Part shown: one piece after another, positions 1 through 51,307 of the stretch
Layout: the number at the start of each line of letters is the position of its first letter
Numbering within the stretch: the first letter of the stretch is position 1
Assembly: GCF_016862315.1 (NCBI RefSeq)
Contig: NZ_BOMS01000002.1
Span: forward strand, 1-51,307
DNA: 51,307 nt
Source of the DNA: Actinoplanes palleronii
GTDB taxonomy: Bacteria; Actinomycetota; Actinomycetes; Mycobacteriales; Micromonosporaceae
Direction: 5' to 3'
Made by a program: the position numbers and the translations under genes
Notes under the pieces: model-generated
Told to the model about the DNA's origin: nothing
Databases searched by the model: none
What the model saw: only the letters and a program-made list of their open reading frames with translations

Positions 1-15
1 GTCCGCACCTGCCAT
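1..15 (-). CDS. Start of a downstream ABC transporter gene (partial)
   Basis: An ATG at 15-13 on the minus strand opens a frame that runs off the window edge after five codons. It lies three bases after the stop of the sugar-binding protein gene and has no Shine-Dalgarno sequence of its own, so translational coupling is likely. In ytfQ-type loci the next gene is usually the ABC ATPase. That identity is inference from position only; five residues cannot show it. Confidence 0.35.
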
Positions 16-18
16 GAC

Positions 19-999
19 TCAGTACTTGCGGTCCGGGAGGGCGGCCTTGGCCTGCTCCTGGGTGAAGGTGGTCTCCTGGGTGAGGATCCGCTGCTCGACC
101 GACTCGCCGGCGTGGACCTTCTTGGCCAGCTCCATCAGCTGGGTGCCGAGGAGCGGGCTGCACTCCACGATGTAGTTGATCTTGCCGGCGGCGAGGGCGG
201 TCATGCCGTCCTTGACCGCGTCGACCGTGATGATCTTGATGTCCTTGCCGGGCACCTTGCCGGCCGCCTCGATCGCCTCGATGGCGCCCAGACCCATGTC
301 GTCGTTGTGCGCGTAGAGCACGTCGATCTTCGGGGTGGACTGGAGGAACTGCTCCATGACCGTCTTGCCGTCGGCGCGCTTGAAGTCACCGGTCTGCGAC
401 TTCACGATCTTGATGTTCGGGTTGGCCGCGATCGCGTCGGCGAAGCCCTTCTGCCGGTCGATGGCCGGCGCCGCGCCCGTGGTGCCCTGCAGCTCGACCA
501 CGTTGATCGGGCCGGTCTTGCCCGCGGAGTCCTTGACCAGCCAGTCGCCGGCCTCCTTGCCCTCCTTGACGAAGTCCGAGCCGAGGAAGGTCTTGTACAG
601 CGAGGTGTCCTGCGAGTCCACCGCGCGGTCGGTCAGGATCACCGGGATGTCGGCGTCCTTGGCCTCCTTGAGCACCGCGTCCCAGCCGGACGTGACCACC
701 GGCGAGAACGCGATGACGTCGACCTTCTGGGTGATGAAGCCGCGGATCGCCGAGATCTGGTTCTCCTGCTTGCCCTGGGCGTCGGAGAACTTCAGCTCGA
801 TACCGGCGGCCGGGGCCGCCGCCTTGATGTCGTTGGTGTTCGCGGTGCGCCAGCCGCTCTCCGCACCCACCTGGGAGAATCCCATGACGAGCTTGCCGTC
901 GTCGCTGCCGCCGGCGGCGTCCTTGTCACCACAACCGGCCAGCGCGGACACGGCCAGCAGGCCCGTCATCGCTGCTGCCGCCATCATCTTCACGCGCAC
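19..999 (-). CDS. ytfQ: Sugar ABC transporter substrate-binding lipoprotein, YtfQ-like
   Basis: This is an extracytoplasmic binding protein that delivers a sugar (galactofuranose in E. coli YtfQ; a pentose such as arabinose is possible here) to an ABC importer. The N-terminus has a hydrophobic signal and a lipobox ending LAGC, so it is lipid-anchored. The mature part opens with GFSQVGAESGWR and contains KQENQI and PVVTSGW, which closely follow YtfQ, and the periplasmic-binding-protein type I fold continues to the end. About 326 residues is normal. I chose GTG at 999 because AGGAGG (1005-1010) is 5 nt upstream; the ATG at 1002 would be only 2 nt away. A LacI-type operator lies at 1016-1029 and a divergent lacI gene starts at about 1229, so it is probably repressed without sugar. 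Confidence 0.85.
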   Translation of the reverse strand: MRVKMMAAAAMTGLLAVSALAGCGDKDAAGGSDDGKLVMGFSQVGAESGWRTANTNDIKAAAPAAGIELKFSDAQGKQENQISAIRGFITQKVDVIAFSPVVTSGWDAVLKEAKDADIPVILTDRAVDSQDTSLYKTFLGSDFVKEGKEAGDWLVKDSAGKTGPINVVELQGTTGAAPAIDRQKGFADAIAANPNIKIVKSQTGDFKRADGKTVMEQFLQSTPKIDVLYAHNDDMGLGAIEAIEAAGKVPGKDIKIITVDAVKDGMTALAAGKINYIVECSPLLGTQLMELAKKVHAGESVEQRILTQETTFTQEQAKAALPDRKY

Positions 1000-1015
1000 C
1001 ATAACCTCCTGAGAC

Positions 1016-1029
1016 TGTTACCGTTAACA
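1016..1029 (-). promoter_or_regulatory. LacI-type operator O1 (ytfQ promoter side)
   Basis: The near-palindrome TGTTAACGGTAACA (read on the minus strand) sits just upstream of the Shine-Dalgarno sequence of the sugar-binding protein gene. LacI-family operators are palindromes centred on CG, as here. The motif recurs at 1116-1129 and upstream of araD at 6165-6178. Confidence 0.7.
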
Positions 1030-1115
1030 AAAGAGCAGCGGAGGGCACACGGGTGCCCTGGCCGCGAAGATCTCCCTCGATGCTGCGACCGGGGTCACAG
1101 CTTGCGTTTCGTGAG

Positions 1116-1129
1116 TGTTACCGTTCTCA
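1116..1129 (-). promoter_or_regulatory. LacI-type operator O2 (lacI promoter side)
   Basis: TGAGAACGGTAACA on the minus strand keeps the AACGGTAACA half of O1 and starts exactly 100 bp from it. Two copies in one divergent intergenic region suggest that the regulator controls both the transporter and itself, perhaps with looping. Confidence 0.6.
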
Positions 1130-1228
1130 ACGTGATCGTCAAGAGATCAGCATCGTTGTTTCAGGCAGATTGCAAGAACGCCGGTTTCACCCCAGGTCAT
1201 CGAACGACTACCTGCTAGGAATCGTCCA

Positions 1229-2323
1229 ATGCCGACCTCAGACCCGGCGCCGGACGTCGAACCGGCTGCCCCGATGCCCTCACCCGTCCTTCGGCCGCGA
1301 TCCGGCAAGGAGCGGGGAAGCGTCATGCGCGACGTCGCGAAGCTGGCCGGCGTGTCCCACCAGACCGTCTCCCGGGTGATCAACGATCATCCCAACGTGC
1401 GGACGGAGACCCGCGAGCGTGTGCTCGCCGCGATGCGCTCGCTCAACTACCGGCGCAACCTCGCGGCGCGCACCCTGGCCACCCGGGAGTCCCGGACGCT
1501 CGGCATCATCGGCTTCGAGACCACGTTGTTCGGTCCCGAGTCGATGCTCTACGGCATCGAGAGCGCCGCCCGCGCAGCCGGATACCTGGTCAGCGTCGCG
1601 ACCGTGCGCGAGCTCGCGCACCACCCGGTCCTCGAGGCGGTCGACCGCCTCGCCCAGCACGACGTCGACGGCATCATCGCGATCGCCCCGAAACCCGCCG
1701 TGACCACCGCGCTCACCCACGCGCCGGCCGGCCTGGCGTGCGTCGCGGTGGGTGGCTCCGGTTCCGGCGTCGAGCCCTTCCCGACCGTACGGGTGGACAA
1801 CGTGACCGGCGCCCGCCTCGCCACCCAGCACCTGCTCGACCTGGGCCACGCCACCGTGCACCACGCGGCCGGCCCGCCCGACTGGCCGGAGGCACAGGCC
1901 CGGGTCGACGGCTGGCGCGAGACGCTCTACGCGGCCGGCGCGGTCGTCCCGGCGATCTCCCCCGGCTGGTGGGACGCCGCCGCCGGCTACGAGCAGGGCC
2001 GCCGCCTGGCCGCCGACCCCTCGGTCACCGCGATCTTCGCGGCCAACGACCGGATAGCGCTGGGCGTGCTGCGCGCCCTGCACGAGTCCGGCCGCCGCGT
2101 CCCGGACGACGTGAGCGTCGTCGGTTTCGACGACATGCCCGACTCCGGCTACTTCATGCCGCCGCTCACCACCGTGCACCAGGACTTCGCCGAGATGGGC
2201 CGCCGCGCCCTGGCCCTGCTGCTGCACCACATGGCCCGCGCCGACGGCGCCGACCCCCCGCCGAACGTCCTGGTCGCCCCGGACCTGGTCCTCCGAGCCA
2301 GCACCGCCCCCCGCTTCGACTGA
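1229..2323 (+). CDS. LacI-family transcriptional regulator
   Basis: A LacI/GalR repressor. The helix-turn-helix is plain at [20 protein letters not shown] (about residues 33-52), with the hinge helix region following, and then a type I periplasmic-binding-protein-like sensor domain with typical [14 protein letters not shown] and VSVVGFDD segments. The gene is divergent from the sugar-binding gene, with two matching operators between them, and a third operator precedes araD. It is therefore the likely local regulator of pentose uptake and use. The start is uncertain. ATG 1229 has a weak AGGAA upstream; ATG 1325, just before the HTH, would give 332 residues and has AAGGAG 12 nt away. Sensor ligand unknown. 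Confidence 0.85.
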
Positions 2324-2469
2324 CCCCTTCCGCTCCGGACCGCGGTCCCCTCAGGCGCTTTTTCACGGTACGAATGTGCAGTCCCGCCCGCGGGCTACAA
2401 GCCACGCCCCGCCCGTGAGGCCACCGCGACGCCCTGCCCACTCCCGACCGCCGCGCGCCTCCCGCCCCC

Positions 2470-2522
2470 GGCTGGCTCTCACGGTTGCCTCGAGCCCCTC
2501 GAAGGGACCGCCAGCACCAGCC
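2470..2522. repeat. Palindromic repeat family, degenerate copy 1
   Basis: Starts GGCTGGCTCTCACGGTTGCC and ends in CCAGCACCAGCC. It is the most diverged of six related palindromes in the window, recognised by its arm ends and by the upstream flank CCGCCGCGCGCCTC, which is shared with the copies at 37929 and 51165. Confidence 0.45.
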
Positions 2523-2555
2523 CGGGTCTCGCGCCGACGAGCGGACCCGGGGGGT

Positions 2556-2608
2556 GGCTGGTTCTCAGGGGTGCCTCGATCGCAGGGAGACACCCCTCAC
2601 GACCAGCC
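2556..2608. repeat. Palindromic repeat family, copy 2
   Basis: The left arm GGCTGGTTCTCAGGGGTGCC (2556-2575) pairs with a right arm ending CACGACCAGCC (to 2608). The arms are about 22 bp with a short centre and a few mismatches. It lies within the larger inverted repeat 2361-2717. Confidence 0.7.
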
Positions 2609-2791
2609 GGGGTGGGGAGGCGCGGGGCGGTCCGGGGTGGCTGCGGCCTCGCGTGGCCTCACGGGCGGGACGTGGCTCGTAGCCTACGGACGGGCGCTCC
2701 TCGTTCGTACCGTGAAAGGGCGGACCGGAAGGGCGCGGACCTGGGCGGGACGGAGGTCCGGTGGTGGCTACCGGTGGGTACAGTGCGCGCC

Positions 2792-3301
2792 ATGATGGAG
2801 GACGGGGTTCCGGCGTTCGGGCTGCTGGTGTCGGCGTTTCTGGTGCTGGTGCCGGCCGGGGTGGGCCTCTTCATGATCTACCGGGGGCTGCGGCACTGGA
2901 ACCGGGCGCGGCGGCTGATCGCGACCGGGGAGCGGGCGGTGGCCGTCGTGATCGACAACTCGGTCGAGTCGCACAGTCACGGCCGGATGAGCTTCCTCCC
3001 GGTGGTCACGTTCCGCACTCAGCTCGGCCGTGAGGTACGCACGGTGATCGCCGAGAAGCGCAGCAACCTGTCGCACGTGCCCGGCACGCAGCACACGGTG
3101 GCCTTCGACCCGGAGCAGCCGGAGCGGGCCGTGCCGATCGACGGGCAGGGCGCCGGTATGGCCGGAGCGGTGATCGTGGGGGCGATCTTCCTGCTCTTCG
3201 CGGGGGTCGCGTTCTTCATGACCAGCCTGATCTTCCTGTCGCCGGACAGCCCGGTCTTCGACGACGGCACGTTCGGCGACTTCCCCGGCAGCTTCCCCTG
3301 A
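2792..3301 (+). CDS. DUF3592-type small membrane protein
   Basis: A 169-residue protein with an N-terminal membrane helix (about residues 7-28), a middle soluble part with VTFRTQLGREVRTVIAEKR, and a C-terminal helix (about 127-150). This two-helix layout with a small beta-rich insert fits the DUF3592 family; the function is unknown. The open frame extends far upstream, but I start at ATG 2792 because the protein-like composition begins there and a TACAGT hexamer at 2779-2784 is 7 nt upstream, consistent with a leaderless transcript. No Shine-Dalgarno sequence is visible. A second ATG follows at 2795. Confidence 0.75.
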   Translation: MMEDGVPAFGLLVSAFLVLVPAGVGLFMIYRGLRHWNRARRLIATGERAVAVVIDNSVESHSHGRMSFLPVVTFRTQLGREVRTVIAEKRSNLSHVPGTQHTVAFDPEQPERAVPIDGQGAGMAGAVIVGAIFLLFAGVAFFMTSLIFLSPDSPVFDDGTFGDFPGSFP

Positions 3302-3382
3302 GTCGTCGCGAGGAGGATTCAGCTCACCCGCAGCGGTGAATGAACCCGCTCCGCACCGCTCACGCCGATTACAGTCCGAGGG

Positions 3383-3925
3383 GTGGTCGACGGCGACAGC
3401 GAACCCCCGTCCCGCGGAGGCGTCCCCGGCTGGCTACGCCGCCGGCGGCACCCGCGACTGTCCGGCACGCTGCGTGTCCGCGGCCCGCTCGGTCACGACG
3501 TGACGATCCCGTTGCGCGGCCGGGCCGCCGTTCTCACCCGCAACGGTTCCGGGCTGCCCGGCCACGGCGACGTCTGGGCGGTGCACACCGACCCGCAGGC
3601 CACCGCGGTCAGCCTGATGATCAGTTACGGTCGCACCGACGATCCGGCCGACCGGCAGACCGGGCTCTGCCCACCCGGCGCGACCATCACCCTGGCCGGG
3701 ACCAGGTTCACCTGGCACCGCCCGGCCACCGGTGAGACGCCGGTCCCGCCCGCCGCCGCGATCCCCCGGCCGCGCACCGGCAACGGCGCTCCGGCAGCGG
3801 GCCACGAGCCGGGGGCGAATCGCAACACCCGCGCCCCGTTCCCGCGGTCCGGCAACGCCCGACCGGCGCCGGTCGGGCTCCGCCGGCGGGTCCGGGCGAT
3901 GGTCCGCGAGATCACCGGCCGCTGA
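3383..3925 (+). CDS. Hypothetical protein with basic, proline-rich tail
   Basis: I do not recognise this 180-residue protein. Residues 25-115 look like a compact beta-rich domain (LSGTLRVRGPLGHDVTIPLRGRA..., then AVSLMISYGRT), and the rest is a Pro/Arg/Gly-rich tail that is probably disordered. The GTG start at 3383 follows a TACAGT hexamer at 3370-3375 by 7 nt and has no ribosome binding site, so a leaderless start is plausible. Its stop codon lies in a short duplicated sequence that also supplies the stop of the converging glycoside hydrolase remnant. Confidence 0.55.
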   Translation: MVDGDSEPPSRGGVPGWLRRRRHPRLSGTLRVRGPLGHDVTIPLRGRAAVLTRNGSGLPGHGDVWAVHTDPQATAVSLMISYGRTDDPADRQTGLCPPGATITLAGTRFTWHRPATGETPVPPAAAIPRPRTGNGAPAAGHEPGANRNTRAPFPRSGNARPAPVGLRRRVRAMVREITGR

Positions 3926-3966
3926 GGGACCGGACGATCAGCGGCCGCTGAGGGACCGGGCGGCGA
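3916..3966. repeat. Short direct duplication spanning two convergent stops
   Basis: The segment GGCCGCTGAGGGACCGG followed by CGATCAG occurs twice in tandem around 3918-3941 and 3942-3966. The first copy holds the stop of the upstream plus-strand gene; the stop of the minus-strand hydrolase remnant is at 3938-3940. It is probably a local duplication at the 3' ends. Confidence 0.6.
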
Positions 3967-4834
3967 TCAGCCGCCGATACGCCTCGAACGCGGGCTTCGG
4001 CGTGTAGTCGTCGCGCAGCAACCCGAGCCGGAAGACCGGCTCGACACCGCCGGAATCCGCGTCCCGCAGCGCGTGGTACTCATACACCTCGATGGCCAGC
4101 CGCTCGGCGAGCCCGGCGACGATCCCGACCACCAGCTCCAGCACCTCCACCTGACGTTCCGCGCTCCGGCCCGGCCCGGTCCCCCAGCCGTGCTCGGTGA
4201 TGTGCAGCGGCAGCGTCGCCGGGAGGCCGGCCGCGGCCAGGCTCGACTCCCGGAACCCGATCAGCGACCCGGTGACGATCGCGGCGAGCCGCCCGGCCGG
4301 GACGGGCCGGAAGACGTCCGGGAAGAAGTCGAGCCCCACGTAGTCCAGCGCGGAGCGGAACTCGTCGCCGCCGCGCCGGCCCAGGTCGGTCCAGAACTCC
4401 TGCGCCGGGTCGAAGTCCAGCGTGGAGTTGCAGCCGATCCGGACGTCGAGGCCGAGCCGCGTGGCCTCCCGCTTCGCCTCGATCACCCCGCGGATCAGCG
4501 CGTCGCGGACCGCCGGGGCGCCGCCGTCGCCGCCCGGCCCGGCGTGGTTCGGCTCCTCGGTGATCTGCAGCGACGCCAGCCGCGGTCCGTGTGTCCGGAG
4601 CTGATCACGCAGGAAGGCGAGCCAGCCGGTGAGGTCGGCGCCCGGTTCGCGGAAGCAGGCCACCAGGTCGAGGCGGCGCGAACCGGTCGCGTACTGCTCC
4701 GGCTCCGGCGGGGCGGCCGGCAGTCCCGCCCCGGCGTCGGCGTAGTGCACGTAGCCCCGGACCAGGAACGGGTGGTCACCGTGCAACGCGGTCAGGGCCG
4801 CCTCGATCCGGGCCGGGTCCTCGGCCGGGCCGGG
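3938..4834 (-). pseudogene. Glycoside hydrolase-like protein, N-terminus missing
   Basis: The reading frame from about 4834 down to the stop at 3938 encodes about 298 residues of a TIM-barrel glycosidase. It has an ITEEPN segment where an acid/base glutamate would sit and LPLHITEHGWGTG with a candidate nucleophile glutamate near the end, followed by a normal C-terminal helix (YTPKPAFEAYRRLI). Upstream of about 4834 the frame continues only as antisense of a TetR C-terminus, so the first part of the barrel, the start codon and the promoter are missing. The exact junction is uncertain by some tens of bases. GH family not assigned. Confidence 0.65.
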
Positions 4835-5245
4835 CTCGCATCGGCGGTGGCGGCGCTGCGGCGGGCGTTCCTGACCGAGCTCGATCACGGCGCGGCGACG
4901 CTCGGGATCAACCCGGGGATGGCGGCGTTCTGGCGGGTGGTCGAGGAGAGCGCGGCGCTGCGGGCCCGGGTCCGGCAGATGCGCGACCGGGCCGAGGAGT
5001 TGCTCGCCGAGACGTTGCGGAGCGAGACCGGCGCGACCGGGGACGATCCGATGCCCCGGATCGCGGCCGCGCTGCTGGTCGCGGCGGATGCCGCGCTGCA
5101 CGCCGAGATCCGGCGCCGGGTCCAGGCAGAACAAGACCCCGATGTCGTACGGGCGGAGGCCCGGCGGATGGCCGGGGCCGCGTTCGACGTGCTGGAGAAG
5201 GGGCTTCCGGCGTACGCGGTACGGCGTACGGCGAAAGCCCCTTGA
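4835..5245 (+). pseudogene. TetR-family regulator, C-terminal fragment only
   Basis: From about 4835 the plus frame reads as the helical C-terminal part of a TetR-family regulator (SAVAALRRAFLTE, then ALRARVRQMRDRAEELL and IAAALLVAADAAL). No N-terminal DNA-binding domain is present: upstream the frame is antisense of the glycoside hydrolase. About 135 residues remain of a normal length near 200. With the hydrolase remnant this forms a head-to-head pair that has lost both 5' ends, consistent with one deletion. Confidence 0.65.
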
Positions 5246-5257
5246 CCGGAAGTTATT

Positions 5258-5296
5258 GCCGGCCCGGGCGATGCTCCCAGCCACGCCCGGGCCGGC
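5258..5296. terminator. Strong hairpin, probable terminator
   Basis: A perfect 13-bp stem (GCCGGCCCGGGCG at 5258-5270 with its complement at 5284-5296) and a 13-nt loop lie after the TetR fragment and near the 3' end of araD. There is no T-run, which is common for actinobacterial terminators. Confidence 0.6.
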
Positions 5297-5427
5297 GGGC
5301 CGCGCCATCCCCCTGACCCGCTCTCAAAGGCGGGAGAAAGCGGCAACCCGAGAGGGCGCATCACGTTCTGTTCGGCACCGGCCGCTCGCTGCCGCGACGG
5401 CCGGTTACGGATGCGTCCCCGGGTGGA

Positions 5428-6141
5428 TCAGGACTTGACGCCCGGGTTGCCGTAATAGGCGCCCGGGCCGTGCTTGCGTTTGAAGTGCCGTTCCTGCAGG
5501 TGCTGCGGCGTGAACGCGGCCGGGTTGAGCGCCAGCGTCTTGATCGCCATGTCGGCGACCGCCTCGACGATGATCGCGTGCTCGACCGACTTCTTCGGGC
5601 TGACGCCCCAGGTGAACGGGCCGTGGTTGGCGACCAACGCCGCGGGCATGGCGGCCGCGGCCTCGTCGTCACCGATCAGCTCGATGATCACCTGACCGGT
5701 GTTGAACTCGTAGTCGTTCGCGCACTCCTCGGGGGTGAGCCCCCGGGTCACCGGCACCGGGCCGTTGAACGTGTCGGCGTGCGTGGTGCCGAGCAGCGGG
5801 ATGTCCCGGTCGGCCTGCGCGAACGCGACCGCGTTGGCCGAGTGGGTGTGGGTGATGCCGCCGATCGAGGGCCAGGCCAGGTAGAACGCGCGGTGTGACT
5901 CGGTGTCGACCGAGGGTCGCAGGTCACCACCGAGCACCTTGCCGGTCGCCAGGTCGATCGGGACGAGCATGTCGGGGGTGAGATCGTCGTACGACACCCC
6001 GGACGGCTTGATCAGGAAGAGCCCGGCCTCACGGTCGACGCCGCTGACGTTGCCCCAGGTGAGCTGGGCCAGTCCGGCCTTCGGGATGATCTGGTTGGCC
6101 AGCCACACGTCCTGGCGCAGGGCTTGCGATCCGATCGTCAC
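5428..6141 (-). CDS. araD: L-ribulose-5-phosphate 4-epimerase
   Basis: A cytoplasmic zinc-dependent class II aldolase-family enzyme that converts L-ribulose 5-phosphate to D-xylulose 5-phosphate, the last step of L-arabinose catabolism. Visible family features are LTWGNVSGVD near the N-terminus, KPSGV (phosphate binding), the zinc motif HTHSANAVAFAQ, GTTHAD, and NHGPFTWG. Length 237 fits AraD. I chose GTG at 6141 because GGAAGGAAG lies 7 nt upstream; the frame opens further up at 6159. A LacI-type operator at 6165-6178 matches those at the ytfQ/lacI locus. araA and araB are not in this window and the gene appears monocistronic. Confidence 0.9.
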   Translation of the reverse strand: MTIGSQALRQDVWLANQIIPKAGLAQLTWGNVSGVDREAGLFLIKPSGVSYDDLTPDMLVPIDLATGKVLGGDLRPSVDTESHRAFYLAWPSIGGITHTHSANAVAFAQADRDIPLLGTTHADTFNGPVPVTRGLTPEECANDYEFNTGQVIIELIGDDEAAAAMPAALVANHGPFTWGVSPKKSVEHAIIVEAVADMAIKTLALNPAAFTPQHLQERHFKRKHGPGAYYGNPGVKS

Positions 6142-6164
6142 GATGCCGCTTCCTTCCACCCGGT

Positions 6165-6178
6165 TGTTAACGCTAACT
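6165..6178 (-). promoter_or_regulatory. LacI-type operator O3 upstream of araD
   Basis: TGTTAACGCTAACT lies 23 bp upstream of the araD start and differs from O1 by one core base (GC for GG) and the last base. This places araD under the same regulator as the sugar transporter about 4 kb away. Confidence 0.7.
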
Positions 6179-6231
6179 ATAGGTGATCACGGGCTCGTGG
6201 TGAACTGGCTTGTGAGCGTGAACACCGAGGG

Positions 6232-7275
6232 TTACCGCAGGGTGGCGACCTCCGCGGCGACCCGCTCACGCAGCGTATCCGGCAGCGGTGCGTATCCGGC
6301 CCTCGACGCGGCAGCCTGACCCGCCGGACTCGCCGCGTGGGCCAGGAAACCGCGGGCCACCGCCGAGGCGCCGGTGCGGCACACCACCTCGTACGTCACC
6401 TGCACGAGCGGGTAGGCACCACCGTACAGATCCGGGTAGTTCACCTCGAGCCGTAGATCGCCGGTACTTCTCGCGGACGCGACGGCGGTCGCCGCGGCCT
6501 GGTCGGTGGGCGCGGCGAAGTCGCCCCGCGCGTCGCCGACCAGGGCCATGGCCAGCTCGTTCACCCGGGCGTAGGAGGCCTCGGCGTAGCCGATCGCGCC
6601 GTCGGTGCGGGCGATCGCCGCGGCCAGCCGGTCGCTGCCGGACCGGGCCAGACCGCCCGGGGCCGGCCAGGCGCTGCCCGGCGGGTAGGGCCAGTCCGCC
6701 CGGGCCGCGCCGGCCAGGAAACGGGTGAAGTTCGCGGTGGTCCCCGAGCTGTCCTCGCGGTGCACCGGGCGGATCGGGGTGGCCGGCAGCACCAGGCCCG
6801 GGTTGTCGGCGGCGATCGCCTTGTCACGCCAGGTGGTGACCTTGCCGTTGAAGATCTTCGCGATGGTGGCCGGGGTCAGCCGCAGCTCGGCGACGCCGGC
6901 GACGTTGTAGGCGAGCGCGATCGGGCCGATCACCAGGGGCAGGTGCGCGGCCGGGGTGCCGCCGCAGCGGGTGGTGGCGGTGGCCTGTTCGGTATCGGTC
7001 AGCGGGGCGTCGGTGCCGGCGAAGTCACCGGTGCCGGCCAGGAACGCGCGCACGCCCGCGCCGGAGCCGGTGCTGTCGTATCCGACGGCCGCCTCCGCGC
7101 AGGCGATCTGGTACTGGCGGATCCACTCGTTGATCGCGTTGGCCTGGGCCGAGGAGCCCTGGCCGCTCGCCGCACCCGTCGCGCACGGTACCGGGTCGGC
7201 GGACTCGGCGGGCTCGTCACAACCGGTCAGCAGCAGGAGGAGGGCGGCCAGGGCGGCCGCGGGGAGCTTTCTCAC
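6232..7275 (-). CDS. pstS: Phosphate ABC transporter substrate-binding lipoprotein, PstS-like
   Basis: A surface lipoprotein that binds inorganic phosphate. The signal peptide is short and hydrophobic and ends in the lipobox LLTGC. The mature protein shows family landmarks: YDSTGSGAGVRAFLAG (phosphate-binding STGSG loop), FAGTDAPLTD, LPLVIGPIALAYNV, IFNGKVTTWRDKAI, VHREDSSGTTANFTRFL and IGYAEASYA. At 347 residues it is normal. The start is GTG 7275 with GAGAGG 6 nt upstream; the frame continues to 7317. It lies 63 bp after a membrane-protein gene on the same strand, and a candidate PHO box precedes that gene. pstCAB are not visible here. Confidence 0.85.
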   Translation of the reverse strand: MRKLPAAALAALLLLLTGCDEPAESADPVPCATGAASGQGSSAQANAINEWIRQYQIACAEAAVGYDSTGSGAGVRAFLAGTGDFAGTDAPLTDTEQATATTRCGGTPAAHLPLVIGPIALAYNVAGVAELRLTPATIAKIFNGKVTTWRDKAIAADNPGLVLPATPIRPVHREDSSGTTANFTRFLAGAARADWPYPPGSAWPAPGGLARSGSDRLAAAIARTDGAIGYAEASYARVNELAMALVGDARGDFAAPTDQAAATAVASARSTGDLRLEVNYPDLYGGAYPLVQVTYEVVCRTGASAVARGFLAHAASPAGQAAASRAGYAPLPDTLRERVAAEVATLR

Positions 7276-7338
7276 GTCGTACCTCTCAGCGGTTGTCGGC
7301 ATCGACCGTCGGCGCACCGCAAGCGTTCCGCGTCCGTC

Positions 7339-8616
7339 TCAGCGATATTCCGCGAGGCGCCGGCGGACGCCGAGCGGGACCAGCAGGATCACCAGACCGA
7401 GAACCACCAGGGGGATGCCGGTCCAGCCGCGCAGCGTGCGTTCCGCGCCGCGCAACGCCCGGTCAAAACCCTGCTTCCGTACGGCGGTGACCGCGCCCAC
7501 CGCCGCGTCGAAGTACGCGAAGTCGAACGCCGCGTCGCCCCGGCGGATGCCGGTCAGCGCGTCCACCGCCTCGCCGGTGCGACCAGCATCAGTCAGCTGC
7601 AGCACCTTCTCGTGATCGCGCCGGTAGGCCTGCCAGCGGCGCAGCGCCTCGTCCCCGGCCAGCGCGCCGACGCCCGGCCCGTCGCAGCCCTCGCCGGTCA
7701 CGCAGCCGGACTTGCCGGCGAACCCGTCCCGGTAGAGCGCCAGGTTGCCGCTGACCAGGTACCGGCTGGTGTCCGCGGCGGCGTCGTACCCGACGGCGCG
7801 CAACCGGGACAGCTCCAGATAGGGGTTCAGATCAGCGGCGCGGGCGCCGGTCATCCGGGTGGCCTGCGCGGACAGCACGACGACCGAGGCGACCGTGATC
7901 AGCAGGCTGAGCCCGGTCGCGGCGAGCAGCGCCGGGTTCCAGGACCGGCGGAACCGGCGGGCCAGCCAGACCTGCAGCACGACCAGGAGTGCGAGCAGCG
8001 TGCCGCCGAGCAGCACCGCCAGGGTCAGGCCGACGGATTCGGTGACACGTTTGGCGGAATACGCCTCGTCGAGGCGGGTGGTGGCGGAGTCCCGGAGTTG
8101 CTGGGCGGCCGGGAGCAGACGAAGGTGAAGGATATTGGTGGCCTGGGTGAAATAGCCGAGGGCGTCCGGCGGCAATGCACCCGCGGCGCCCTTTTCCCCG
8201 GCGGCGAGGGTCTGACCGATGCGCTGGTGATAAACGGCAAGTCCGTCCAGGAGATCGACCGGCGCCGCGCTGCTCATCAGCAGTCGCAGGTCGGCGTCGA
8301 CCTGCCGGGACCGGGACCGGTAGGCGCCCAGGGCGTCCACCCGGGTCCCGGCCAGCGCGTCCGCGTCGCCGGTCAGCAACAGCCGGGTGACCTGCGCGTC
8401 CATGTCGCTGAGCGCGAAGTAGAGGTCGGCCGCGGTGGCCGCCTGGGGCGCCGCCTCGCGGCCGATGATCCGGACCTGGTCCTGCACCCGGGCCATCACC
8501 AGACCGGTCGCGGCGAGCAGGGCGGCGGCCGCGGTCACCACGAGCGCCGACCAGAGGCGCAGACGGGCGGGGGTTTCGTTCCTTGTCGCTTCCCGGAGCG
8601 CTGACACGCGGGTCAC
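7339..8616 (-). CDS. Three-helix membrane protein, sensor-like without kinase
   Basis: About 425 residues. Predicted membrane helices lie near residues 22-43, about 185-210 and 390-410, with another hydrophobic stretch near 225-247. The external segments are helical (DLYFALSDMDAQVTRLLLTGDADALAG) and resemble the four-helix periplasmic domains of bacterial sensors, but no HAMP-linked kinase or cyclase follows. A cysteine pair (SGCVTGEGC) sits in the second external domain. It shares a strand with pstS, 63 bp upstream of it, so it may sense or support phosphate uptake (inference). GTG 8616 is chosen after GGTGG; TTG 8634 is possible. Confidence 0.6.
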   Translation of the reverse strand: MTRVSALREATRNETPARLRLWSALVVTAAAALLAATGLVMARVQDQVRIIGREAAPQAATAADLYFALSDMDAQVTRLLLTGDADALAGTRVDALGAYRSRSRQVDADLRLLMSSAAPVDLLDGLAVYHQRIGQTLAAGEKGAAGALPPDALGYFTQATNILHLRLLPAAQQLRDSATTRLDEAYSAKRVTESVGLTLAVLLGGTLLALLVVLQVWLARRFRRSWNPALLAATGLSLLITVASVVVLSAQATRMTGARAADLNPYLELSRLRAVGYDAAADTSRYLVSGNLALYRDGFAGKSGCVTGEGCDGPGVGALAGDEALRRWQAYRRDHEKVLQLTDAGRTGEAVDALTGIRRGDAAFDFAYFDAAVGAVTAVRKQGFDRALRGAERTLRGWTGIPLVVLGLVILLVPLGVRRRLAEYR

Positions 8617-8656
8617 GGTAATCCACCACCGCAATTCCCCGAAATCACGCTCTCGC

Positions 8657-8689
8657 GTTCATCTCACGTTTCTCGCGTGTCATTCTTCG
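8657..8689. promoter_or_regulatory. Candidate PHO box, three 11-bp direct repeats
   Basis: GTTCATCTCAC, GTTTCTCGCGT and GTCATTCTTCG follow one another without gaps. PhoP/PhoB boxes are built from 11-bp direct repeats beginning GTTCA or TGTCA. The site lies 41 bp upstream of the membrane-protein gene that precedes pstS. The match to GTTCACC is partial. Confidence 0.45.
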
Positions 8690-8705
8690 CTTAATCCTTC
8701 GTATT

Positions 8706-9485
8706 TCAGGAAACGGCGAGAGCCGCATAAATCACCGGATCGTGGGCGGAGAGCAGGGTCAGGTCCGGCTCGGCGCGCTGATGAAGGTCGGCCAGCCGGG
8801 CGTGGTTGGCCCGGACCATGGCCCGGTCGAAGGCGACCCCGGTCTCGGCCAGGCGCAGACCCAGCGGTACGCGGTCGCCGGTCAGCGTGCCCCGGTGGTA
8901 GAAGGCGTCACCGCAGTGCAGCAGCCAGCGGGAACCGGTGTCGACGGCCACCGCGGCGTGTCCCCGGGTGTGGCCGGGCAGCGCGACCAGGACGAAACCC
9001 GGTGCGATCCCGGTCAGCTCCTTCGCGGCCGCGAACCCGCGCCACGTCTCCCCGGCCGGGGTGTGCTCGACCAGGTCGGGGCCGTGCGCCCACTGCACCG
9101 CGCGGAACCGGCGGCGCTCCTGAGCGGTCGAGGGACGCAGCGCGCCCTGCACCTCGGCCGCGGTGACGTGCACCTTGGCGTGCGGGAAGTCGGCCAGGCC
9201 ACCGATGTGGTCGAAGTCGAAGTGGGTGACCACGATGTGCCGGACGTCCTCGATCCGGAACCCCAGCCGCTCGACCTGGGCGGCCGCGGTCTCCGCCGGG
9301 GCCAGCACCGGGCGCAGCAGGTGCCGGGGCGGGCCGAGGCGGGTGGCCGGGTCGGCGAGGTCGGCCCGCCCGAACCCGGTGTCGACGAGCACCAGGCCGG
9401 CGTCGCTCTCGGCCAGCAGCACGTGGCAGACCAGGTCACCGCCGGGGACGCGCATGGTGCCGCAGTTGAGGTGATGGACCCGCAC
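8706..9485 (-). CDS. Metallo-beta-lactamase-fold hydrolase (lactonase-like)
   Basis: A 259-residue protein of the MBL superfamily, close in pattern to N-acyl homoserine lactonase-like proteins. The metal site reads [10 protein letters not shown], so the second histidine of the usual HxHxDH is Asp (HxDxDH), a variant seen in actinobacterial members. Further landmarks are LVDTGFG near residue 35, [11 protein letters not shown] with the next metal histidine, and [10 protein letters not shown] with the bridging aspartate. Start GTG 9485 follows GGGAGAGCGAGAA. A MerR-type dyad lies about 50 bp upstream but faces the other way by its best -35. The substrate cannot be told. Confidence 0.75.
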
Positions 9486-9531
9486 GTCGTTCTCGCTCTC
9501 CCGGTGGGCCTGGTTTCCGGGTCATCCTCGC

Positions 9532-9558
9532 TTGACCCTGCCCCAGGGGCAAGGTTCA
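9532..9558 (+). promoter_or_regulatory. MerR-type promoter/operator dyad without obvious target
   Basis: TTGACC (9532-9537) opens a 21-bp dyad at 9535-9555 whose arms ACCCTGCCCC and GGGGCAAGGT pair at nine of ten positions, ending in GGTTCA. This matches the architecture of MerR-family promoters, in which the operator sits in an overlong spacer. In the plus direction the only thing downstream is the 3' end of the helicase gene. On the other strand it would precede the MBL gene, with a poorer -35. Confidence 0.45.
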
Positions 9559-9583
9559 GCCTGGTTCCGGGTCCTCGAACGGG

Positions 9584-9615
9584 CCGGCCGCCCTGCTCTC
9601 TCGCAGGGCGGCCGG
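9584..9615. terminator. Strong hairpin after the helicase gene
   Basis: A perfect 13-bp stem (CCGGCCGCCCTGC, 9584-9596, with 9603-9615) and a 6-nt loop sit 22 bp after the stop of the helicase-nuclease gene, as expected for its terminator. Confidence 0.65.
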
Positions 9616-9637
9616 GTGACGGTGGGAGCGGGTGGGG

Positions 9638-12600
9638 TCAGTGGCGGGTGGGGTGGTGCGCCGGGCGGCGGGCGGCGTCGTGCCGCCGCAACTGCGTCGG
9701 GTCGGGCAGGCCGTGTGCGGCCGAGAGGCCGTCCGGCTGCTGCAGCAGGTGTCCCTCGGCGACCAGGTCGGCCAGCAGGCCGGTCAGGCGGGCGTCGAGG
9801 TCGGTGGACCGCCGGGCCGACCAGCCGTAGAGCCGGGTGACCGCGGCCAGCAGGTCGTCGACCGGCAGCATCCCGCCGTCGATCACCAGGTTCTCGCAGG
9901 CGACGACGAGCTCGGCGTCGGAGACCTGGTCGGCCTTGCGGGCCACGCCGCCGGCCCGCTGCCGGACCACCGGGAAGGCCTGGTCGGGGTCGCCGACGAA
10001 GGTGCCGTCCCAGGCCACCCCGGCCTCCTCGATCGCGGCCTCGATCGCGGACCGGGCCGGGCGGGTGATCCGGGCCAGGCCCCACTCCTCCCGCATCCGT
10101 TGCAGGGCGACGCTGATGTGCACCGGCCCCTCGATCTCGGCCAGCCGCTGCACCGCGGCGATCAGCTCGGGCCGCAGGGCCGGGTCGGTGAGGACCGCTT
10201 CCGGCGGCAGCGGCGCCAGGTCCGCCTTCCGGTAGGGCTGGGCCCACTCGTCGGCGTGCGACGACCGCGGTTCCGCGGCCGTCACCGGCTCGTGATGCGT
10301 CCAGCCGGGCGGGGCGGCCATCGTCTCCTCGAACTCGGCGACCGCGGCCGCGATGTCCGGCTGCCCTTCCAGGGCCTGGTACCACGCCTGCCGGTGGAGA
10401 TCCTCGCCGGCGCGCAGCGTCTGCTCGGCCACCGTCGCCGCGGCGTCGGCCAGGTCCGGGTCGAGGTTGGCCGACTCGGCCAGCTCGGCGCGGACCTGTG
10501 AGATGGCCCCGAGCCGGTCGGCCGGTTCGGCGGTCTCGTGCAGCCCGGCCAGGAACTGCGCGGCGGCCGCGGCCAGCTCCTCGGTGCTGACGCCGAACCG
10601 GGCGGCGACCTCGGTGAGGTCCTCCCGGCTGGCGGCGGTCTGATCGGCGGGAGCGGCGGTGGGCCACTCGATCAGGGTGGGGGTGCGCTCCGGCTCGGCC
10701 GGCGCCTCGCGCTCCCCGTGACGGCCCGCCGATCCTTCCCGCTCCTCGTGGCGGCCGGCCGGTTCCTCCCGCTCCTCGTGGCGGCCGGTCGGTTCCTCCT
10801 GGGCGGCGGGTGCGTCGGAGCGCAGGGTGGAGGGCCATTGCAGGGACGTCTCCGGCTCGGGCCGGGTGGCGGACGGCCACGCGACCGACGGGACCCGCCG
10901 CCGGCCGGTCCCGGCCGGCTCCGCACGGGTGGCCGTGGGCCACTCGATCGGCGACGCGTGCCGGCCGACGGTCTCGGTGGGCTCGTCGCCGGCGGCCGAG
11001 GGCCACTCGATCGACGCGGCGTGCCGGCCGGCGGGCCGCTCGGCGGTCGCGGAGGGCCAGGTCACCGCGGAGACGCGCGGCTCGTCGGCGGCCTGGTTGA
11101 CGGTGGCCCAGGTGTCGGCGGCCGCGGGCTCGGTGCGGTTCGCCGTGGGCCAGGTGACGGTGGAGACCGTCGGCTGGTGTGCGGTGGGCTCGGGTTCCTG
11201 GTCGCGGGTCACGGCGGCGGGCTGCCGCTCGTCGGCGTTCCTCGGGGCGGCGGTGGGCCACACGAAGCGGTCCGGGTCCTCGGCACGGACCGGGGTGGAG
11301 GCGGGCCAGCCGGGGCTCTCACCCTGGTCGGTGCGGAGCTGGGCGACAGCGGTCTCCAGGTTCGCGCCCAGGTAGGCCTCGGCGGCCGCGAGCTCCTCCG
11401 CGCCGGCCTGGGCCGCGGCGAACTGCGCCGAGAGCCGGACCAGCCGGTCGTGCCCGGCCGGGACGGTGTCCTCCTCGAGGATCTCGGTGAGGACCGGTTC
11501 GGCGGGCGACGCCCACGGATCCTCGGCGGGAACGGCCGCAGCGCGGACGAGCGGCGGCTCGTCGTGATCCGCATCGGCCACCAGGTCGGCGTCGTGGATC
11601 TCGGTGGAGAACCCGCCGGCGACGGCCGGCGACAGGTCCGTGATCCGGGGACCGTCGGTGGCGTGGGCGGCGGCCAGGTCGGCCTCGGCGGACGCCTCGG
11701 CCTCGGCCAGCCCGACGTCGTCGGCGTCGGTCCAGGCGTGGAGGTGCGCGGGCTCGACGATCTCCGGGAGGTCGCCGGGCGGGGTCGCGGCGGGCGCCGG
11801 CGCGACTCCGGAGACCGCGGCGGCCAGCTCCTCGACGGAGATCGGCTCCCGCTCGACCCGCTCGGGCTCCGGCCCGCTCGCGCCCCGGGCCGGGGCGGAA
11901 CGGGCCCCGGACCCCTGCTCGGCCGAGCCCCGGGCGGGGGCGAAGGCGGCCGCGCTCATGTCGTACGTGAAAGCGGTGACGGTCTCGGCATCCCGATCGC
12001 CGTAACCGGCGGCGTAGCCCTCCGCGGCCTCCGCGACCGGGTACTCCGCGGCGCCCTCGGGCGCCGGCGACACCGGCGCGATCTCCTCGGCCGCATCGGC
12101 GGTGGCGACGGTCAGCTCCGGCGCCTCCTCGTCCGGCAGCGCCGCGAACGCGGCCTCGATCGCCACCCGCAGGCGGGTCTCCTCGCCGGCCCGGTCCAGG
12201 TACCAGGCGGTCCCCCAGACCCGGTGCAGCTTCCAGCCGAGCCCGTCGAGCAGCTGCTCGCGCAGCCGGTCCCGGTCCCGGGCGGTCGGCGCCGAGTCGT
12301 AGGACGTGCCGTCGCACTCGATGCCCAGCGCGTACGGGGCGTTGCGCCGCGACGAGCGGGGCACCGCCAGGTCGATCCGGAACGCGCCGGTGCCGACCCG
12401 GGAGTTCACCCGGTATCCCCAGCCGCGGATGACGTCGCGCACCGAGTCCTCGAACGGGGTCTGCGACTCCTCGGACTGCGGTTGCTCCTCCAGGCCGAGC
12501 GCCGGGATCCCCCGGGCGGCGTACTCCAGGTACTCGCCCAGGCGCTGCATGCTGTCGTCGCCGTCCGCCAGGTCACGGGCCCGGACCGCGGAGACCACCT

Positions 12601-15600
12601 CGATCCGCCGGCGGGCGCGGGTGATCGCCACGTTGAGCCGGCGCCAGCCGTCCGGGCCGCGCAGGCCGCCCAGCTCGCTGCCGATCGCGAAGATCACCAC
12701 GTCGCGCTCGTCGCCCTGGACGACGTCCAGGTCCTTGATGAAGAAGCCGCGCAGCCGGTCGTCCTCGGGCGGGACGACCATGTCCGCGACCGCGGTCTCG
12801 ATCTCGAAGGCGTCCTCCGGCGTGCACACCACCACGCCGAGGCTCAGGTCCGGCCGGGTCACCAGGTGGTGCGCGATCCGGGTGGCGACCAGATCGGCCA
12901 TCGACTGGTCACCGGTGGCCGGGTACAACTGCACGCCGCGGTCCGGGCCGGACGGCGCCCAGGCCGGGAACGTGTTGAGCCGCCCCTGGTAGAACGCGTG
13001 GTTGGCGAAGGCGATCAGCGACTCGTCGCGGCTGCGGTAGTGCGTGGTCAGGTCGATCGTGCGGAACGCCCCGCAGCTCAGGGCCAGCTCCAGGATCGAG
13101 CGCGGGTCGCCGCCGGGGATCGGTGCGGCGGTGAGTTGCCGGTCGTCGCCGCAGACCACCAGGGCGTTGCCCCGGTAGACGCAGGTGATCGCGTCCGGCA
13201 CCGGCACCCGGGAGGCCTCGTCGATGATCACGACGTCGAAGGCCAGGTTGATCGGGAGCAGCCGGCTCACGTCGGCCGGCGACATCACCAGGCACGGCTT
13301 GACCGCCATGGTGGCGTGGGTGGTCCGGGCCAGCAGCTCCCGGACCGGCAGGCGCCGGCCCTGCTGGGCGGCGGACGCCCGGAGCAGGGCGGCCTCGCCG
13401 GCCGCCGACTCGGCCGGCTGGAGCGCGTCGACGGCGTTCATCACCTCGGCCGCGGCGGCGCGCTGCAGCAGCGCGTCCCAGTGCCGGAACTCCTCGACCA
13501 GCCGGTCCCGGGCCACCGCGTCGAGCGGGGACAACCGGTCGTCGTCCCGGATGATCGTGTCGGCCCAGGCCTGGAAGAGGGCCCGGCCGAGCACCGGCAG
13601 GATCTGCTCGACGGCCAGGTCCTCGCGGGCGCAGAAGTCGACGACCGCGTCCAGGCCGTGCTCGGCGAGCACCGCGCGGGCCGACTGGTGGTCGAACCAC
13701 TCCTGCTGGCCGCGACTGTCCTCGAGGAGTTCGCGGATCAGGTCGCGGGCGGATTCCCGCTCGTCCAGGGCGGCGCCGAGACCGGGGTGCCGGCTCGGCG
13801 CGAAGGCCCGCAGGATCCAGTCCCGGGTGGCCTGCCACTCGGTGACCCGGGCCGGCAGGCTGTCGCTGGGCCGGCTCCGGCCGAGCGCCGCGGCCTGCTC
13901 GGGGGTGAACGCGATGTCCCCGCCGTTGCGCACCCGCCGGGCCTCGGAGGTCCAGGCCATCGCGGCGGCGAGCGCCTCCACGTCGGTCTGGTGGCCGCGG
14001 TAGGCGGCGCCGAGCACGGTGGCGTACTCCTTGGCGTTGGCCGTCAGCGCCGTGGCCGCCTCCGACGCGCTCTCCCGCAGCAGGCCGATCGAGGCCGCCT
14101 CGGCGAGGGTGAAGTCCCGGCTGGCCGCCGCGCTGTACGCCTGGACCAGCTCGGCCACCGCGGTGAACGGCTCGACGTGGGCGCGCAGCCAGGTGACCGC
14201 GTCGTGGATCGGGCCGGCGCCGAGCTGGGGCCGGGGCGCGGGCTCGGGGGCCGGACGCAGCGCGGCCGTCCACCTGGCGAACTCCTTGGTGGCCTCGCCG
14301 ACGATCCGGATGATCGCGCTGTTCGGGGTCGGTGCGCAGATCCGCTCGATGATCGAGGGCAGCGCCTCCGGCGGGGTGACCTTCAGGGTCTCCTCGGCGG
14401 TGGCCAGCGCCCGCTCCAGCGCCTCGAAGTCGGTGTCCTGCCGCTGCCAGTGCCGGCCGAGGATGCCGGCCTGCTCGGCCTCGGCCTCGTCCAGCTCCTG
14501 CAGGGCGCGCTTCCAGGCCGCGGCCGCGTTCAGGTTGGCGACCGCCTCGGAGCGTTTGACGTCCGGCCGGGCGATCTCCGCGGCCGCCTTCTTGTCCCGC
14601 CGGTAGTGCGCCCCGAGCTTGCGGATGCCCTTGTGCTCGTGGGCGAACCGCTCGGCCAGCTCGTCCACCGGCTCGGCCAAGGCCTCCTCGCTGAAGTGCT
14701 CGCGGGCCCGGGTCTCGGCGGCCTTCACCACGTTGACCACGCGCCGCAGGTTCCGCGCCGCGGCGTGCGCGGCGGTCGTGCCCAGGTTGTCGAACCAGGC
14801 CGGTTCCGGCTTGTCCGGCCGGGCCAGCAGGTCGACGATGGCGGCCAGCCGGGCCAGGTCGGTGAACGCGACCACGTTGGGCAGCCCGAGCCGGGCGGTG
14901 ACCCGGTCCAGGCTGTGCTGGTGCTGCTCGATCCGGTCGGCCTCGTCGGCGAAACGCCGGGCCAGACCCCGGGCCTGTGCGGCGGTGAGCGGCAGCAGCT
15001 CGACCGCGGGCGGCTTGAGCTGGGCCAGGCTGGGGATCATCGGCAGCTTGCCGGGGGCCGGCAGCGTGCTCCAGGTGACCCCGGTCCGGGTGCGGACCGC
15101 CTCCTCGGCCTGGTTCAGCGTCTTCAGGTGGCGCAGCAGCCCTTCGGCGGCCCGGGCCACCGGCTCCAGACTGGGCATGGTGAGCCACTCGTCGGCGGCC
15201 TCGGCCGGCCGCCGGGCGGCGTGCCCGACCAGCGTGGTCAGGGTGATCGCCTCAGCGATCGTGCCGATCAGGAACGCCTCGGCCAGCGGGTCCCGCTCGA
15301 TCGCCTCGGCCAGGTGGTCCAGGGCGGCCTGCGCCTGGTGCAGCCGGGCGTCCAGGCGGTTGTGGTCGATCACGTCGCGCCAGAGGAAGTCCTCGCCCTC
15401 CCGGGCCGGGCGCCAGGCCCGGCCGAGGCGTTCGGCGGCGTCCCGGACCCGCTGCAACGACTGGGTGGTGAGCGGGATCAGCAGCTCCGCCGGGGCCGGC
15501 GCCTGCGGCACGTCGGTCATCTGCGCGCACATGCCGAGCACGTCGTGCAGGCGGTGGCCGAGCGGTTCGCGGACCTCGTTCATCGCCTCGGCGTACGCGT

Positions 15601-16804
15601 TGAGCCGCTGCCGGTGGTCGCGCAGCGCCGCGCGTTCGTCGGTGGACAGGTCCGGCGGCGGCAGCGGGATGAAGTCCAGCGCCGCGGCCAGGGCGGCCGC
15701 CACGTGGTCCCGGCCGGTCCGGCCGCTGTGCAGCTCGAGCAGGTAGTCGTCGAGCCCGAGCGGGGTGAGCCGGTCCCGGACGGTGTCCAGGGCGGCGGCC
15801 TTCTCGGCGACGAACAGCACCCGCCGGCCGGCGTGCATCAGCCCGGCGATCATGTTGGCGATCGTCTGCGACTTGCCGGTGCCGGGCGCGCCCCGCATCA
15901 CGAAGGTGCGGCCGTGCAGCGCGGCGCTGACACAGGCCCGCTGCGCGGCGTCGGCGTCGAGCACCAGCGGCACGTCGTCCGGGGTGGCCACCTCGTCGAT
16001 CCGGCGACCGGCGACCACCTCGAACTTGAACGCGTCCGGCTGCGCCTCGGGGGTGCTGGCCAGGGCCCGGATCACCGGGTGGGCGAGGATCTGCCGCTCG
16101 TGGTCGAGCAGGTCGGTGTACATCACCTCGCGGTGCACGTTGAACCGGGTGAGCAGCACCGCCTCGTCGGAGTGCCAGTCCGGGTGGTCGCCGAGAGCGG
16201 CGTCCAGCCGGGCCCAGAACACCGTGACGTCCAGCGCCGCCAGGCTGTCCACCGCGGGCAGCTCGATGTGGTGCCGGCGCAGGCAGATGTCCAGCGCCGG
16301 GTTCACGATCGGATCCTCGGCGCGGGCCCGCAGCCGGGGATAGTCCTGCGGGTCCGGGGTCACCAGGTCGACCGGGATCAGCAGGATCGGGCTGACGTGC
16401 TCGTTCCCGCCGTCCCGCCAGCTGACCGTGCCCAGGCCCAGATAGAGCGTGGCTACGCCCTGTTCCAGCAGGTCACGACGTGCGGAGCGCCGGAGCTCCC
16501 GCAGCGTGGTGTCCATCTCCGCGTCGGCCATCGCGGTCTGGAAGACGTGCGCGGCCCGTGGCCGCGGACCTTCCGCCTGTTCCTCGACCCCCAGGAAGCC
16601 GCACTCGCGACCCTGCTGGAGCGCCTCGACGATACTGCGCGGCGAGGGGCTGACGATCTCCACCACACCAGGCGCCGTAGTCCGCACGTCGATCAGCGGA
16701 TTCGCGCCGGTCAGATCCAGCAGCCCATCCCGCCACTGTTCGAGTGTCGCCCGTACCCGGGCATCAGGCCGCCCGGTCAACCCGTCCGATTGATCCCACC
16801 GCAT
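9638..16804 (-). CDS. DUF4011 / SF1 helicase / Vsr-like nuclease / DUF3320 giant protein
   Basis: A 2388-residue cytoplasmic protein. The N-terminal DUF4011-type region (about 15-270) starts RATLEQWRDGLLDLTGANPLI. Walker A is GAPGTGKSQ (about 305-313). A long helical insertion follows, then Walker B VVIIDEASRVP (about 1190), GDDRQL, and C-terminal helicase motifs VVQGDERDVVIFAIG and NVAITRARRR (about 1360-1400). A Vsr/DUF559-like endonuclease (about 1470-1540) has RIDLAV, GIECDG and ARDRDRLREQLL. A repetitive linker spans about 1560-2080, and a DUF3320-like helical domain (about 2200-2270) is followed by a C-terminal domain. The likely role is ATP-driven DNA unwinding coupled to cleavage, perhaps in phage defence (inference). 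The ATG start has GGAATGGA 4 nt upstream. It follows the HIRAN gene by 111 bp. Confidence 0.85.
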   Translation of the reverse strand: MRWDQSDGLTGRPDARVRATLEQWRDGLLDLTGANPLIDVRTTAPGVVEIVSPSPRSIVEALQQGRECGFLGVEEQAEGPRPRAAHVFQTAMADAEMDTTLRELRRSARRDLLEQGVATLYLGLGTVSWRDGGNEHVSPILLIPVDLVTPDPQDYPRLRARAEDPIVNPALDICLRRHHIELPAVDSLAALDVTVFWARLDAALGDHPDWHSDEAVLLTRFNVHREVMYTDLLDHERQILAHPVIRALASTPEAQPDAFKFEVVAGRRIDEVATPDDVPLVLDADAAQRACVSAALHGRTFVMRGAPGTGKSQTIANMIAGLMHAGRRVLFVAEKAAALDTVRDRLTPLGLDDYLLELHSGRTGRDHVAAALAAALDFIPLPPPDLSTDERAALRDHRQRLNAYAEAMNEVREPLGHRLHDVLGMCAQMTDVPQAPAPAELLIPLTTQSLQRVRDAAERLGRAWRPAREGEDFLWRDVIDHNRLDARLHQAQAALDHLAEAIERDPLAEAFLIGTIAEAITLTTLVGHAARRPAEAADEWLTMPSLEPVARAAEGLLRHLKTLNQAEEAVRTRTGVTWSTLPAPGKLPMIPSLAQLKPPAVELLPLTAAQARGLARRFADEADRIEQHQHSLDRVTARLGLPNVVAFTDLARLAAIVDLLARPDKPEPAWFDNLGTTAAHAAARNLRRVVNVVKAAETRAREHFSEEALAEPVDELAERFAHEHKGIRKLGAHYRRDKKAAAEIARPDVKRSEAVANLNAAAAWKRALQELDEAEAEQAGILGRHWQRQDTDFEALERALATAEETLKVTPPEALPSIIERICAPTPNSAIIRIVGEATKEFARWTAALRPAPEPAPRPQLGAGPIHDAVTWLRAHVEPFTAVAELVQAYSAAASRDFTLAEAASIGLLRESASEAATALTANAKEYATVLGAAYRGHQTDVEALAAAMAWTSEARRVRNGGDIAFTPEQAAALGRSRPSDSLPARVTEWQATRDWILRAFAPSRHPGLGAALDERESARDLIRELLEDSRGQQEWFDHQSARAVLAEHGLDAVVDFCAREDLAVEQILPVLGRALFQAWADTIIRDDDRLSPLDAVARDRLVEEFRHWDALLQRAAAAEVMNAVDALQPAESAAGEAALLRASAAQQGRRLPVRELLARTTHATMAVKPCLVMSPADVSRLLPINLAFDVVIIDEASRVPVPDAITCVYRGNALVVCGDDRQLTAAPIPGGDPRSILELALSCGAFRTIDLTTHYRSRDESLIAFANHAFYQGRLNTFPAWAPSGPDRGVQLYPATGDQSMADLVATRIAHHLVTRPDLSLGVVVCTPEDAFEIETAVADMVVPPEDDRLRGFFIKDLDVVQGDERDVVIFAIGSELGGLRGPDGWRRLNVAITRARRRIEVVSAVRARDLADGDDSMQRLGEYLEYAARGIPALGLEEQPQSEESQTPFEDSVRDVIRGWGYRVNSRVGTGAFRIDLAVPRSSRRNAPYALGIECDGTSYDSAPTARDRDRLREQLLDGLGWKLHRVWGTAWYLDRAGEETRLRVAIEAAFAALPDEEAPELTVATADAAEEIAPVSPAPEGAAEYPVAEAAEGYAAGYGDRDAETVTAFTYDMSAAAFAPARGSAEQGSGARSAPARGASGPEPERVEREPISVEELAAAVSGVAPAPAATPPGDLPEIVEPAHLHAWTDADDVGLAEAEASAEADLAAAHATDGPRITDLSPAVAGGFSTEIHDADLVADADHDEPPLVRAAAVPAEDPWASPAEPVLTEILEEDTVPAGHDRLVRLSAQFAAAQAGAEELAAAEAYLGANLETAVAQLRTDQGESPGWPASTPVRAEDPDRFVWPTAAPRNADERQPAAVTRDQEPEPTAHQPTVSTVTWPTANRTEPAAADTWATVNQAADEPRVSAVTWPSATAERPAGRHAASIEWPSAAGDEPTETVGRHASPIEWPTATRAEPAGTGRRRVPSVAWPSATRPEPETSLQWPSTLRSDAPAAQEEPTGRHEEREEPAGRHEEREGSAGRHGEREAPAEPERTPTLIEWPTAAPADQTAASREDLTEVAARFGVSTEELAAAAAQFLAGLHETAEPADRLGAISQVRAELAESANLDPDLADAAATVAEQTLRAGEDLHRQAWYQALEGQPDIAAAVAEFEETMAAPPGWTHHEPVTAAEPRSSHADEWAQPYRKADLAPLPPEAVLTDPALRPELIAAVQRLAEIEGPVHISVALQRMREEWGLARITRPARSAIEAAIEEAGVAWDGTFVGDPDQAFPVVRQRAGGVARKADQVSDAELVVACENLVIDGGMLPVDDLLAAVTRLYGWSARRSTDLDARLTGLLADLVAEGHLLQQPDGLSAAHGLPDPTQLRRHDAARRPAHHPTRH
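10660..11290 (-). repeat. Coding repeats: WP[ST]A motif and GRHEERE units
   Basis: Within the helicase protein (about residues 1838-2048) a motif with core hydrophobic-x-WP[ST] occurs about nine times (for example TVTWPTA, SIEWPSA, SVAWPSA, LIEWPTA). Near 10710-10800 a roughly 30-bp unit encoding GRHEEREEPA repeats three times. The tract is Pro/Glu/Ala-rich and probably disordered. Confidence 0.75.
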
Positions 16805-16915
16805 TTTTCCATTCCAGCAAGGCGACGGGCCGCATGGTGGCGTTTTTTCGGGTTAATCCGACGTTTCGCTCGGATCGGACCAACTTGGCGACACACCCGC
16901 CCCACCCGCCCCAGA

Positions 16916-18748
16916 TCAGTCCCAGGTCGGGACCCACCACTGCCAGCCGGAGGGTGCGAGCGGCCACGCGGCCTCCGGTCGCCAGCCCTCCGGCGGGTAC
17001 CACCCGTCCGGCGGGGTCGGCCAGCCCGGCGGCACCTGGAACTTGACGCCGGTGGGCGCGACCGGGATCGGCGGGTGCCGGTTCGGGTCGGGCGCGGGCG
17101 ACACCGGCGCGGAGCCGGTGACCGTGGCGGCGTGCTGCTTCATCACGGCGCTGAGCGCCGGGATCACCGTGGTCTCGGCGATCTCGCCGGAGCCGCCGAA
17201 CAGGCCGGCCGGCTGCCCGCCCCCGGCCGGGCTCACCGGCGCGTTGCCGCCGAACTGCCCACCGGCCGGGCTCACCGGGCGGTTGCCGTCGAACAGCTGC
17301 CCACCGGCCGGGCTGACCGGGCGGTTGCCGTCGAACGACGGCCCACCGGAGGGGCTGGTCGGCGCGCCACCGAACGACGGCCCACCGGCCGGGCTGACCG
17401 GCACGCTGCCGTCGAACAGGCCGGCCGGCTGCCCGCCGCTCGGGCCGGCCAGTTGCCCGCTGCTCGGGCCGGACGACAGCCCACTGCCCGGGCCGACCTG
17501 GCGGCTGCTGTCGAACAGGCCGGTGGGCTGCCCACTCGGAGCGCTCCCACCGAACTGCCCCGGCGATCCGCCGAGCTGGCCGGACGATCCACCGGCCGGG
17601 CTGGCCGGCATGGTGCCGCCGGGCATCGGCGAGGTCGGCACGCCCGGGATCGGGTGGGCCGGGACGCCGGGGACGACCTGCTCCTCGGGCGCCGGGGTCT
17701 TGCCGGCGATCGTCGGCACCGGGCCGCTGACCGAGGCCGCCCAGCTCGGCACCGGGCCGCTGGCCTGCACCCAGCTCGGCACCAGCTCGCTGCGGTCCAT
17801 CCAGGTGGGCTGCGCGTCGCTGGGCGCGGACGCCCAGGTCGGCACGGCGTCGCTGGTGGCCATCCAGCTCGGCACCGCGGAGGTGCCGGCGGCCGGCAGG
17901 TCCGGGCCGGTCGACGTGGCCAGGACCGGGGTGGTGGTGGCCGGCGGCGAGACCGGTGCGACCCGCCCGCTGGTGGCGAGCCGGGCGGCCGGGCCGGCCA
18001 CGCTCTCCGGCAGGTCCTGGACCCGGGCGACGTAGAGCAGCACCTCGGTCTTGTTGACGTTGCTCTTGACGATGGCGCGGGCCGCGACGACCAGGCCCCT
18101 CTCGGACTGGTACCGCAGCACCGGGGTCAGCTCGACGCTCATCTTCGGGCTCAGGTCACCGACCCGGATGTCACCGAGGCGCACCTCGACCAGGTGGTCG
18201 GCCATCTCGTGCAGGGTCACGTACGCCCAGCACTCGCCCTCCGGCCGCTGGAACGGGGCCAGCGCGTCGGCGTGCCGCTCGTACCCGTTGACCTGCAGGG
18301 CGGAGCCGGTCGGCAGCAGCCGGTGCTCCTGGCGGGGCGGGTCGTTGGCCGGCACGATCATGTGCGGCTCGGCCAGGTCGAGGCGGATGGTGCCGACGAA
18401 GGCGGGCGGGCGGCCGTCGTACTCGCCCCACTCCCGGCCGTGGATCTGGGCGTTCACCTCGGGGACCAGGTTGCGCTTGGTCAGCGCGGTGAGGACGTGC
18501 ACGTACCGGGCGGCCTCGGGGCGCGGCAGGTGGCCGAGCAGCGCGGTGCCGGACCAGACACCGACGGCGTTGCGATCGTGGCGATTGCTGCGGTCGGGTA
18601 TCAGCTGGACCGGTACGGTCAGGTCGGTTCCCTGTGGGTTGAAGTCGCCGTTGAAAAGCGCTCGTATCGCCTTGGCGTAGTGAGTCTCGCCGACGACCTC
18701 GGCACTTGCCCAGCCCGCTTGTCCCCAGAGTTGGAACCGATTTGCCAC
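16916..18748 (-). CDS. HIRAN-domain protein with PVSPAGG repeats
   Basis: A 610-residue protein. Residues 15-90 look like a HIRAN domain (EVVGETHYAKAIRALF, then NRHDRNAVGVWSGTALLGHL); in Rad5/HLTF this domain binds DNA ends. Residues 90-260 form a second folded region. Residues about 370-560 are Gly/Ser/Pro repeats built on FDGNRPVSPAGG. The C-terminus is a Trp/Pro/Gly motif (PPGWPTPPDGWYPPEGW) seen in many actinobacterial proteins. It lies directly upstream of the helicase-nuclease gene on the same strand (111-bp gap), so the two probably act together. Start GTG 18748 has no Shine-Dalgarno but is 6 nt after TAGCGT, suggesting a leaderless transcript. Confidence 0.75.
   Translation of the reverse strand: MANRFQLWGQAGWASAEVVGETHYAKAIRALFNGDFNPQGTDLTVPVQLIPDRSNRHDRNAVGVWSGTALLGHLPRPEAARYVHVLTALTKRNLVPEVNAQIHGREWGEYDGRPPAFVGTIRLDLAEPHMIVPANDPPRQEHRLLPTGSALQVNGYERHADALAPFQRPEGECWAYVTLHEMADHLVEVRLGDIRVGDLSPKMSVELTPVLRYQSERGLVVAARAIVKSNVNKTEVLLYVARVQDLPESVAGPAARLATSGRVAPVSPPATTTPVLATSTGPDLPAAGTSAVPSWMATSDAVPTWASAPSDAQPTWMDRSELVPSWVQASGPVPSWAASVSGPVPTIAGKTPAPEEQVVPGVPAHPIPGVPTSPMPGGTMPASPAGGSSGQLGGSPGQFGGSAPSGQPTGLFDSSRQVGPGSGLSSGPSSGQLAGPSGGQPAGLFDGSVPVSPAGGPSFGGAPTSPSGGPSFDGNRPVSPAGGQLFDGNRPVSPAGGQFGGNAPVSPAGGGQPAGLFGGSGEIAETTVIPALSAVMKQHAATVTGSAPVSPAPDPNRHPPIPVAPTGVKFQVPPGWPTPPDGWYPPEGWRPEAAWPLAPSGWQWWVPTWD
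17165..17600 (-). repeat. Coding tandem repeats (PVSPAGG) in the HIRAN protein
   Basis: A 42-bp unit encoding FDGNRPVSPAGGQ-like segments is repeated with variation in the middle of this tract; flanking copies read FGGAPTSPSGG and LFDGSVPVSPAGG. The rest is G/S/P/Q-rich (SGPSSGQLAG). Confidence 0.75.
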
Positions 18749-18832
18749 ACGCGAACGCTAGTGTCTGCTTTCCGTCAGCAGCGTCGTCCATACGGATGAC
18801 TACGCTCAGCCGGACGGACCGTATCTAAAAGA

Positions 18833-20791
18833 TCAACTCTCCGCTGCCAGCGCGCGGTCCAGGTCAGCGAGTTGCCCGCCGATCTGGCCGAGGGTGAGCA
18901 GTCCGCTACCGGAACCGGCCCATTCGGCCGCGGCGGGGGCCAGCGCGGTGCGTGCCCGCAGCATCGCCGCACGGTCACCGGCCGCCAGCGCCGCCGTCGC
19001 CACCAGGCTCCAGAGCGCCTCGGCGAGCAGATCCGGCGGCGGGTCCGGGAGGTCCCGCAACTCCCGGTGGTCCCAGAGCGGCAGGACCCATGTCCGGTAC
19101 GGCCCGAAGTCGTCGCCCCGCTCCCCCAGCGGCAGCCCCCGCCGCACCCGCACCCCGAGCAGCGCCAGCGGCACGAGCCCCGCGCTGAGCCCGGGCATCC
19201 CGGCGCCGTCCAGCCGCGGCGCCAGCTCCCGGTAGGCCCGCTCGACGTCGGCCGGCGGAGCGCCGGTCATGTCCAGCCGCAGCGCCGCGTACCCCTCGGT
19301 GAACACGCCGACCAGCGGCAACTCGTAGCGCGCGCCGAGCGCACCGGCCGCCGCCGCGTGCCGGTCCGCGCCGGCCAGGTCGCCGAGCGCGGCCCGCCCC
19401 TGAACCCGGATCAGGTGGCCGAGCACCTCGGCGGTGACCAGGCCGTGCCGGGCGGCCAGCCCGATCAGCTCCTCGCCGATCGCGTCCCGGTCCGGCGCCA
19501 GCCCGGTCCGGTGACAGCTCTGCAGGTAGACCGCGTTCAGCGCGAACGCCAGCAGGCCGGGGTCGTCCAGCCCGCGGGCGATCCGCTCGGCCTCCCGGGC
19601 GCACTCCCGCGGCCACGGGTCGGTGGTGCCGCGCGACTCGCACGCGACGGTGGCCAGCAGCCGGGCCCGGGCCGCGTGGTGGCCGGCCGGCAGCGCGGCG
19701 AGGGTCCGGGCGGCGGCCGCCACGATCCCGGCCGCCTGCTCCGGGTCGTCGGCACGGGTCCAGACGGCCGGCACGTCGTAGGCGCCGATCACCCGGGCGG
19801 CCAGTTCCGGGTCGCCGAGCTGTTCGGCCGCCGCGACGGCCGCGCTGCGCTGTTCCCGGGCCGCGGACAGGCCACCGGCGCCGGTCACCGCCAGGTTCCG
19901 CAGCAGTCCGACCGCCGACTCCAGCCGGACCCGGGTGCCCGCGACCCGGTCATACGCCTCCGCCGCCCGGGCCAGCACGCCGGCGGCCAGGTCGGGGCCG
20001 GGCGGCACCTCCGCTGCCGGGCCGGGGCCGCGCGCCGGGCCCGTGACCAGGTCGAGGGCCGGGGACTGGCGCAGGACGTCCTGTTCCAGGCGGCGCAGGG
20101 CCGGGCCCGGGTCGACGCCGAGCTGGCCGACCAGCAGGGCGCGGGCCCGGCGCAGCACGGCGAGCGCGTCGCCCTGCCGCCCGGTCCGGTAGAGCGCCAG
20201 GGCCAGCAGCCGCCAGCCCTCCTCCCGCCACGGGTGCTCGGTGACGTAGGCGTCCAGATCGGGGACCGCCTCGGCGGCACGGCCCCGCTCGAGGCGGGCG
20301 GTGGCCTGGCGCTCCAGGGCGCGCAGGCGCAGCTCGGCGAGGCGGGCGCGGTCGGCGGCGGCCCACGGGGCGTCCGGGAAGTCCGCGTAGGCCGGGCCGC
20401 GCCACCAGCCCAGCGCCTCGTCCAGCCGGGCGAGCGGTGGGACGGCAGGGGCGTGGACGATCTCCTCGAAACGCCAGGCGTCGACGGTGCCGGGGGCGGG
20501 GCGGAGGGCGTACCCGGAAGCCTCGGTGACCAGCAGCGTGCCCGGCGCCCGGCGGATCCGGTCCGGTTCCACCGCCCGCCGCAGGGCAGCGACGAACGTC
20601 CGCACCGCGGCGATCGCGCCGCCCGGCGGCGCCACCCAGAGATCGGCGACCAGAACGCCGACCGGGACCACCCGGCCGCGGGCGACCAGCAGGCGGGCCA
20701 GGACCGCGCGGTGCATCGGGCCCTTGAGGGCGATCGGCGTGCCATCGGCCCCGGCCGCGGCCACCGGCCCGAGCACCGCGAAGTCGGTCAC
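18833..20791 (-). CDS. SARP/BTAD-type transcriptional regulator
   Basis: A 652-residue regulator. The N-terminus is an OmpR-like winged helix (about 1-95: FAVLGPVAA, LKGPMHRAVLARLLV, AIAAVRTFVAALRRAVEP). A bacterial transcriptional activation domain of TPR type follows (about 100-245: LALALYRTGRQGDALAVLRRARALLVGQLGVDPGPALRRLEQDVL). The C-terminal 400 residues are alanine-rich helices resembling TPRs; no NB-ARC P-loop is present, unlike AfsR. Start GTG 20791 has AGGAGGG 6 nt upstream. SARPs often activate secondary-metabolite clusters, but no biosynthetic cluster is visible here. Target unknown. Confidence 0.8.
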   Translation of the reverse strand: MTDFAVLGPVAAAGADGTPIALKGPMHRAVLARLLVARGRVVPVGVLVADLWVAPPGGAIAAVRTFVAALRRAVEPDRIRRAPGTLLVTEASGYALRPAPGTVDAWRFEEIVHAPAVPPLARLDEALGWWRGPAYADFPDAPWAAADRARLAELRLRALERQATARLERGRAAEAVPDLDAYVTEHPWREEGWRLLALALYRTGRQGDALAVLRRARALLVGQLGVDPGPALRRLEQDVLRQSPALDLVTGPARGPGPAAEVPPGPDLAAGVLARAAEAYDRVAGTRVRLESAVGLLRNLAVTGAGGLSAAREQRSAAVAAAEQLGDPELAARVIGAYDVPAVWTRADDPEQAAGIVAAAARTLAALPAGHHAARARLLATVACESRGTTDPWPRECAREAERIARGLDDPGLLAFALNAVYLQSCHRTGLAPDRDAIGEELIGLAARHGLVTAEVLGHLIRVQGRAALGDLAGADRHAAAAGALGARYELPLVGVFTEGYAALRLDMTGAPPADVERAYRELAPRLDGAGMPGLSAGLVPLALLGVRVRRGLPLGERGDDFGPYRTWVLPLWDHRELRDLPDPPPDLLAEALWSLVATAALAAGDRAAMLRARTALAPAAAEWAGSGSGLLTLGQIGGQLADLDRALAAES

Positions 20792-20802
20792 CCGCGACCC
20801 TC

Positions 20803-21804
20803 CTACTCGCTGATCTTGATGACCATCTTGCCGGTGTTCTCGCCCCGCATCAGCCCGAGGAACGCCTCCGGCGCGTTGGCCAGCCCCTCCACCACCGTCT
20901 CCGGCGCCGAGATCTGCCCGGCCCGCAGCCAGCCACCGACCTCCTCGACGAACTCCGGCATCCGCTTGCCGTGGTTGCCGACGATGAAGCCGCGCAGGGT
21001 GAGCTCCTTGCCGATGGCGAGGGCCAGGTTGCGCGGCGCGGCCGGCGCGGACGTCTCGTTGTACTGCGAGATCGCGCCGCAGAGCGCGACCCGGCCGAAC
21101 TTGTTCAGCGAGCCGATCGCGGCTTCCAGGTGCTCGCCACCGACGTTGTCGAAGTACACGTCGATGCCGTCCGGGGCCGCCGCGCGCAGCTGCTCGCGGA
21201 CCGGGGCGTCCTTGTAGTTGAACGCGGCGTCGAAGCCGAGGTCGTCGACCAGGTGGCCGACCTTCCCGGCGGAACCGGCGCTGCCGATCACGCGCTTCGC
21301 GCCGCGCAGCTTGGCGATCTGCCCGACCACGCTGCCGACGGCGCCGGCCGCGCCGGAGACGAAGACCGTGTCGCCCTCGCGGAACTGGGCGATGTCCAGC
21401 AGGCCGACGTACGCGGTGAGCCCGGTCATCCCGAGCAGCCCGAGGTACGCGGAGAGCGTGGGCGCGGCCGCCGGGTCGATCACCCGTACCTTGGCGGCGT
21501 CGGTCACCGCGAAGTCACGCCAGCCGAGCCCGTGCACCACTGTCGCGCCGACCGGCACGCCCGGCGAGTTCGACGCGACGACCTGGCCGATCGCCCCGCC
21601 GTCGAGGGCCGCGCCGAGCGGGAACGGCGGGACGTACGACTTCACGTCGTTCATCCGCCCCCGCATGTACGGGTCGACCGACATGAACTGGTTGCGGATC
21701 AGCACCTGGCCCTCGCCCGGCTCCGGGGTGGGCAGCTCGACCAGCTCGAAGTTGTCGGCGGTCGGCCACCCGCTGGGCCGGCTGGCGAGACGGATCTCCT
21801 GCAT
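20803..21804 (-). CDS. NADP-dependent oxidoreductase of the MDR/curcumin reductase type
   Basis: A 333-residue zinc-independent medium-chain reductase acting on enones or alkenals. It begins MQEIRLASRPSGWPT, has SVDPYMRGRM (substrate loop), LGLLGMTGLTAYVGLLDI, the nucleotide-binding FVSGAAGAVGSVVGQIAKLRGA, and IDVYFDNVGG, all characteristic of this subfamily. Start ATG 21804 has GGAGG 5 nt upstream; GTG 21816 is less likely. It is divergent from a TetR gene with two palindromic operators between, so it is probably induced by an electrophilic or aromatic compound. Confidence 0.85.
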   Translation of the reverse strand: MQEIRLASRPSGWPTADNFELVELPTPEPGEGQVLIRNQFMSVDPYMRGRMNDVKSYVPPFPLGAALDGGAIGQVVASNSPGVPVGATVVHGLGWRDFAVTDAAKVRVIDPAAAPTLSAYLGLLGMTGLTAYVGLLDIAQFREGDTVFVSGAAGAVGSVVGQIAKLRGAKRVIGSAGSAGKVGHLVDDLGFDAAFNYKDAPVREQLRAAAPDGIDVYFDNVGGEHLEAAIGSLNKFGRVALCGAISQYNETSAPAAPRNLALAIGKELTLRGFIVGNHGKRMPEFVEEVGGWLRAGQISAPETVVEGLANAPEAFLGLMRGENTGKMVIKISE

Positions 21805-21832
21805 CAGTTCCTCCACACGTCGTCGTTACTCC

Positions 21833-21847
21833 TCGACAGTATGTCGA
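21833..21847. promoter_or_regulatory. TetR operator 1 (perfect 15-bp palindrome)
   Basis: TCGACAGTATGTCGA is palindromic apart from the central base. It lies 29 bp upstream of the oxidoreductase start, where it would block transcription. Confidence 0.7.
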
Positions 21848-21852
21848 AAAAC

Positions 21853-21867
21853 TCGACACTGTGTCGA
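21853..21867. promoter_or_regulatory. TetR operator 2 (perfect 15-bp palindrome)
   Basis: TCGACACTGTGTCGA has the same arms as operator 1; the centres are 20 bp apart, about two helical turns. It lies about 20 bp before the TetR gene's TACCGT -10-like hexamer (21888-21893), so it overlaps that promoter's -35 region and autorepression is likely. Confidence 0.7.
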
Positions 21868-21900
21868 CTCCAGCCGGACAGCCGCGTTACCGTGATCGGC

Positions 21901-22521
21901 ATGAGCACCGCCCCCGCCGGCCGACGCCGCGGTCCCAGCAAGGGTGACCTGCGCGAGCAGGCGATCCTGGCCACCGCCCGGGACCTGCTCAGCCGCAAGC
22001 CGCTCGACGCCATCACCATCGACGAGCTGGCCGCCGGCGCGGAGATCTCCCGGTCCAGCTTCTACTTCTACTTCGACTCCAAGCTCGCCGTGGTGGTCGC
22101 GCTGCTGCACGGCCTGGCCGGCGAGGTGGGCCGGGACGCCGGGCCGTGGCTGGACGGCGCCGGGCCGGACGAGCCGGCGCTGCGCCGTTCGCTCGCCGCG
22201 CTCGCCGCTCTCTGGCGCGACCAGGGCCGGCTGCTGACCGGCGCGCTGGCCGCCGCGCCCGGCTGCCCGCCGATCGCCCGGTGGCGGGCCTGGCTGCGCG
22301 AGGCACACGTGGAGCGGCTCGCCGCCCGGATCGCCCGGGACCGGGCCGCCGGGGTGGCGCCGCACGGTCCCGCACCGCGGGTGCTCGCCGAGATGATCGA
22401 CGACCTGCGCACCGCGGCGTTCGCCGCCGCGAGCGACCCGGAGGGACTCGTCGACGACCTGGTCGTGGTCGAGCTGCGAATGATCTACGGGGTTCTCCCG
22501 GCTCACCACGCGGAAGGATGA
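21901..22521 (+). CDS. TetR-family regulator of the adjacent oxidoreductase
   Basis: A 206-residue repressor. The helix-turn-helix is at about residues 37-56 (ITIDELAAGAEISRSSFYFYFDSKLAVVVAL), typical of TetR/AcrR; the C-terminal ligand domain is helical. ATG 21901 follows TACCGT by 7 nt with no ribosome binding site, so the transcript may be leaderless; the open frame extends upstream but as antisense of the oxidoreductase. Twin palindromes in the divergent intergenic region are its probable operators. The last 13 residues (MIYGVLPAHHAEG) are encoded by the first unit of a 38-bp triple repeat, so the C-terminal tail may be repeat-derived. Confidence 0.85.
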   Translation: MSTAPAGRRRGPSKGDLREQAILATARDLLSRKPLDAITIDELAAGAEISRSSFYFYFDSKLAVVVALLHGLAGEVGRDAGPWLDGAGPDEPALRRSLAALAALWRDQGRLLTGALAAAPGCPPIARWRAWLREAHVERLAARIARDRAAGVAPHGPAPRVLAEMIDDLRTAAFAAASDPEGLVDDLVVVELRMIYGVLPAHHAEG

Positions 22522-22593
22522 TCTACAGGATTCTCCCGGCTCACCATGCGGAAGGATGATCTACGGGGTTTTCCCGGTTCACCACGCGGACGG
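22480..22593. repeat. Three tandem 38-bp direct repeats
   Basis: Units start at 22480, 22518 and 22556, each beginning ATGATCTAC and ending CACGCGGAAGG or a near variant, with few differences. The first overlaps the 3' end of the TetR gene; the last ends 25 bp before the next start codon. The period is not a multiple of three. Confidence 0.85.
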
Positions 22594-22618
22594 GTGATCC
22601 GGCAGGCACCCTGGGATC

Positions 22619-23332
22619 ATGCGAATCGGTGTCATTGGAGCAGGTCAGCTCGGCGGCACGCTCGCCACGTGGTGCGCCGAGAGCGGGCACGAGGTCGCGG
22701 TCACGTCCCGGCACCCGGACCGGCTGACCGACCTGGTCGAGCACGGCGACGGGCACATCCGGGCGATGACGATCCCGGAGGCGGCGTCGTACGGCGAGGT
22801 GGTGTTCTTCGCCCCGAACTGGGAGTCGGCCAAGGAAGCGGTCGACCTCGCGCACCACGCGCTGGCCGGCAAGGTGGTCATCGACGCCACCAACCCGGTG
22901 GCCACCGGCACCGTCCCCGGAGAGACCGGCCCGGGTGGTCTCGGCTCCTTCGCGCCGGGCTTCCCGTCCACGCTGGACATCCCGTCGGTGCTGACCGTGC
23001 CGGACGGCCCGTACGGCAAGAGCGGCCTGGAGACCCTGATCGAGTGGGCGCCGGAAGCGCACTGGGTGAAGGCGTTCAACACCATCAGCACCGACGTGCT
23101 GGGCCGGCGGCGCGGCCACGACCCGCTGCTCGCCGAGTTCCTCTGCACCGACCAGCGCGACGCCCGGCTGGCCGCCTGCCGGATCATCCAGGAGCTGGGG
23201 TTCGCGCCGTTCTTCGCCGGTGGCGCCGAGGCCGCCCGGCTGACCGAGACCGGCGGGCCGCTGCAGCGCCTCGAGGTGGACGTGCAGGACGCCAAGGACG
23301 TGCTCGCGGAGGCGCTGAGCCACGTGCGCTGA
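22619..23332 (+). CDS. F420/NADP-type oxidoreductase (Rossmann)
   Basis: A 237-residue protein of the NADP oxidoreductase, coenzyme F420-dependent family. The N-terminal dinucleotide fold reads IGVIGAGQLGGTLA with the typical TSRHP segment (NADP phosphate recognition) after strand two; VVIDATNPV and VKAFNTIS follow as in related reductases. The actual cofactor partner (F420 or another acceptor) cannot be read from the sequence. Start ATG 22619; no clear Shine-Dalgarno. The MOSC gene begins 26 bp after its stop, so co-expression is possible, although that gene has its own promoter-like hexamer. Confidence 0.75.
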   Translation: MRIGVIGAGQLGGTLATWCAESGHEVAVTSRHPDRLTDLVEHGDGHIRAMTIPEAASYGEVVFFAPNWESAKEAVDLAHHALAGKVVIDATNPVATGTVPGETGPGGLGSFAPGFPSTLDIPSVLTVPDGPYGKSGLETLIEWAPEAHWVKAFNTISTDVLGRRRGHDPLLAEFLCTDQRDARLAACRIIQELGFAPFFAGGAEAARLTETGGPLQRLEVDVQDAKDVLAEALSHVR

Positions 23333-23358
23333 GCGCCGCCGGGCATAGACTCCGGCCG

Positions 23359-23865
23359 GTGGAGATAGTCGAGCTGCTGGCCTCACCCGCGCACCGCTTC
23401 GAGGGCCGCCCGGCCGACGGCCCGGCGCCGGCCCCGGACGGCGAACTGGTCCCGGAGGTCAGGGTCCGGGCCGGTCTCGGCATCGTCGGCGACCGCTACT
23501 TCAACCACGCCGCGCACCGCGACGCGGCGATCACCGTGATCGCCCGGGAGTCGCTTCCGGACGGTGCCGGCCTGGCCCAGGCGCGGCGCAACATCCTGGT
23601 CGCCGGGCTGCGCTTCGGCGAGAAGACCCTTGACGACCTGGTCGGCGCGGTGCTCACGCTGGACTCCGGCGACGGGCCGGTCCGGCTCGCGGTGCGCCGG
23701 GCCGCCAACCCGTGCGCGTGGATGGACGTCAGCATCGGCCCGGGCGCGTGGAAGGCGCTGCGCGGCCGGGGCGGGGTCCGCTGCGTGCCGCTCGACGACG
23801 GGATCCTGCGCGTGGGACCGGTCCGGGCCACTCTGGAGGACTTGCCGCCAGCGCCTCAGCGATGA
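23359..23865 (+). CDS. MOSC-domain protein
   Basis: A 168-residue single-domain MOSC (molybdenum cofactor sulfurase C-terminal-like) protein. The pattern VRAGLGIVGDRYFNH, ITVIARESL, RRNILVAGLRF and NPCAWMDVSIGPGAWKAL, with the conserved cysteine in NPC, fits family members such as YiiM-like proteins. The substrate is unknown; roles in N-hydroxylated compound reduction or sulfur transfer are known in the family. GTG 23359 follows TAGACT (23346-23351) by 7 nt without a ribosome binding site, consistent with a leaderless transcript. Confidence 0.75.
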   Translation: MEIVELLASPAHRFEGRPADGPAPAPDGELVPEVRVRAGLGIVGDRYFNHAAHRDAAITVIARESLPDGAGLAQARRNILVAGLRFGEKTLDDLVGAVLTLDSGDGPVRLAVRRAANPCAWMDVSIGPGAWKALRGRGGVRCVPLDDGILRVGPVRATLEDLPPAPQR

Positions 23866-23914
23866 CCGCAATCGGTCGATAGTTCTACGTCAGACGTCCG
23901 GCAGGAGGTGGCGG

Positions 23915-25945
23915 GTGACGACTGGCTACCGGCTCTCGCTGGCCCGGACCGTGCTGTTCGCCCTTCTGTACGCCGCCGCCGTCTACGCCGGCCGGCGCAC
24001 CGCGATGGTCGCCGACGGGGTCAGCCTGGTCTGGCCGGCCGCCGGCGTGGCCGCGGTCTGGTGCTGCGCCCAGCGCGGCGCGCCCACCCGCCGCCTCGAC
24101 CTGCTGCTGCTCGCGGGGATCCTCGGCACCGGGAACTGGCTCACCGGCGCCTCCCCCGCGGTCGGTGTGGTCGCCGGGCTGGTCGGGCTGATCGAGGTGG
24201 GTGTCTTCCTCCGCGCGCTGCGCCGCTGGCGGCCGGGCCTGTGGGGCGCCGGCGGCAGCGAGACCCTGCGCTCGCCGCGCGACCTGTGGGCCCTGCTCGG
24301 CGCCGCGCTCGCCGCCAGTTGCGCCGCCGGCGTCAGCGGTCTGCTGGGCCGCTGGCTGGTCACCGGCTCGATGCCGATCGCATCCTCGATCATGTCGATG
24401 GCCCGGCACCTGACCGGCATCCTGATCATCGGGGCGGCCGGGATCTGGGTCGGCGCGGCACTGCGCGCCCGCCGGAAGATCCGGCGGCCCTCCTTCTGGC
24501 GGTCGGTCGAGGTCGCCGGTCTTCTCGCGGTGAGCGTCGCGGGCCAGATCAGCGCTTTCGCGTACGATCACCGCCTCCCGTTGTCGTTCGCCCTGCTCGG
24601 GTTCACCGTCCTGGTCGGCACCCGGCTGCGCACCCCCTGGGTACTGGTGCACAACTCGGTGATCAGCGCCATCGCGGTGCAGTACACGCTGCTCGGCTCC
24701 GGCCCGTTCGCGCAGGTCGGCGACATCGACCAGCGCACCGTGCTGGTCCAGCTGTTCTGCGTGCTGGTCGCCCTGGTCGGCCTGGCCCTGTCCCTCGGCC
24801 GGGACGAGCGGCACACCCTGCTCACCGCGCTGGCCGAGGAGAAGTCCGAGCTGCACGCCCGGCAGGCCGAGCTGGCCGCCCAGCAGGAGCAGGCCTCGCA
24901 CCACGCCGACCTGCTCACGGCGATCATCGACTCGATGGCCGACGGGCTCGCGGTGATCGGCCCGGACAGCCGGGTGACCCTGCGCAACCCCGCCGTGACC
25001 GAGCTGCTCGGTGAAGACGAACCGGCCCACCTGCGGGCCCTGGCCGGCGAGGACGTCCGCGGGGTGGACATGCCGGTACGCAGCCCGGGGGTGCCCGAGG
25101 GACGGGTGGTACGGGTGACCGCCACCTCCCTGCCGCACCCGGACGGCACCCGCAGCGCGGTGGTGCTCTTCCACGACGTGACCGCGGAACGGCGGCACCG
25201 CGACGAGCTGACCAACTTCGCCGGGGTGGTGGCGCACGACCTGCTCAACCCGCTGGCCAGCGTGGACGGCTGGACCGCGGCGGCGCTGGAGGCGCTGGAC
25301 GGCGTACCGGAGCACCCCGGTCTCCACCAGGCCCAGGACGACCTGGCCCGGCTGACCCGGGCCTCGGCGCGGATGCGCGGGCTGATCGACGGCCTGCTCT
25401 CGTACGCGACGGCGCGGGAGGCCACTGTCGCACCGGTCGTGGTGGAGCTGGCCGAGGTGGTCGCGGACATCGTGGTGGCCCGCGCGGACGCGGCGGTGGC
25501 GGCCGGCAAGCCGGAGCCCCGGTTCAGCATCGGGCCGCTGCCCGCCGTGCGGGCCGATCCGGTGCTGGTCCGGCAGCTGGTGGACAACCTGGTCGGCAAC
25601 GCGATCAAGTACACCGGGCCCGGGGTGGTGCCGGCCCTGGAGATCAGCGCCGTCTCGTCACCGGCCGACCCGCTGGTGACGGTGCGGATCGCCGACAACG
25701 GCATCGGCATCCCGGACGGGCAGCACGAGGCGATCTTCGGCAACTTCCACCGGGCCCACCTGACCGGCGACTACCTCGGCACCGGCCTCGGCCTGGCCAT
25801 CTGCAAACGGATCGTGGAACGCCACGGCGGCGTGATCAGCGCCGCGGACCACCCGGGCGGCGGCTCCTGCTTCGAGTTCACCCTCCCGGCCGTCACCGGC
25901 TCGCCGACGTCCGCTCACACCAGGATGTTGACCGCACTGCCCTGA
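23915..25945 (+). CDS. Membrane histidine kinase, MASE1-PAS-HisKA-HATPase
   Basis: A 676-residue sensor kinase. About eight membrane helices (residues 10-305) with a MASE1-like pattern ([27 protein letters not shown]) are followed by a coiled coil ([19 protein letters not shown]) and a PAS domain (about 335-425). The H-box [13 protein letters not shown] has the phospho-histidine near 440. The ATPase domain has [11 protein letters not shown] (N), IADNGIGIP (G1), IFGNFHRAH (F) and [12 protein letters not shown] (G2). All kinase motifs look intact. Start GTG 23915 has AGGAGG 6 nt upstream. No response regulator is adjacent, so it is an orphan; the stimulus is unknown. Its 3' end overlaps a small convergent gene. 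Confidence 0.85.
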
Positions 25946-26127
25946 TCCATCCGCGCGATCGCGTCCCGGCTCGCCAGCACCGCGACCTTGTCGCCGTCGA
26001 GTTCCGGCCGGTCCGCACCCTGCAGCACGTGATCGAAGAGCTGCTGGCAGTCACCGCGCAGGCGGAGCCACGCGGCGTGCGTCTCCCAGGCGGTGGACGG
26101 GGTGGACGTGCCGATGCTGATGCTCAT
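25915..26127 (-). CDS. Small hypothetical protein, 70 residues
   Basis: I do not recognise the family. The protein starts MSISIGTSTPSTAWETHAAW and ends [10 protein letters not shown]; it is mildly acidic with no signal or membrane helix. AAGGAG lies 6 nt before the ATG at 26127. The stop lies inside the 3' end of the histidine kinase gene (31-bp convergent overlap). The good ribosome binding site and balanced composition argue for a real gene. Confidence 0.6.
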   Translation of the reverse strand: MSISIGTSTPSTAWETHAAWLRLRGDCQQLFDHVLQGADRPELDGDKVAVLASRDAIARMDQGSAVNILV

Positions 26128-26276
26128 GGGAGGCTCCTTGATCACTTCGAGGGGTCGCTCTGTCGAGGGCCCGACCATCGGCCGCCATCGGCGGAACTGA
26201 GGTTTTCCCCACGCGCTTCTTCCGGTCAGGTAGCGTCGGAACGTCTGCCGCACACCGAGCCTGGCGGGGAGAGATC

Positions 26277-26327
26277 GTGATCCTGTCGACGCACACCGCC
26301 CGGTCCGCCGCTGACGCCCTGGCGTGA
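26277..26327 (+). CDS. 16-residue upstream ORF coupled to the MCP gene
   Basis: GTG 26277 with GGGGAGAG upstream opens a 16-codon frame (MILSTHTARSAADALA) whose stop overlaps the start of the MCP gene in GTGA (26324-26327). The MCP start has no ribosome binding site of its own, so this short frame may deliver ribosomes to it. Confidence 0.45.
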   Translation: MILSTHTARSAADALA

Positions 26328-27511
26328 CGCCGGTGTGGCTCGTCCTGACCGCGGTCCTGCTCGCCCTGGCCGCCGGCGCCGTGCTGGTCCGCCGCACCAG
26401 CCTGCGCCGGGAGGCCGGCTCGGGCGACGCGAGCGCCGGGCCGGACACCCTGGCCAGCGCGCGCCTGATGATCGCCGAGCTCGGCGAGGCGCTCCGGCAG
26501 CGCGACGCCGAGATCGAGCGGATGCTGGCCGACCGGGCCGAGCAGGCGCAGGCCACCGCGCTGGCCCAGAAGCAGAACAACCAGCGGCTGCGGCGCCGGG
26601 CCAAGGAGGCGATCGACGGCACCGCCGCGGTGATCGGCACCAAGCTGGAGGACGTGGTCGTGCAGGTCGGCGCGGCCCGGGACGCCGCGGCGGCCACCCA
26701 CGAGCGGGTCACCGTCACCAACGACGCGGCCGAGGCGCTGGGCCGCCGGGCGCTCAGCGCCGACGAGGCGGCCACCGCGCTGAACGCCAGCCTGCGGCAG
26801 GTCGCCGGGATCGCCAGCGTGATCTCCGGGATCGCGTCGCAGACCCGGCTGCTCGCCCTGAACGCGACGATCGAGGCGGTCCGGGCCGGCGACGCGGGAA
26901 GCGGTTTCGCGGTGGTGGCCGACGAGGTGAAGAGCCTGGCCGACACGACCGCGACCTCGACCGAGCAGATCACCCGGACGATCGCCGCGCTGGAGTCGGA
27001 CGTGGCGCAGATGGGCCAGACGCTCAGCGCGATCATCCACGACGTCGGTGACATCGAGGACACCATGCGCCAGCTCGGCGGGATCGCCGATCAGCAGCAC
27101 GCCATCGTGCAGCAGCTGCACCGCAGCGTGGACGCCACGATGGCGCAGATCGGCGACCTGTCCGACGTGGCCGAACGCCTGGAACGCCGCCGGCACGACC
27201 GGCTCAACGCCGAGGGTACGGTCCGGTTGCGGGTGCCGTCCCGGCCCACGCCGGTCGACGCGCAGGTGGTCGACCTGAGCTCGGACGGGCTGGGCTGCAC
27301 CGTCCCGGCCGACGTCCGGGTGGCGATCGGCGACGTCGTCCGCACCGAGTTCACCATGGACGGCCTGGGCGGTTCGGCCGAGGCCAAGGTGATGCGCCGG
27401 ACAGTGCGGGACGGTCTGATCGAGATCGGTCTGCAGTTCCAGGACCTGCCGACGACCACCCGCAACGCGATCGACAGCTACCTGACCACGCTCGGCGGCG
27501 ACGTCGACTGA
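26324..27511 (+). CDS. Methyl-accepting chemotaxis-like protein with C-terminal PilZ domain
   Basis: A 395-residue protein. One N-terminal membrane helix (about 4-22), no extracellular sensor domain, then coiled coil and a receptor signalling hairpin with the canonical tip ISGIASQTRLLALNATIEAVRAG and GFAVVADEVKSLA (about residues 165-210). The C-terminal PilZ domain (about 285-390) keeps both c-di-GMP motifs, RRHDR and DLSSDGLG. It may link c-di-GMP level to a receptor-type output; no che genes are nearby. Start GTG 26324 overlaps the stop of a short upstream ORF in GTGA. Its 3' end overlaps the convergent TetR gene by 34 bp. Confidence 0.85.
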   Translation: MTPVWLVLTAVLLALAAGAVLVRRTSLRREAGSGDASAGPDTLASARLMIAELGEALRQRDAEIERMLADRAEQAQATALAQKQNNQRLRRRAKEAIDGTAAVIGTKLEDVVVQVGAARDAAAATHERVTVTNDAAEALGRRALSADEAATALNASLRQVAGIASVISGIASQTRLLALNATIEAVRAGDAGSGFAVVADEVKSLADTTATSTEQITRTIAALESDVAQMGQTLSAIIHDVGDIEDTMRQLGGIADQQHAIVQQLHRSVDATMAQIGDLSDVAERLERRRHDRLNAEGTVRLRVPSRPTPVDAQVVDLSSDGLGCTVPADVRVAIGDVVRTEFTMDGLGGSAEAKVMRRTVRDGLIEIGLQFQDLPTTTRNAIDSYLTTLGGDVD

Positions 27512-28104
27512 TCCGGCAGCGGGTCCATCAGGTAGCGCTGCACGGTCGGCCCGACGATCGCCACGATCGTCTCGGACGGCACGGACGCCAGCGGCTCCAC
27601 CTTGATCACGTACCGCGCCATCGCGACGCCGACCATGTGGCTGGCGGCCAGGGTGATCCGCAGCGGGCCCTGCTCGTCGTCGAGGCCGAGCTTGGGCACC
27701 GCCCGCCGGAGGATCTGGGTCACCACGAACTCTCGGAACAGCCGGGTGGTCCACTCGTTGCCGACCGCGGAGCGCAGCAGGGCCACCCCGGCCGCGCCGC
27801 CAGGCCCGTCCCAGATCGTCAGGAACAGCCGGACGAAGCGCTCGCCGACCTGGCCCAGGTCTCCCTCGGCGACCGCGTCGAGCAGCTCGGCAGGGTCCAT
27901 CGGCGCCTGCATCGCGGCCAGGAACAGCTTGTCCTTGGTGCCGAAGTAGTGGTGCACCAGGGCCGGGTCGACCTCGGCGGCGGTGGCGATGGCACGGATC
28001 GAGGCGCCGTCGAACCCCTTGTCGGCGAACGCCGCCCGCGCGGCGGTCAGGATCACCTCCCGGGTGTCCTGGTTGCCGGGCCGCCGCCCGGTCCGTCGTG
28101 CCAT
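27478..28104 (-). CDS. TetR-family regulator of the ABC exporter operon
   Basis: A 208-residue TetR protein. The DNA-binding domain is clear: TREVILTAARAAFADKGFDGASIRAIATAAEVDPALVHHYFGTKDKLFLAAM-type order at about residues 15-65. The remainder matches the TetR C-terminal domain often found with DrrAB-like exporters. ATG 28104 has GAAGGGG 7 nt upstream; GTG 28107 is the alternative. It is last in an operon with the ATPase and permease, 47 bp after the permease stop. Palindromes before the ATPase gene (29705-29734, 29759-29778) are its likely operators. Confidence 0.8.
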   Translation of the reverse strand: MARRTGRRPGNQDTREVILTAARAAFADKGFDGASIRAIATAAEVDPALVHHYFGTKDKLFLAAMQAPMDPAELLDAVAEGDLGQVGERFVRLFLTIWDGPGGAAGVALLRSAVGNEWTTRLFREFVVTQILRRAVPKLGLDDEQGPLRITLAASHMVGVAMARYVIKVEPLASVPSETIVAIVGPTVQRYLMDPLPDQSTSPPSVVR

Positions 28105-28151
28105 CACAAAACCCCTTCCGGTACGACGCGGCCGCTACCCGTCGTACGCGA

Positions 28152-28880
28152 TCATTCTGTCCTGCGTCGCAACGTCGCGGCGCCCACCGCGAGCGCCACG
28201 ATGATCGCGCCCAGCACGACGCCCAGGTCACGCCACATCGTGCCGGTCGGATCGGCGTGCTGGCCGACCTCGGTGAGCGCCTGCACCGAATAGGACATCG
28301 GCAGCACGTCGCTGATCGCCTGCAACCAGCCGGTCATCGCCTCACGGGGCACGAAGAGCCCGCACAGCAGCAGCTGGGGCGCCACCACCAGCGGCATGAA
28401 CTGCACCGCCTGGAACTCGGTGCGAGCGAACGCGCTGCACAGCAGGCCGAGCGCGACGCCGAGCACGGCGTTGGCGACCGCGATCAGCACGACCAGGCCG
28501 AGGCCGCCGGCCGCGCGCATGCCCAGCACCCCGTAGGCGAAACCGGCCGCGACCGCCGCCTGCACCGCGGCCGCGCCGCCGAACGCGATCCCGTACCCGA
28601 AGAGCAGGTCGAGTTTGCCGACCGGGGTGGTGAACAGCCGCTCCAGGGTGCCGCTGGTGCGTTCCCGGAGCATGGCGATCGAGGTGATCAGGAACATCGT
28701 GATGAACGGGAAGATGCCCAGCATGGTCAACGCGATCCGGTCGAAGACCCGGGGCTGGCCGTCGTACATGAAGTAGATCAGGGTGATCAGCAGGGTGGGC
28801 ACCACGACGATCAGCGCGATGGTGCGCGGGTCGTGCCGCAGCTGGGTGAGGATCCGCCGGATCGTGCTCAGCATGATCAT
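28152..28880 (-). CDS. ABC-2 type exporter permease (DrrB-like)
   Basis: A 242-residue integral membrane protein with about six helices; IALIVVVPTLLITLIYF is the first, and the RERTSGTLERLFTTPVGKLDLLFGY segment is the conserved ABC-2 permease signature. It works with the ATPase encoded just upstream to export a hydrophobic compound or to assist ABC-2 type transport; the substrate is unknown. Start ATG 28880 has AAGGAGGG 7 nt upstream and overlaps the stop of a 30-codon bridging frame in ATGA. Confidence 0.85.
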   Translation of the reverse strand: MIMLSTIRRILTQLRHDPRTIALIVVVPTLLITLIYFMYDGQPRVFDRIALTMLGIFPFITMFLITSIAMLRERTSGTLERLFTTPVGKLDLLFGYGIAFGGAAAVQAAVAAGFAYGVLGMRAAGGLGLVVLIAVANAVLGVALGLLCSAFARTEFQAVQFMPLVVAPQLLLCGLFVPREAMTGWLQAISDVLPMSYSVQALTEVGQHADPTGTMWRDLGVVLGAIIVALAVGAATLRRRTE

Positions 28881-28969
28881 GCTGTGCCCTCCTTCGGCAT
28901 GCTCTCCGGGCCCTCGCCCGCGAGGACGCTCCCCGGGGCGGCGAGGTGCCGCGCGGTGCAGCCGTTCAT
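28877..28969 (-). CDS. 30-residue bridging mini-ORF between ATPase and permease
   Basis: ATG 28969 overlaps the ATPase stop in ATGA (28966-28969), and its stop overlaps the permease start in ATGA (28877-28880). The frame encodes MNGCTARHLAAPGSVLAGEG plus ten more residues. Exact 4-nt overlaps at both ends suggest it is translated so that ribosomes pass from one subunit gene to the next. No conserved function is recognised. Confidence 0.5.
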   Translation of the reverse strand: MNGCTARHLAAPGSVLAGEGPESMPKEGTA

Positions 28970-29688
28970 GCCGCCACCGCCTCGTGCGCGCGGATCAGGT
29001 TGAGGAACGCCTGGTCCAGGTCGTCGCTGCCGGCCGACTTCTTCACCGCGGCCGGGGTGTCGTCGGCGATCAGCACGCCCTCGCGGATCAGCAGCAGCCG
29101 GTCGCAGCGGTTCGCCTCGTCCATCACGTGGCTGGAGACCAGCACGGTGGCGCCGTCGGCGGCCATCCGCCGGAAATGCGCCCACAGCTCGTCGCGCAGC
29201 ACCGGGTCCTGCCCGACGGTGGGCTCGTCGAGCACCAGCAGCTCGGGCCGGCTCACGATGGCGCAGGCCAGCGACGCCCGGCTGCGCTGGCCGCCGGACA
29301 GGTCGGCGACCAGCTGGCCGGCGGCGCCGGTCAGCCCGACGGTCTCCAGTGCCTGATCGGCGGCGTCCTTGCCGAGCCGGTGGAGCGAGGCGAAGTAGCG
29401 CGCGTTCTCCCGGACGGTGAGGTCGGCGTAGACGCTGGGCGCCTGGGTCAGGTATCCGATCTTGCTGCGCAGCGCCGGCGCGCCGGCCGGGACGCCGAGC
29501 ACGGTCACCGTGCCGGCCACGACCTTCTGCACGCCGACCACCGTGCGCATCAGGGTGGTCTTGCCGCTGCCACTGGGGCCGAGCAGCCCGGTGACGCTGC
29601 CCCGCGGGACGGAGCAGGAGAAGCCGTCGAGCACGGCTCGCTTCCCGCGTCTGACGACCAGGCCGGTGACCTCGATCGCGGTGTCCAT
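28966..29688 (-). CDS. ABC transporter ATPase (DrrA-like)
   Basis: A 240-residue nucleotide-binding subunit. Walker A GPSGSGKTT (about residues 35-43), Q-loop GYLTQAP, signature DLSGGQRSRASLA, Walker B LLVLDEPTVGQDP and switch histidine VLVSSHVMDEA are all intact. The family is the multidrug/ABC-2 exporter type. ATG 29688 has GGGGAGGA 3 nt upstream; the frame opens a little earlier. First gene of the operon ATPase, mini-ORF, permease, TetR. Two dyads upstream are likely operator sites. Confidence 0.9.
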   Translation of the reverse strand: MDTAIEVTGLVVRRGKRAVLDGFSCSVPRGSVTGLLGPSGSGKTTLMRTVVGVQKVVAGTVTVLGVPAGAPALRSKIGYLTQAPSVYADLTVRENARYFASLHRLGKDAADQALETVGLTGAAGQLVADLSGGQRSRASLACAIVSRPELLVLDEPTVGQDPVLRDELWAHFRRMAADGATVLVSSHVMDEANRCDRLLLIREGVLIADDTPAAVKKSAGSDDLDQAFLNLIRAHEAVAA

Positions 29689-29704
29689 GGTTCCTCCCCG
29701 GAAC

Positions 29705-29734
29705 TCATCAAGTGTTGAACTCAACGCTAGATGA
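29705..29734. promoter_or_regulatory. 30-bp operator-like palindrome upstream of the exporter operon
   Basis: The outer arms TCATC and GATGA and the inner arms AGTGTTGA and TCAACGCT pair with about three mismatches over 30 bp. It lies 17 bp before the ATPase start, and the TAGCGT of the minus strand within it could be the -10. A TetR-family binding site is likely. Confidence 0.6.
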
Positions 29735-29758
29735 ATTCCGGGGAGCGGTCGAGAGTGT

Positions 29759-29778
29759 ATTTCAACGCATGATGAAAT
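29759..29778. promoter_or_regulatory. Second dyad upstream of the exporter operon
   Basis: ATTTCA and TGAAAT arms separated by 8 bp; the sequence TCAACGCATGATGA reuses the half-site elements (TCAACGC, GATGA) of the palindrome at 29705-29734. Probably a second binding site for the same regulator. Confidence 0.45.
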
Positions 29779-29787
29779 CCGGCGGTC

Positions 29788-30492
29788 TCAATCCCACCGG
29801 CGGGCCACGGCCAGGTGCTGCAGCGCCGGATGCCGGCCCGCCGGCCGGCGCATCGCCGGGGTGAGGAACGACCCGAACCACTCCGCGGCCTCCTCGGCCA
29901 CCGAGTCCAGCGCACCCGGCTCCTCGAACCGGCGGGTCGCGCCCGGGATGATCCGCAGCTCGGCGTGCACCCGCATGGTGTTGCGGGCCTCCTCGTTGAG
30001 CGCGAGCACCGCCTCGTCCCGCTCACCGGCGATCAGCAGGGTCGGCGCCTCCACCTCGATCAGCGCTGGTCCGGCCAGGTCGGGACGGCCGCTGCGGGAC
30101 ACCACCGCACGAACCGCGTCCGGCCGGGTCACCGCCGCGACCAGCGCCGCCGCCGTGCCCGCACCGGCGCCGAAGAGCCCGAGCGGCAGGCCCGCGGTGG
30201 CCGGATGCAGGCGCACCCAGTCGATCATGGTGACCAGCCGGTCGGCGAGCAGTCCGATCTCGAGGCCGCCCGCCCCGGTGTCCTCCTCCGGCGCGAGCAG
30301 GTCGGCCAGCAGGGTGGCGAACCCGCGGCGGTTCAGCTCCCGGGCCACCGCCTGCCGGCGCGGGCTCTGCCGGGAACCGCCGCTGCGGTGTGCGAAGAGG
30401 ACCACGCCCGTGGCGTGCTCGGCGATGGTCAGGTCGCCCTCCGGCCTCACCCCGCCGAGGTCGATCCGTTCCGTGATGGTCCAGCTGGTCAC
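29788..30492 (-). CDS. Dienelactone hydrolase-fold protein with degenerate catalytic triad
   Basis: A 234-residue alpha/beta-hydrolase of the small dienelactone-hydrolase-like family often fused to or found with phosphoribosyltransferases (VVLFAHRSGGSRQSPRRQAVA, TLLADLLAPEE, IAGERDEAV). The nucleophile elbow, GFGAStG-like in the family, reads LFGAGAGTAAAL here, with Gly (GGT) in place of Ser. The histidine segment, usually PGATHLFEEPG, reads PGATRRFEEPG. Asp remains. It may be a non-catalytic relative. GTG 30492 is 6 nt after AAGGG; ATG 30498 directly abuts AAGGG and is less likely. Confidence 0.7.
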   Translation of the reverse strand: MTSWTITERIDLGGVRPEGDLTIAEHATGVVLFAHRSGGSRQSPRRQAVARELNRRGFATLLADLLAPEEDTGAGGLEIGLLADRLVTMIDWVRLHPATAGLPLGLFGAGAGTAAALVAAVTRPDAVRAVVSRSGRPDLAGPALIEVEAPTLLIAGERDEAVLALNEEARNTMRVHAELRIIPGATRRFEEPGALDSVAEEAAEWFGSFLTPAMRRPAGRHPALQHLAVARRWD

Positions 30493-30635
30493 GTCCATCC
30501 CTTTCTGCTCGGCCACGTCCGTGGCGCGCATCCGGGGGGACGGCTCCCACCGTACGCGTCCTCCGTTGCTCCCTCAGGTGCTCCGGAGGGTGGCCGATCT
30601 GGAGGATGACGAGTGCCTCAGGAGGTCCATCCCCG

Positions 30636-31025
30636 ATGTCCGTTTCCCGGTTGAACCGCACCCCGCAGACGTCCTCGGTGCCACCGGTCCGGCCGTCCGC
30701 CAGGGAACGCCACCAGCATGCCCACGACGACGCGGACGCCCTCTCCGATCGGGACCGCGAGCTGATCTACCAGGCCACCGGCCAGCGCATCGACCCCGGC
30801 CAGCGCAGTTCCGGCTGGATCAACTCGCTGGCCGGCGCGATCGCCGCGGACCGCACGGCGGGCCGGCTCGCACCGGGGCAGGAGGTGACCCCGGCGTATC
30901 TGAAGGACCTGTCCCGCCGCTACGACCAGGCCACGCCGGGCCGCAACCCGGTCGCCGGCTACCTCGAGCCGGCCCTGCGCTACCTCTCCCAGCGCGGCGA
31001 CGGCCGCCTCGACGTCACCGCCTGA
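30636..31025 (+). CDS. Hypothetical protein, 129 residues
   Basis: Not recognised. The first 40 residues are Ser/Pro/Arg-rich and probably disordered; residues about 45-125 form a soluble helical domain (DRELIYQATGQRI, TPAYLKDLSRRYDQA, GYLEPALRYLSQRG). ATG 30636 has AGGAGG 10 nt upstream; an earlier ATG at 30606 abuts GGAGG and is less likely. It is followed 97 bp later by the GAF-ANTAR gene. Confidence 0.6.
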   Translation: MSVSRLNRTPQTSSVPPVRPSARERHQHAHDDADALSDRDRELIYQATGQRIDPGQRSSGWINSLAGAIAADRTAGRLAPGQEVTPAYLKDLSRRYDQATPGRNPVAGYLEPALRYLSQRGDGRLDVTA

Positions 31026-31122
31026 CCGTTGCCCCTCCCGGCCTGCGGCGTGGATTCACCCGCACGGGCCGCCGGGCGGTTCGGCGCTGCCCGCCGGGCG
31101 AAACGGGGTAAGGAGGGTGACC

Positions 31123-31827
31123 ATGACGCAGGATCCGATGGACCCCACCGCCGCCTTCCGTGAGCTCGCCCGGATCAATCTGGGCGAGACCGACCTGGAC
31201 GGGGTCCTGGCCACCGTCGCGGAGCTGGCCAAGCGGACGGTGCCCGGCGCGTACGAGGTCTCGGTGACCCTGATCCGCGACCGCGGCCCGCACACCGTCG
31301 CGAGCACCGGCGAGGCCGCCGACCGGATCGACAAGTGGCAGTACGAGCGCGGCTCCGGCCCCTGCTTGGACGCCTGCCGGGACCGGACCACGCTGCTCGT
31401 CGACGACGTCGGCGCGGAGCGTCGCTGGCCCGGCTGGGAGGAGAACACCGACGTCGTCGGCGTGCACAGCGCGCTCAGCGTCGGCCTGCAGATCCACGAG
31501 CGGGTGTCCGGCGCGCTCAACATCTACGCCACCTCGGCACGTGCGTTCGACCCCGACGCGGTGGTGCTGGCCGAGACGTTCGCCGGGTACGCCGCGATCG
31601 CCCTGGCCAACGCGCACCTCTACAACACCACGCTGGCCCTGACCCGGAACCTGCAGGTCGCGATGGAGAACCGCGCGGTGATCGAGCAGGCCAAGGGCAT
31701 CATCATGGGCCAGCGGCACTGCACCGCCGACGAGGCGTTCGCGATCCTGGCGAGGGCGTCCCAGGAGTCCAACCGCAAACTCCGCGAGGTCGCCACCGGC
31801 CTGGTCGACCGCGCCCAGCGGGGCTGA
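31123..31827 (+). CDS. GAF-ANTAR regulator
   Basis: A 234-residue cytoplasmic protein. The GAF domain (about 10-160) has RGSGPCLDACRDRTTLLVDD and VHSALSVGLQI. The C-terminal ANTAR domain (about 170-228) has AVIEQAKGIIMGQRHCTADEAFAILARASQESNRKLREVA, the RNA-binding three-helix signature. ANTAR proteins relieve transcription termination by binding paired hexaloop RNA hairpins; the GAF ligand is unknown. ATG 31123 has AGGAGG 6 nt upstream. It converges with the next gene, 15 bp apart. Confidence 0.9.
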   Translation: MTQDPMDPTAAFRELARINLGETDLDGVLATVAELAKRTVPGAYEVSVTLIRDRGPHTVASTGEAADRIDKWQYERGSGPCLDACRDRTTLLVDDVGAERRWPGWEENTDVVGVHSALSVGLQIHERVSGALNIYATSARAFDPDAVVLAETFAGYAAIALANAHLYNTTLALTRNLQVAMENRAVIEQAKGIIMGQRHCTADEAFAILARASQESNRKLREVATGLVDRAQRG

Positions 31828-31842
31828 CCCGGCCGGAGATGA

Positions 31843-32913
31843 TCAGAGGGTGCGGTCGAGCAGGTTGCGCCAGTGCCGGACCAGCGGCGCCGGGCAGGAG
31901 ATGTCGTGCACCCCGGCGGCCCGCAGCTGGTCGTGCAGCCGGACGCTGGGCCGCAGGTCGACGGCGACCAGGCACGGCACGGACCGGGACGTGGCGATCG
32001 AGGCGGCCCACTCGACCAGCTGGGCCACGATCGCCGGGAGCCGGTCCACCGGCAGCAGCACGTCGTTGCGGATGCTCCGGTCCCAGACCAGGGTGTGCTG
32101 GGCCAGGTCGGCGGTCGCGACGGTGAGCAGGTGACAGTCGTCGACCAGATCGGCGACGGTCAGCGCGGCGGCCGGGGTGGCGATGTCCAGGCCCAGGCGC
32201 CAGCGGGCGTCGGTGACCGCGGTGAACGCGGAGATCTCCCGCCGGTCCGAGACCATCGGGAGCACGACGAGCGGGTCGCCGCCCGGGAACGCCTCGATGA
32301 TCGTACGAAAGGAATCGACGGCATCCGGGAGCAACGAGCGGACGCCGCGCCGGCCGAATGACGCCGCCGGCGGACCGCCGGCCTGCTCGTCGAACCACCG
32401 GACAGCCGGCAGCGAGCGGTCCGACCCGGCCAGCAGCCGCCACAGCTCGGCGCGATCGGTCGCGGTCAGCGCGCGCAGGTCCTCGGCGCGCAGCGGCGCC
32501 CAGCCGTCGGCCAGGTGAGCGGCCGCCCGGGCCTCGGCCGGACCGGTCACCTCGGCGTGCACGCGCAGGGTGGTGGCGCCGGCCGGCACCGGCGGCGCGG
32601 TGGTCCCGGCGTCGAAGTCGACCACCACGTCGTGGCCGAGCCAGCTGTCGTCGACGGTCACCCCGGTCAGCACTGGGACCGGCAGCGACCACAGCGCGCG
32701 GGCCTCCGGCGCGTACGGGGTGACCGCCTCCTCGACGATCACCCCGGAGAGCCGGGGTGCCATCGCGCGGATCAGGTCGGCGTCGGGTTTCTCCAGGTAG
32801 AGCAGGACCTGACCGAAGACGATCTCCTCGATGCCGGTGCGGTCCACCAGGAGGCCGCGGTGCCGGCCGTAGCCGTACGCGATACCTGGCTCGTCGCCGG
32901 TCCGGTCACTCAT
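31843..32913 (-). CDS. Degenerate PEP-utilizing enzyme (PTS enzyme I-like), probably inactive
   Basis: A 356-residue protein that I align with the swivelling and PEP-binding parts of PTS enzyme I. Residues 33-105 match the mobile domain, with TPYAPEARAL where enzyme I has the phospho-histidine TSH; the His is Tyr. Residues 115-350 follow the PEP barrel: FGRRGVRSLL (GxRGIR), PLVVLPMVS (IMxPMVS), GLDIATPAAAL (ExPAAAL, Glu lost), TVATADLAQHTLVWDRS (IGTNDLxQYxLAxDR) and a C-terminal strand where CGE is lost. The HPr-binding helical domain is absent. It is probably a regulatory or structural pseudoenzyme. ATG 32913 has AGGTGGCGG upstream. Confidence 0.65.
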   Translation of the reverse strand: MSDRTGDEPGIAYGYGRHRGLLVDRTGIEEIVFGQVLLYLEKPDADLIRAMAPRLSGVIVEEAVTPYAPEARALWSLPVPVLTGVTVDDSWLGHDVVVDFDAGTTAPPVPAGATTLRVHAEVTGPAEARAAAHLADGWAPLRAEDLRALTATDRAELWRLLAGSDRSLPAVRWFDEQAGGPPAASFGRRGVRSLLPDAVDSFRTIIEAFPGGDPLVVLPMVSDRREISAFTAVTDARWRLGLDIATPAAALTVADLVDDCHLLTVATADLAQHTLVWDRSIRNDVLLPVDRLPAIVAQLVEWAASIATSRSVPCLVAVDLRPSVRLHDQLRAAGVHDISCPAPLVRHWRNLLDRTL

Positions 32914-32989
32914 CCGCCACCTCGCCTCGTTGAGGCCGACAGTAGCCGCGACCGGACGTCACCGCTGCCCGCGCTTCGGGCAGTCGGGC

Positions 32990-34288
32990 TCACCGCTTCG
33001 TATAGATGACCCCCACCTTGTCGAGTTCGGTGCCGGCCCGGCCGTGGAACCCGGCGATCTGCCAGCCGGCCGGCGCGGTACGCGTCACGCAGTCCGATGT
33101 GGTGCTCCCGCCGGCCAGGGTGCGGCCCAGGCTGGTGGTGAACCGGGCGTAGAAGATCCGGGTCCGCGAGTTGTAGACACCCCGGCACAGGGAGAGGCCG
33201 GTCACGTACTCGCCGCTGCCGAGGGTCAGCGCCGTGGCCGTGCCGCCGGTCCCGCCGTGGCTGAGCGCGCCCAGCGACACCGCGTCGACCCGGGAACCGG
33301 CCCGCAGCCCCACGGTGGTGGCCGCCGCGGCGCGCTCGACGTCGTTGAAGTAGTCGCCGTGCGGGCCGCCGAACTGCTCGCTGAACTGGTACGCCGGGTT
33401 CACCGTCCAGGAGAAGCCGGCGCTGATCGGGTCGTGGTCGGAGAGCATCAGCCCGTCCGCGGTGAGGAACGACGCGTGCTCGTTGTGGTACGAGGTCGCG
33501 GTCAGCGTGACCAGCCGGCTGCCCCGGTACAGGATCTTGTCGACCACCTCGCAGGTGTCCTCGGGGCAGAGCAGCGGGTCGGCGCCCTTGGCCGGGGCCA
33601 CCCCGCCGCGTTCCAGCTGCACCCACGCGTCGGTCAGGCCGTTGGCGCCGGCGAACTCCGCGATGGTGTCGCCGGTCCGGGTGTACCGGGTGTTCGTGTC
33701 GCCCATCACCACGACCGCGTTGCCGGCCGAGTGGCCGGCGATGAACGTGGTGAGCTGGCTCAGGTTGTCGGCCCGGGAGGCCAGGTCACCGGCGTTCGTG
33801 CCGGCGTTGGTGTGCAGGTTGTAGAAGTCGACGTAGACGCCCTCGGCCAGCCGGGTACGACTGAACGTGAAGCCCTTGGGGGTCAGGCAGTCACCGGAGT
33901 CGTACTGGCAGGAGTTCCATCCGGCGCGCTCGAAGTCGTCGGTGTCGTACGCGTAGGAGGACAGGCTGTTCAGCCCGGAGCCGATGCCGGCGCCGCCGCT
34001 GGTCGGGGTGCGGTAGGCGTGCGTGTCGGTGGCGTACAGATAGGCGTGGTAGTTGAAGTCCTCCTGCACGTGGATCACGTCGTACCCGGAGATCCGGGAG
34101 CCGATCGCGGTCGTCGCGGACTGCCGATCCGTTTCCGCACTGGACAGGATGTCGGGTAGTCCGGCAATGTTGTAGGAAAGAACCTTCAGAGTTCCGCCGG
34201 TGGGTGCGGCGGACGCGGGGGCGGTGGGGACGGCGATCAGGGTGGCGGTCAGCGCCACGATCGCGACGGGGATGCGTGTGGTGAGCAC
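32990..34288 (-). CDS. Secreted sphingomyelinase-like phosphodiesterase with jacalin-like domain
   Basis: A 432-residue secreted protein. The signal peptide (VAIVALTATLIAVPTAPASA) ends at about residue 28. The endonuclease/exonuclease/phosphatase domain (about 33-300) has LKVLSYNIAGLP, HVQEDFNYH, VVVMGDTNTRY and MLSDHDPI (catalytic His), as in bacterial neutral sphingomyelinases. A C-terminal lectin-like domain of jacalin type (about 305-432: FGGPHGDYFND, GSRVDAVSL, LGSGEYVTGLSL, FHGRAGTELDKVGVIY) probably binds glycans. GTG 34288 follows TAGCGT by 7 nt with no ribosome binding site, so the transcript may be leaderless; the frame extends upstream but loses the signal arrangement. Confidence 0.8.
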   Translation of the reverse strand: MLTTRIPVAIVALTATLIAVPTAPASAAPTGGTLKVLSYNIAGLPDILSSAETDRQSATTAIGSRISGYDVIHVQEDFNYHAYLYATDTHAYRTPTSGGAGIGSGLNSLSSYAYDTDDFERAGWNSCQYDSGDCLTPKGFTFSRTRLAEGVYVDFYNLHTNAGTNAGDLASRADNLSQLTTFIAGHSAGNAVVVMGDTNTRYTRTGDTIAEFAGANGLTDAWVQLERGGVAPAKGADPLLCPEDTCEVVDKILYRGSRLVTLTATSYHNEHASFLTADGLMLSDHDPISAGFSWTVNPAYQFSEQFGGPHGDYFNDVERAAAATTVGLRAGSRVDAVSLGALSHGGTGGTATALTLGSGEYVTGLSLCRGVYNSRTRIFYARFTTSLGRTLAGGSTTSDCVTRTAPAGWQIAGFHGRAGTELDKVGVIYTKR

Positions 34289-34448
34289 GATCCGGACGCT
34301 AGGGCCCGAACCGCCCGATAGGAAGACCCCAGCATCGGTACGTTCATCGATGTTCACGCTCACATCCGCGGTTGTTACCCGCGAGTTGGAAACCCGCACG
34401 AAAGCTGGGCCGCGATCTTGCCCCGCTACCGCCTCGTGGAGTTTCCCC

Positions 34449-36293
34449 ATGCCTCCGATCTCCGTGAGCCGCCGGACCGTCCTGCGCGCCTCCGCCGCCG
34501 GCCTTCTCGCCGGCCCCGTACTTCGCGGGTCCGCCGCCTCCGCCGCCGTCGTCCCCGCGGCTTTTGTGGACAGCTACCAGACCAACCTCACGGCGAACCT
34601 GACCGTCGAGACCAACGCCGCCGTGCGGATCCTCTCCGGCGTCCAGCGGGTCTGGGCCACCGGCGCCACCTGGAACACCGGCACCGTCCTGGACCGCGCG
34701 TTCCTGCGCGCCAACATCCGGTACGTCGAGCAGGTCACCACGCACCGCACCGACGCCGAGGCGGCCACGGCGTTCGTCGTCGACCGCCAGCACCAGAGCT
34801 ACTCGACGATCGCCGGGCTCGGCCCGCTGGCCCCGCTCTACCGGGCCGGCGCACTCGCCGTCACCGGCATCACCACGGCGCCCGCCGGCACGCCGGCGAC
34901 CACGGTCAGCGACGCCGTACCGGCCGGCGCCCCGGCCGGCTCGGCGCTCGGCGCGGGCTCCACCACCTCCGCGCTCGGCAAGGTGGCCACCCTGGTCAAC
35001 ACGCTGCGCGGCAGCTTCTCGTCGGGCAACCCGGCGAAGTTCGCGTTCCAGTACCCGCGCCCGTGGCGGCTCACCGGGGACAGCCGGGTCGCCGACACCG
35101 GCGCGGTGGACGCGTTCGGCTTCCCGGTCTACGCGTCCGGCGTGGTCGTGGCGCCGGCGCTGCTGCGTCAGCGCGGGACCAGCCCGGCCGAGGACGGCGG
35201 GTACGTCAGCGGCCACACCAACGCGCTCTTCCTGGCCGCGCTCGCCTACGCGTACGCCGTGCCGGAGCGCTTCCAGGAGCTGGTGGCCACCGCGTACGAC
35301 CTGGCGCACACCCGGATCGTGGCCGGCATGCACTCCCCCGCCGACGTGATCGGCGGCCGGATCCTGGCCACCGCGCTGGCCGCCGCGATCCTGCGCGACC
35401 CGGCGAACGCCACGGTCAAGGCGGACGCGCGGGCGCAGGCCCTCGCCTACTTCCAGGCCCAGGTCGGCCCGGACGTCCTCGGCTACGCACGCTCCACCGA
35501 GGCCGAGCGCAAGATCAACGTCAAGAACGTCAGGCACAAGCACACGTACGACCTGCCGGCGCACGGCAAGCGCGTCCCGGTCACCGTGCCCACCGGCGCC
35601 GAGGTGCTGCTCGAGACCCGGCTGCCGTACCTGGACGCCGAGCAGCGCCGCGAGGTGCTCCGGACCACCGGCCTGACCTCCGGCCACCCGATCCTGGACG
35701 GCCCGGAGCAGTGGGGCCGGCTGAACCTGTTCGCGGCCGCCGACGGCTACGGCGCGTTCGACGCCGGCGTCGCGGTGACCCTGGACGCCGCGCTCGGCGG
35801 CTTCCACGCCGCCGACACCTGGCGCAACGACATCGGCGGCCGGGGCGGGCTGGTCAAGCTCGGCTCGGGCGCGCTCACGCTCGCCGGCGACAACGACTTC
35901 CGGGGCGGCGTCACCCTGGCCCAGGGCACGCTGACCGCGGACTCGCGGACCGCGCTGGGCGGCGGCGACGTGACCGTCACCGGCGGCACGCTGCGCCTGG
36001 CGGACGACGGCGTGCGGGTGCGCGGCGGGTTCCGGCAGAGCGGCGGCACCCTCGCGGTGACCCTCGAGCCGCACGGCAAGACCGCGCTGACCGTCGAGGA
36101 CGACGCCGTGCTCGGCGCGCACGTCACGCTGTCGATCACCGTCGGCCGGGGCTCGTTCCGCGGCCCGGTACCGGTGATCAAGGCTCGGCGCCTGCGCGGG
36201 ACATTCGCCTCGGTCGTCGTGACCACGCCCGGGTTCCGGGCCGAACCGGTCACGCACGGCGACACGGTCGCGGTGCGGATCCGGGCCGTCTGA
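34449..36293 (+). CDS. Tat-exported PAP2 phosphatase with beta-strand passenger-like repeats
   Basis: A 614-residue exported enzyme. It starts with a twin-arginine signal (SRRTVLRASAAGLLAGP). The PAP2/class A acid phosphatase region has FQYPRPW (motif 1 RP), DGGYVSGHTNAL (motif 2, PSGH variant with V for P, near residue 250) and AHTRIVAGMHSPADVIGG (motif 3, near 290-305). The C-terminus (about 470-614) has LVKLGSGALTLAGDNDFRGGVTLAQGTL, resembling autotransporter-associated beta-strand repeats, probably a surface or carbohydrate-binding beta-helix. ATG 34449 has GGAG 7 nt upstream. Divergent from the sphingomyelinase-like gene; both are likely extracellular phosphate scavengers (inference). 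Confidence 0.8.
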   Translation: MPPISVSRRTVLRASAAGLLAGPVLRGSAASAAVVPAAFVDSYQTNLTANLTVETNAAVRILSGVQRVWATGATWNTGTVLDRAFLRANIRYVEQVTTHRTDAEAATAFVVDRQHQSYSTIAGLGPLAPLYRAGALAVTGITTAPAGTPATTVSDAVPAGAPAGSALGAGSTTSALGKVATLVNTLRGSFSSGNPAKFAFQYPRPWRLTGDSRVADTGAVDAFGFPVYASGVVVAPALLRQRGTSPAEDGGYVSGHTNALFLAALAYAYAVPERFQELVATAYDLAHTRIVAGMHSPADVIGGRILATALAAAILRDPANATVKADARAQALAYFQAQVGPDVLGYARSTEAERKINVKNVRHKHTYDLPAHGKRVPVTVPTGAEVLLETRLPYLDAEQRREVLRTTGLTSGHPILDGPEQWGRLNLFAAADGYGAFDAGVAVTLDAALGGFHAADTWRNDIGGRGGLVKLGSGALTLAGDNDFRGGVTLAQGTLTADSRTALGGGDVTVTGGTLRLADDGVRVRGGFRQSGGTLAVTLEPHGKTALTVEDDAVLGAHVTLSITVGRGSFRGPVPVIKARRLRGTFASVVVTTPGFRAEPVTHGDTVAVRIRAV

Positions 36294-36376
36294 CCGGGCC
36301 GGCACTGTCCACAAAGCCGCGGCGTCCTTGACAAACATCGATGCCCGGCCATTGGATGTGTCCGGGAGGTAACACG

Positions 36377-37816
36377 ATGACCATGCGCCGGAAGTGGCTC
36401 GCCGTTCTCACCACCGCACTGGCCCTGGTCACCGCTCTGAGCGCGCCGGCCTCCGCCGCGCCCGTGGCGTGCGCCGCGCCCGCGCCCAGCACCACCCAGC
36501 CCGGATACCTGGTCTTCGATCCGGCCTGCGACCTCTCCGGCGCGCCGTTCACGCCGCTCGCCGACACGGCCGGCAAGCCGCTGTCCCGGGTGCTCACCGG
36601 CATCCGGGACGGCGCGGCGTACCGCATCGAGGTGCCGCTGCGCTGGAACGGGCAACTCGTCGTCTACGCGCACGGCTACCGCGGCACCGGCACGGTGGTC
36701 TACGTCGACAACCCCGCGCTGCGCGCGCACTACATCGCGTCCGGGTTCGCCTGGGCCGCGTCGAGTTACGCCACCAACGGGTACGACGTGGGCCAGGGTG
36801 TCCGTGACTCGTACGCGATGATCGACACGTTCCGTCAGGCCACCGGCCGGCGCGCCCGCTCGGTGATCATGAGTGGCGCGTCGATGGGCGGGCAGGTCAC
36901 CGCGGTGGCGATCGAGCGGTTCCCGCGGGCGTTCGACGCGGCCATGCCGTACTGCGGGGTGCTCGGCGACACCAAGCTCTACGACTACTTCCTGGACGCG
37001 AACGTGACAGCGGCCGCGCTCGCCAAGGTGCCGATCGACTTCCCGCTCACCCCGCCCGCCGACTACCCGGCGCAGTGGCGCGCCAAGGTCGGCCAGATCC
37101 TGCCCGCGCTCGGCGTGAAAGTGGGCGCCCCGCCGGTGCTCACCCCGGCCGGCCGCACCTGGTCGGACGCGGTGGAACGGCGCAGCGGCGGGGACCGGCC
37201 CGGGTTCGACTCGGCGTTCGCGTACTGGAACGCCGCGACCTCCCTCGCCCCGCTCAACGACCTGCCGTTCCTGTTCGGCCTCTACCCCGGCCTGTCCGGC
37301 GGCACCGGCGGCATCGCCCCCGGCAACGTCACCGACAACCGCCGCACCGTGTACCGGCTCACCGACACCATCCTGCCGACCTTCCCCGAGTTCCGGCTCA
37401 ACGCCGAGGTGCTGCGGGTCCAGCACACCGCGACCGCCGACCCGGGCCTGGCGGGCATCCCGCGCGTCGAAGGCCGCCCGTCCGTCCCGGTCCTCTCCCT
37501 GCACGACGTCGGCGACCTGTTCGTCCCGTTCTCGATGGAGCAGGAATACGCCCAGCGCGCCGCCCGCAACGGCCGCGCCGGCCTGTTCGTTTCCCGCGCC
37601 ATCCGCGGCGTGGGCCACTGCGACTTCACCGAGCCGGAACTCGCCAAGGGCTTCGACGACCTGACCACCTGGATCCGCACCGGCCACCGCCCGGCCGGCG
37701 ACGCCATCCTGGACCGCCGCACGGTAGCCTCCGCCACCTTCGGCTGCCGCTTCACCAACGGCACCCACACCGTCTTCACCGCCCCGGCCTGCCCCACCAC
37801 CCCGCCCCGCCCCTGA
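36377..37816 (+). CDS. Secreted alpha/beta-hydrolase (esterase-like)
   Basis: A 479-residue protein with a Sec signal peptide cleaved after about residue 28 (ALSAPASAAP). The alpha/beta-hydrolase core has LVVYAHGYRG (oxyanion region), the nucleophile elbow MSGASMGGQV with Ser near residue 169, an Asp candidate in LSLHDVGDLFVPF, and a His in RGVGHCDFTEPEL. Several cysteines suggest disulfides. Substrate unknown; a broad extracellular esterase or lipase is plausible. ATG 36377 has GGGAGG 7 nt upstream. Lies 83 bp after the PAP2 gene on the same strand. Confidence 0.75.
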   Translation: MTMRRKWLAVLTTALALVTALSAPASAAPVACAAPAPSTTQPGYLVFDPACDLSGAPFTPLADTAGKPLSRVLTGIRDGAAYRIEVPLRWNGQLVVYAHGYRGTGTVVYVDNPALRAHYIASGFAWAASSYATNGYDVGQGVRDSYAMIDTFRQATGRRARSVIMSGASMGGQVTAVAIERFPRAFDAAMPYCGVLGDTKLYDYFLDANVTAAALAKVPIDFPLTPPADYPAQWRAKVGQILPALGVKVGAPPVLTPAGRTWSDAVERRSGGDRPGFDSAFAYWNAATSLAPLNDLPFLFGLYPGLSGGTGGIAPGNVTDNRRTVYRLTDTILPTFPEFRLNAEVLRVQHTATADPGLAGIPRVEGRPSVPVLSLHDVGDLFVPFSMEQEYAQRAARNGRAGLFVSRAIRGVGHCDFTEPELAKGFDDLTTWIRTGHRPAGDAILDRRTVASATFGCRFTNGTHTVFTAPACPTTPPRP

Positions 37817-38166
37817 CGGACCGCTTCCCCGGTACGAGTACGGAGCACCCGCCGCAGGCCACGAGCCGCGTCCCGGGCCGGTCCCGCGCGACACCGCCGC
37901 AGGCCCGGACCGCAGCGCGCCTCACAGTCTCGGCTGGTGCTCAGGGGTGCCTCAAGGTCCTTGAGGCACCCCTGAGCACCAGCCGAGTTCCAGAACCGGG
38001 CGGGAAATCGCGACCGGCGCGCATTTCGATCAGATAGCTGCATATCTGAAATACGCCAGAATGCCACCTGGCAGATTGCCATCGCGCAATTATCCGGCCA
38101 AATGAATGAATGTACCCTCACTGGCTCCGGTTGGGCACAATAGAAACAGATGCCCCGGGGGTGCCC
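37817..38166. other. Gap with a perfect palindrome and an A+T-richer right part
   Basis: No gene is seen in these 350 bp. The left half carries a degenerate arm of the large repeat seen at 2361-2424 (about 37832-37880) and the palindrome 37929-37987. The right half (about 38020-38130) is clearly richer in A+T than its surroundings and probably contains the promoter of the DUF6082 gene (CACAAT at about 38137). Confidence 0.6.
37929..37987. repeat. Palindromic repeat family, perfect copy
   Basis: Perfect 29-bp arms around a single central base; the left arm starts CTCGGCTGGTGCTCAGGGGT. It lies after the esterase gene, where it could act as a terminator. Related copies are at 2556, 43527, 43597 and 51165. 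Confidence 0.9.
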
Positions 38167-38877
38167 ATGACAGCCGACGATTCTCCGAGATCAAGGAATC
38201 GCACCGGAGACGTTTTCCGCCGTCTGATGCCGGCCGCCGTCGTGCTGATCGTCGCCGCCACGATGATCAGCACGTTCCTGGCGCCGTTCGTCCTGGCCCG
38301 GCTCTACCCGGGCGACACCGACTTCTCCCGCGTCAGCGACATCGGCCAGGCCTACGGCGCCGCCTCCGCCGTGATCTCCACCCTGGCCCTGGGCGGCGTG
38401 CTGGTCGGCCTCGTGGTCCAGTACCGCCAGTACGCCGCCGCCCGCCTGCAGAACCTCGAGGACGCCACCGAGGACCTGATCCGGCTGGCCATGGAGGAGC
38501 CGTTCTACCAGCAGTGCTGGGGCAGCCGTCTCGCCCCGGAGGAGATGGAGGAACGAGCATTCCTCTATTGCAACCGGGTGATGAAGGTCTGGAAGAAATC
38601 CTGGGCGATAAACGATCTCTCCGAGGACCAGGCACGCGCCTACCTGGCGAGCTTCTTCGACAGCACGGTCCCCCGCGAATTCTGGCGGCGACACGGCGAT
38701 TGGCACACCAGGGTGAAGTCCACCAACCGTCGCGACAGCTTCCTCGCGATCGTCAATGAGGAATTCCTGCGTGCGGAAAAGGCCGGCCCACCGTCACGAC
38801 CCTATGAGCCCGCGAAGCCGGTCGCGCGGAACAGGCCCACCGAGATCAACAAAACTAGCCGAACTCGCCAGCCTTGA
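38167..38877 (+). CDS. DUF6082-type membrane protein
   Basis: A 236-residue protein with two N-terminal membrane helices (about residues 20-45 and 60-88, AAVVLIVAATMISTFLAPFVL and SAVISTLALGGVLVGLVV) and a cytoplasmic helical part (RLQNLEDATEDLIRLAM, QCWGS, VMKVWKKSW). This matches the DUF6082 pattern of actinomycetes; the function is unknown. ATG 38167 follows GGGGGTG. Codon use is somewhat less G+C-rich than neighbours (AAC, AAA and ATA codons near the end). It converges with the DUF397 gene and overlaps it by 23 bp. Confidence 0.65.
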   Translation: MTADDSPRSRNRTGDVFRRLMPAAVVLIVAATMISTFLAPFVLARLYPGDTDFSRVSDIGQAYGAASAVISTLALGGVLVGLVVQYRQYAAARLQNLEDATEDLIRLAMEEPFYQQCWGSRLAPEEMEERAFLYCNRVMKVWKKSWAINDLSEDQARAYLASFFDSTVPREFWRRHGDWHTRVKSTNRRDSFLAIVNEEFLRAEKAGPPSRPYEPAKPVARNRPTEINKTSRTRQP

Positions 38878-39037
38878 CCCCGGCGATCAGATCACGCCAA
38901 ACCGCCTTGGGGACGATCAGCACGTCCTCTGGGCGCTGCGAGTTCCGCACACCCACCTCGGCGTCCAGATCGGCGACCTCCACACAGTGATGATCGCTAA
39001 CGCAACGTGACGCCTTGAACCACCTAGTGTCCGACAT
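38855..39037 (-). CDS. DUF397 protein (orphan)
   Basis: A 60-residue protein with the family pattern W-K-S-x-C, CVEVADLDAEVGVRNSQRPEDVL and a C-terminal DLIAGVKAGEF. DUF397 genes in actinomycetes usually sit next to an XRE/DUF5753 regulator (as in the BldB/Scr1-type sets); no such partner is visible here. ATG 39037 follows AAAGGGATT. It overlaps the 3' end of the DUF6082 gene by 23 bp. Confidence 0.85.
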   Translation of the reverse strand: MSDTRWFKASRCVSDHHCVEVADLDAEVGVRNSQRPEDVLIVPKAVWRDLIAGVKAGEFG

Positions 39038-39134
39038 AATCCCTTTTTCGCACTAAAGGATGATCTCAGATACTTTACACCTGATCTTGGCCGGGTGCGG
39101 CCGAGTTCGGCGAGTGTCACCAGCGCGAGCGACC

Positions 39135-40061
39135 CTACCCACTCGGCCTCTCCGGGCGACCAGCAGGGGCGTGCGCGACCGTCTCCTCCAGGATCTGCCG
39201 GAACGTGCGGGCCGCCGGCGACTCCGCACCCGCGAGCCGCTGGGACGTGAAGATCGTCCGACGCGGGGTGTCGGCCAGCGTCAGCAGCCGGCACGACGTC
39301 GGCCGGCCGGCCCAGACCAGGTCCGGGATCAGGGCGACGGCGTTGCCGGACTCGACCAGGCGCATGTGGGCCTGCAGGTCGGCGGTTTCGTAGCGGACGT
39401 CCGGTTCGAAGCCGGCCCGGCGGCACAGCTGTTCGGCGAAGTGGCGGGAGGCCGCGCCCCGGGGTTCCATCACCCAGGGCATCCGGCGGGCGGCGTCGAG
39501 GGAGTCGACCGGGTGCAGGGACTCCGACTCGGCCGGGAGCGCCAGGCGGATCGCGTCGGTGCACAGGTCGCGGCGATCCAGGCCGGGGTGGTGTGGGGCG
39601 GCGTGTGCCGGGTACTGCTCGGCGATCACCATGTCGAAATCGCGGAGCCAGGTCTCGCGGAGCGCCTCCTCGGGCTCGCGCTGGACCATCTCCACCCGTA
39701 CGTCGGGAAAACGCGCGGCCGTGGCGCGCAGAGCGGCCGGCATGAACGCGAGCGCCGCGGATTGGAAGACGGCTACCCGGACCCGGCCGGTGACCCGGGT
39801 GGCCGCGGCCTGCAGTCGCGCCTCGGCGCGCTCCAGGGTGTCGAGCACCTCGGCGACCGAGGCGACCAGCACCTCGGCCTGCGGGGTGAGCTGGACCCGG
39901 CGGCCGGCCTTGCGCAGCAGCACCGTGCCGGTCTCCTTCTCCAGCTGGCTGAGCTGCTGGGAGACCGCGGACGGGGTGAAGTTGAGCGCCTCGGCGACGG
40001 CGGCCAGGGTGCCACGGATGGCGAGCTCGCGGAGCAGGATCAGACGGCGGATCTCCAGCAC
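39135..40061 (-). CDS. LysR-family regulator of proline utilization (probable)
   Basis: A 308-residue LysR-type regulator. The winged HTH (about residues 1-60) has TLAAVAEALNFTPSAVSQQLSQLEKETGTVLLRKAGRRVQLT; a two-lobe effector domain follows (VRVAVFQSAALAFMPAALR, LVESGNAVALIPDLV). Divergent from putA with 102 bp between, so it probably controls putA in response to proline or a derivative (inference). GTG 40061 lacks a ribosome binding site and lies 6 nt after TAATGT, consistent with a leaderless transcript. Confidence 0.8.
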   Translation of the reverse strand: MLEIRRLILLRELAIRGTLAAVAEALNFTPSAVSQQLSQLEKETGTVLLRKAGRRVQLTPQAEVLVASVAEVLDTLERAEARLQAAATRVTGRVRVAVFQSAALAFMPAALRATAARFPDVRVEMVQREPEEALRETWLRDFDMVIAEQYPAHAAPHHPGLDRRDLCTDAIRLALPAESESLHPVDSLDAARRMPWVMEPRGAASRHFAEQLCRRAGFEPDVRYETADLQAHMRLVESGNAVALIPDLVWAGRPTSCRLLTLADTPRRTIFTSQRLAGAESPAARTFRQILEETVAHAPAGRPERPSG

Positions 40062-40163
40062 GCCGACACATTAGCTCAACTGAAGATTACCCATCATGAA
40101 TGGTCGCTTTTCCTAACCGGATGCCGGACGCAGACTGACGGCGAAACCGAAAGGAGCATCCCG

Positions 40164-43100
40164 ATGCCTGAGATCGCCGAAGAGACGATCACCCTCGTGC
40201 GTCGCTGGCTGCGTGAAGCGTCGACCGTGCCGGTCGGTGGCTCCGCTGCCCAGCTGGCCGGCCTGCTGCGCGACCCGAAGGGGCTGGCGTTCGCGGTCGG
40301 TTTCGTCGACGGGGTGGTCCGGCCGGAGGACCGCCGGGTCAGCGCCCGCACCCTGCACGCCCTGGCCGCTGACGTGCCCGCGTTCCTGCCCGCGCACCTG
40401 CGCGCCGCGGTGAAGCTCGGCGGCGCGCTCGCCCCGATCATGCCGGGGGTGGTCGTCCCGATCGCCCGCCGCGCGCTGCGCCAGATGGTCGGTCACCTGA
40501 TCGTCGACGCGTCCGACGCCCGCCTCGGCCGGGCGATCAAAAAGATCAAGAAGCGTGGCGTACGCCTGAACGTCAACCTGCTCGGCGAGGCGGTCCTGGG
40601 CCGTGGTGAGGCGTCCCGGCGGCTCGGCGACACCGAGCGGCTGCTGGCCCGCGCCGACGTCGACTACGTGTCGATCAAGGTGTCGGCGACCGTCTCCCCG
40701 CACAACGCGTGGGCGTTCGACGAGGCCGTCGACGACATCACGGCGAAGCTGCTCCCCCTGTTCACCACGGCCGCCCGGACCGGCAAGTTCGTGAACCTGG
40801 ACATGGAGGAGTACAAGGACCTCGACCTGACCATCGCGGTCTTCACCCGCCTGCTGGACCGTCCCGACCTGCTCGGGTTGGAGGCCGGCATCGTGCTGCA
40901 GGCCTACCTGCCGGACGCGCTGGGCGCGATGACCCGGCTGCAGGAGTGGGCCGCGGCGCGGCGCGAGCGCGGCGGCGCCGGGATCAAGGTGCGCCTGGTC
41001 AAGGGCGCCAACCTGCCGATGGAGCGGGTCGAGGCGGCCGTGCACGGCTGGCCGGTGGCGACCTGTGACAGCAAGCAGGCCACCGACACCAACTACAAGC
41101 GGGTCCTCGACTACGCGCTGCACCCGGACCGGATCCGCAACGTCCGGCTGGGCGTGGCCGGGCACAACCTGTTCGACGTGGCGTACGCCTGGACTCTGGC
41201 CGGCCACCGGGACGTGCGGGACGGCATCGAGTTCGAGATGCTCCTCGGGATGGCCGAAGGCCAGGCCGAGGCGGTCCGCCGTGAGGTCGGCGGGCTGCTG
41301 CTCTACACGCCGGTGGTGCACCCGAAGCAGTTCGACGTGGCGATCGCGTACCTGATCCGCCGCCTCGAGGAGGGCGCCAGCTCGGACAACTTCATGTCCG
41401 CGGTCTTCGAGCTGCACGCCGACCAGTCGCTGTTCGAGCGGGAGAAGGAGCGCTTCCTCGCATCCCTGAGCGACCTCGGCTCCGCGGTCGCGCCGACCCC
41501 GAACCGGGTCGCGGACCGCTACGCGGCCGTCCCGGTCTCCTCGCCCGGCCACTTCGAGAACACCCCGGACACCGACCCGGCCATCGCTTCGCACCGTGAT
41601 CGGATGCGCGCCCTGCTGGCCCGGGTGCCGTCCTCCACGCTCGGCCTGGACCTGGTGCGGGTCGACAAGGCCGGGGTGCTCGACGAGCTTCTCGGCAAGG
41701 CCGCCGCCGCCAATTGGGGCGGCGCGGACCGCCGCGCGGTGCTGCACCAGGTCGGCGTCGCGCTGGAGAAGAACCGCGACGTCCTGCTCGAGGTGATGGT
41801 CGCCGAGGCCGGCAAGACCATCGACCAGGCCGACCCGGAGGTCTCCGAGGCGATCGACTTCGCGCACTACTACGCGGAGCTGTCCGCCGCCGAGGTCGAC
41901 GGCGCCACCCCGGTGCCGGCCCGGGTCACCCTGGTCACGCCGCCGTGGAACTTCCCGGTGGCGATCCCGGCCGGTTCCATGCTGGCCGCGCTGGCCGCCG
42001 GTTCGGCAGTGGTGCTCAAGCCGGCCGGTCCGGCCGAGCGCTGCGGGACGGTGCTCGCCGGGATCGTCCGGGACGCGCTCGCCGCGGCCGGCGCCGACCC
42101 GGACCTGGTCACCCTGCTGCAGGTGGACGAGGCCGGGCTGGGCCGGGAGCTGATCTCGCACGCGCTGGTCGACCGGGTGATCCTGACCGGCGCGTACGAG
42201 ACCGCCGCGCTGTTCCGGTCGTTCCGCCCCGAGCTGCCGCTGCTCGCCGAGACCAGCGGCAAGAACGCGATCATCGTGACCCCGAGCGCTGACCTCGACC
42301 TGGCCGTGAAGGACGTGGTGGCGTCCGCGTTCGGGCACGCCGGGCAGAAGTGCTCGGCCGCGTCGCTGGTCGTCCTGGTCGGGTCGGTGGCCCGGTCGCA
42401 GCGGTTCCGCACCCAGCTGATGGACGCGGTGTCGTCGCTCGAGGTCGGCTGGCCGTGGGAGATGCGCACCCAGGTCGGCCCGCTGGTCGAGCCGGCCACC
42501 GGGAAGCTGCTCGACGGGCTGACCACGCTCGGCGCCGGCGAGAGCTGGCTGCTGGCGCCGGCGAAACTGGACGAGTCCGGCAAGCTGTGGAGCCCGGGCA
42601 TCCGGGACGGGGTGCGGCGCGGGTCGGCGTACCACCTGACCGAGTACTTCGGGCCGATCCTCGGGATCATGACGGCGGACACCCTGGACGAGGCGATCGA
42701 CCTGGTCGACGAGGTGGACTACGGGCTGACCTCGGGGCTGCACTCGCTGGACGCGGGCGAGGTGCGTACCTGGCTGGACCGGGTCCAGGCCGGCAACCTC
42801 TACGTGAACCGGAGCATCACCGGCGCGATCGTGCGCCGGCAGCCGTTCGGCGGCTGGAAGCGCTCCGCGGTCGGCCCCGGCACCAAGGCCGGCGGTCCGA
42901 ACTACCTGGTCGGGCTGAGCGGTTGGGCTCCGGCTCCGGCGACGGTCCAGACCGACATTGCACATCCTTCGGTACGGACATTGCTCGCCGCCGCGGCACC
43001 CGCCCTGACCGAGGACCAGCTGGCCTCGGTGACACGGGCGGCCGGCAGTGACGCGGCCGCGTGGGCGGCGGCGTTCGGGCGGGCCGAGGACGTGTCGGCG

Positions 43101-43517
43101 CTCGGCGTCGAACGCAACGTGCTGCGCTACCTGCCGGCACCGGTCACGGTGCGGCTGTCGGCCGACGGGTCGCTCGCCGACCTGGTCCGGGTGCTCGCGG
43201 CCGGGCTGCTGGCCGGCGCGCCGGTCCGGGTGTCCAGCGCCCAGCCGGTGCCCGCGGCGCTCGCCCCGGACGCGGTCGTGGAGCCGGACGCCGCGTTCGC
43301 GGCCGGGCTCACCGGCGCCGGCCGGGTCCGCCTGATCGGCGGCTCGGTCACCTCGCTGGCCGTCACCACCGGCGGGCGCCCCGACCTGGCGATCTGGTCC
43401 GGCCCGGTGGTCGAGGCCGGCCGGGTGGAGCTGCTGCCGTTCCTGCGCGAGCAGGCGGTCAGCATCACCGCCCACCGCTTCGGCAACCCCCTCCCCCTGG
43501 CCGCCGAAGTCCTGTAA
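40164..43517 (+). CDS. putA: Bifunctional proline dehydrogenase / glutamate-semialdehyde dehydrogenase
   Basis: A 1117-residue enzyme that oxidises proline to glutamate in two steps. The N-terminal proline dehydrogenase barrel (about 60-440) has VDYVSIKVSA, FVNLDMEEYKDLDLT, IVLQAYLPDA, GIKVRLVKGAN and TNYKRVLDYAL (FAD and proline site). The aldehyde dehydrogenase part (about 500-960) has TPPWNFPVAIPAG, LAETSGKNAII with the catalytic Glu, GHAGQKCSAASLV with the catalytic Cys, and EYFGPILGIM. The last 150 residues form a C-terminal ALDH-like/regulatory extension. No DNA-binding RHH domain, so it is not a PutA autorepressor. ATG 40164 has AAGGAG 7 nt upstream. Confidence 0.92.
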   Translation: MPEIAEETITLVRRWLREASTVPVGGSAAQLAGLLRDPKGLAFAVGFVDGVVRPEDRRVSARTLHALAADVPAFLPAHLRAAVKLGGALAPIMPGVVVPIARRALRQMVGHLIVDASDARLGRAIKKIKKRGVRLNVNLLGEAVLGRGEASRRLGDTERLLARADVDYVSIKVSATVSPHNAWAFDEAVDDITAKLLPLFTTAARTGKFVNLDMEEYKDLDLTIAVFTRLLDRPDLLGLEAGIVLQAYLPDALGAMTRLQEWAAARRERGGAGIKVRLVKGANLPMERVEAAVHGWPVATCDSKQATDTNYKRVLDYALHPDRIRNVRLGVAGHNLFDVAYAWTLAGHRDVRDGIEFEMLLGMAEGQAEAVRREVGGLLLYTPVVHPKQFDVAIAYLIRRLEEGASSDNFMSAVFELHADQSLFEREKERFLASLSDLGSAVAPTPNRVADRYAAVPVSSPGHFENTPDTDPAIASHRDRMRALLARVPSSTLGLDLVRVDKAGVLDELLGKAAAANWGGADRRAVLHQVGVALEKNRDVLLEVMVAEAGKTIDQADPEVSEAIDFAHYYAELSAAEVDGATPVPARVTLVTPPWNFPVAIPAGSMLAALAAGSAVVLKPAGPAERCGTVLAGIVRDALAAAGADPDLVTLLQVDEAGLGRELISHALVDRVILTGAYETAALFRSFRPELPLLAETSGKNAIIVTPSADLDLAVKDVVASAFGHAGQKCSAASLVVLVGSVARSQRFRTQLMDAVSSLEVGWPWEMRTQVGPLVEPATGKLLDGLTTLGAGESWLLAPAKLDESGKLWSPGIRDGVRRGSAYHLTEYFGPILGIMTADTLDEAIDLVDEVDYGLTSGLHSLDAGEVRTWLDRVQAGNLYVNRSITGAIVRRQPFGGWKRSAVGPGTKAGGPNYLVGLSGWAPAPATVQTDIAHPSVRTLLAAAAPALTEDQLASVTRAAGSDAAAWAAAFGRAEDVSALGVERNVLRYLPAPVTVRLSADGSLADLVRVLAAGLLAGAPVRVSSAQPVPAALAPDAVVEPDAAFAAGLTGAGRVRLIGGSVTSLAVTTGGRPDLAIWSGPVVEAGRVELLPFLREQAVSITAHRFGNPLPLAAEVL

Positions 43518-43526
43518 CTCCCGGTC

Positions 43527-43587
43527 CCCCGGCTGGCCCTCAGGGGTGCCTCAGCACCCCTGAGACACCCCCGAAAACCAGCCGGGG
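43527..43587. repeat. Palindromic repeat family copy, 3' of putA
   Basis: The left part CCCCGGCTGGCCCTCAGGGG pairs with a right part ending AAAACCAGCCGGGG; the centre has TGCCTCAGCACCCCTGAGA, which forms a smaller hairpin. Between convergent genes it may act as a bidirectional terminator. Confidence 0.8.
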
Positions 43588-43596
43588 CACGGTCCA

Positions 43597-43652
43597 CCGG
43601 CTGGGCCTCAGGGGTGCCTCGGCACCCCTGAGGCACCCCTGAGAGCCAGCTC
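43597..43652. repeat. Palindromic repeat family copy, second in tandem
   Basis: CCGGCTGGGCCTCAGGGGTG pairs with GCACCCCTGAGAGCCAGC; the centre has the extra hairpin AGGGGTGCCTCGGCACCCCT. It follows the copy at 43527 by 9 bp and lies 14 bp before the stop of the convergent gene. Confidence 0.8.
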
Positions 43653-43666
43653 GCGGTCTGCGGCCG

Positions 43667-44248
43667 TCAGACGATCGTGAAGCCGGGTGGGAGGGGCTCG
43701 CGGCCGGTGAGGGCGCGCAGCAGGGGGACGCCGGCGCCGAGGGCGAGGGCGGAGCGGTAGGCGAGCCGGACCGACTCGGCGACCGTCTCCACCGGCAGGT
43801 CCAGGTCGAGGCCGGTCGCGGCGGCCGCGTCCAGCCCGTGCACCACCAGCTCGAACGTGCGCGTCGGGATCCAGTCCCGGACCCGCATGCCACCCGCCGC
43901 GGTGAGCACCAGGTCGTCGTCGTTGACCTGGGACAGCGCCGCGGTGGCCCGCCCGATCAGCGTGCTGATCTGCTCGGCCGGCTGCTCGCCCAGCTCCTCG
44001 GCGGCGATCACCTGCTCGGCCTCCCGGGCGTACGCGAAGAAGCCCTCGGTGGTCTCCACGTCCACCTGCGGCGCCCGGGTGGCGAGCACCTCGGGCACCT
44101 GACGCAGCGCCGAGCCGGCCGTGTGGCCGAGCAGCTCACGCAGCGTCCAGTCACCCAGGCCCGGCTCGTCCAGGCGCTCCGGCGGGAGGTTCGCGACCAG
44201 CCCGGCGTACGCGATCGCGGCGGAGCGGAAAGTCCGTCGGTAGTCCAT
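43667..44248 (-). CDS. Maleylpyruvate isomerase N-terminal/DinB-like protein
   Basis: A 193-residue four-helix-bundle protein of the mycothiol-dependent maleylpyruvate isomerase/DinB-like group. It opens with a DinB-like helix, GDWTLRELLGHTAGS carries the first metal histidine, and TRTFELVVHGLDAAAATG carries the second. Many actinobacterial members have unknown substrates and use mycothiol. ATG 44248 follows GGAG by 2 nt; the frame opens much further up. Divergent from the HAD gene with 70 bp between. Confidence 0.7.
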   Translation of the reverse strand: MDYRRTFRSAAIAYAGLVANLPPERLDEPGLGDWTLRELLGHTAGSALRQVPEVLATRAPQVDVETTEGFFAYAREAEQVIAAEELGEQPAEQISTLIGRATAALSQVNDDDLVLTAAGGMRVRDWIPTRTFELVVHGLDAAAATGLDLDLPVETVAESVRLAYRSALALGAGVPLLRALTGREPLPPGFTIV

Positions 44249-44318
44249 CGCTCCAATCTGCCAGACCGGAGCGATCTCGCTAACAGCGTTCCGCCCCGAA
44301 CCTGGGTAGCCTCCGCGC

Positions 44319-44909
44319 GTGCTTCTCCCGCTGCCCCCGGGCAATTTCCAGGCGTACCTGTTCGACTGCGACGGCACCATCACCGACTCGATGCCGCTGC
44401 ACTACCAGGCGTGGACCACGACCCTCGCGCAGTGGGGGTGCGAGTTCCCGGAGGACCTGTTCTACGCGTGGGGCGGGCGGCCCGCCGTCGACATCGTCGC
44501 CGACCTGAACGCGCGGTACGGGCTGGCCATGCCGGTGGCCGCGGTCGCCGACCAGCGGGAAGCGGTGTTCCAGGCCGGGCTCGGCACGGTCCGTGCGGTG
44601 CCCGGGGTGCTCGAGCACATCGAGGAGGCGTACCGCAGGGTGCCGTTCGCGGTGGTCTCCGGCAGCACCCGGGACTCGGTGACCACCTCGCTGACCGCGC
44701 TCGGCCTGCTGGACCGGTTCCCGGTGCTGGTCTGCGCCGAGGACTACGCCCGGCCGAAGCCGGACCCGGAGGGATATCTCACCGCGGCCCGGCTGGTCGG
44801 CGTCGACCCGGAGAAATGCCTGGTCTTCGAGGACACCGAGCTCGGCGTGCAGGCGGCCGAGGCTGCCGGGATGGCGTGCGTCAAGGTTCCGGCCCCGTGG
44901 GAACGTTAA
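44319..44909 (+). CDS. HAD phosphatase/mutase, beta-phosphoglucomutase-like
   Basis: A 196-residue HAD-superfamily protein. Motif I is FDCDGTITDS (nucleophile and acid/base Asp), motif II VVSGSTRDS, motif III lysine RPKPDPEGY, and motif IV FEDTELGVQAA. A small helical cap follows motif I, as in beta-phosphoglucomutase and the fructose-1-phosphatase YqaB. The likely reaction is removal of phosphate from a sugar phosphate; the substrate is unknown. GTG 44319 lies 6 nt after TAGCCT without a ribosome binding site, suggesting a leaderless transcript. Its TAA stop is part of the TAAGGT hexamer before the RraA-like gene, 10 bp apart. Confidence 0.85.
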   Translation: MLLPLPPGNFQAYLFDCDGTITDSMPLHYQAWTTTLAQWGCEFPEDLFYAWGGRPAVDIVADLNARYGLAMPVAAVADQREAVFQAGLGTVRAVPGVLEHIEEAYRRVPFAVVSGSTRDSVTTSLTALGLLDRFPVLVCAEDYARPKPDPEGYLTAARLVGVDPEKCLVFEDTELGVQAAEAAGMACVKVPAPWER

Positions 44910-44919
44910 GGTCATCCAG

Positions 44920-45525
44920 ATGATCGATGCCTTCCAGGAGATCCCGCCGACCACTCTCGCCGACGTGCTCGGCCGCGACCAGGTGATGGACATCGGGATC
45001 CGGCCGCTCTGGACGCCGGTGCCCCGGGTCGCCGGTCCGGCGTTCACGGTGCGCTGCCAGCCCGGCGACAACCTGATGCTGCACGCCGCGATCTACCGGG
45101 CCGCGCCCGGCTCGGTGATCGTCGTCGAGTCCGGTGACCTGGACTACGCGCTGGCCGGCGGCAACGTCTGCGCGGTCGCCCACCGCAACGGCGTGGCCGC
45201 GTTCGTCCTGGACGGGCTGATCCGCGACCTCGGCGAGGTGCGCGAGCTCGGCTTCCCGGTCTTCGCCCGCGGTGTCATCCCGATCCCCGGCACCAAGGAC
45301 AAACGCGGTGCGCACGGCGAGCCGGTCCGGTGCGGCGGCGTCACGGTGCGCCCGGGTGACACCGTGGTGGCCGACGAGGAGGGCATCGTGGTCGTCCCGT
45401 CCGCCCGGCACGACGAGGTGCTCGCCGCGGCACAGGCCAAGCTGGCCAAGGAGGCCACCGAGTCGCTCGACGACTGGGCGACGGCGCACCGCGCCCGGAT
45501 CGAGAAGGCCCTGGGCCAGGGCTGA
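44920..45525 (+). CDS. RraA-family protein (HMG aldolase-like)
   Basis: A 201-residue RraA/MenG-like protein. GDLDYALAGGNVCAVAHRNGVAAFVLDGLIRD contains the G-D...R-D arrangement that binds metal in 4-hydroxy-4-methyl-2-oxoglutarate aldolases; VRPGDTVVADEEGIVVVP is the second signature. Such proteins act on aromatic-ring-cleavage products or, in E. coli RraA, inhibit RNase E; the aldolase role is more likely here. ATG 44920 follows TAAGGT by 7 nt. Its stop abuts the stop of the convergent DUF2804 gene in TGATCA with no gap. Confidence 0.8.
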   Translation: MIDAFQEIPPTTLADVLGRDQVMDIGIRPLWTPVPRVAGPAFTVRCQPGDNLMLHAAIYRAAPGSVIVVESGDLDYALAGGNVCAVAHRNGVAAFVLDGLIRDLGEVRELGFPVFARGVIPIPGTKDKRGAHGEPVRCGGVTVRPGDTVVADEEGIVVVPSARHDEVLAAAQAKLAKEATESLDDWATAHRARIEKALGQG

Positions 45526-46506
45526 TCACCAGCGGTTGTGGGACTCCTCGGCCCAGCCGGTGAGGCCGTCCAGGTCGATCTTGCGGCCGTCGGAGGCGCG
45601 GGCCCAGCCGGAGAAACGGCCGAAGCACTGGTGGGTCTCGCCGGCCACCACGCCGAGGCTGGTCCGGGACACCCGCTCGTGGAACGGCTCGAACGTCACG
45701 TCGACGCCCTGGCCGGTGATCCGCCAGGGTTTCAGCCAGTCGCCGCGGTCGTACTCCCAGCGCAGGTCGGCACCGATCTTGTGGAGGCGGCCCTCCTCGA
45801 AGACGCCGTTCTCGGTGTTGCCGGTGCCGTCGGTCCACTTGCCGCCCAGCTGCACGGCCCGGTCGCCGTCCGCGCCGGCCGCCCAGTTCCAGGTCGCCGA
45901 GTACGGCCACCGGCCCCGGCCGTGGTCGAGCGTCGCGTACGCGCCCCGCTCCGGGATGACGTGCTCGACGCCGTTGACGACCAGGCGGCCGTGCACCGGG
46001 CGGCCGACGTCCTTGACCGTGTACTGGAACCGGCTGCGGCTCCAGGCGACCACCACGCCCAGCGAGTCCCGGCCCTCGACGGACGGCATGGACAGGTCGA
46101 CCTCCAGGCCGCCGCCGTGCGCGCGGACCGTCGTACCCTCGGGATTTTGATCGATGTCGATCGTGACGCCGCCGCCGGACACCGACACCCGCCCGGTTCC
46201 GCTGCGGTCCGGAAGGACCGCGCCGCGGGCGAGCGGGACCGTCGCGTCCACCGCGATCTCCTTGCCGCTGACCCGGTCGAGCAGGTAGAGGCTGTTGACG
46301 CCGGCGTAGTCCAGCGAGGACGCGACCACACCGAGGATGTGCGCCGGGGTGACCACGCCCCAGTACTCCCAGCGCTTGTTGCGGCCCCAGCCCCGCAGGT
46401 TCGACCGGTGCAGCGGCTTGCGGCTCCAGCCGACGGCGGCCGGGTTCAGACGGCCGTCCGGCAGGCACAGGTCGACCGGCTCGGTGATCTGGATCTCGTG
46501 CGTCAC
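45526..46506 (-). CDS. DUF2804 protein
   Basis: A 326-residue protein with the beta-rich pattern of DUF2804 (NLRGWGRNKRWEYWGVVTP, YAGVNSLYLLD, WPYSATWNWAAGAD, GRFSGWARASDGRKIDL). The family is related to lipocalin-like or hydroxyneurosporene-synthase folds; no function is established. GTG 46506 lies 6 nt after TAACCT on the minus strand with no ribosome binding site. It fills the gap up to the aldehyde dehydrogenase promoter. Confidence 0.8.
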   Translation of the reverse strand: MTHEIQITEPVDLCLPDGRLNPAAVGWSRKPLHRSNLRGWGRNKRWEYWGVVTPAHILGVVASSLDYAGVNSLYLLDRVSGKEIAVDATVPLARGAVLPDRSGTGRVSVSGGGVTIDIDQNPEGTTVRAHGGGLEVDLSMPSVEGRDSLGVVVAWSRSRFQYTVKDVGRPVHGRLVVNGVEHVIPERGAYATLDHGRGRWPYSATWNWAAGADGDRAVQLGGKWTDGTGNTENGVFEEGRLHKIGADLRWEYDRGDWLKPWRITGQGVDVTFEPFHERVSRTSLGVVAGETHQCFGRFSGWARASDGRKIDLDGLTGWAEESHNRW

Positions 46507-46660
46507 CGGCGCAGGTTACCGCCGAGTCAACCCGGCGTCGCGCGGTGGATGGTCAACTGACCAGCACGCGTCCGCTTTGCGGCTTTAGCCACCCGGCGAC
46601 GGTCATAAGGTGGGTGGCACCGGCCGCCGCCCGGCACCGGAGGCGAAGGAGGCGATCAGC

Positions 46661-48121
46661 GTGTTCCTCGACGAGAAGACCTGGACCGGCAACATCCTCA
46701 TCGGCGGTGAGTGGCGCCCCGGCCGTGCGGAGGCGTACGACGTCGTCGAGCCCGCCACCGGCGACGTCCTCGGCCGGATCGGCCGGGCCACCCCCGCCGA
46801 CGTGGCCGAGGCCGCGGAGAAGGCCGCCGAGGCGCAGCGGGCCTGGGCCACCACCCCGCACCCGCGCCGGGCCGCCGTGCTGCGCCGCGCCGCCGCGCTC
46901 TGGGCCGAGCACGGCGAGGAGATCGCCTGGTGGAACGTGCGCGAGGTGGGCGCCATTCCGGCGATGGCCGGTTTCGCCCTGCACGTCGCCGAGCAGGAGT
47001 GCTACGAGGCGGCGTCGCTGCCCAGCCGCCCGTACGGCGAGCTGCTCCCCAGCGAGGAACCGCGGCTGTCGATGTCCCGGCGGGTGCCGGCCGGCGTGGT
47101 CGCGGTGATCGCGCCGTTCAACGTGCCGATCATCCTGGCCATCCGCTCGGTCGCGCCGGCCCTGGCGCTCGGCAACGCGGTGCTGCTCAAACCGGATCCG
47201 CGCACCGCGGTCACCGGCGGCGTCACCCTGGCCCGGATCTTCGAGGAGGCCGGCCTGCCGGAGGGGCTGCTGCAGGTGCTGCCCGGCGGCGCCGACGTCG
47301 GCGAGGCCCTGGTCACCCACCCGCTGGTCCGGGTGATCTCGTTCACCGGCTCGACCCGGGCCGGCCGCCGGGTCGGCGCGCTCGCCGGGGAGCACCTCAA
47401 ACGCGCCCACCTGGAGCTGGGCGGCAACTCCGCGATGATCGTCCTCGACGACGCGGACGTCGACCAGGCGGTGGCCGCCGCGTCCTTCGGGTCGTACTTC
47501 CACCAGGGTCAGATCTGCATGACCACCGGGCGGCACCTGGTGCACGAGCGGCTCTACGACGACTTCGTGGAGCGGCTCGCCGCGAAGGCCGCGGCGCTCC
47601 CGGTCGGCGACCCGGCCCGGGCGCAGGTGGTGCTCGGCCCGATCATCGACGCCGCCCAGCGCGACAAGATCCACTCGCTGGTGACCGGCTCGGCCACGGC
47701 GGGCGCCCGGATCGCGGCCGGCGGGACGTACGAGAATCTGTTCTACTCCCCCACCGTGCTGGCCGACGTCACCGAGACCACGCCGGCCTTCACCGAGGAG
47801 ATCTTCGGGCCGGTCGCGCCGGTGATCCGCTTCCGCGACCCGGCCGAGGCGATCCGGCTGGCCACCGCCGGGGAGTACGGGCTGTCCCTGGGCATCATCA
47901 CCCGGGACGTCCTGGCCGGCCTGGCCCTGGCCGACCGGGTGCCGACCGGCATCGTGCACATCAACGACCAGACCGTCAGCGACGAGGCGAACAGCCCGTT
48001 CGGCGGGGTGGCGGCGTCCGGCACCGGCGCGCGGTTCGGCGGCGCGGCCGCCAACGTCGAGGCGTTCACCGAGACCCGCTGGGTGACGGTCCGCGATCAG
48101 CCGCCGTCCTATCCGTTCTGA
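46661..48121 (+). CDS. Aldehyde dehydrogenase, benzaldehyde dehydrogenase-like
   Basis: A 486-residue NAD(P)-dependent aldehyde dehydrogenase. Landmarks: APFNVPIILAIRSVAPALALGNAVLLKPDP, ISFTGSTRAGRRVG (cofactor), LELGGNSAMIVLDDAD with the catalytic Glu, and SFGSYFHQGQICMTTGR with the catalytic Cys. The YFHQGQICMTTGR segment and overall length match benzaldehyde/aromatic aldehyde dehydrogenases better than the PutA type. GTG 46661 has AAGGAGG 8 nt upstream; the TAAGGT hexamer at 46606-46611 is a probable -10, giving a leader of about 43 nt. Confidence 0.85.
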   Translation: MFLDEKTWTGNILIGGEWRPGRAEAYDVVEPATGDVLGRIGRATPADVAEAAEKAAEAQRAWATTPHPRRAAVLRRAAALWAEHGEEIAWWNVREVGAIPAMAGFALHVAEQECYEAASLPSRPYGELLPSEEPRLSMSRRVPAGVVAVIAPFNVPIILAIRSVAPALALGNAVLLKPDPRTAVTGGVTLARIFEEAGLPEGLLQVLPGGADVGEALVTHPLVRVISFTGSTRAGRRVGALAGEHLKRAHLELGGNSAMIVLDDADVDQAVAAASFGSYFHQGQICMTTGRHLVHERLYDDFVERLAAKAAALPVGDPARAQVVLGPIIDAAQRDKIHSLVTGSATAGARIAAGGTYENLFYSPTVLADVTETTPAFTEEIFGPVAPVIRFRDPAEAIRLATAGEYGLSLGIITRDVLAGLALADRVPTGIVHINDQTVSDEANSPFGGVAASGTGARFGGAAANVEAFTETRWVTVRDQPPSYPF

Positions 48122-48824
48122 GCATCCGGGCAACTGGTTTCGGGCTCGTTACCATCCGCCCGGGATGCTTGCCTTTCATGCATCCTCATCAATAATGACG
48201 CCATGAGAAAGGCCGAAACAGGGGCTGTCGAGCACCGCGGCACGGATTCTCATCCCGCGGCTCGACCCCGCCCACCCGATGCCATCCACCCGTCACCACC
48301 GGCCCGGCGAACGCCGATGAGGCCGGTGGTGCCATGAGCCCGGTGGCCGCTCCAGCGGCTCCATCCCGCGGCCGGGCCGCTTCCTCGTCCCGGTCCGTCC
48401 TTCCGTCCCGGCCCGCTTCTTCGTCCCGGCCCGCTGCCCGGCACGGTCAGAACCGGCCACCAGGCCGCCGGCCCACGATCAGATCAACCCCTTTCCGGTA
48501 CGACCAGCTGACCCCCGCCACCCCGTCCGGCCCGGCGACATCCGCCCCGCCGCGGGAGCACCCGACTCCTGCCCCGGCCCGGGTAACCCCCGCGCGCGCC
48601 CCGGCATCGGAGCACACCGTCCTCGCGTCGACCCCCGGCCACCCGCCGGCGGGACCGCGAGTGAGCTGCGTCCGTACCGAAAAAATCAGATCTCGAACCG
48701 CAAGTGACGCACCCGCCGCGCTGATCGACCACCTCGCGCGCCCACCACCCTCGGCCCGGTGGTTGGGAAGCGGGCTCGGGCGGGTATGCCGGAGGCACCT
48801 GCCGACTTCCTCAGGAGCGTTCGC
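48122..48824. other. 703-bp gap with low-complexity sequence
   Basis: No convincing gene is present. A promoter-like TTGCCT (about 48170) with an AT-rich stretch to 48200 leads to a 44-codon frame (48203-48337) that overlaps a second frame in ATGA at 48334. That second frame runs to 48927 but is Pro/Ser/Arg-rich and overlaps the aldo/keto reductase, so I do not call either. The middle contains repeats of TCGTCCCGGCCCGCT. Confidence 0.5.
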
Positions 48825-49649
48825 ATGCCCGCAGTACCCACGATCGAGCTCAACAACGGGATCACCATGCCGCAGGTCGGTTATGGCGTGTTCCAGATCC
48901 CGGAGGACGACACCGCGACCGCGGTGACCGCCGCGCTGGAGGCCGGTTACCGCAGCATCGACACGGCCGCCGCGTACGGCAACGAGGCCGGGGTCGGCGC
49001 CGCGCTGAAGGCCTCCGGGATCCCGCGCGACGAGCTGTTCGTCACCACCAAGCTGTGGAACAGCGACCAGGGCTACGACAGCACGCTGCGCGCGTTCGAC
49101 ACCAGCCTGGACCGGCTCGGGCTCGACCACCTCGACCTGTACCTGATCCACTGGCCGACGCCGAAGAACGAGCTCTACCTGGACACATGGAAGGCCTTCG
49201 AGAAGATCTACGCGGAGGGCCGGGTCCGGGCGATCGGCGTGTCCAACTTCCTGCCGGCGCACCTGCGCGCGGTCGTGGAGCTGGGCGGCACGGTGCCGGC
49301 GGTGAACCAGATCGAGGTGCACCCGGCACTCCAGCAGCGCGACGCCCAGCAGGCGAACAGCGAGCGGGGCGTGGTGACCGAGGCGTGGAGCCCGCTCGCC
49401 CAGGCCGGTGTCCTGGAGGACCCGGCGGTGACCGCGATCGCCGAGGCGCACGGGCGGACCCCGGCGCAGGTGGTGCTGCGCTGGCACGTCCAGCAGGGCC
49501 GGGTGATCATCCCGAAGTCGGTGACGCCGTCGCGGATCCGGGAGAACCTGGACCTGTTCGACTTCGCGCTGACGTCCGAGCAGGCCGCGATCATCGACGC
49601 ACTGGAGAACGACGGGCGGACCGGGCCGCACCCGGACTATTTCAACTAG
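48825..49649 (+). CDS. Aldo/keto reductase
   Basis: A 274-residue NADPH-dependent aldo/keto reductase of the 2,5-diketo-gluconate reductase type. The barrel starts IELNNGITMPQVGYGVFQI; catalytic residues appear in order: Asp and Tyr in SIDTAAAYGNE, Lys in FVTTKLWNSDQGY, His in LYLIHWPTP. GVSNF, NQIEVHP and IPKSVTPSRIRENLDLFDF follow as expected (cofactor binding). ATG 48825 has AGGAG 7 nt upstream. It can reduce small aldehydes and ketones; the physiological substrate is unknown. Confidence 0.9.
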   Translation: MPAVPTIELNNGITMPQVGYGVFQIPEDDTATAVTAALEAGYRSIDTAAAYGNEAGVGAALKASGIPRDELFVTTKLWNSDQGYDSTLRAFDTSLDRLGLDHLDLYLIHWPTPKNELYLDTWKAFEKIYAEGRVRAIGVSNFLPAHLRAVVELGGTVPAVNQIEVHPALQQRDAQQANSERGVVTEAWSPLAQAGVLEDPAVTAIAEAHGRTPAQVVLRWHVQQGRVIIPKSVTPSRIRENLDLFDFALTSEQAAIIDALENDGRTGPHPDYFN

Positions 49650-49670
49650 TGCTCTCCAGCGGCCGCTTCG

Positions 49671-49711
49671 TCAGCGGCCTTGTTGTCAGCGGCCTTGTTG
49701 TCAGCGGCCTT
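49671..49711. repeat. 15-bp tandem repeat
   Basis: TCAGCGGCCTTGTTG occurs twice, followed by a partial third copy. On the minus strand in one frame it encodes KAADN units. Confidence 0.8.
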
Positions 49712-50081
49712 CCTCGCGTCGGCCGACCTCCACGAGGGCCAGCGCGGATTCCCCGCTGAACGGCGCCGCCGGGTCGGTGAGACGCACCCCGGCGGCGCGC
49801 GGCAGCTCCAGGTGCCCGGCCGCGAGTGCCGGCTTGACGTGCACGGCCGCGGCGATCGGGACGTCACCGGCCAGGAACTCGTGCAGCAGGCCGACCGCGA
49901 CCGTGACATCCCGCCGGGCGGCTCTCATGAGATCGAACAGCTCGCCGATTCGCCTCAAGGGCGTCGCCGCGCAGACGACTAACAGCAAGTGATCCGTCAC
50001 CCATCGCAGGTAAGCCCACAGCCATCGCTCAGCAACCTCACAACCACGCGCGTCACAGTAGGGGCACGTCCCCCGGTTCAT
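49701..50081 (-). CDS. Uncertain small ORF, flavoprotein-like fragment
   Basis: A 126-codon frame on the minus strand with protein-like composition; from VTDHLLLVVCAATPLRRIGELF to RRDVTVAV it loosely resembles the N-terminal strand-helix-strand of flavoproteins of the PPC decarboxylase type. No ribosome binding site precedes ATG 50081; an internal GTG (at V of VTDHLL) is equally possible. The end falls in the 15-bp tandem repeat, where an alternative frame gives an Ala/Lys tail, so the C-terminus may be frameshifted. Its 5' end is 11 bp from the divergent YggT start. Low certainty. Confidence 0.35.
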   Translation of the reverse strand: MNRGTCPYCDARGCEVAERWLWAYLRWVTDHLLLVVCAATPLRRIGELFDLMRAARRDVTVAVGLLHEFLAGDVPIAAAVHVKPALAAGHLELPRAAGVRLTDPAAPFSGESALALVEVGRREEGR

Positions 50082-50092
50082 GGAGGTAAGTG

Positions 50093-50365
50093 ATGGGTCT
50101 GTTAGGCATCGTCAGCCTGGCCCTGCTGCTCGTGCAGTTCCTGCTGATCGCCCGCGCGGTGCTCGACTGGAGCGTGGCCCTGGCCGGCCCGGCGATGCCC
50201 GGCTCGATCCGCTCCCGGGTCTCGCACGGCGTCTTCGTCGTCACCGAGCCGATCCTGGCCCCGGTCCGCCGGCTGGTCCCGCCGCTGCGCGCCGGCGGTG
50301 TCTCGATCGACCTGGCCTTCATCATCGTCTTCATCGCCATCACCATCCTGCGCCGCCTGATCTGA
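50093..50365 (+). CDS. YggT-family membrane protein
   Basis: A 90-residue integral membrane protein with two helices (about 3-24 and 70-90) and a conserved centre reading VTEPILAPVRRLVPPL, the YggT signature. Members are usually linked to cell division or osmotic tolerance near ftsZ/proC, but here the gene stands alone. ATG 50093 has GGAGG 6 nt upstream. Confidence 0.85.
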   Translation: MGLLGIVSLALLLVQFLLIARAVLDWSVALAGPAMPGSIRSRVSHGVFVVTEPILAPVRRLVPPLRAGGVSIDLAFIIVFIAITILRRLI

Positions 50366-50560
50366 TCCGGCTCCTTCCGGCTGTCCCCATGCTCGGTCCC
50401 ACCTCTTCCCGCCGCCCGATCCGGCCTTTCCGGCCGCTCGATCCGGCTTTCCGACGCTCGGCCGGTCGTCCGGTGGCCTCGCGTCGCGTGATCTGACCGG
50501 TTGACGACATCGGCCGCGTGCCCCTGGGGCGCGCGGCCGTAACGTGTCTACAGTCGCCGG

Positions 50561-50941
50561 GTGACCGACGCACATCGGGAAATCTTCGAACGTTATCTCT
50601 ACGCCGGCGCGCTCACCCGCGACCCGGATGCGGTCGCCGGCCTGTTCACCGAGGACGGCGTCTACGAGGCCCCGCTGCTCCCGCCGGACGGCCCGCTGCC
50701 GACCCGGCTGGCCGGCCGCGAGGCGATCAGGGCCGGCATCAGCGCGTTCCAGCAGGACGACCCCGGCCCGGTCGACCCGGCCCGCTCCGGCTTCGTCCTG
50801 CACGACACCACCGACCCGGACGTCTTCATCGCCGAGATCGACGTGGTGGCCGGCGGCACCCCGTTCGCCCTGATCCAGATCTTCCGGCTCCGCGACGGCC
50901 GGATCGCCCACCTCCGCGACTACTTCCCACCCCCGAAGTAA
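50561..50941 (+). CDS. SnoaL-like (NTF2-fold) protein
   Basis: A 126-residue single-domain protein of the SnoaL/NTF2-like fold: HREIFERYLYAGALTRDPDAVAGLFTEDGVYEAP at the start (helix pair then strand), LAGREAIRAGI, and IQIFRLRDGRIAHLRDYF at the end. Such proteins are small isomerases, cyclases or ligand-binding proteins; the substrate is unknown. GTG 50561 lies 6 nt after TACAGT (50549-50554) without a ribosome binding site, suggesting a leaderless transcript. Confidence 0.75.
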   Translation: MTDAHREIFERYLYAGALTRDPDAVAGLFTEDGVYEAPLLPPDGPLPTRLAGREAIRAGISAFQQDDPGPVDPARSGFVLHDTTDPDVFIAEIDVVAGGTPFALIQIFRLRDGRIAHLRDYFPPPK

Positions 50942-51307
50942 CCACGCCGCGGCCCGCAGCCGCGTCATCCGCCGCCGCGTCATCCGCGTCATTTGCGCCA
51001 CGTCATCCAGCGCCGCGTCATCCGCGTCATCCAGCGCCGCGTCATCCGCGTCGTTTGCCGCCGCGTCATCCGCGTCGTCGGCCGCCGCGTTTCTGTCGCC
51101 GCGCCGTCTGTTGCCGCGCGTCGTCTGTTGCCGGCTCCGGGCCGCGGCGCGTCTCGCGGTTTCTGGCTGGTGCTCAGGGGTGCCTACCGGGCCGGGAGGC
51201 ACCCCTGAGCACCAGCCGGGACCAGGACCCGCCCGGCGATCCGGGCCGACAGCGAAGGTCGCGCGGTGCGTGGCTCGGGTCAGAGGCGAAGGGCGCGCAG
51301 TGCGTCG
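50942..51307. other. Gene-free gap: tandem repeats and a palindrome
   Basis: No gene is supported in these 366 bp. From about 50967 to 51100 the sequence is a degenerate tandem array of CGCGTCATCC-like units (a 24-bp higher unit GCCGCGTCATCCGCGTCATC plus a variable end). A palindrome copy follows at 51165-51217. Confidence 0.7.
51165..51217. repeat. Palindromic repeat family, near-perfect copy
   Basis: Perfect 21-bp arms (GGCTGGTGCTCAGGGGTGCC at 51165-51184, complement ending at 51217) around an 11-nt centre. The upstream flank (CCGGGCCGCGGCGCGTCTCGC region) resembles that of the copies at 2470 and 37929. Confidence 0.9.

Follow-up and report, generated by a model that had tools for sequence, protein, structure and literature searches.

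A HIRAN protein and a DUF4011 helicase-nuclease encoded side by side in Actinoplanes: a candidate DNA-surveillance pair

We found that a gene for a free-standing HIRAN protein and a gene for a giant DUF4011 helicase-nuclease lie in tandem in Actinoplanes palleronii, and that this arrangement is kept in close relatives. The pair may constitute one chromosomally fixed DNA-surveillance unit, composed of a HIRAN sensor and a helicase-nuclease; we put the probability of this reading at about 0.4. The window, meaning the whole stretch of DNA analysed, was 51,307 nucleotides long. In it, the HIRAN protein gene (16916..18748, minus strand; GTG start) encodes 610 aa and the helicase-nuclease gene (9638..16804, minus strand; ATG start) encodes 2388 aa, with the HIRAN gene first and 111 bp between the two. 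The initial annotation had proposed this tandem, and both open reading frames were confirmed. The strong hairpin that it had placed at the end of the unit was also real: located 3' of the helicase stop codon (9584..9615, no strand assigned), it has perfect 13-bp arms (9584–9596/9603–9615) and scored −39.5 kcal/mol (z = −3.1). It contains no T-run and does not appear in the terminator scan list.

Besides the window, 38 HIRAN-bearing loci were fetched, 15 of them close (74–90% HIRAN identity) and 23 more distant. Results showed that the helicase core immediately followed the HIRAN gene in all 15 close loci (16 with the window), whereas the 23 distant loci had no such helicase within the flanking DNA examined (up to 10 kb). 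Among the loci examined, the pair was limited to Actinoplanes. All 15 close loci shared the same upstream flanking gene (ADH), and genes from the other side of the window were found downstream in 13 of them; the remaining two loci cover less than 0.7 kb on that side. In the HIRAN tree, the paired proteins fell on one side of a single branch (16 versus 21 rows, support 100/100), which is consistent with one origin. Because the close loci share both the pair and its upstream neighbor, and none of the distant loci has the helicase in the DNA examined, the pair appears to be an Actinoplanes feature that arose once and was inherited vertically. The HIRAN part had no match on plasmids, and a scan of viral contigs that was restricted to close relatives found none either; distant relatives of the helicase occurred in 388 plasmid records. 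Given one conserved chromosomal neighborhood and no plasmid or close viral match for the HIRAN part, we rejected a mobile defence island gene as the identity of the locus. The domains named in the initial annotation were right, and the adjacency held in the close relatives; the setting, however, is not a defence island.

The N-terminal domains of the 610-aa protein are predicted to adopt the HIRAN fold. The Pfam HIRAN profile (PF08797) scored 20.6 bits over residues 45–86 (24.1 bits in six-frame translation) against a cut-off of 24.7, and PF08797 was precomputed on the paired-type relatives P0019, P0032 and P0036. The call was below the cut-off by sequence, yet it was backed by the predicted fold, for which the best 16 Foldseek matches of residues 1–255 were all HLTF HIRAN chains or lp_0118. 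The predicted fold thus supported the HIRAN identity first assigned to the N-terminal domain, and no other fold displaced it. Domain 1 (residues 3–125; 18374..18742, minus strand) was supported by AF2 (pLDDT 85.8), Foldseek, VIA structure comparison, in which HIRAN gave the top matches, and profile alignment with HLTF. In that alignment, its pocket motif N55-x-H57-D58 corresponded to N91/Y93/D94 of HLTF, in a numbering that agrees with N90, N91 and Y93 in PMC4666394. The pocket residues are present as in HLTF, and 38 of the 39 paired-type proteins have an NxHDxxAV-type motif. In HLTF, Y72 and Y93 flank the DNA cavity, and mutation of HIRAN weakened fork binding (PMC4666394); by analogy, domain 1 may bind DNA ends as HLTF does. 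Prokaryotic HIRAN domains were termed uncharacterised in 2024 (PMC11090510).

A second, degenerate HIRAN-like domain, overlooked in the initial annotation, spans residues 142–240 (18029..18325, minus strand) and has lost the pocket motif. It was supported by AF2 (pLDDT 90.2), by VIA, whose top eight rows were lp_0118, HLTF HIRAN and Rad5, and by hhalign. The latter scored 24.8 against domain 1 versus at most 16.8 in 20 shuffles, with a probability of 17%. Foldseek alone gave no match for domain 2 at E ≤ 0.001.

Downstream of these folds, residues 256–555 (17084..17983, minus strand) form a probably disordered linker with P(S/T)W repeats, which varies in length and sequence across pairs (202–789 aa, mean identity 45%, pN/pS 0.86). 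Paired HIRAN proteins were longer than others (median 566 versus 344 aa). One linker motif, IAETTVIPALSAV (residues 523–535; 17144..17182, minus strand), is conserved; its pattern ET(T/S)V(I/L)PAL was shared by 38 of the 39 HIRAN proteins of the paired type and by none of the 106 others. The protein ends in a Trp/Pro module, GWxxPPxGWxPPxGWxP...GWQWW (about residues 568–610; 16919..17047, minus strand). The initial annotation had regarded a stand-alone HIRAN partner with a Trp/Pro/Gly C-terminus as an unusual addition; the module is real but widespread in actinobacteria, where it also occurs on unrelated proteins.

The domain architecture ascribed to the 2388-aa protein was recovered in full above the Pfam cut-offs: DUF4011 (residues 28–172; 16289..16723, minus strand; 90.8 bits, cut-off 22.2), the SF1 helicase profiles AAA_11/AAA_12, the Vsr-like MTES_1575 PD-(D/E)XK nuclease (residues 1451–1549; 12158..12454, minus strand; 101.5 bits) and DUF3320 in a winged-helix region (residues 2207–2248; 10061..10186, minus strand; 26.7 bits, cut-off 25), a domain that overlaps a wHTH (PMC3710099). 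The Walker A sequence GAPGTGKSQT (residues 305–314; 15863..15892, minus strand) retains GTGK in 34 of 34 paired-type helicases, and the nuclease positions D1478, E1496 and D1498 are likewise kept in 34 of 34, so that helicase and PD-(D/E)XK motifs are both intact. D1478 together with E1496 was found in 12 of 37 and 36 of 49 unpaired relatives, by length class, even when Q or D was allowed at E1496. Paired-type helicases formed one group in the helicase tree (support 0.986) and were longer than the others among those listed (1924–2551 versus 1404–1838 aa). The linker of the 2388-aa protein carries the conserved motif AYLG (residues 1810–1813; 11366..11377, minus strand). The pattern AY(L/R)(A/G) occurred in 33 of 34 paired-type helicases, the 34th having AYLD, and in 0 of 86 relatives, 49 of which are short (1527–1661 aa), have hardly any linker and end at or soon after residue 1540, the point beyond which the motif was sought. 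Only the window, L002, L003 and L006 showed strong WPSA-type repeats in the helicase linker.

Alignment of the 16 loci revealed conserved elements before each gene. Upstream of the HIRAN gene, GATACGGTCCGTCCGG (18810..18825, minus strand) lies 62–77 nt 5' of the start codon, and 14 of the 15 other loci carry its pattern exactly, at an identical distance. A near-invariant block, GACGGAAAGCAGACACTA (18759..18776, minus strand), stands right before the HIRAN start codon and is likely the core promoter. The helicase gene has its own element, TCGGATTAACCCG (16849..16861, minus strand), 57 nt 5' of the ATG, which recurs unchanged in 14 of the 15 other loci. Because the gap between the genes varied from 81 to 1030 bp and each gene has a separate conserved upstream element, we concluded that the pair is not a tight operon.

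In the proposed mechanism, the tandem-HIRAN protein would grip free DNA ends, and a short conserved motif in its linker, itself probably disordered, would serve to deliver them to the DUF4011 helicase-nuclease. The HIRAN protein may thereby recruit or load the helicase-nuclease at the ends. The helicase-nuclease, as predicted from its domains, would then unwind the delivered DNA and presumably degrade it after hand-over. The presumed targets would be phage, plasmid or badly damaged DNA, and an anti-phage effect of the pair is conceivable. The two linker motifs, or alternatively the Trp-rich repeats, are candidates for mediating contact between the proteins; the motifs are exclusive to the paired clade in both linkers despite linker hypervariability. 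They may, however, have been inherited without any contact, because all paired proteins are close relatives. A bolder version, which we considered unlikely, is that of a core-genome, two-component DNA-end immune unit, in which short linear motifs join the tandem-HIRAN sensor to the helicase-nuclease while the hypervariable, Trp-repeat, disordered linkers evolve almost freely around these fixed contacts. If true, such near-free evolution would let the unit evade phage inhibitors or gather at DNA ends in multivalent clusters.

The fixed chromosomal position would also suit a housekeeping role of the pair in Actinoplanes, in DNA repair or fork restart rather than in defence: HIRAN would bind the ends of stalled forks, as it does in HLTF, and the helicase-nuclease would process these ends. 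We regarded this as possible though rather unlikely. Synteny of the core locus across all 15 close loci and the HIRAN part's lack of plasmid or close viral-contig matches fit such a role, as does the role of HLTF's HIRAN in post-replication repair (PMC4666394). Yet elsewhere the family of this helicase has a mobile, defence-like character, as seen from the PDC-S37 profile and the plasmid-borne distant relatives, and a pair unseen outside Actinoplanes among the loci examined would be odd for basic repair. A core position is, moreover, compatible with defence: in P. aeruginosa, a DUF4011 gene was present in every isolate examined and flanks a defence hotspot, although it was used there as a core marker and not shown to be a defence gene (PMC10250203).

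The conserved surroundings, the separate upstream elements, the gap of up to 1030 bp and the HIRAN genes elsewhere without this helicase would be expected also of mere neighbors, a HIRAN protein and a DUF4011 helicase-nuclease that serve separate purposes with no physical partnership and stay together through regional synteny. The restriction of both linker motifs to the paired clade and the greater length of both paired proteins argue against this, and we thought it distinctly unlikely. The HIRAN-side motif could also have another meaning, since ETTVIPAL is near invariant within an otherwise variable linker, and its TT in an acidic/hydrophobic setting resembles the ETT phospho-motif that GarA carries. 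It would then be phosphorylated by a PknB-type Ser/Thr kinase or serve for FHA docking, and the HIRAN protein would be a phospho-regulated DNA-end binder whose tie to the helicase is regulatory. This seemed very unlikely: none of the 27 window ORFs had a kinase or FHA domain by Pfam, and the literature passages retrieved yielded nothing on such a motif.

The pair matters because catalogued anti-phage proteins or candidates include relatives of the helicase-nuclease, and here a free-standing HIRAN protein has remained with such an enzyme across a genus, while both proteins carry candidate contact motifs. The DUF4011 nuclease has been retained in the core chromosome with its active site intact, while many unpaired paralogues lost theirs. 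How such nucleases find DNA would be directly testable through the two short motifs.

Comparison with known systems places the pair near several of them. The helicase matched the PADLOC PDC-S37 profile with 880 bits in four stretches (best 913–1572; no cut-off is printed for this profile), the NCBIfam model Hhe (NF042953) with 544 bits against a curated cut-off of 2000, and the anti-phage protein ProA (NF058533) with 833 bits against 1500. The helicase thus falls short of both curated cut-offs, and the earlier proposal of a single-gene anti-phage candidate rests on similarity under those cut-offs. By profile match all three share a related helicase-nuclease core, and the present helicase differs in its long linker, fixed core locus and separate HIRAN gene. 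MTES_1575 of Microbacterium likewise combines an SF1 helicase, a Vsr REase and a wHTH overlapping DUF3320, but has extra HEPN and transglutaminase parts, and the portion of PMC3710099 available to us mentions no HIRAN partner. HLTF and Rad5 share the HIRAN fold, with the aligned pocket residues of HLTF; in contrast, the 610-aa protein stands alone, with no fused motor, and has HIRAN-like folds in tandem, of which the second lacks the pocket motif. In HipN and HipL, a bacterial HIRAN domain adjoins or is fused to an effector, as here, and the authors propose that it senses phage DNA ends, but that effector is a HipA-type kinase (PMC8262856). An analogy in logic is Hachiman (HamAB), in which a helicase and a nuclease are set off by DNA ends, with HamB helicase as the sensor and HamA nuclease as a separate protein (PMC12278908). 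Here helicase and nuclease form one chain, and end sensing would have shifted from the helicase to a separate HIRAN protein.

The pair lies in an 11.17 Mb Actinoplanes palleronii genome with both genes on the minus strand, the HIRAN protein gene (18748–16916; 610 codons, GTG start) being followed after 111 bp by the helicase-nuclease gene (16804–9638; 2388 codons, ATG start). For both proteins the nearest named relatives were from Actinoplanes. The helicase scored above the Pfam cut-offs for DUF4011 (residues 28–172), SF1 helicase in split matches (from residue 285, and 1354–1405), the MTES_1575 restriction-like nuclease (1451–1549) and DUF3320 (2207–2248). The HIRAN protein ends in a Trp/Pro module that matched no Pfam family at E ≤ 1; in other Actinobacteria this module is also present ahead of DUF4041-T5orf172 (GIY-YIG) domains (loci L039, L045, L061 and L073). 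Elsewhere, the window encodes a protein in which an endonuclease/exonuclease/phosphatase domain precedes a jacalin-like lectin domain (32990–34450), and a DUF6082 protein (38110–38877).

We scanned one genome per species, which yielded 141 relatives, and kept 78 loci. The HIRAN N-terminus was present in 38 of these. A helicase core lay directly downstream on the same strand in all 15 HIRAN loci with 74–90% identity (L002–L013, L030, L037, L038), and was absent from the other 23 (37–56% identity; L014–L029, L031–L036, L069) in DNA examined up to 10 kb. A HIRAN tree of 37 rows, from which the fragments L036 and L069 were excluded, placed the 16 paired proteins including the window's on one side of a single branch (support 100/100). 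Four species (A. liguriensis, A. lutulentus, A. couchii and A. rectilineatus) carried both paired and unpaired HIRAN genes. The direction from helicase to HIRAN was tested indirectly: 15 of the 34 paired-type helicase clusters agreed in the length of their longest contig with a listed paired-type HIRAN cluster, and six further clusters came from species represented in the set of 15 paired loci. The A. liguriensis HIRAN gene (L006:10001–12630) runs out of frame ahead of the C-terminal module, so that it is either damaged or misread in the draft assembly.

The surroundings of the pair were also shared. An alcohol-dehydrogenase-like protein gene (window 20803–21816) was upstream in 15/15 paired loci, and in 13/15 the downstream side held one or more of the genes that flank the helicase in the window; the remaining two, L008 and L030, have less than 0.7 kb of sequence past the helicase. 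In the window a BTAD/SARP-type regulator gene (18833–20791) separates the dehydrogenase and HIRAN genes; we did not find it in any of the 15 related loci. A search of 72,556 plasmids gave no match to the HIRAN part, and viral contigs yielded no close relative of it. The helicase family appeared in one phage record and in 388 plasmid records, every one of which fell below 60% identity and short of 80% coverage of the query. We concluded that the pair is a fixed chromosomal locus, and that distant cousins of its helicase are mobile.

A strongly conserved stretch lies on the upstream side of the HIRAN start codon, with a near-invariant block adjoining the GTG. The element GATACGG(A/T)(A/C)CGT(A/C)(C/T)GG (18810–18825, 62–77 nt upstream of the start) was exact in 14 of the 15 other loci as well as in the window (L001). 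A second element, TCGGATTAACCCG (16849–16861, 57 nt before the helicase ATG), was likewise exact in 14/15 other loci and the window; it is nearly palindromic (CGGATTAACCCG). Both keep a fixed distance from their respective start codons. Because the conserved elements are separate and the intergenic distance ranges from 81 to 1030 bp across loci, the two genes appear to be served by separate promoter regions.

Both proteins contain long linkers of variable length (202–789 aa in the HIRAN protein, 167–787 aa in the helicase). Across the 16 pairs, in uncorrected counts from GC-rich DNA that include the broken frame of L006, the HIRAN linker had a mean identity of 45% and pN/pS of 0.86 (81% and 0.36 for the part before it), and the helicase linker 33% and 0.95 (77% and 0.43). 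P(S/T/A)W repeats occurred in 16/16 HIRAN linkers in 1 to 20 copies; in the helicase, frequent WP(S/T/A/G) repeats were restricted to the window, L002, L003 and L006. Amid this variable sequence each linker held one short fixed stretch. In the HIRAN protein, ET(T/S)V(I/L)PAL, which sits inside IAETTVIPALxAV, was present in 38/39 paired-type proteins (37/39 by a stricter pattern) and 0/106 others. Among the listed best 120 of 4437 helicase relatives, AY(L/R)(A/G) was found in 33/34 paired-type helicases and 0/86 others. The helicase comparison is the weaker of the two: the motif was looked for beyond residue 1540, and 49 of those 86 proteins are short and hardly extend that far, if at all. The 34th reads AYLD, and by alignment columns A-Y was present in all 34. 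The two motifs are candidates for contact sites between the proteins.

The paired-type helicases (1924–2551 aa) were the first 34 of those best 120 of 4437, and formed a single group (support 0.986), whose sister group in a midpoint-rooted tree consisted of 32 shorter proteins. Within the same 120, and accepting Q or D in place of E at E1496, the nuclease residues D1478 and E1496 were both kept in 34/34 paired-type helicases, 12/37 other long helicases and 36/49 short ones. That the catalytic residues are intact in the paired clade and lost elsewhere suggests that the nuclease is put to use there. Many unpaired DUF4011 paralogues among P0087–P0172, mostly from Actinoplanes, lack catalytic residues of the nuclease, the replacements being G, E or A at D1478 or R or L at E1496. 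Helicase motifs were largely conserved in every group of listed relatives, and the paralogues with lost nuclease residues are possibly pseudo-nuclease helicases.

Among PADLOC profiles, the window helicase matched PDC-S37 (880 bits) and Hhe (346 bits). It scored well below the NCBIfam cut-offs for ProA (833 against 1500 bits) and Hhe (544 against 2000 bits). By sequence, therefore, it is a relative of the defence proteins PDC-S37, Hhe and ProA that falls outside Hhe and ProA by those families' own test.

Anatomy, pairing and conservation were observed; we propose that the pair is a DNA-end surveillance unit, with binding, contact and outcome as inferred steps. A free end would be captured by HIRAN domain 1, the helicase-nuclease would be recruited through the linker motif of the HIRAN protein, and nuclease cutting of the unwound DNA would follow. 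The main rival, that the pair serves repair, draws its strength from the core chromosomal location. Such a location is still compatible with defence: passages of PMC10250203 describe a DUF4011 gene that all the P. aeruginosa isolates of that study carry and that is used there as a marker beside a defence hotspot, so core location does not by itself exclude a defensive role.

HIRAN and DUF4011 were together in no paper found in a search limited to open-licence literature. The component parts are of known kinds; the tandem HIRAN arrangement, the core-genome pairing and the linker motifs of the paired clade make up a new variation on them. The general idea of bacterial HIRAN domains beside DNA-processing enzymes is likely older. 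For DNA-end surveillance by the pair, Hachiman offers a precedent, as the relevant part of PMC12278908 describes a DNA-end-sensing helicase that can switch on a nuclease in an anti-phage response. A sensor role like that envisaged here for HIRAN was proposed for bacterial HIRAN domains by the authors of the HipN/HipL work, in the portion of PMC8262856 that treats them.
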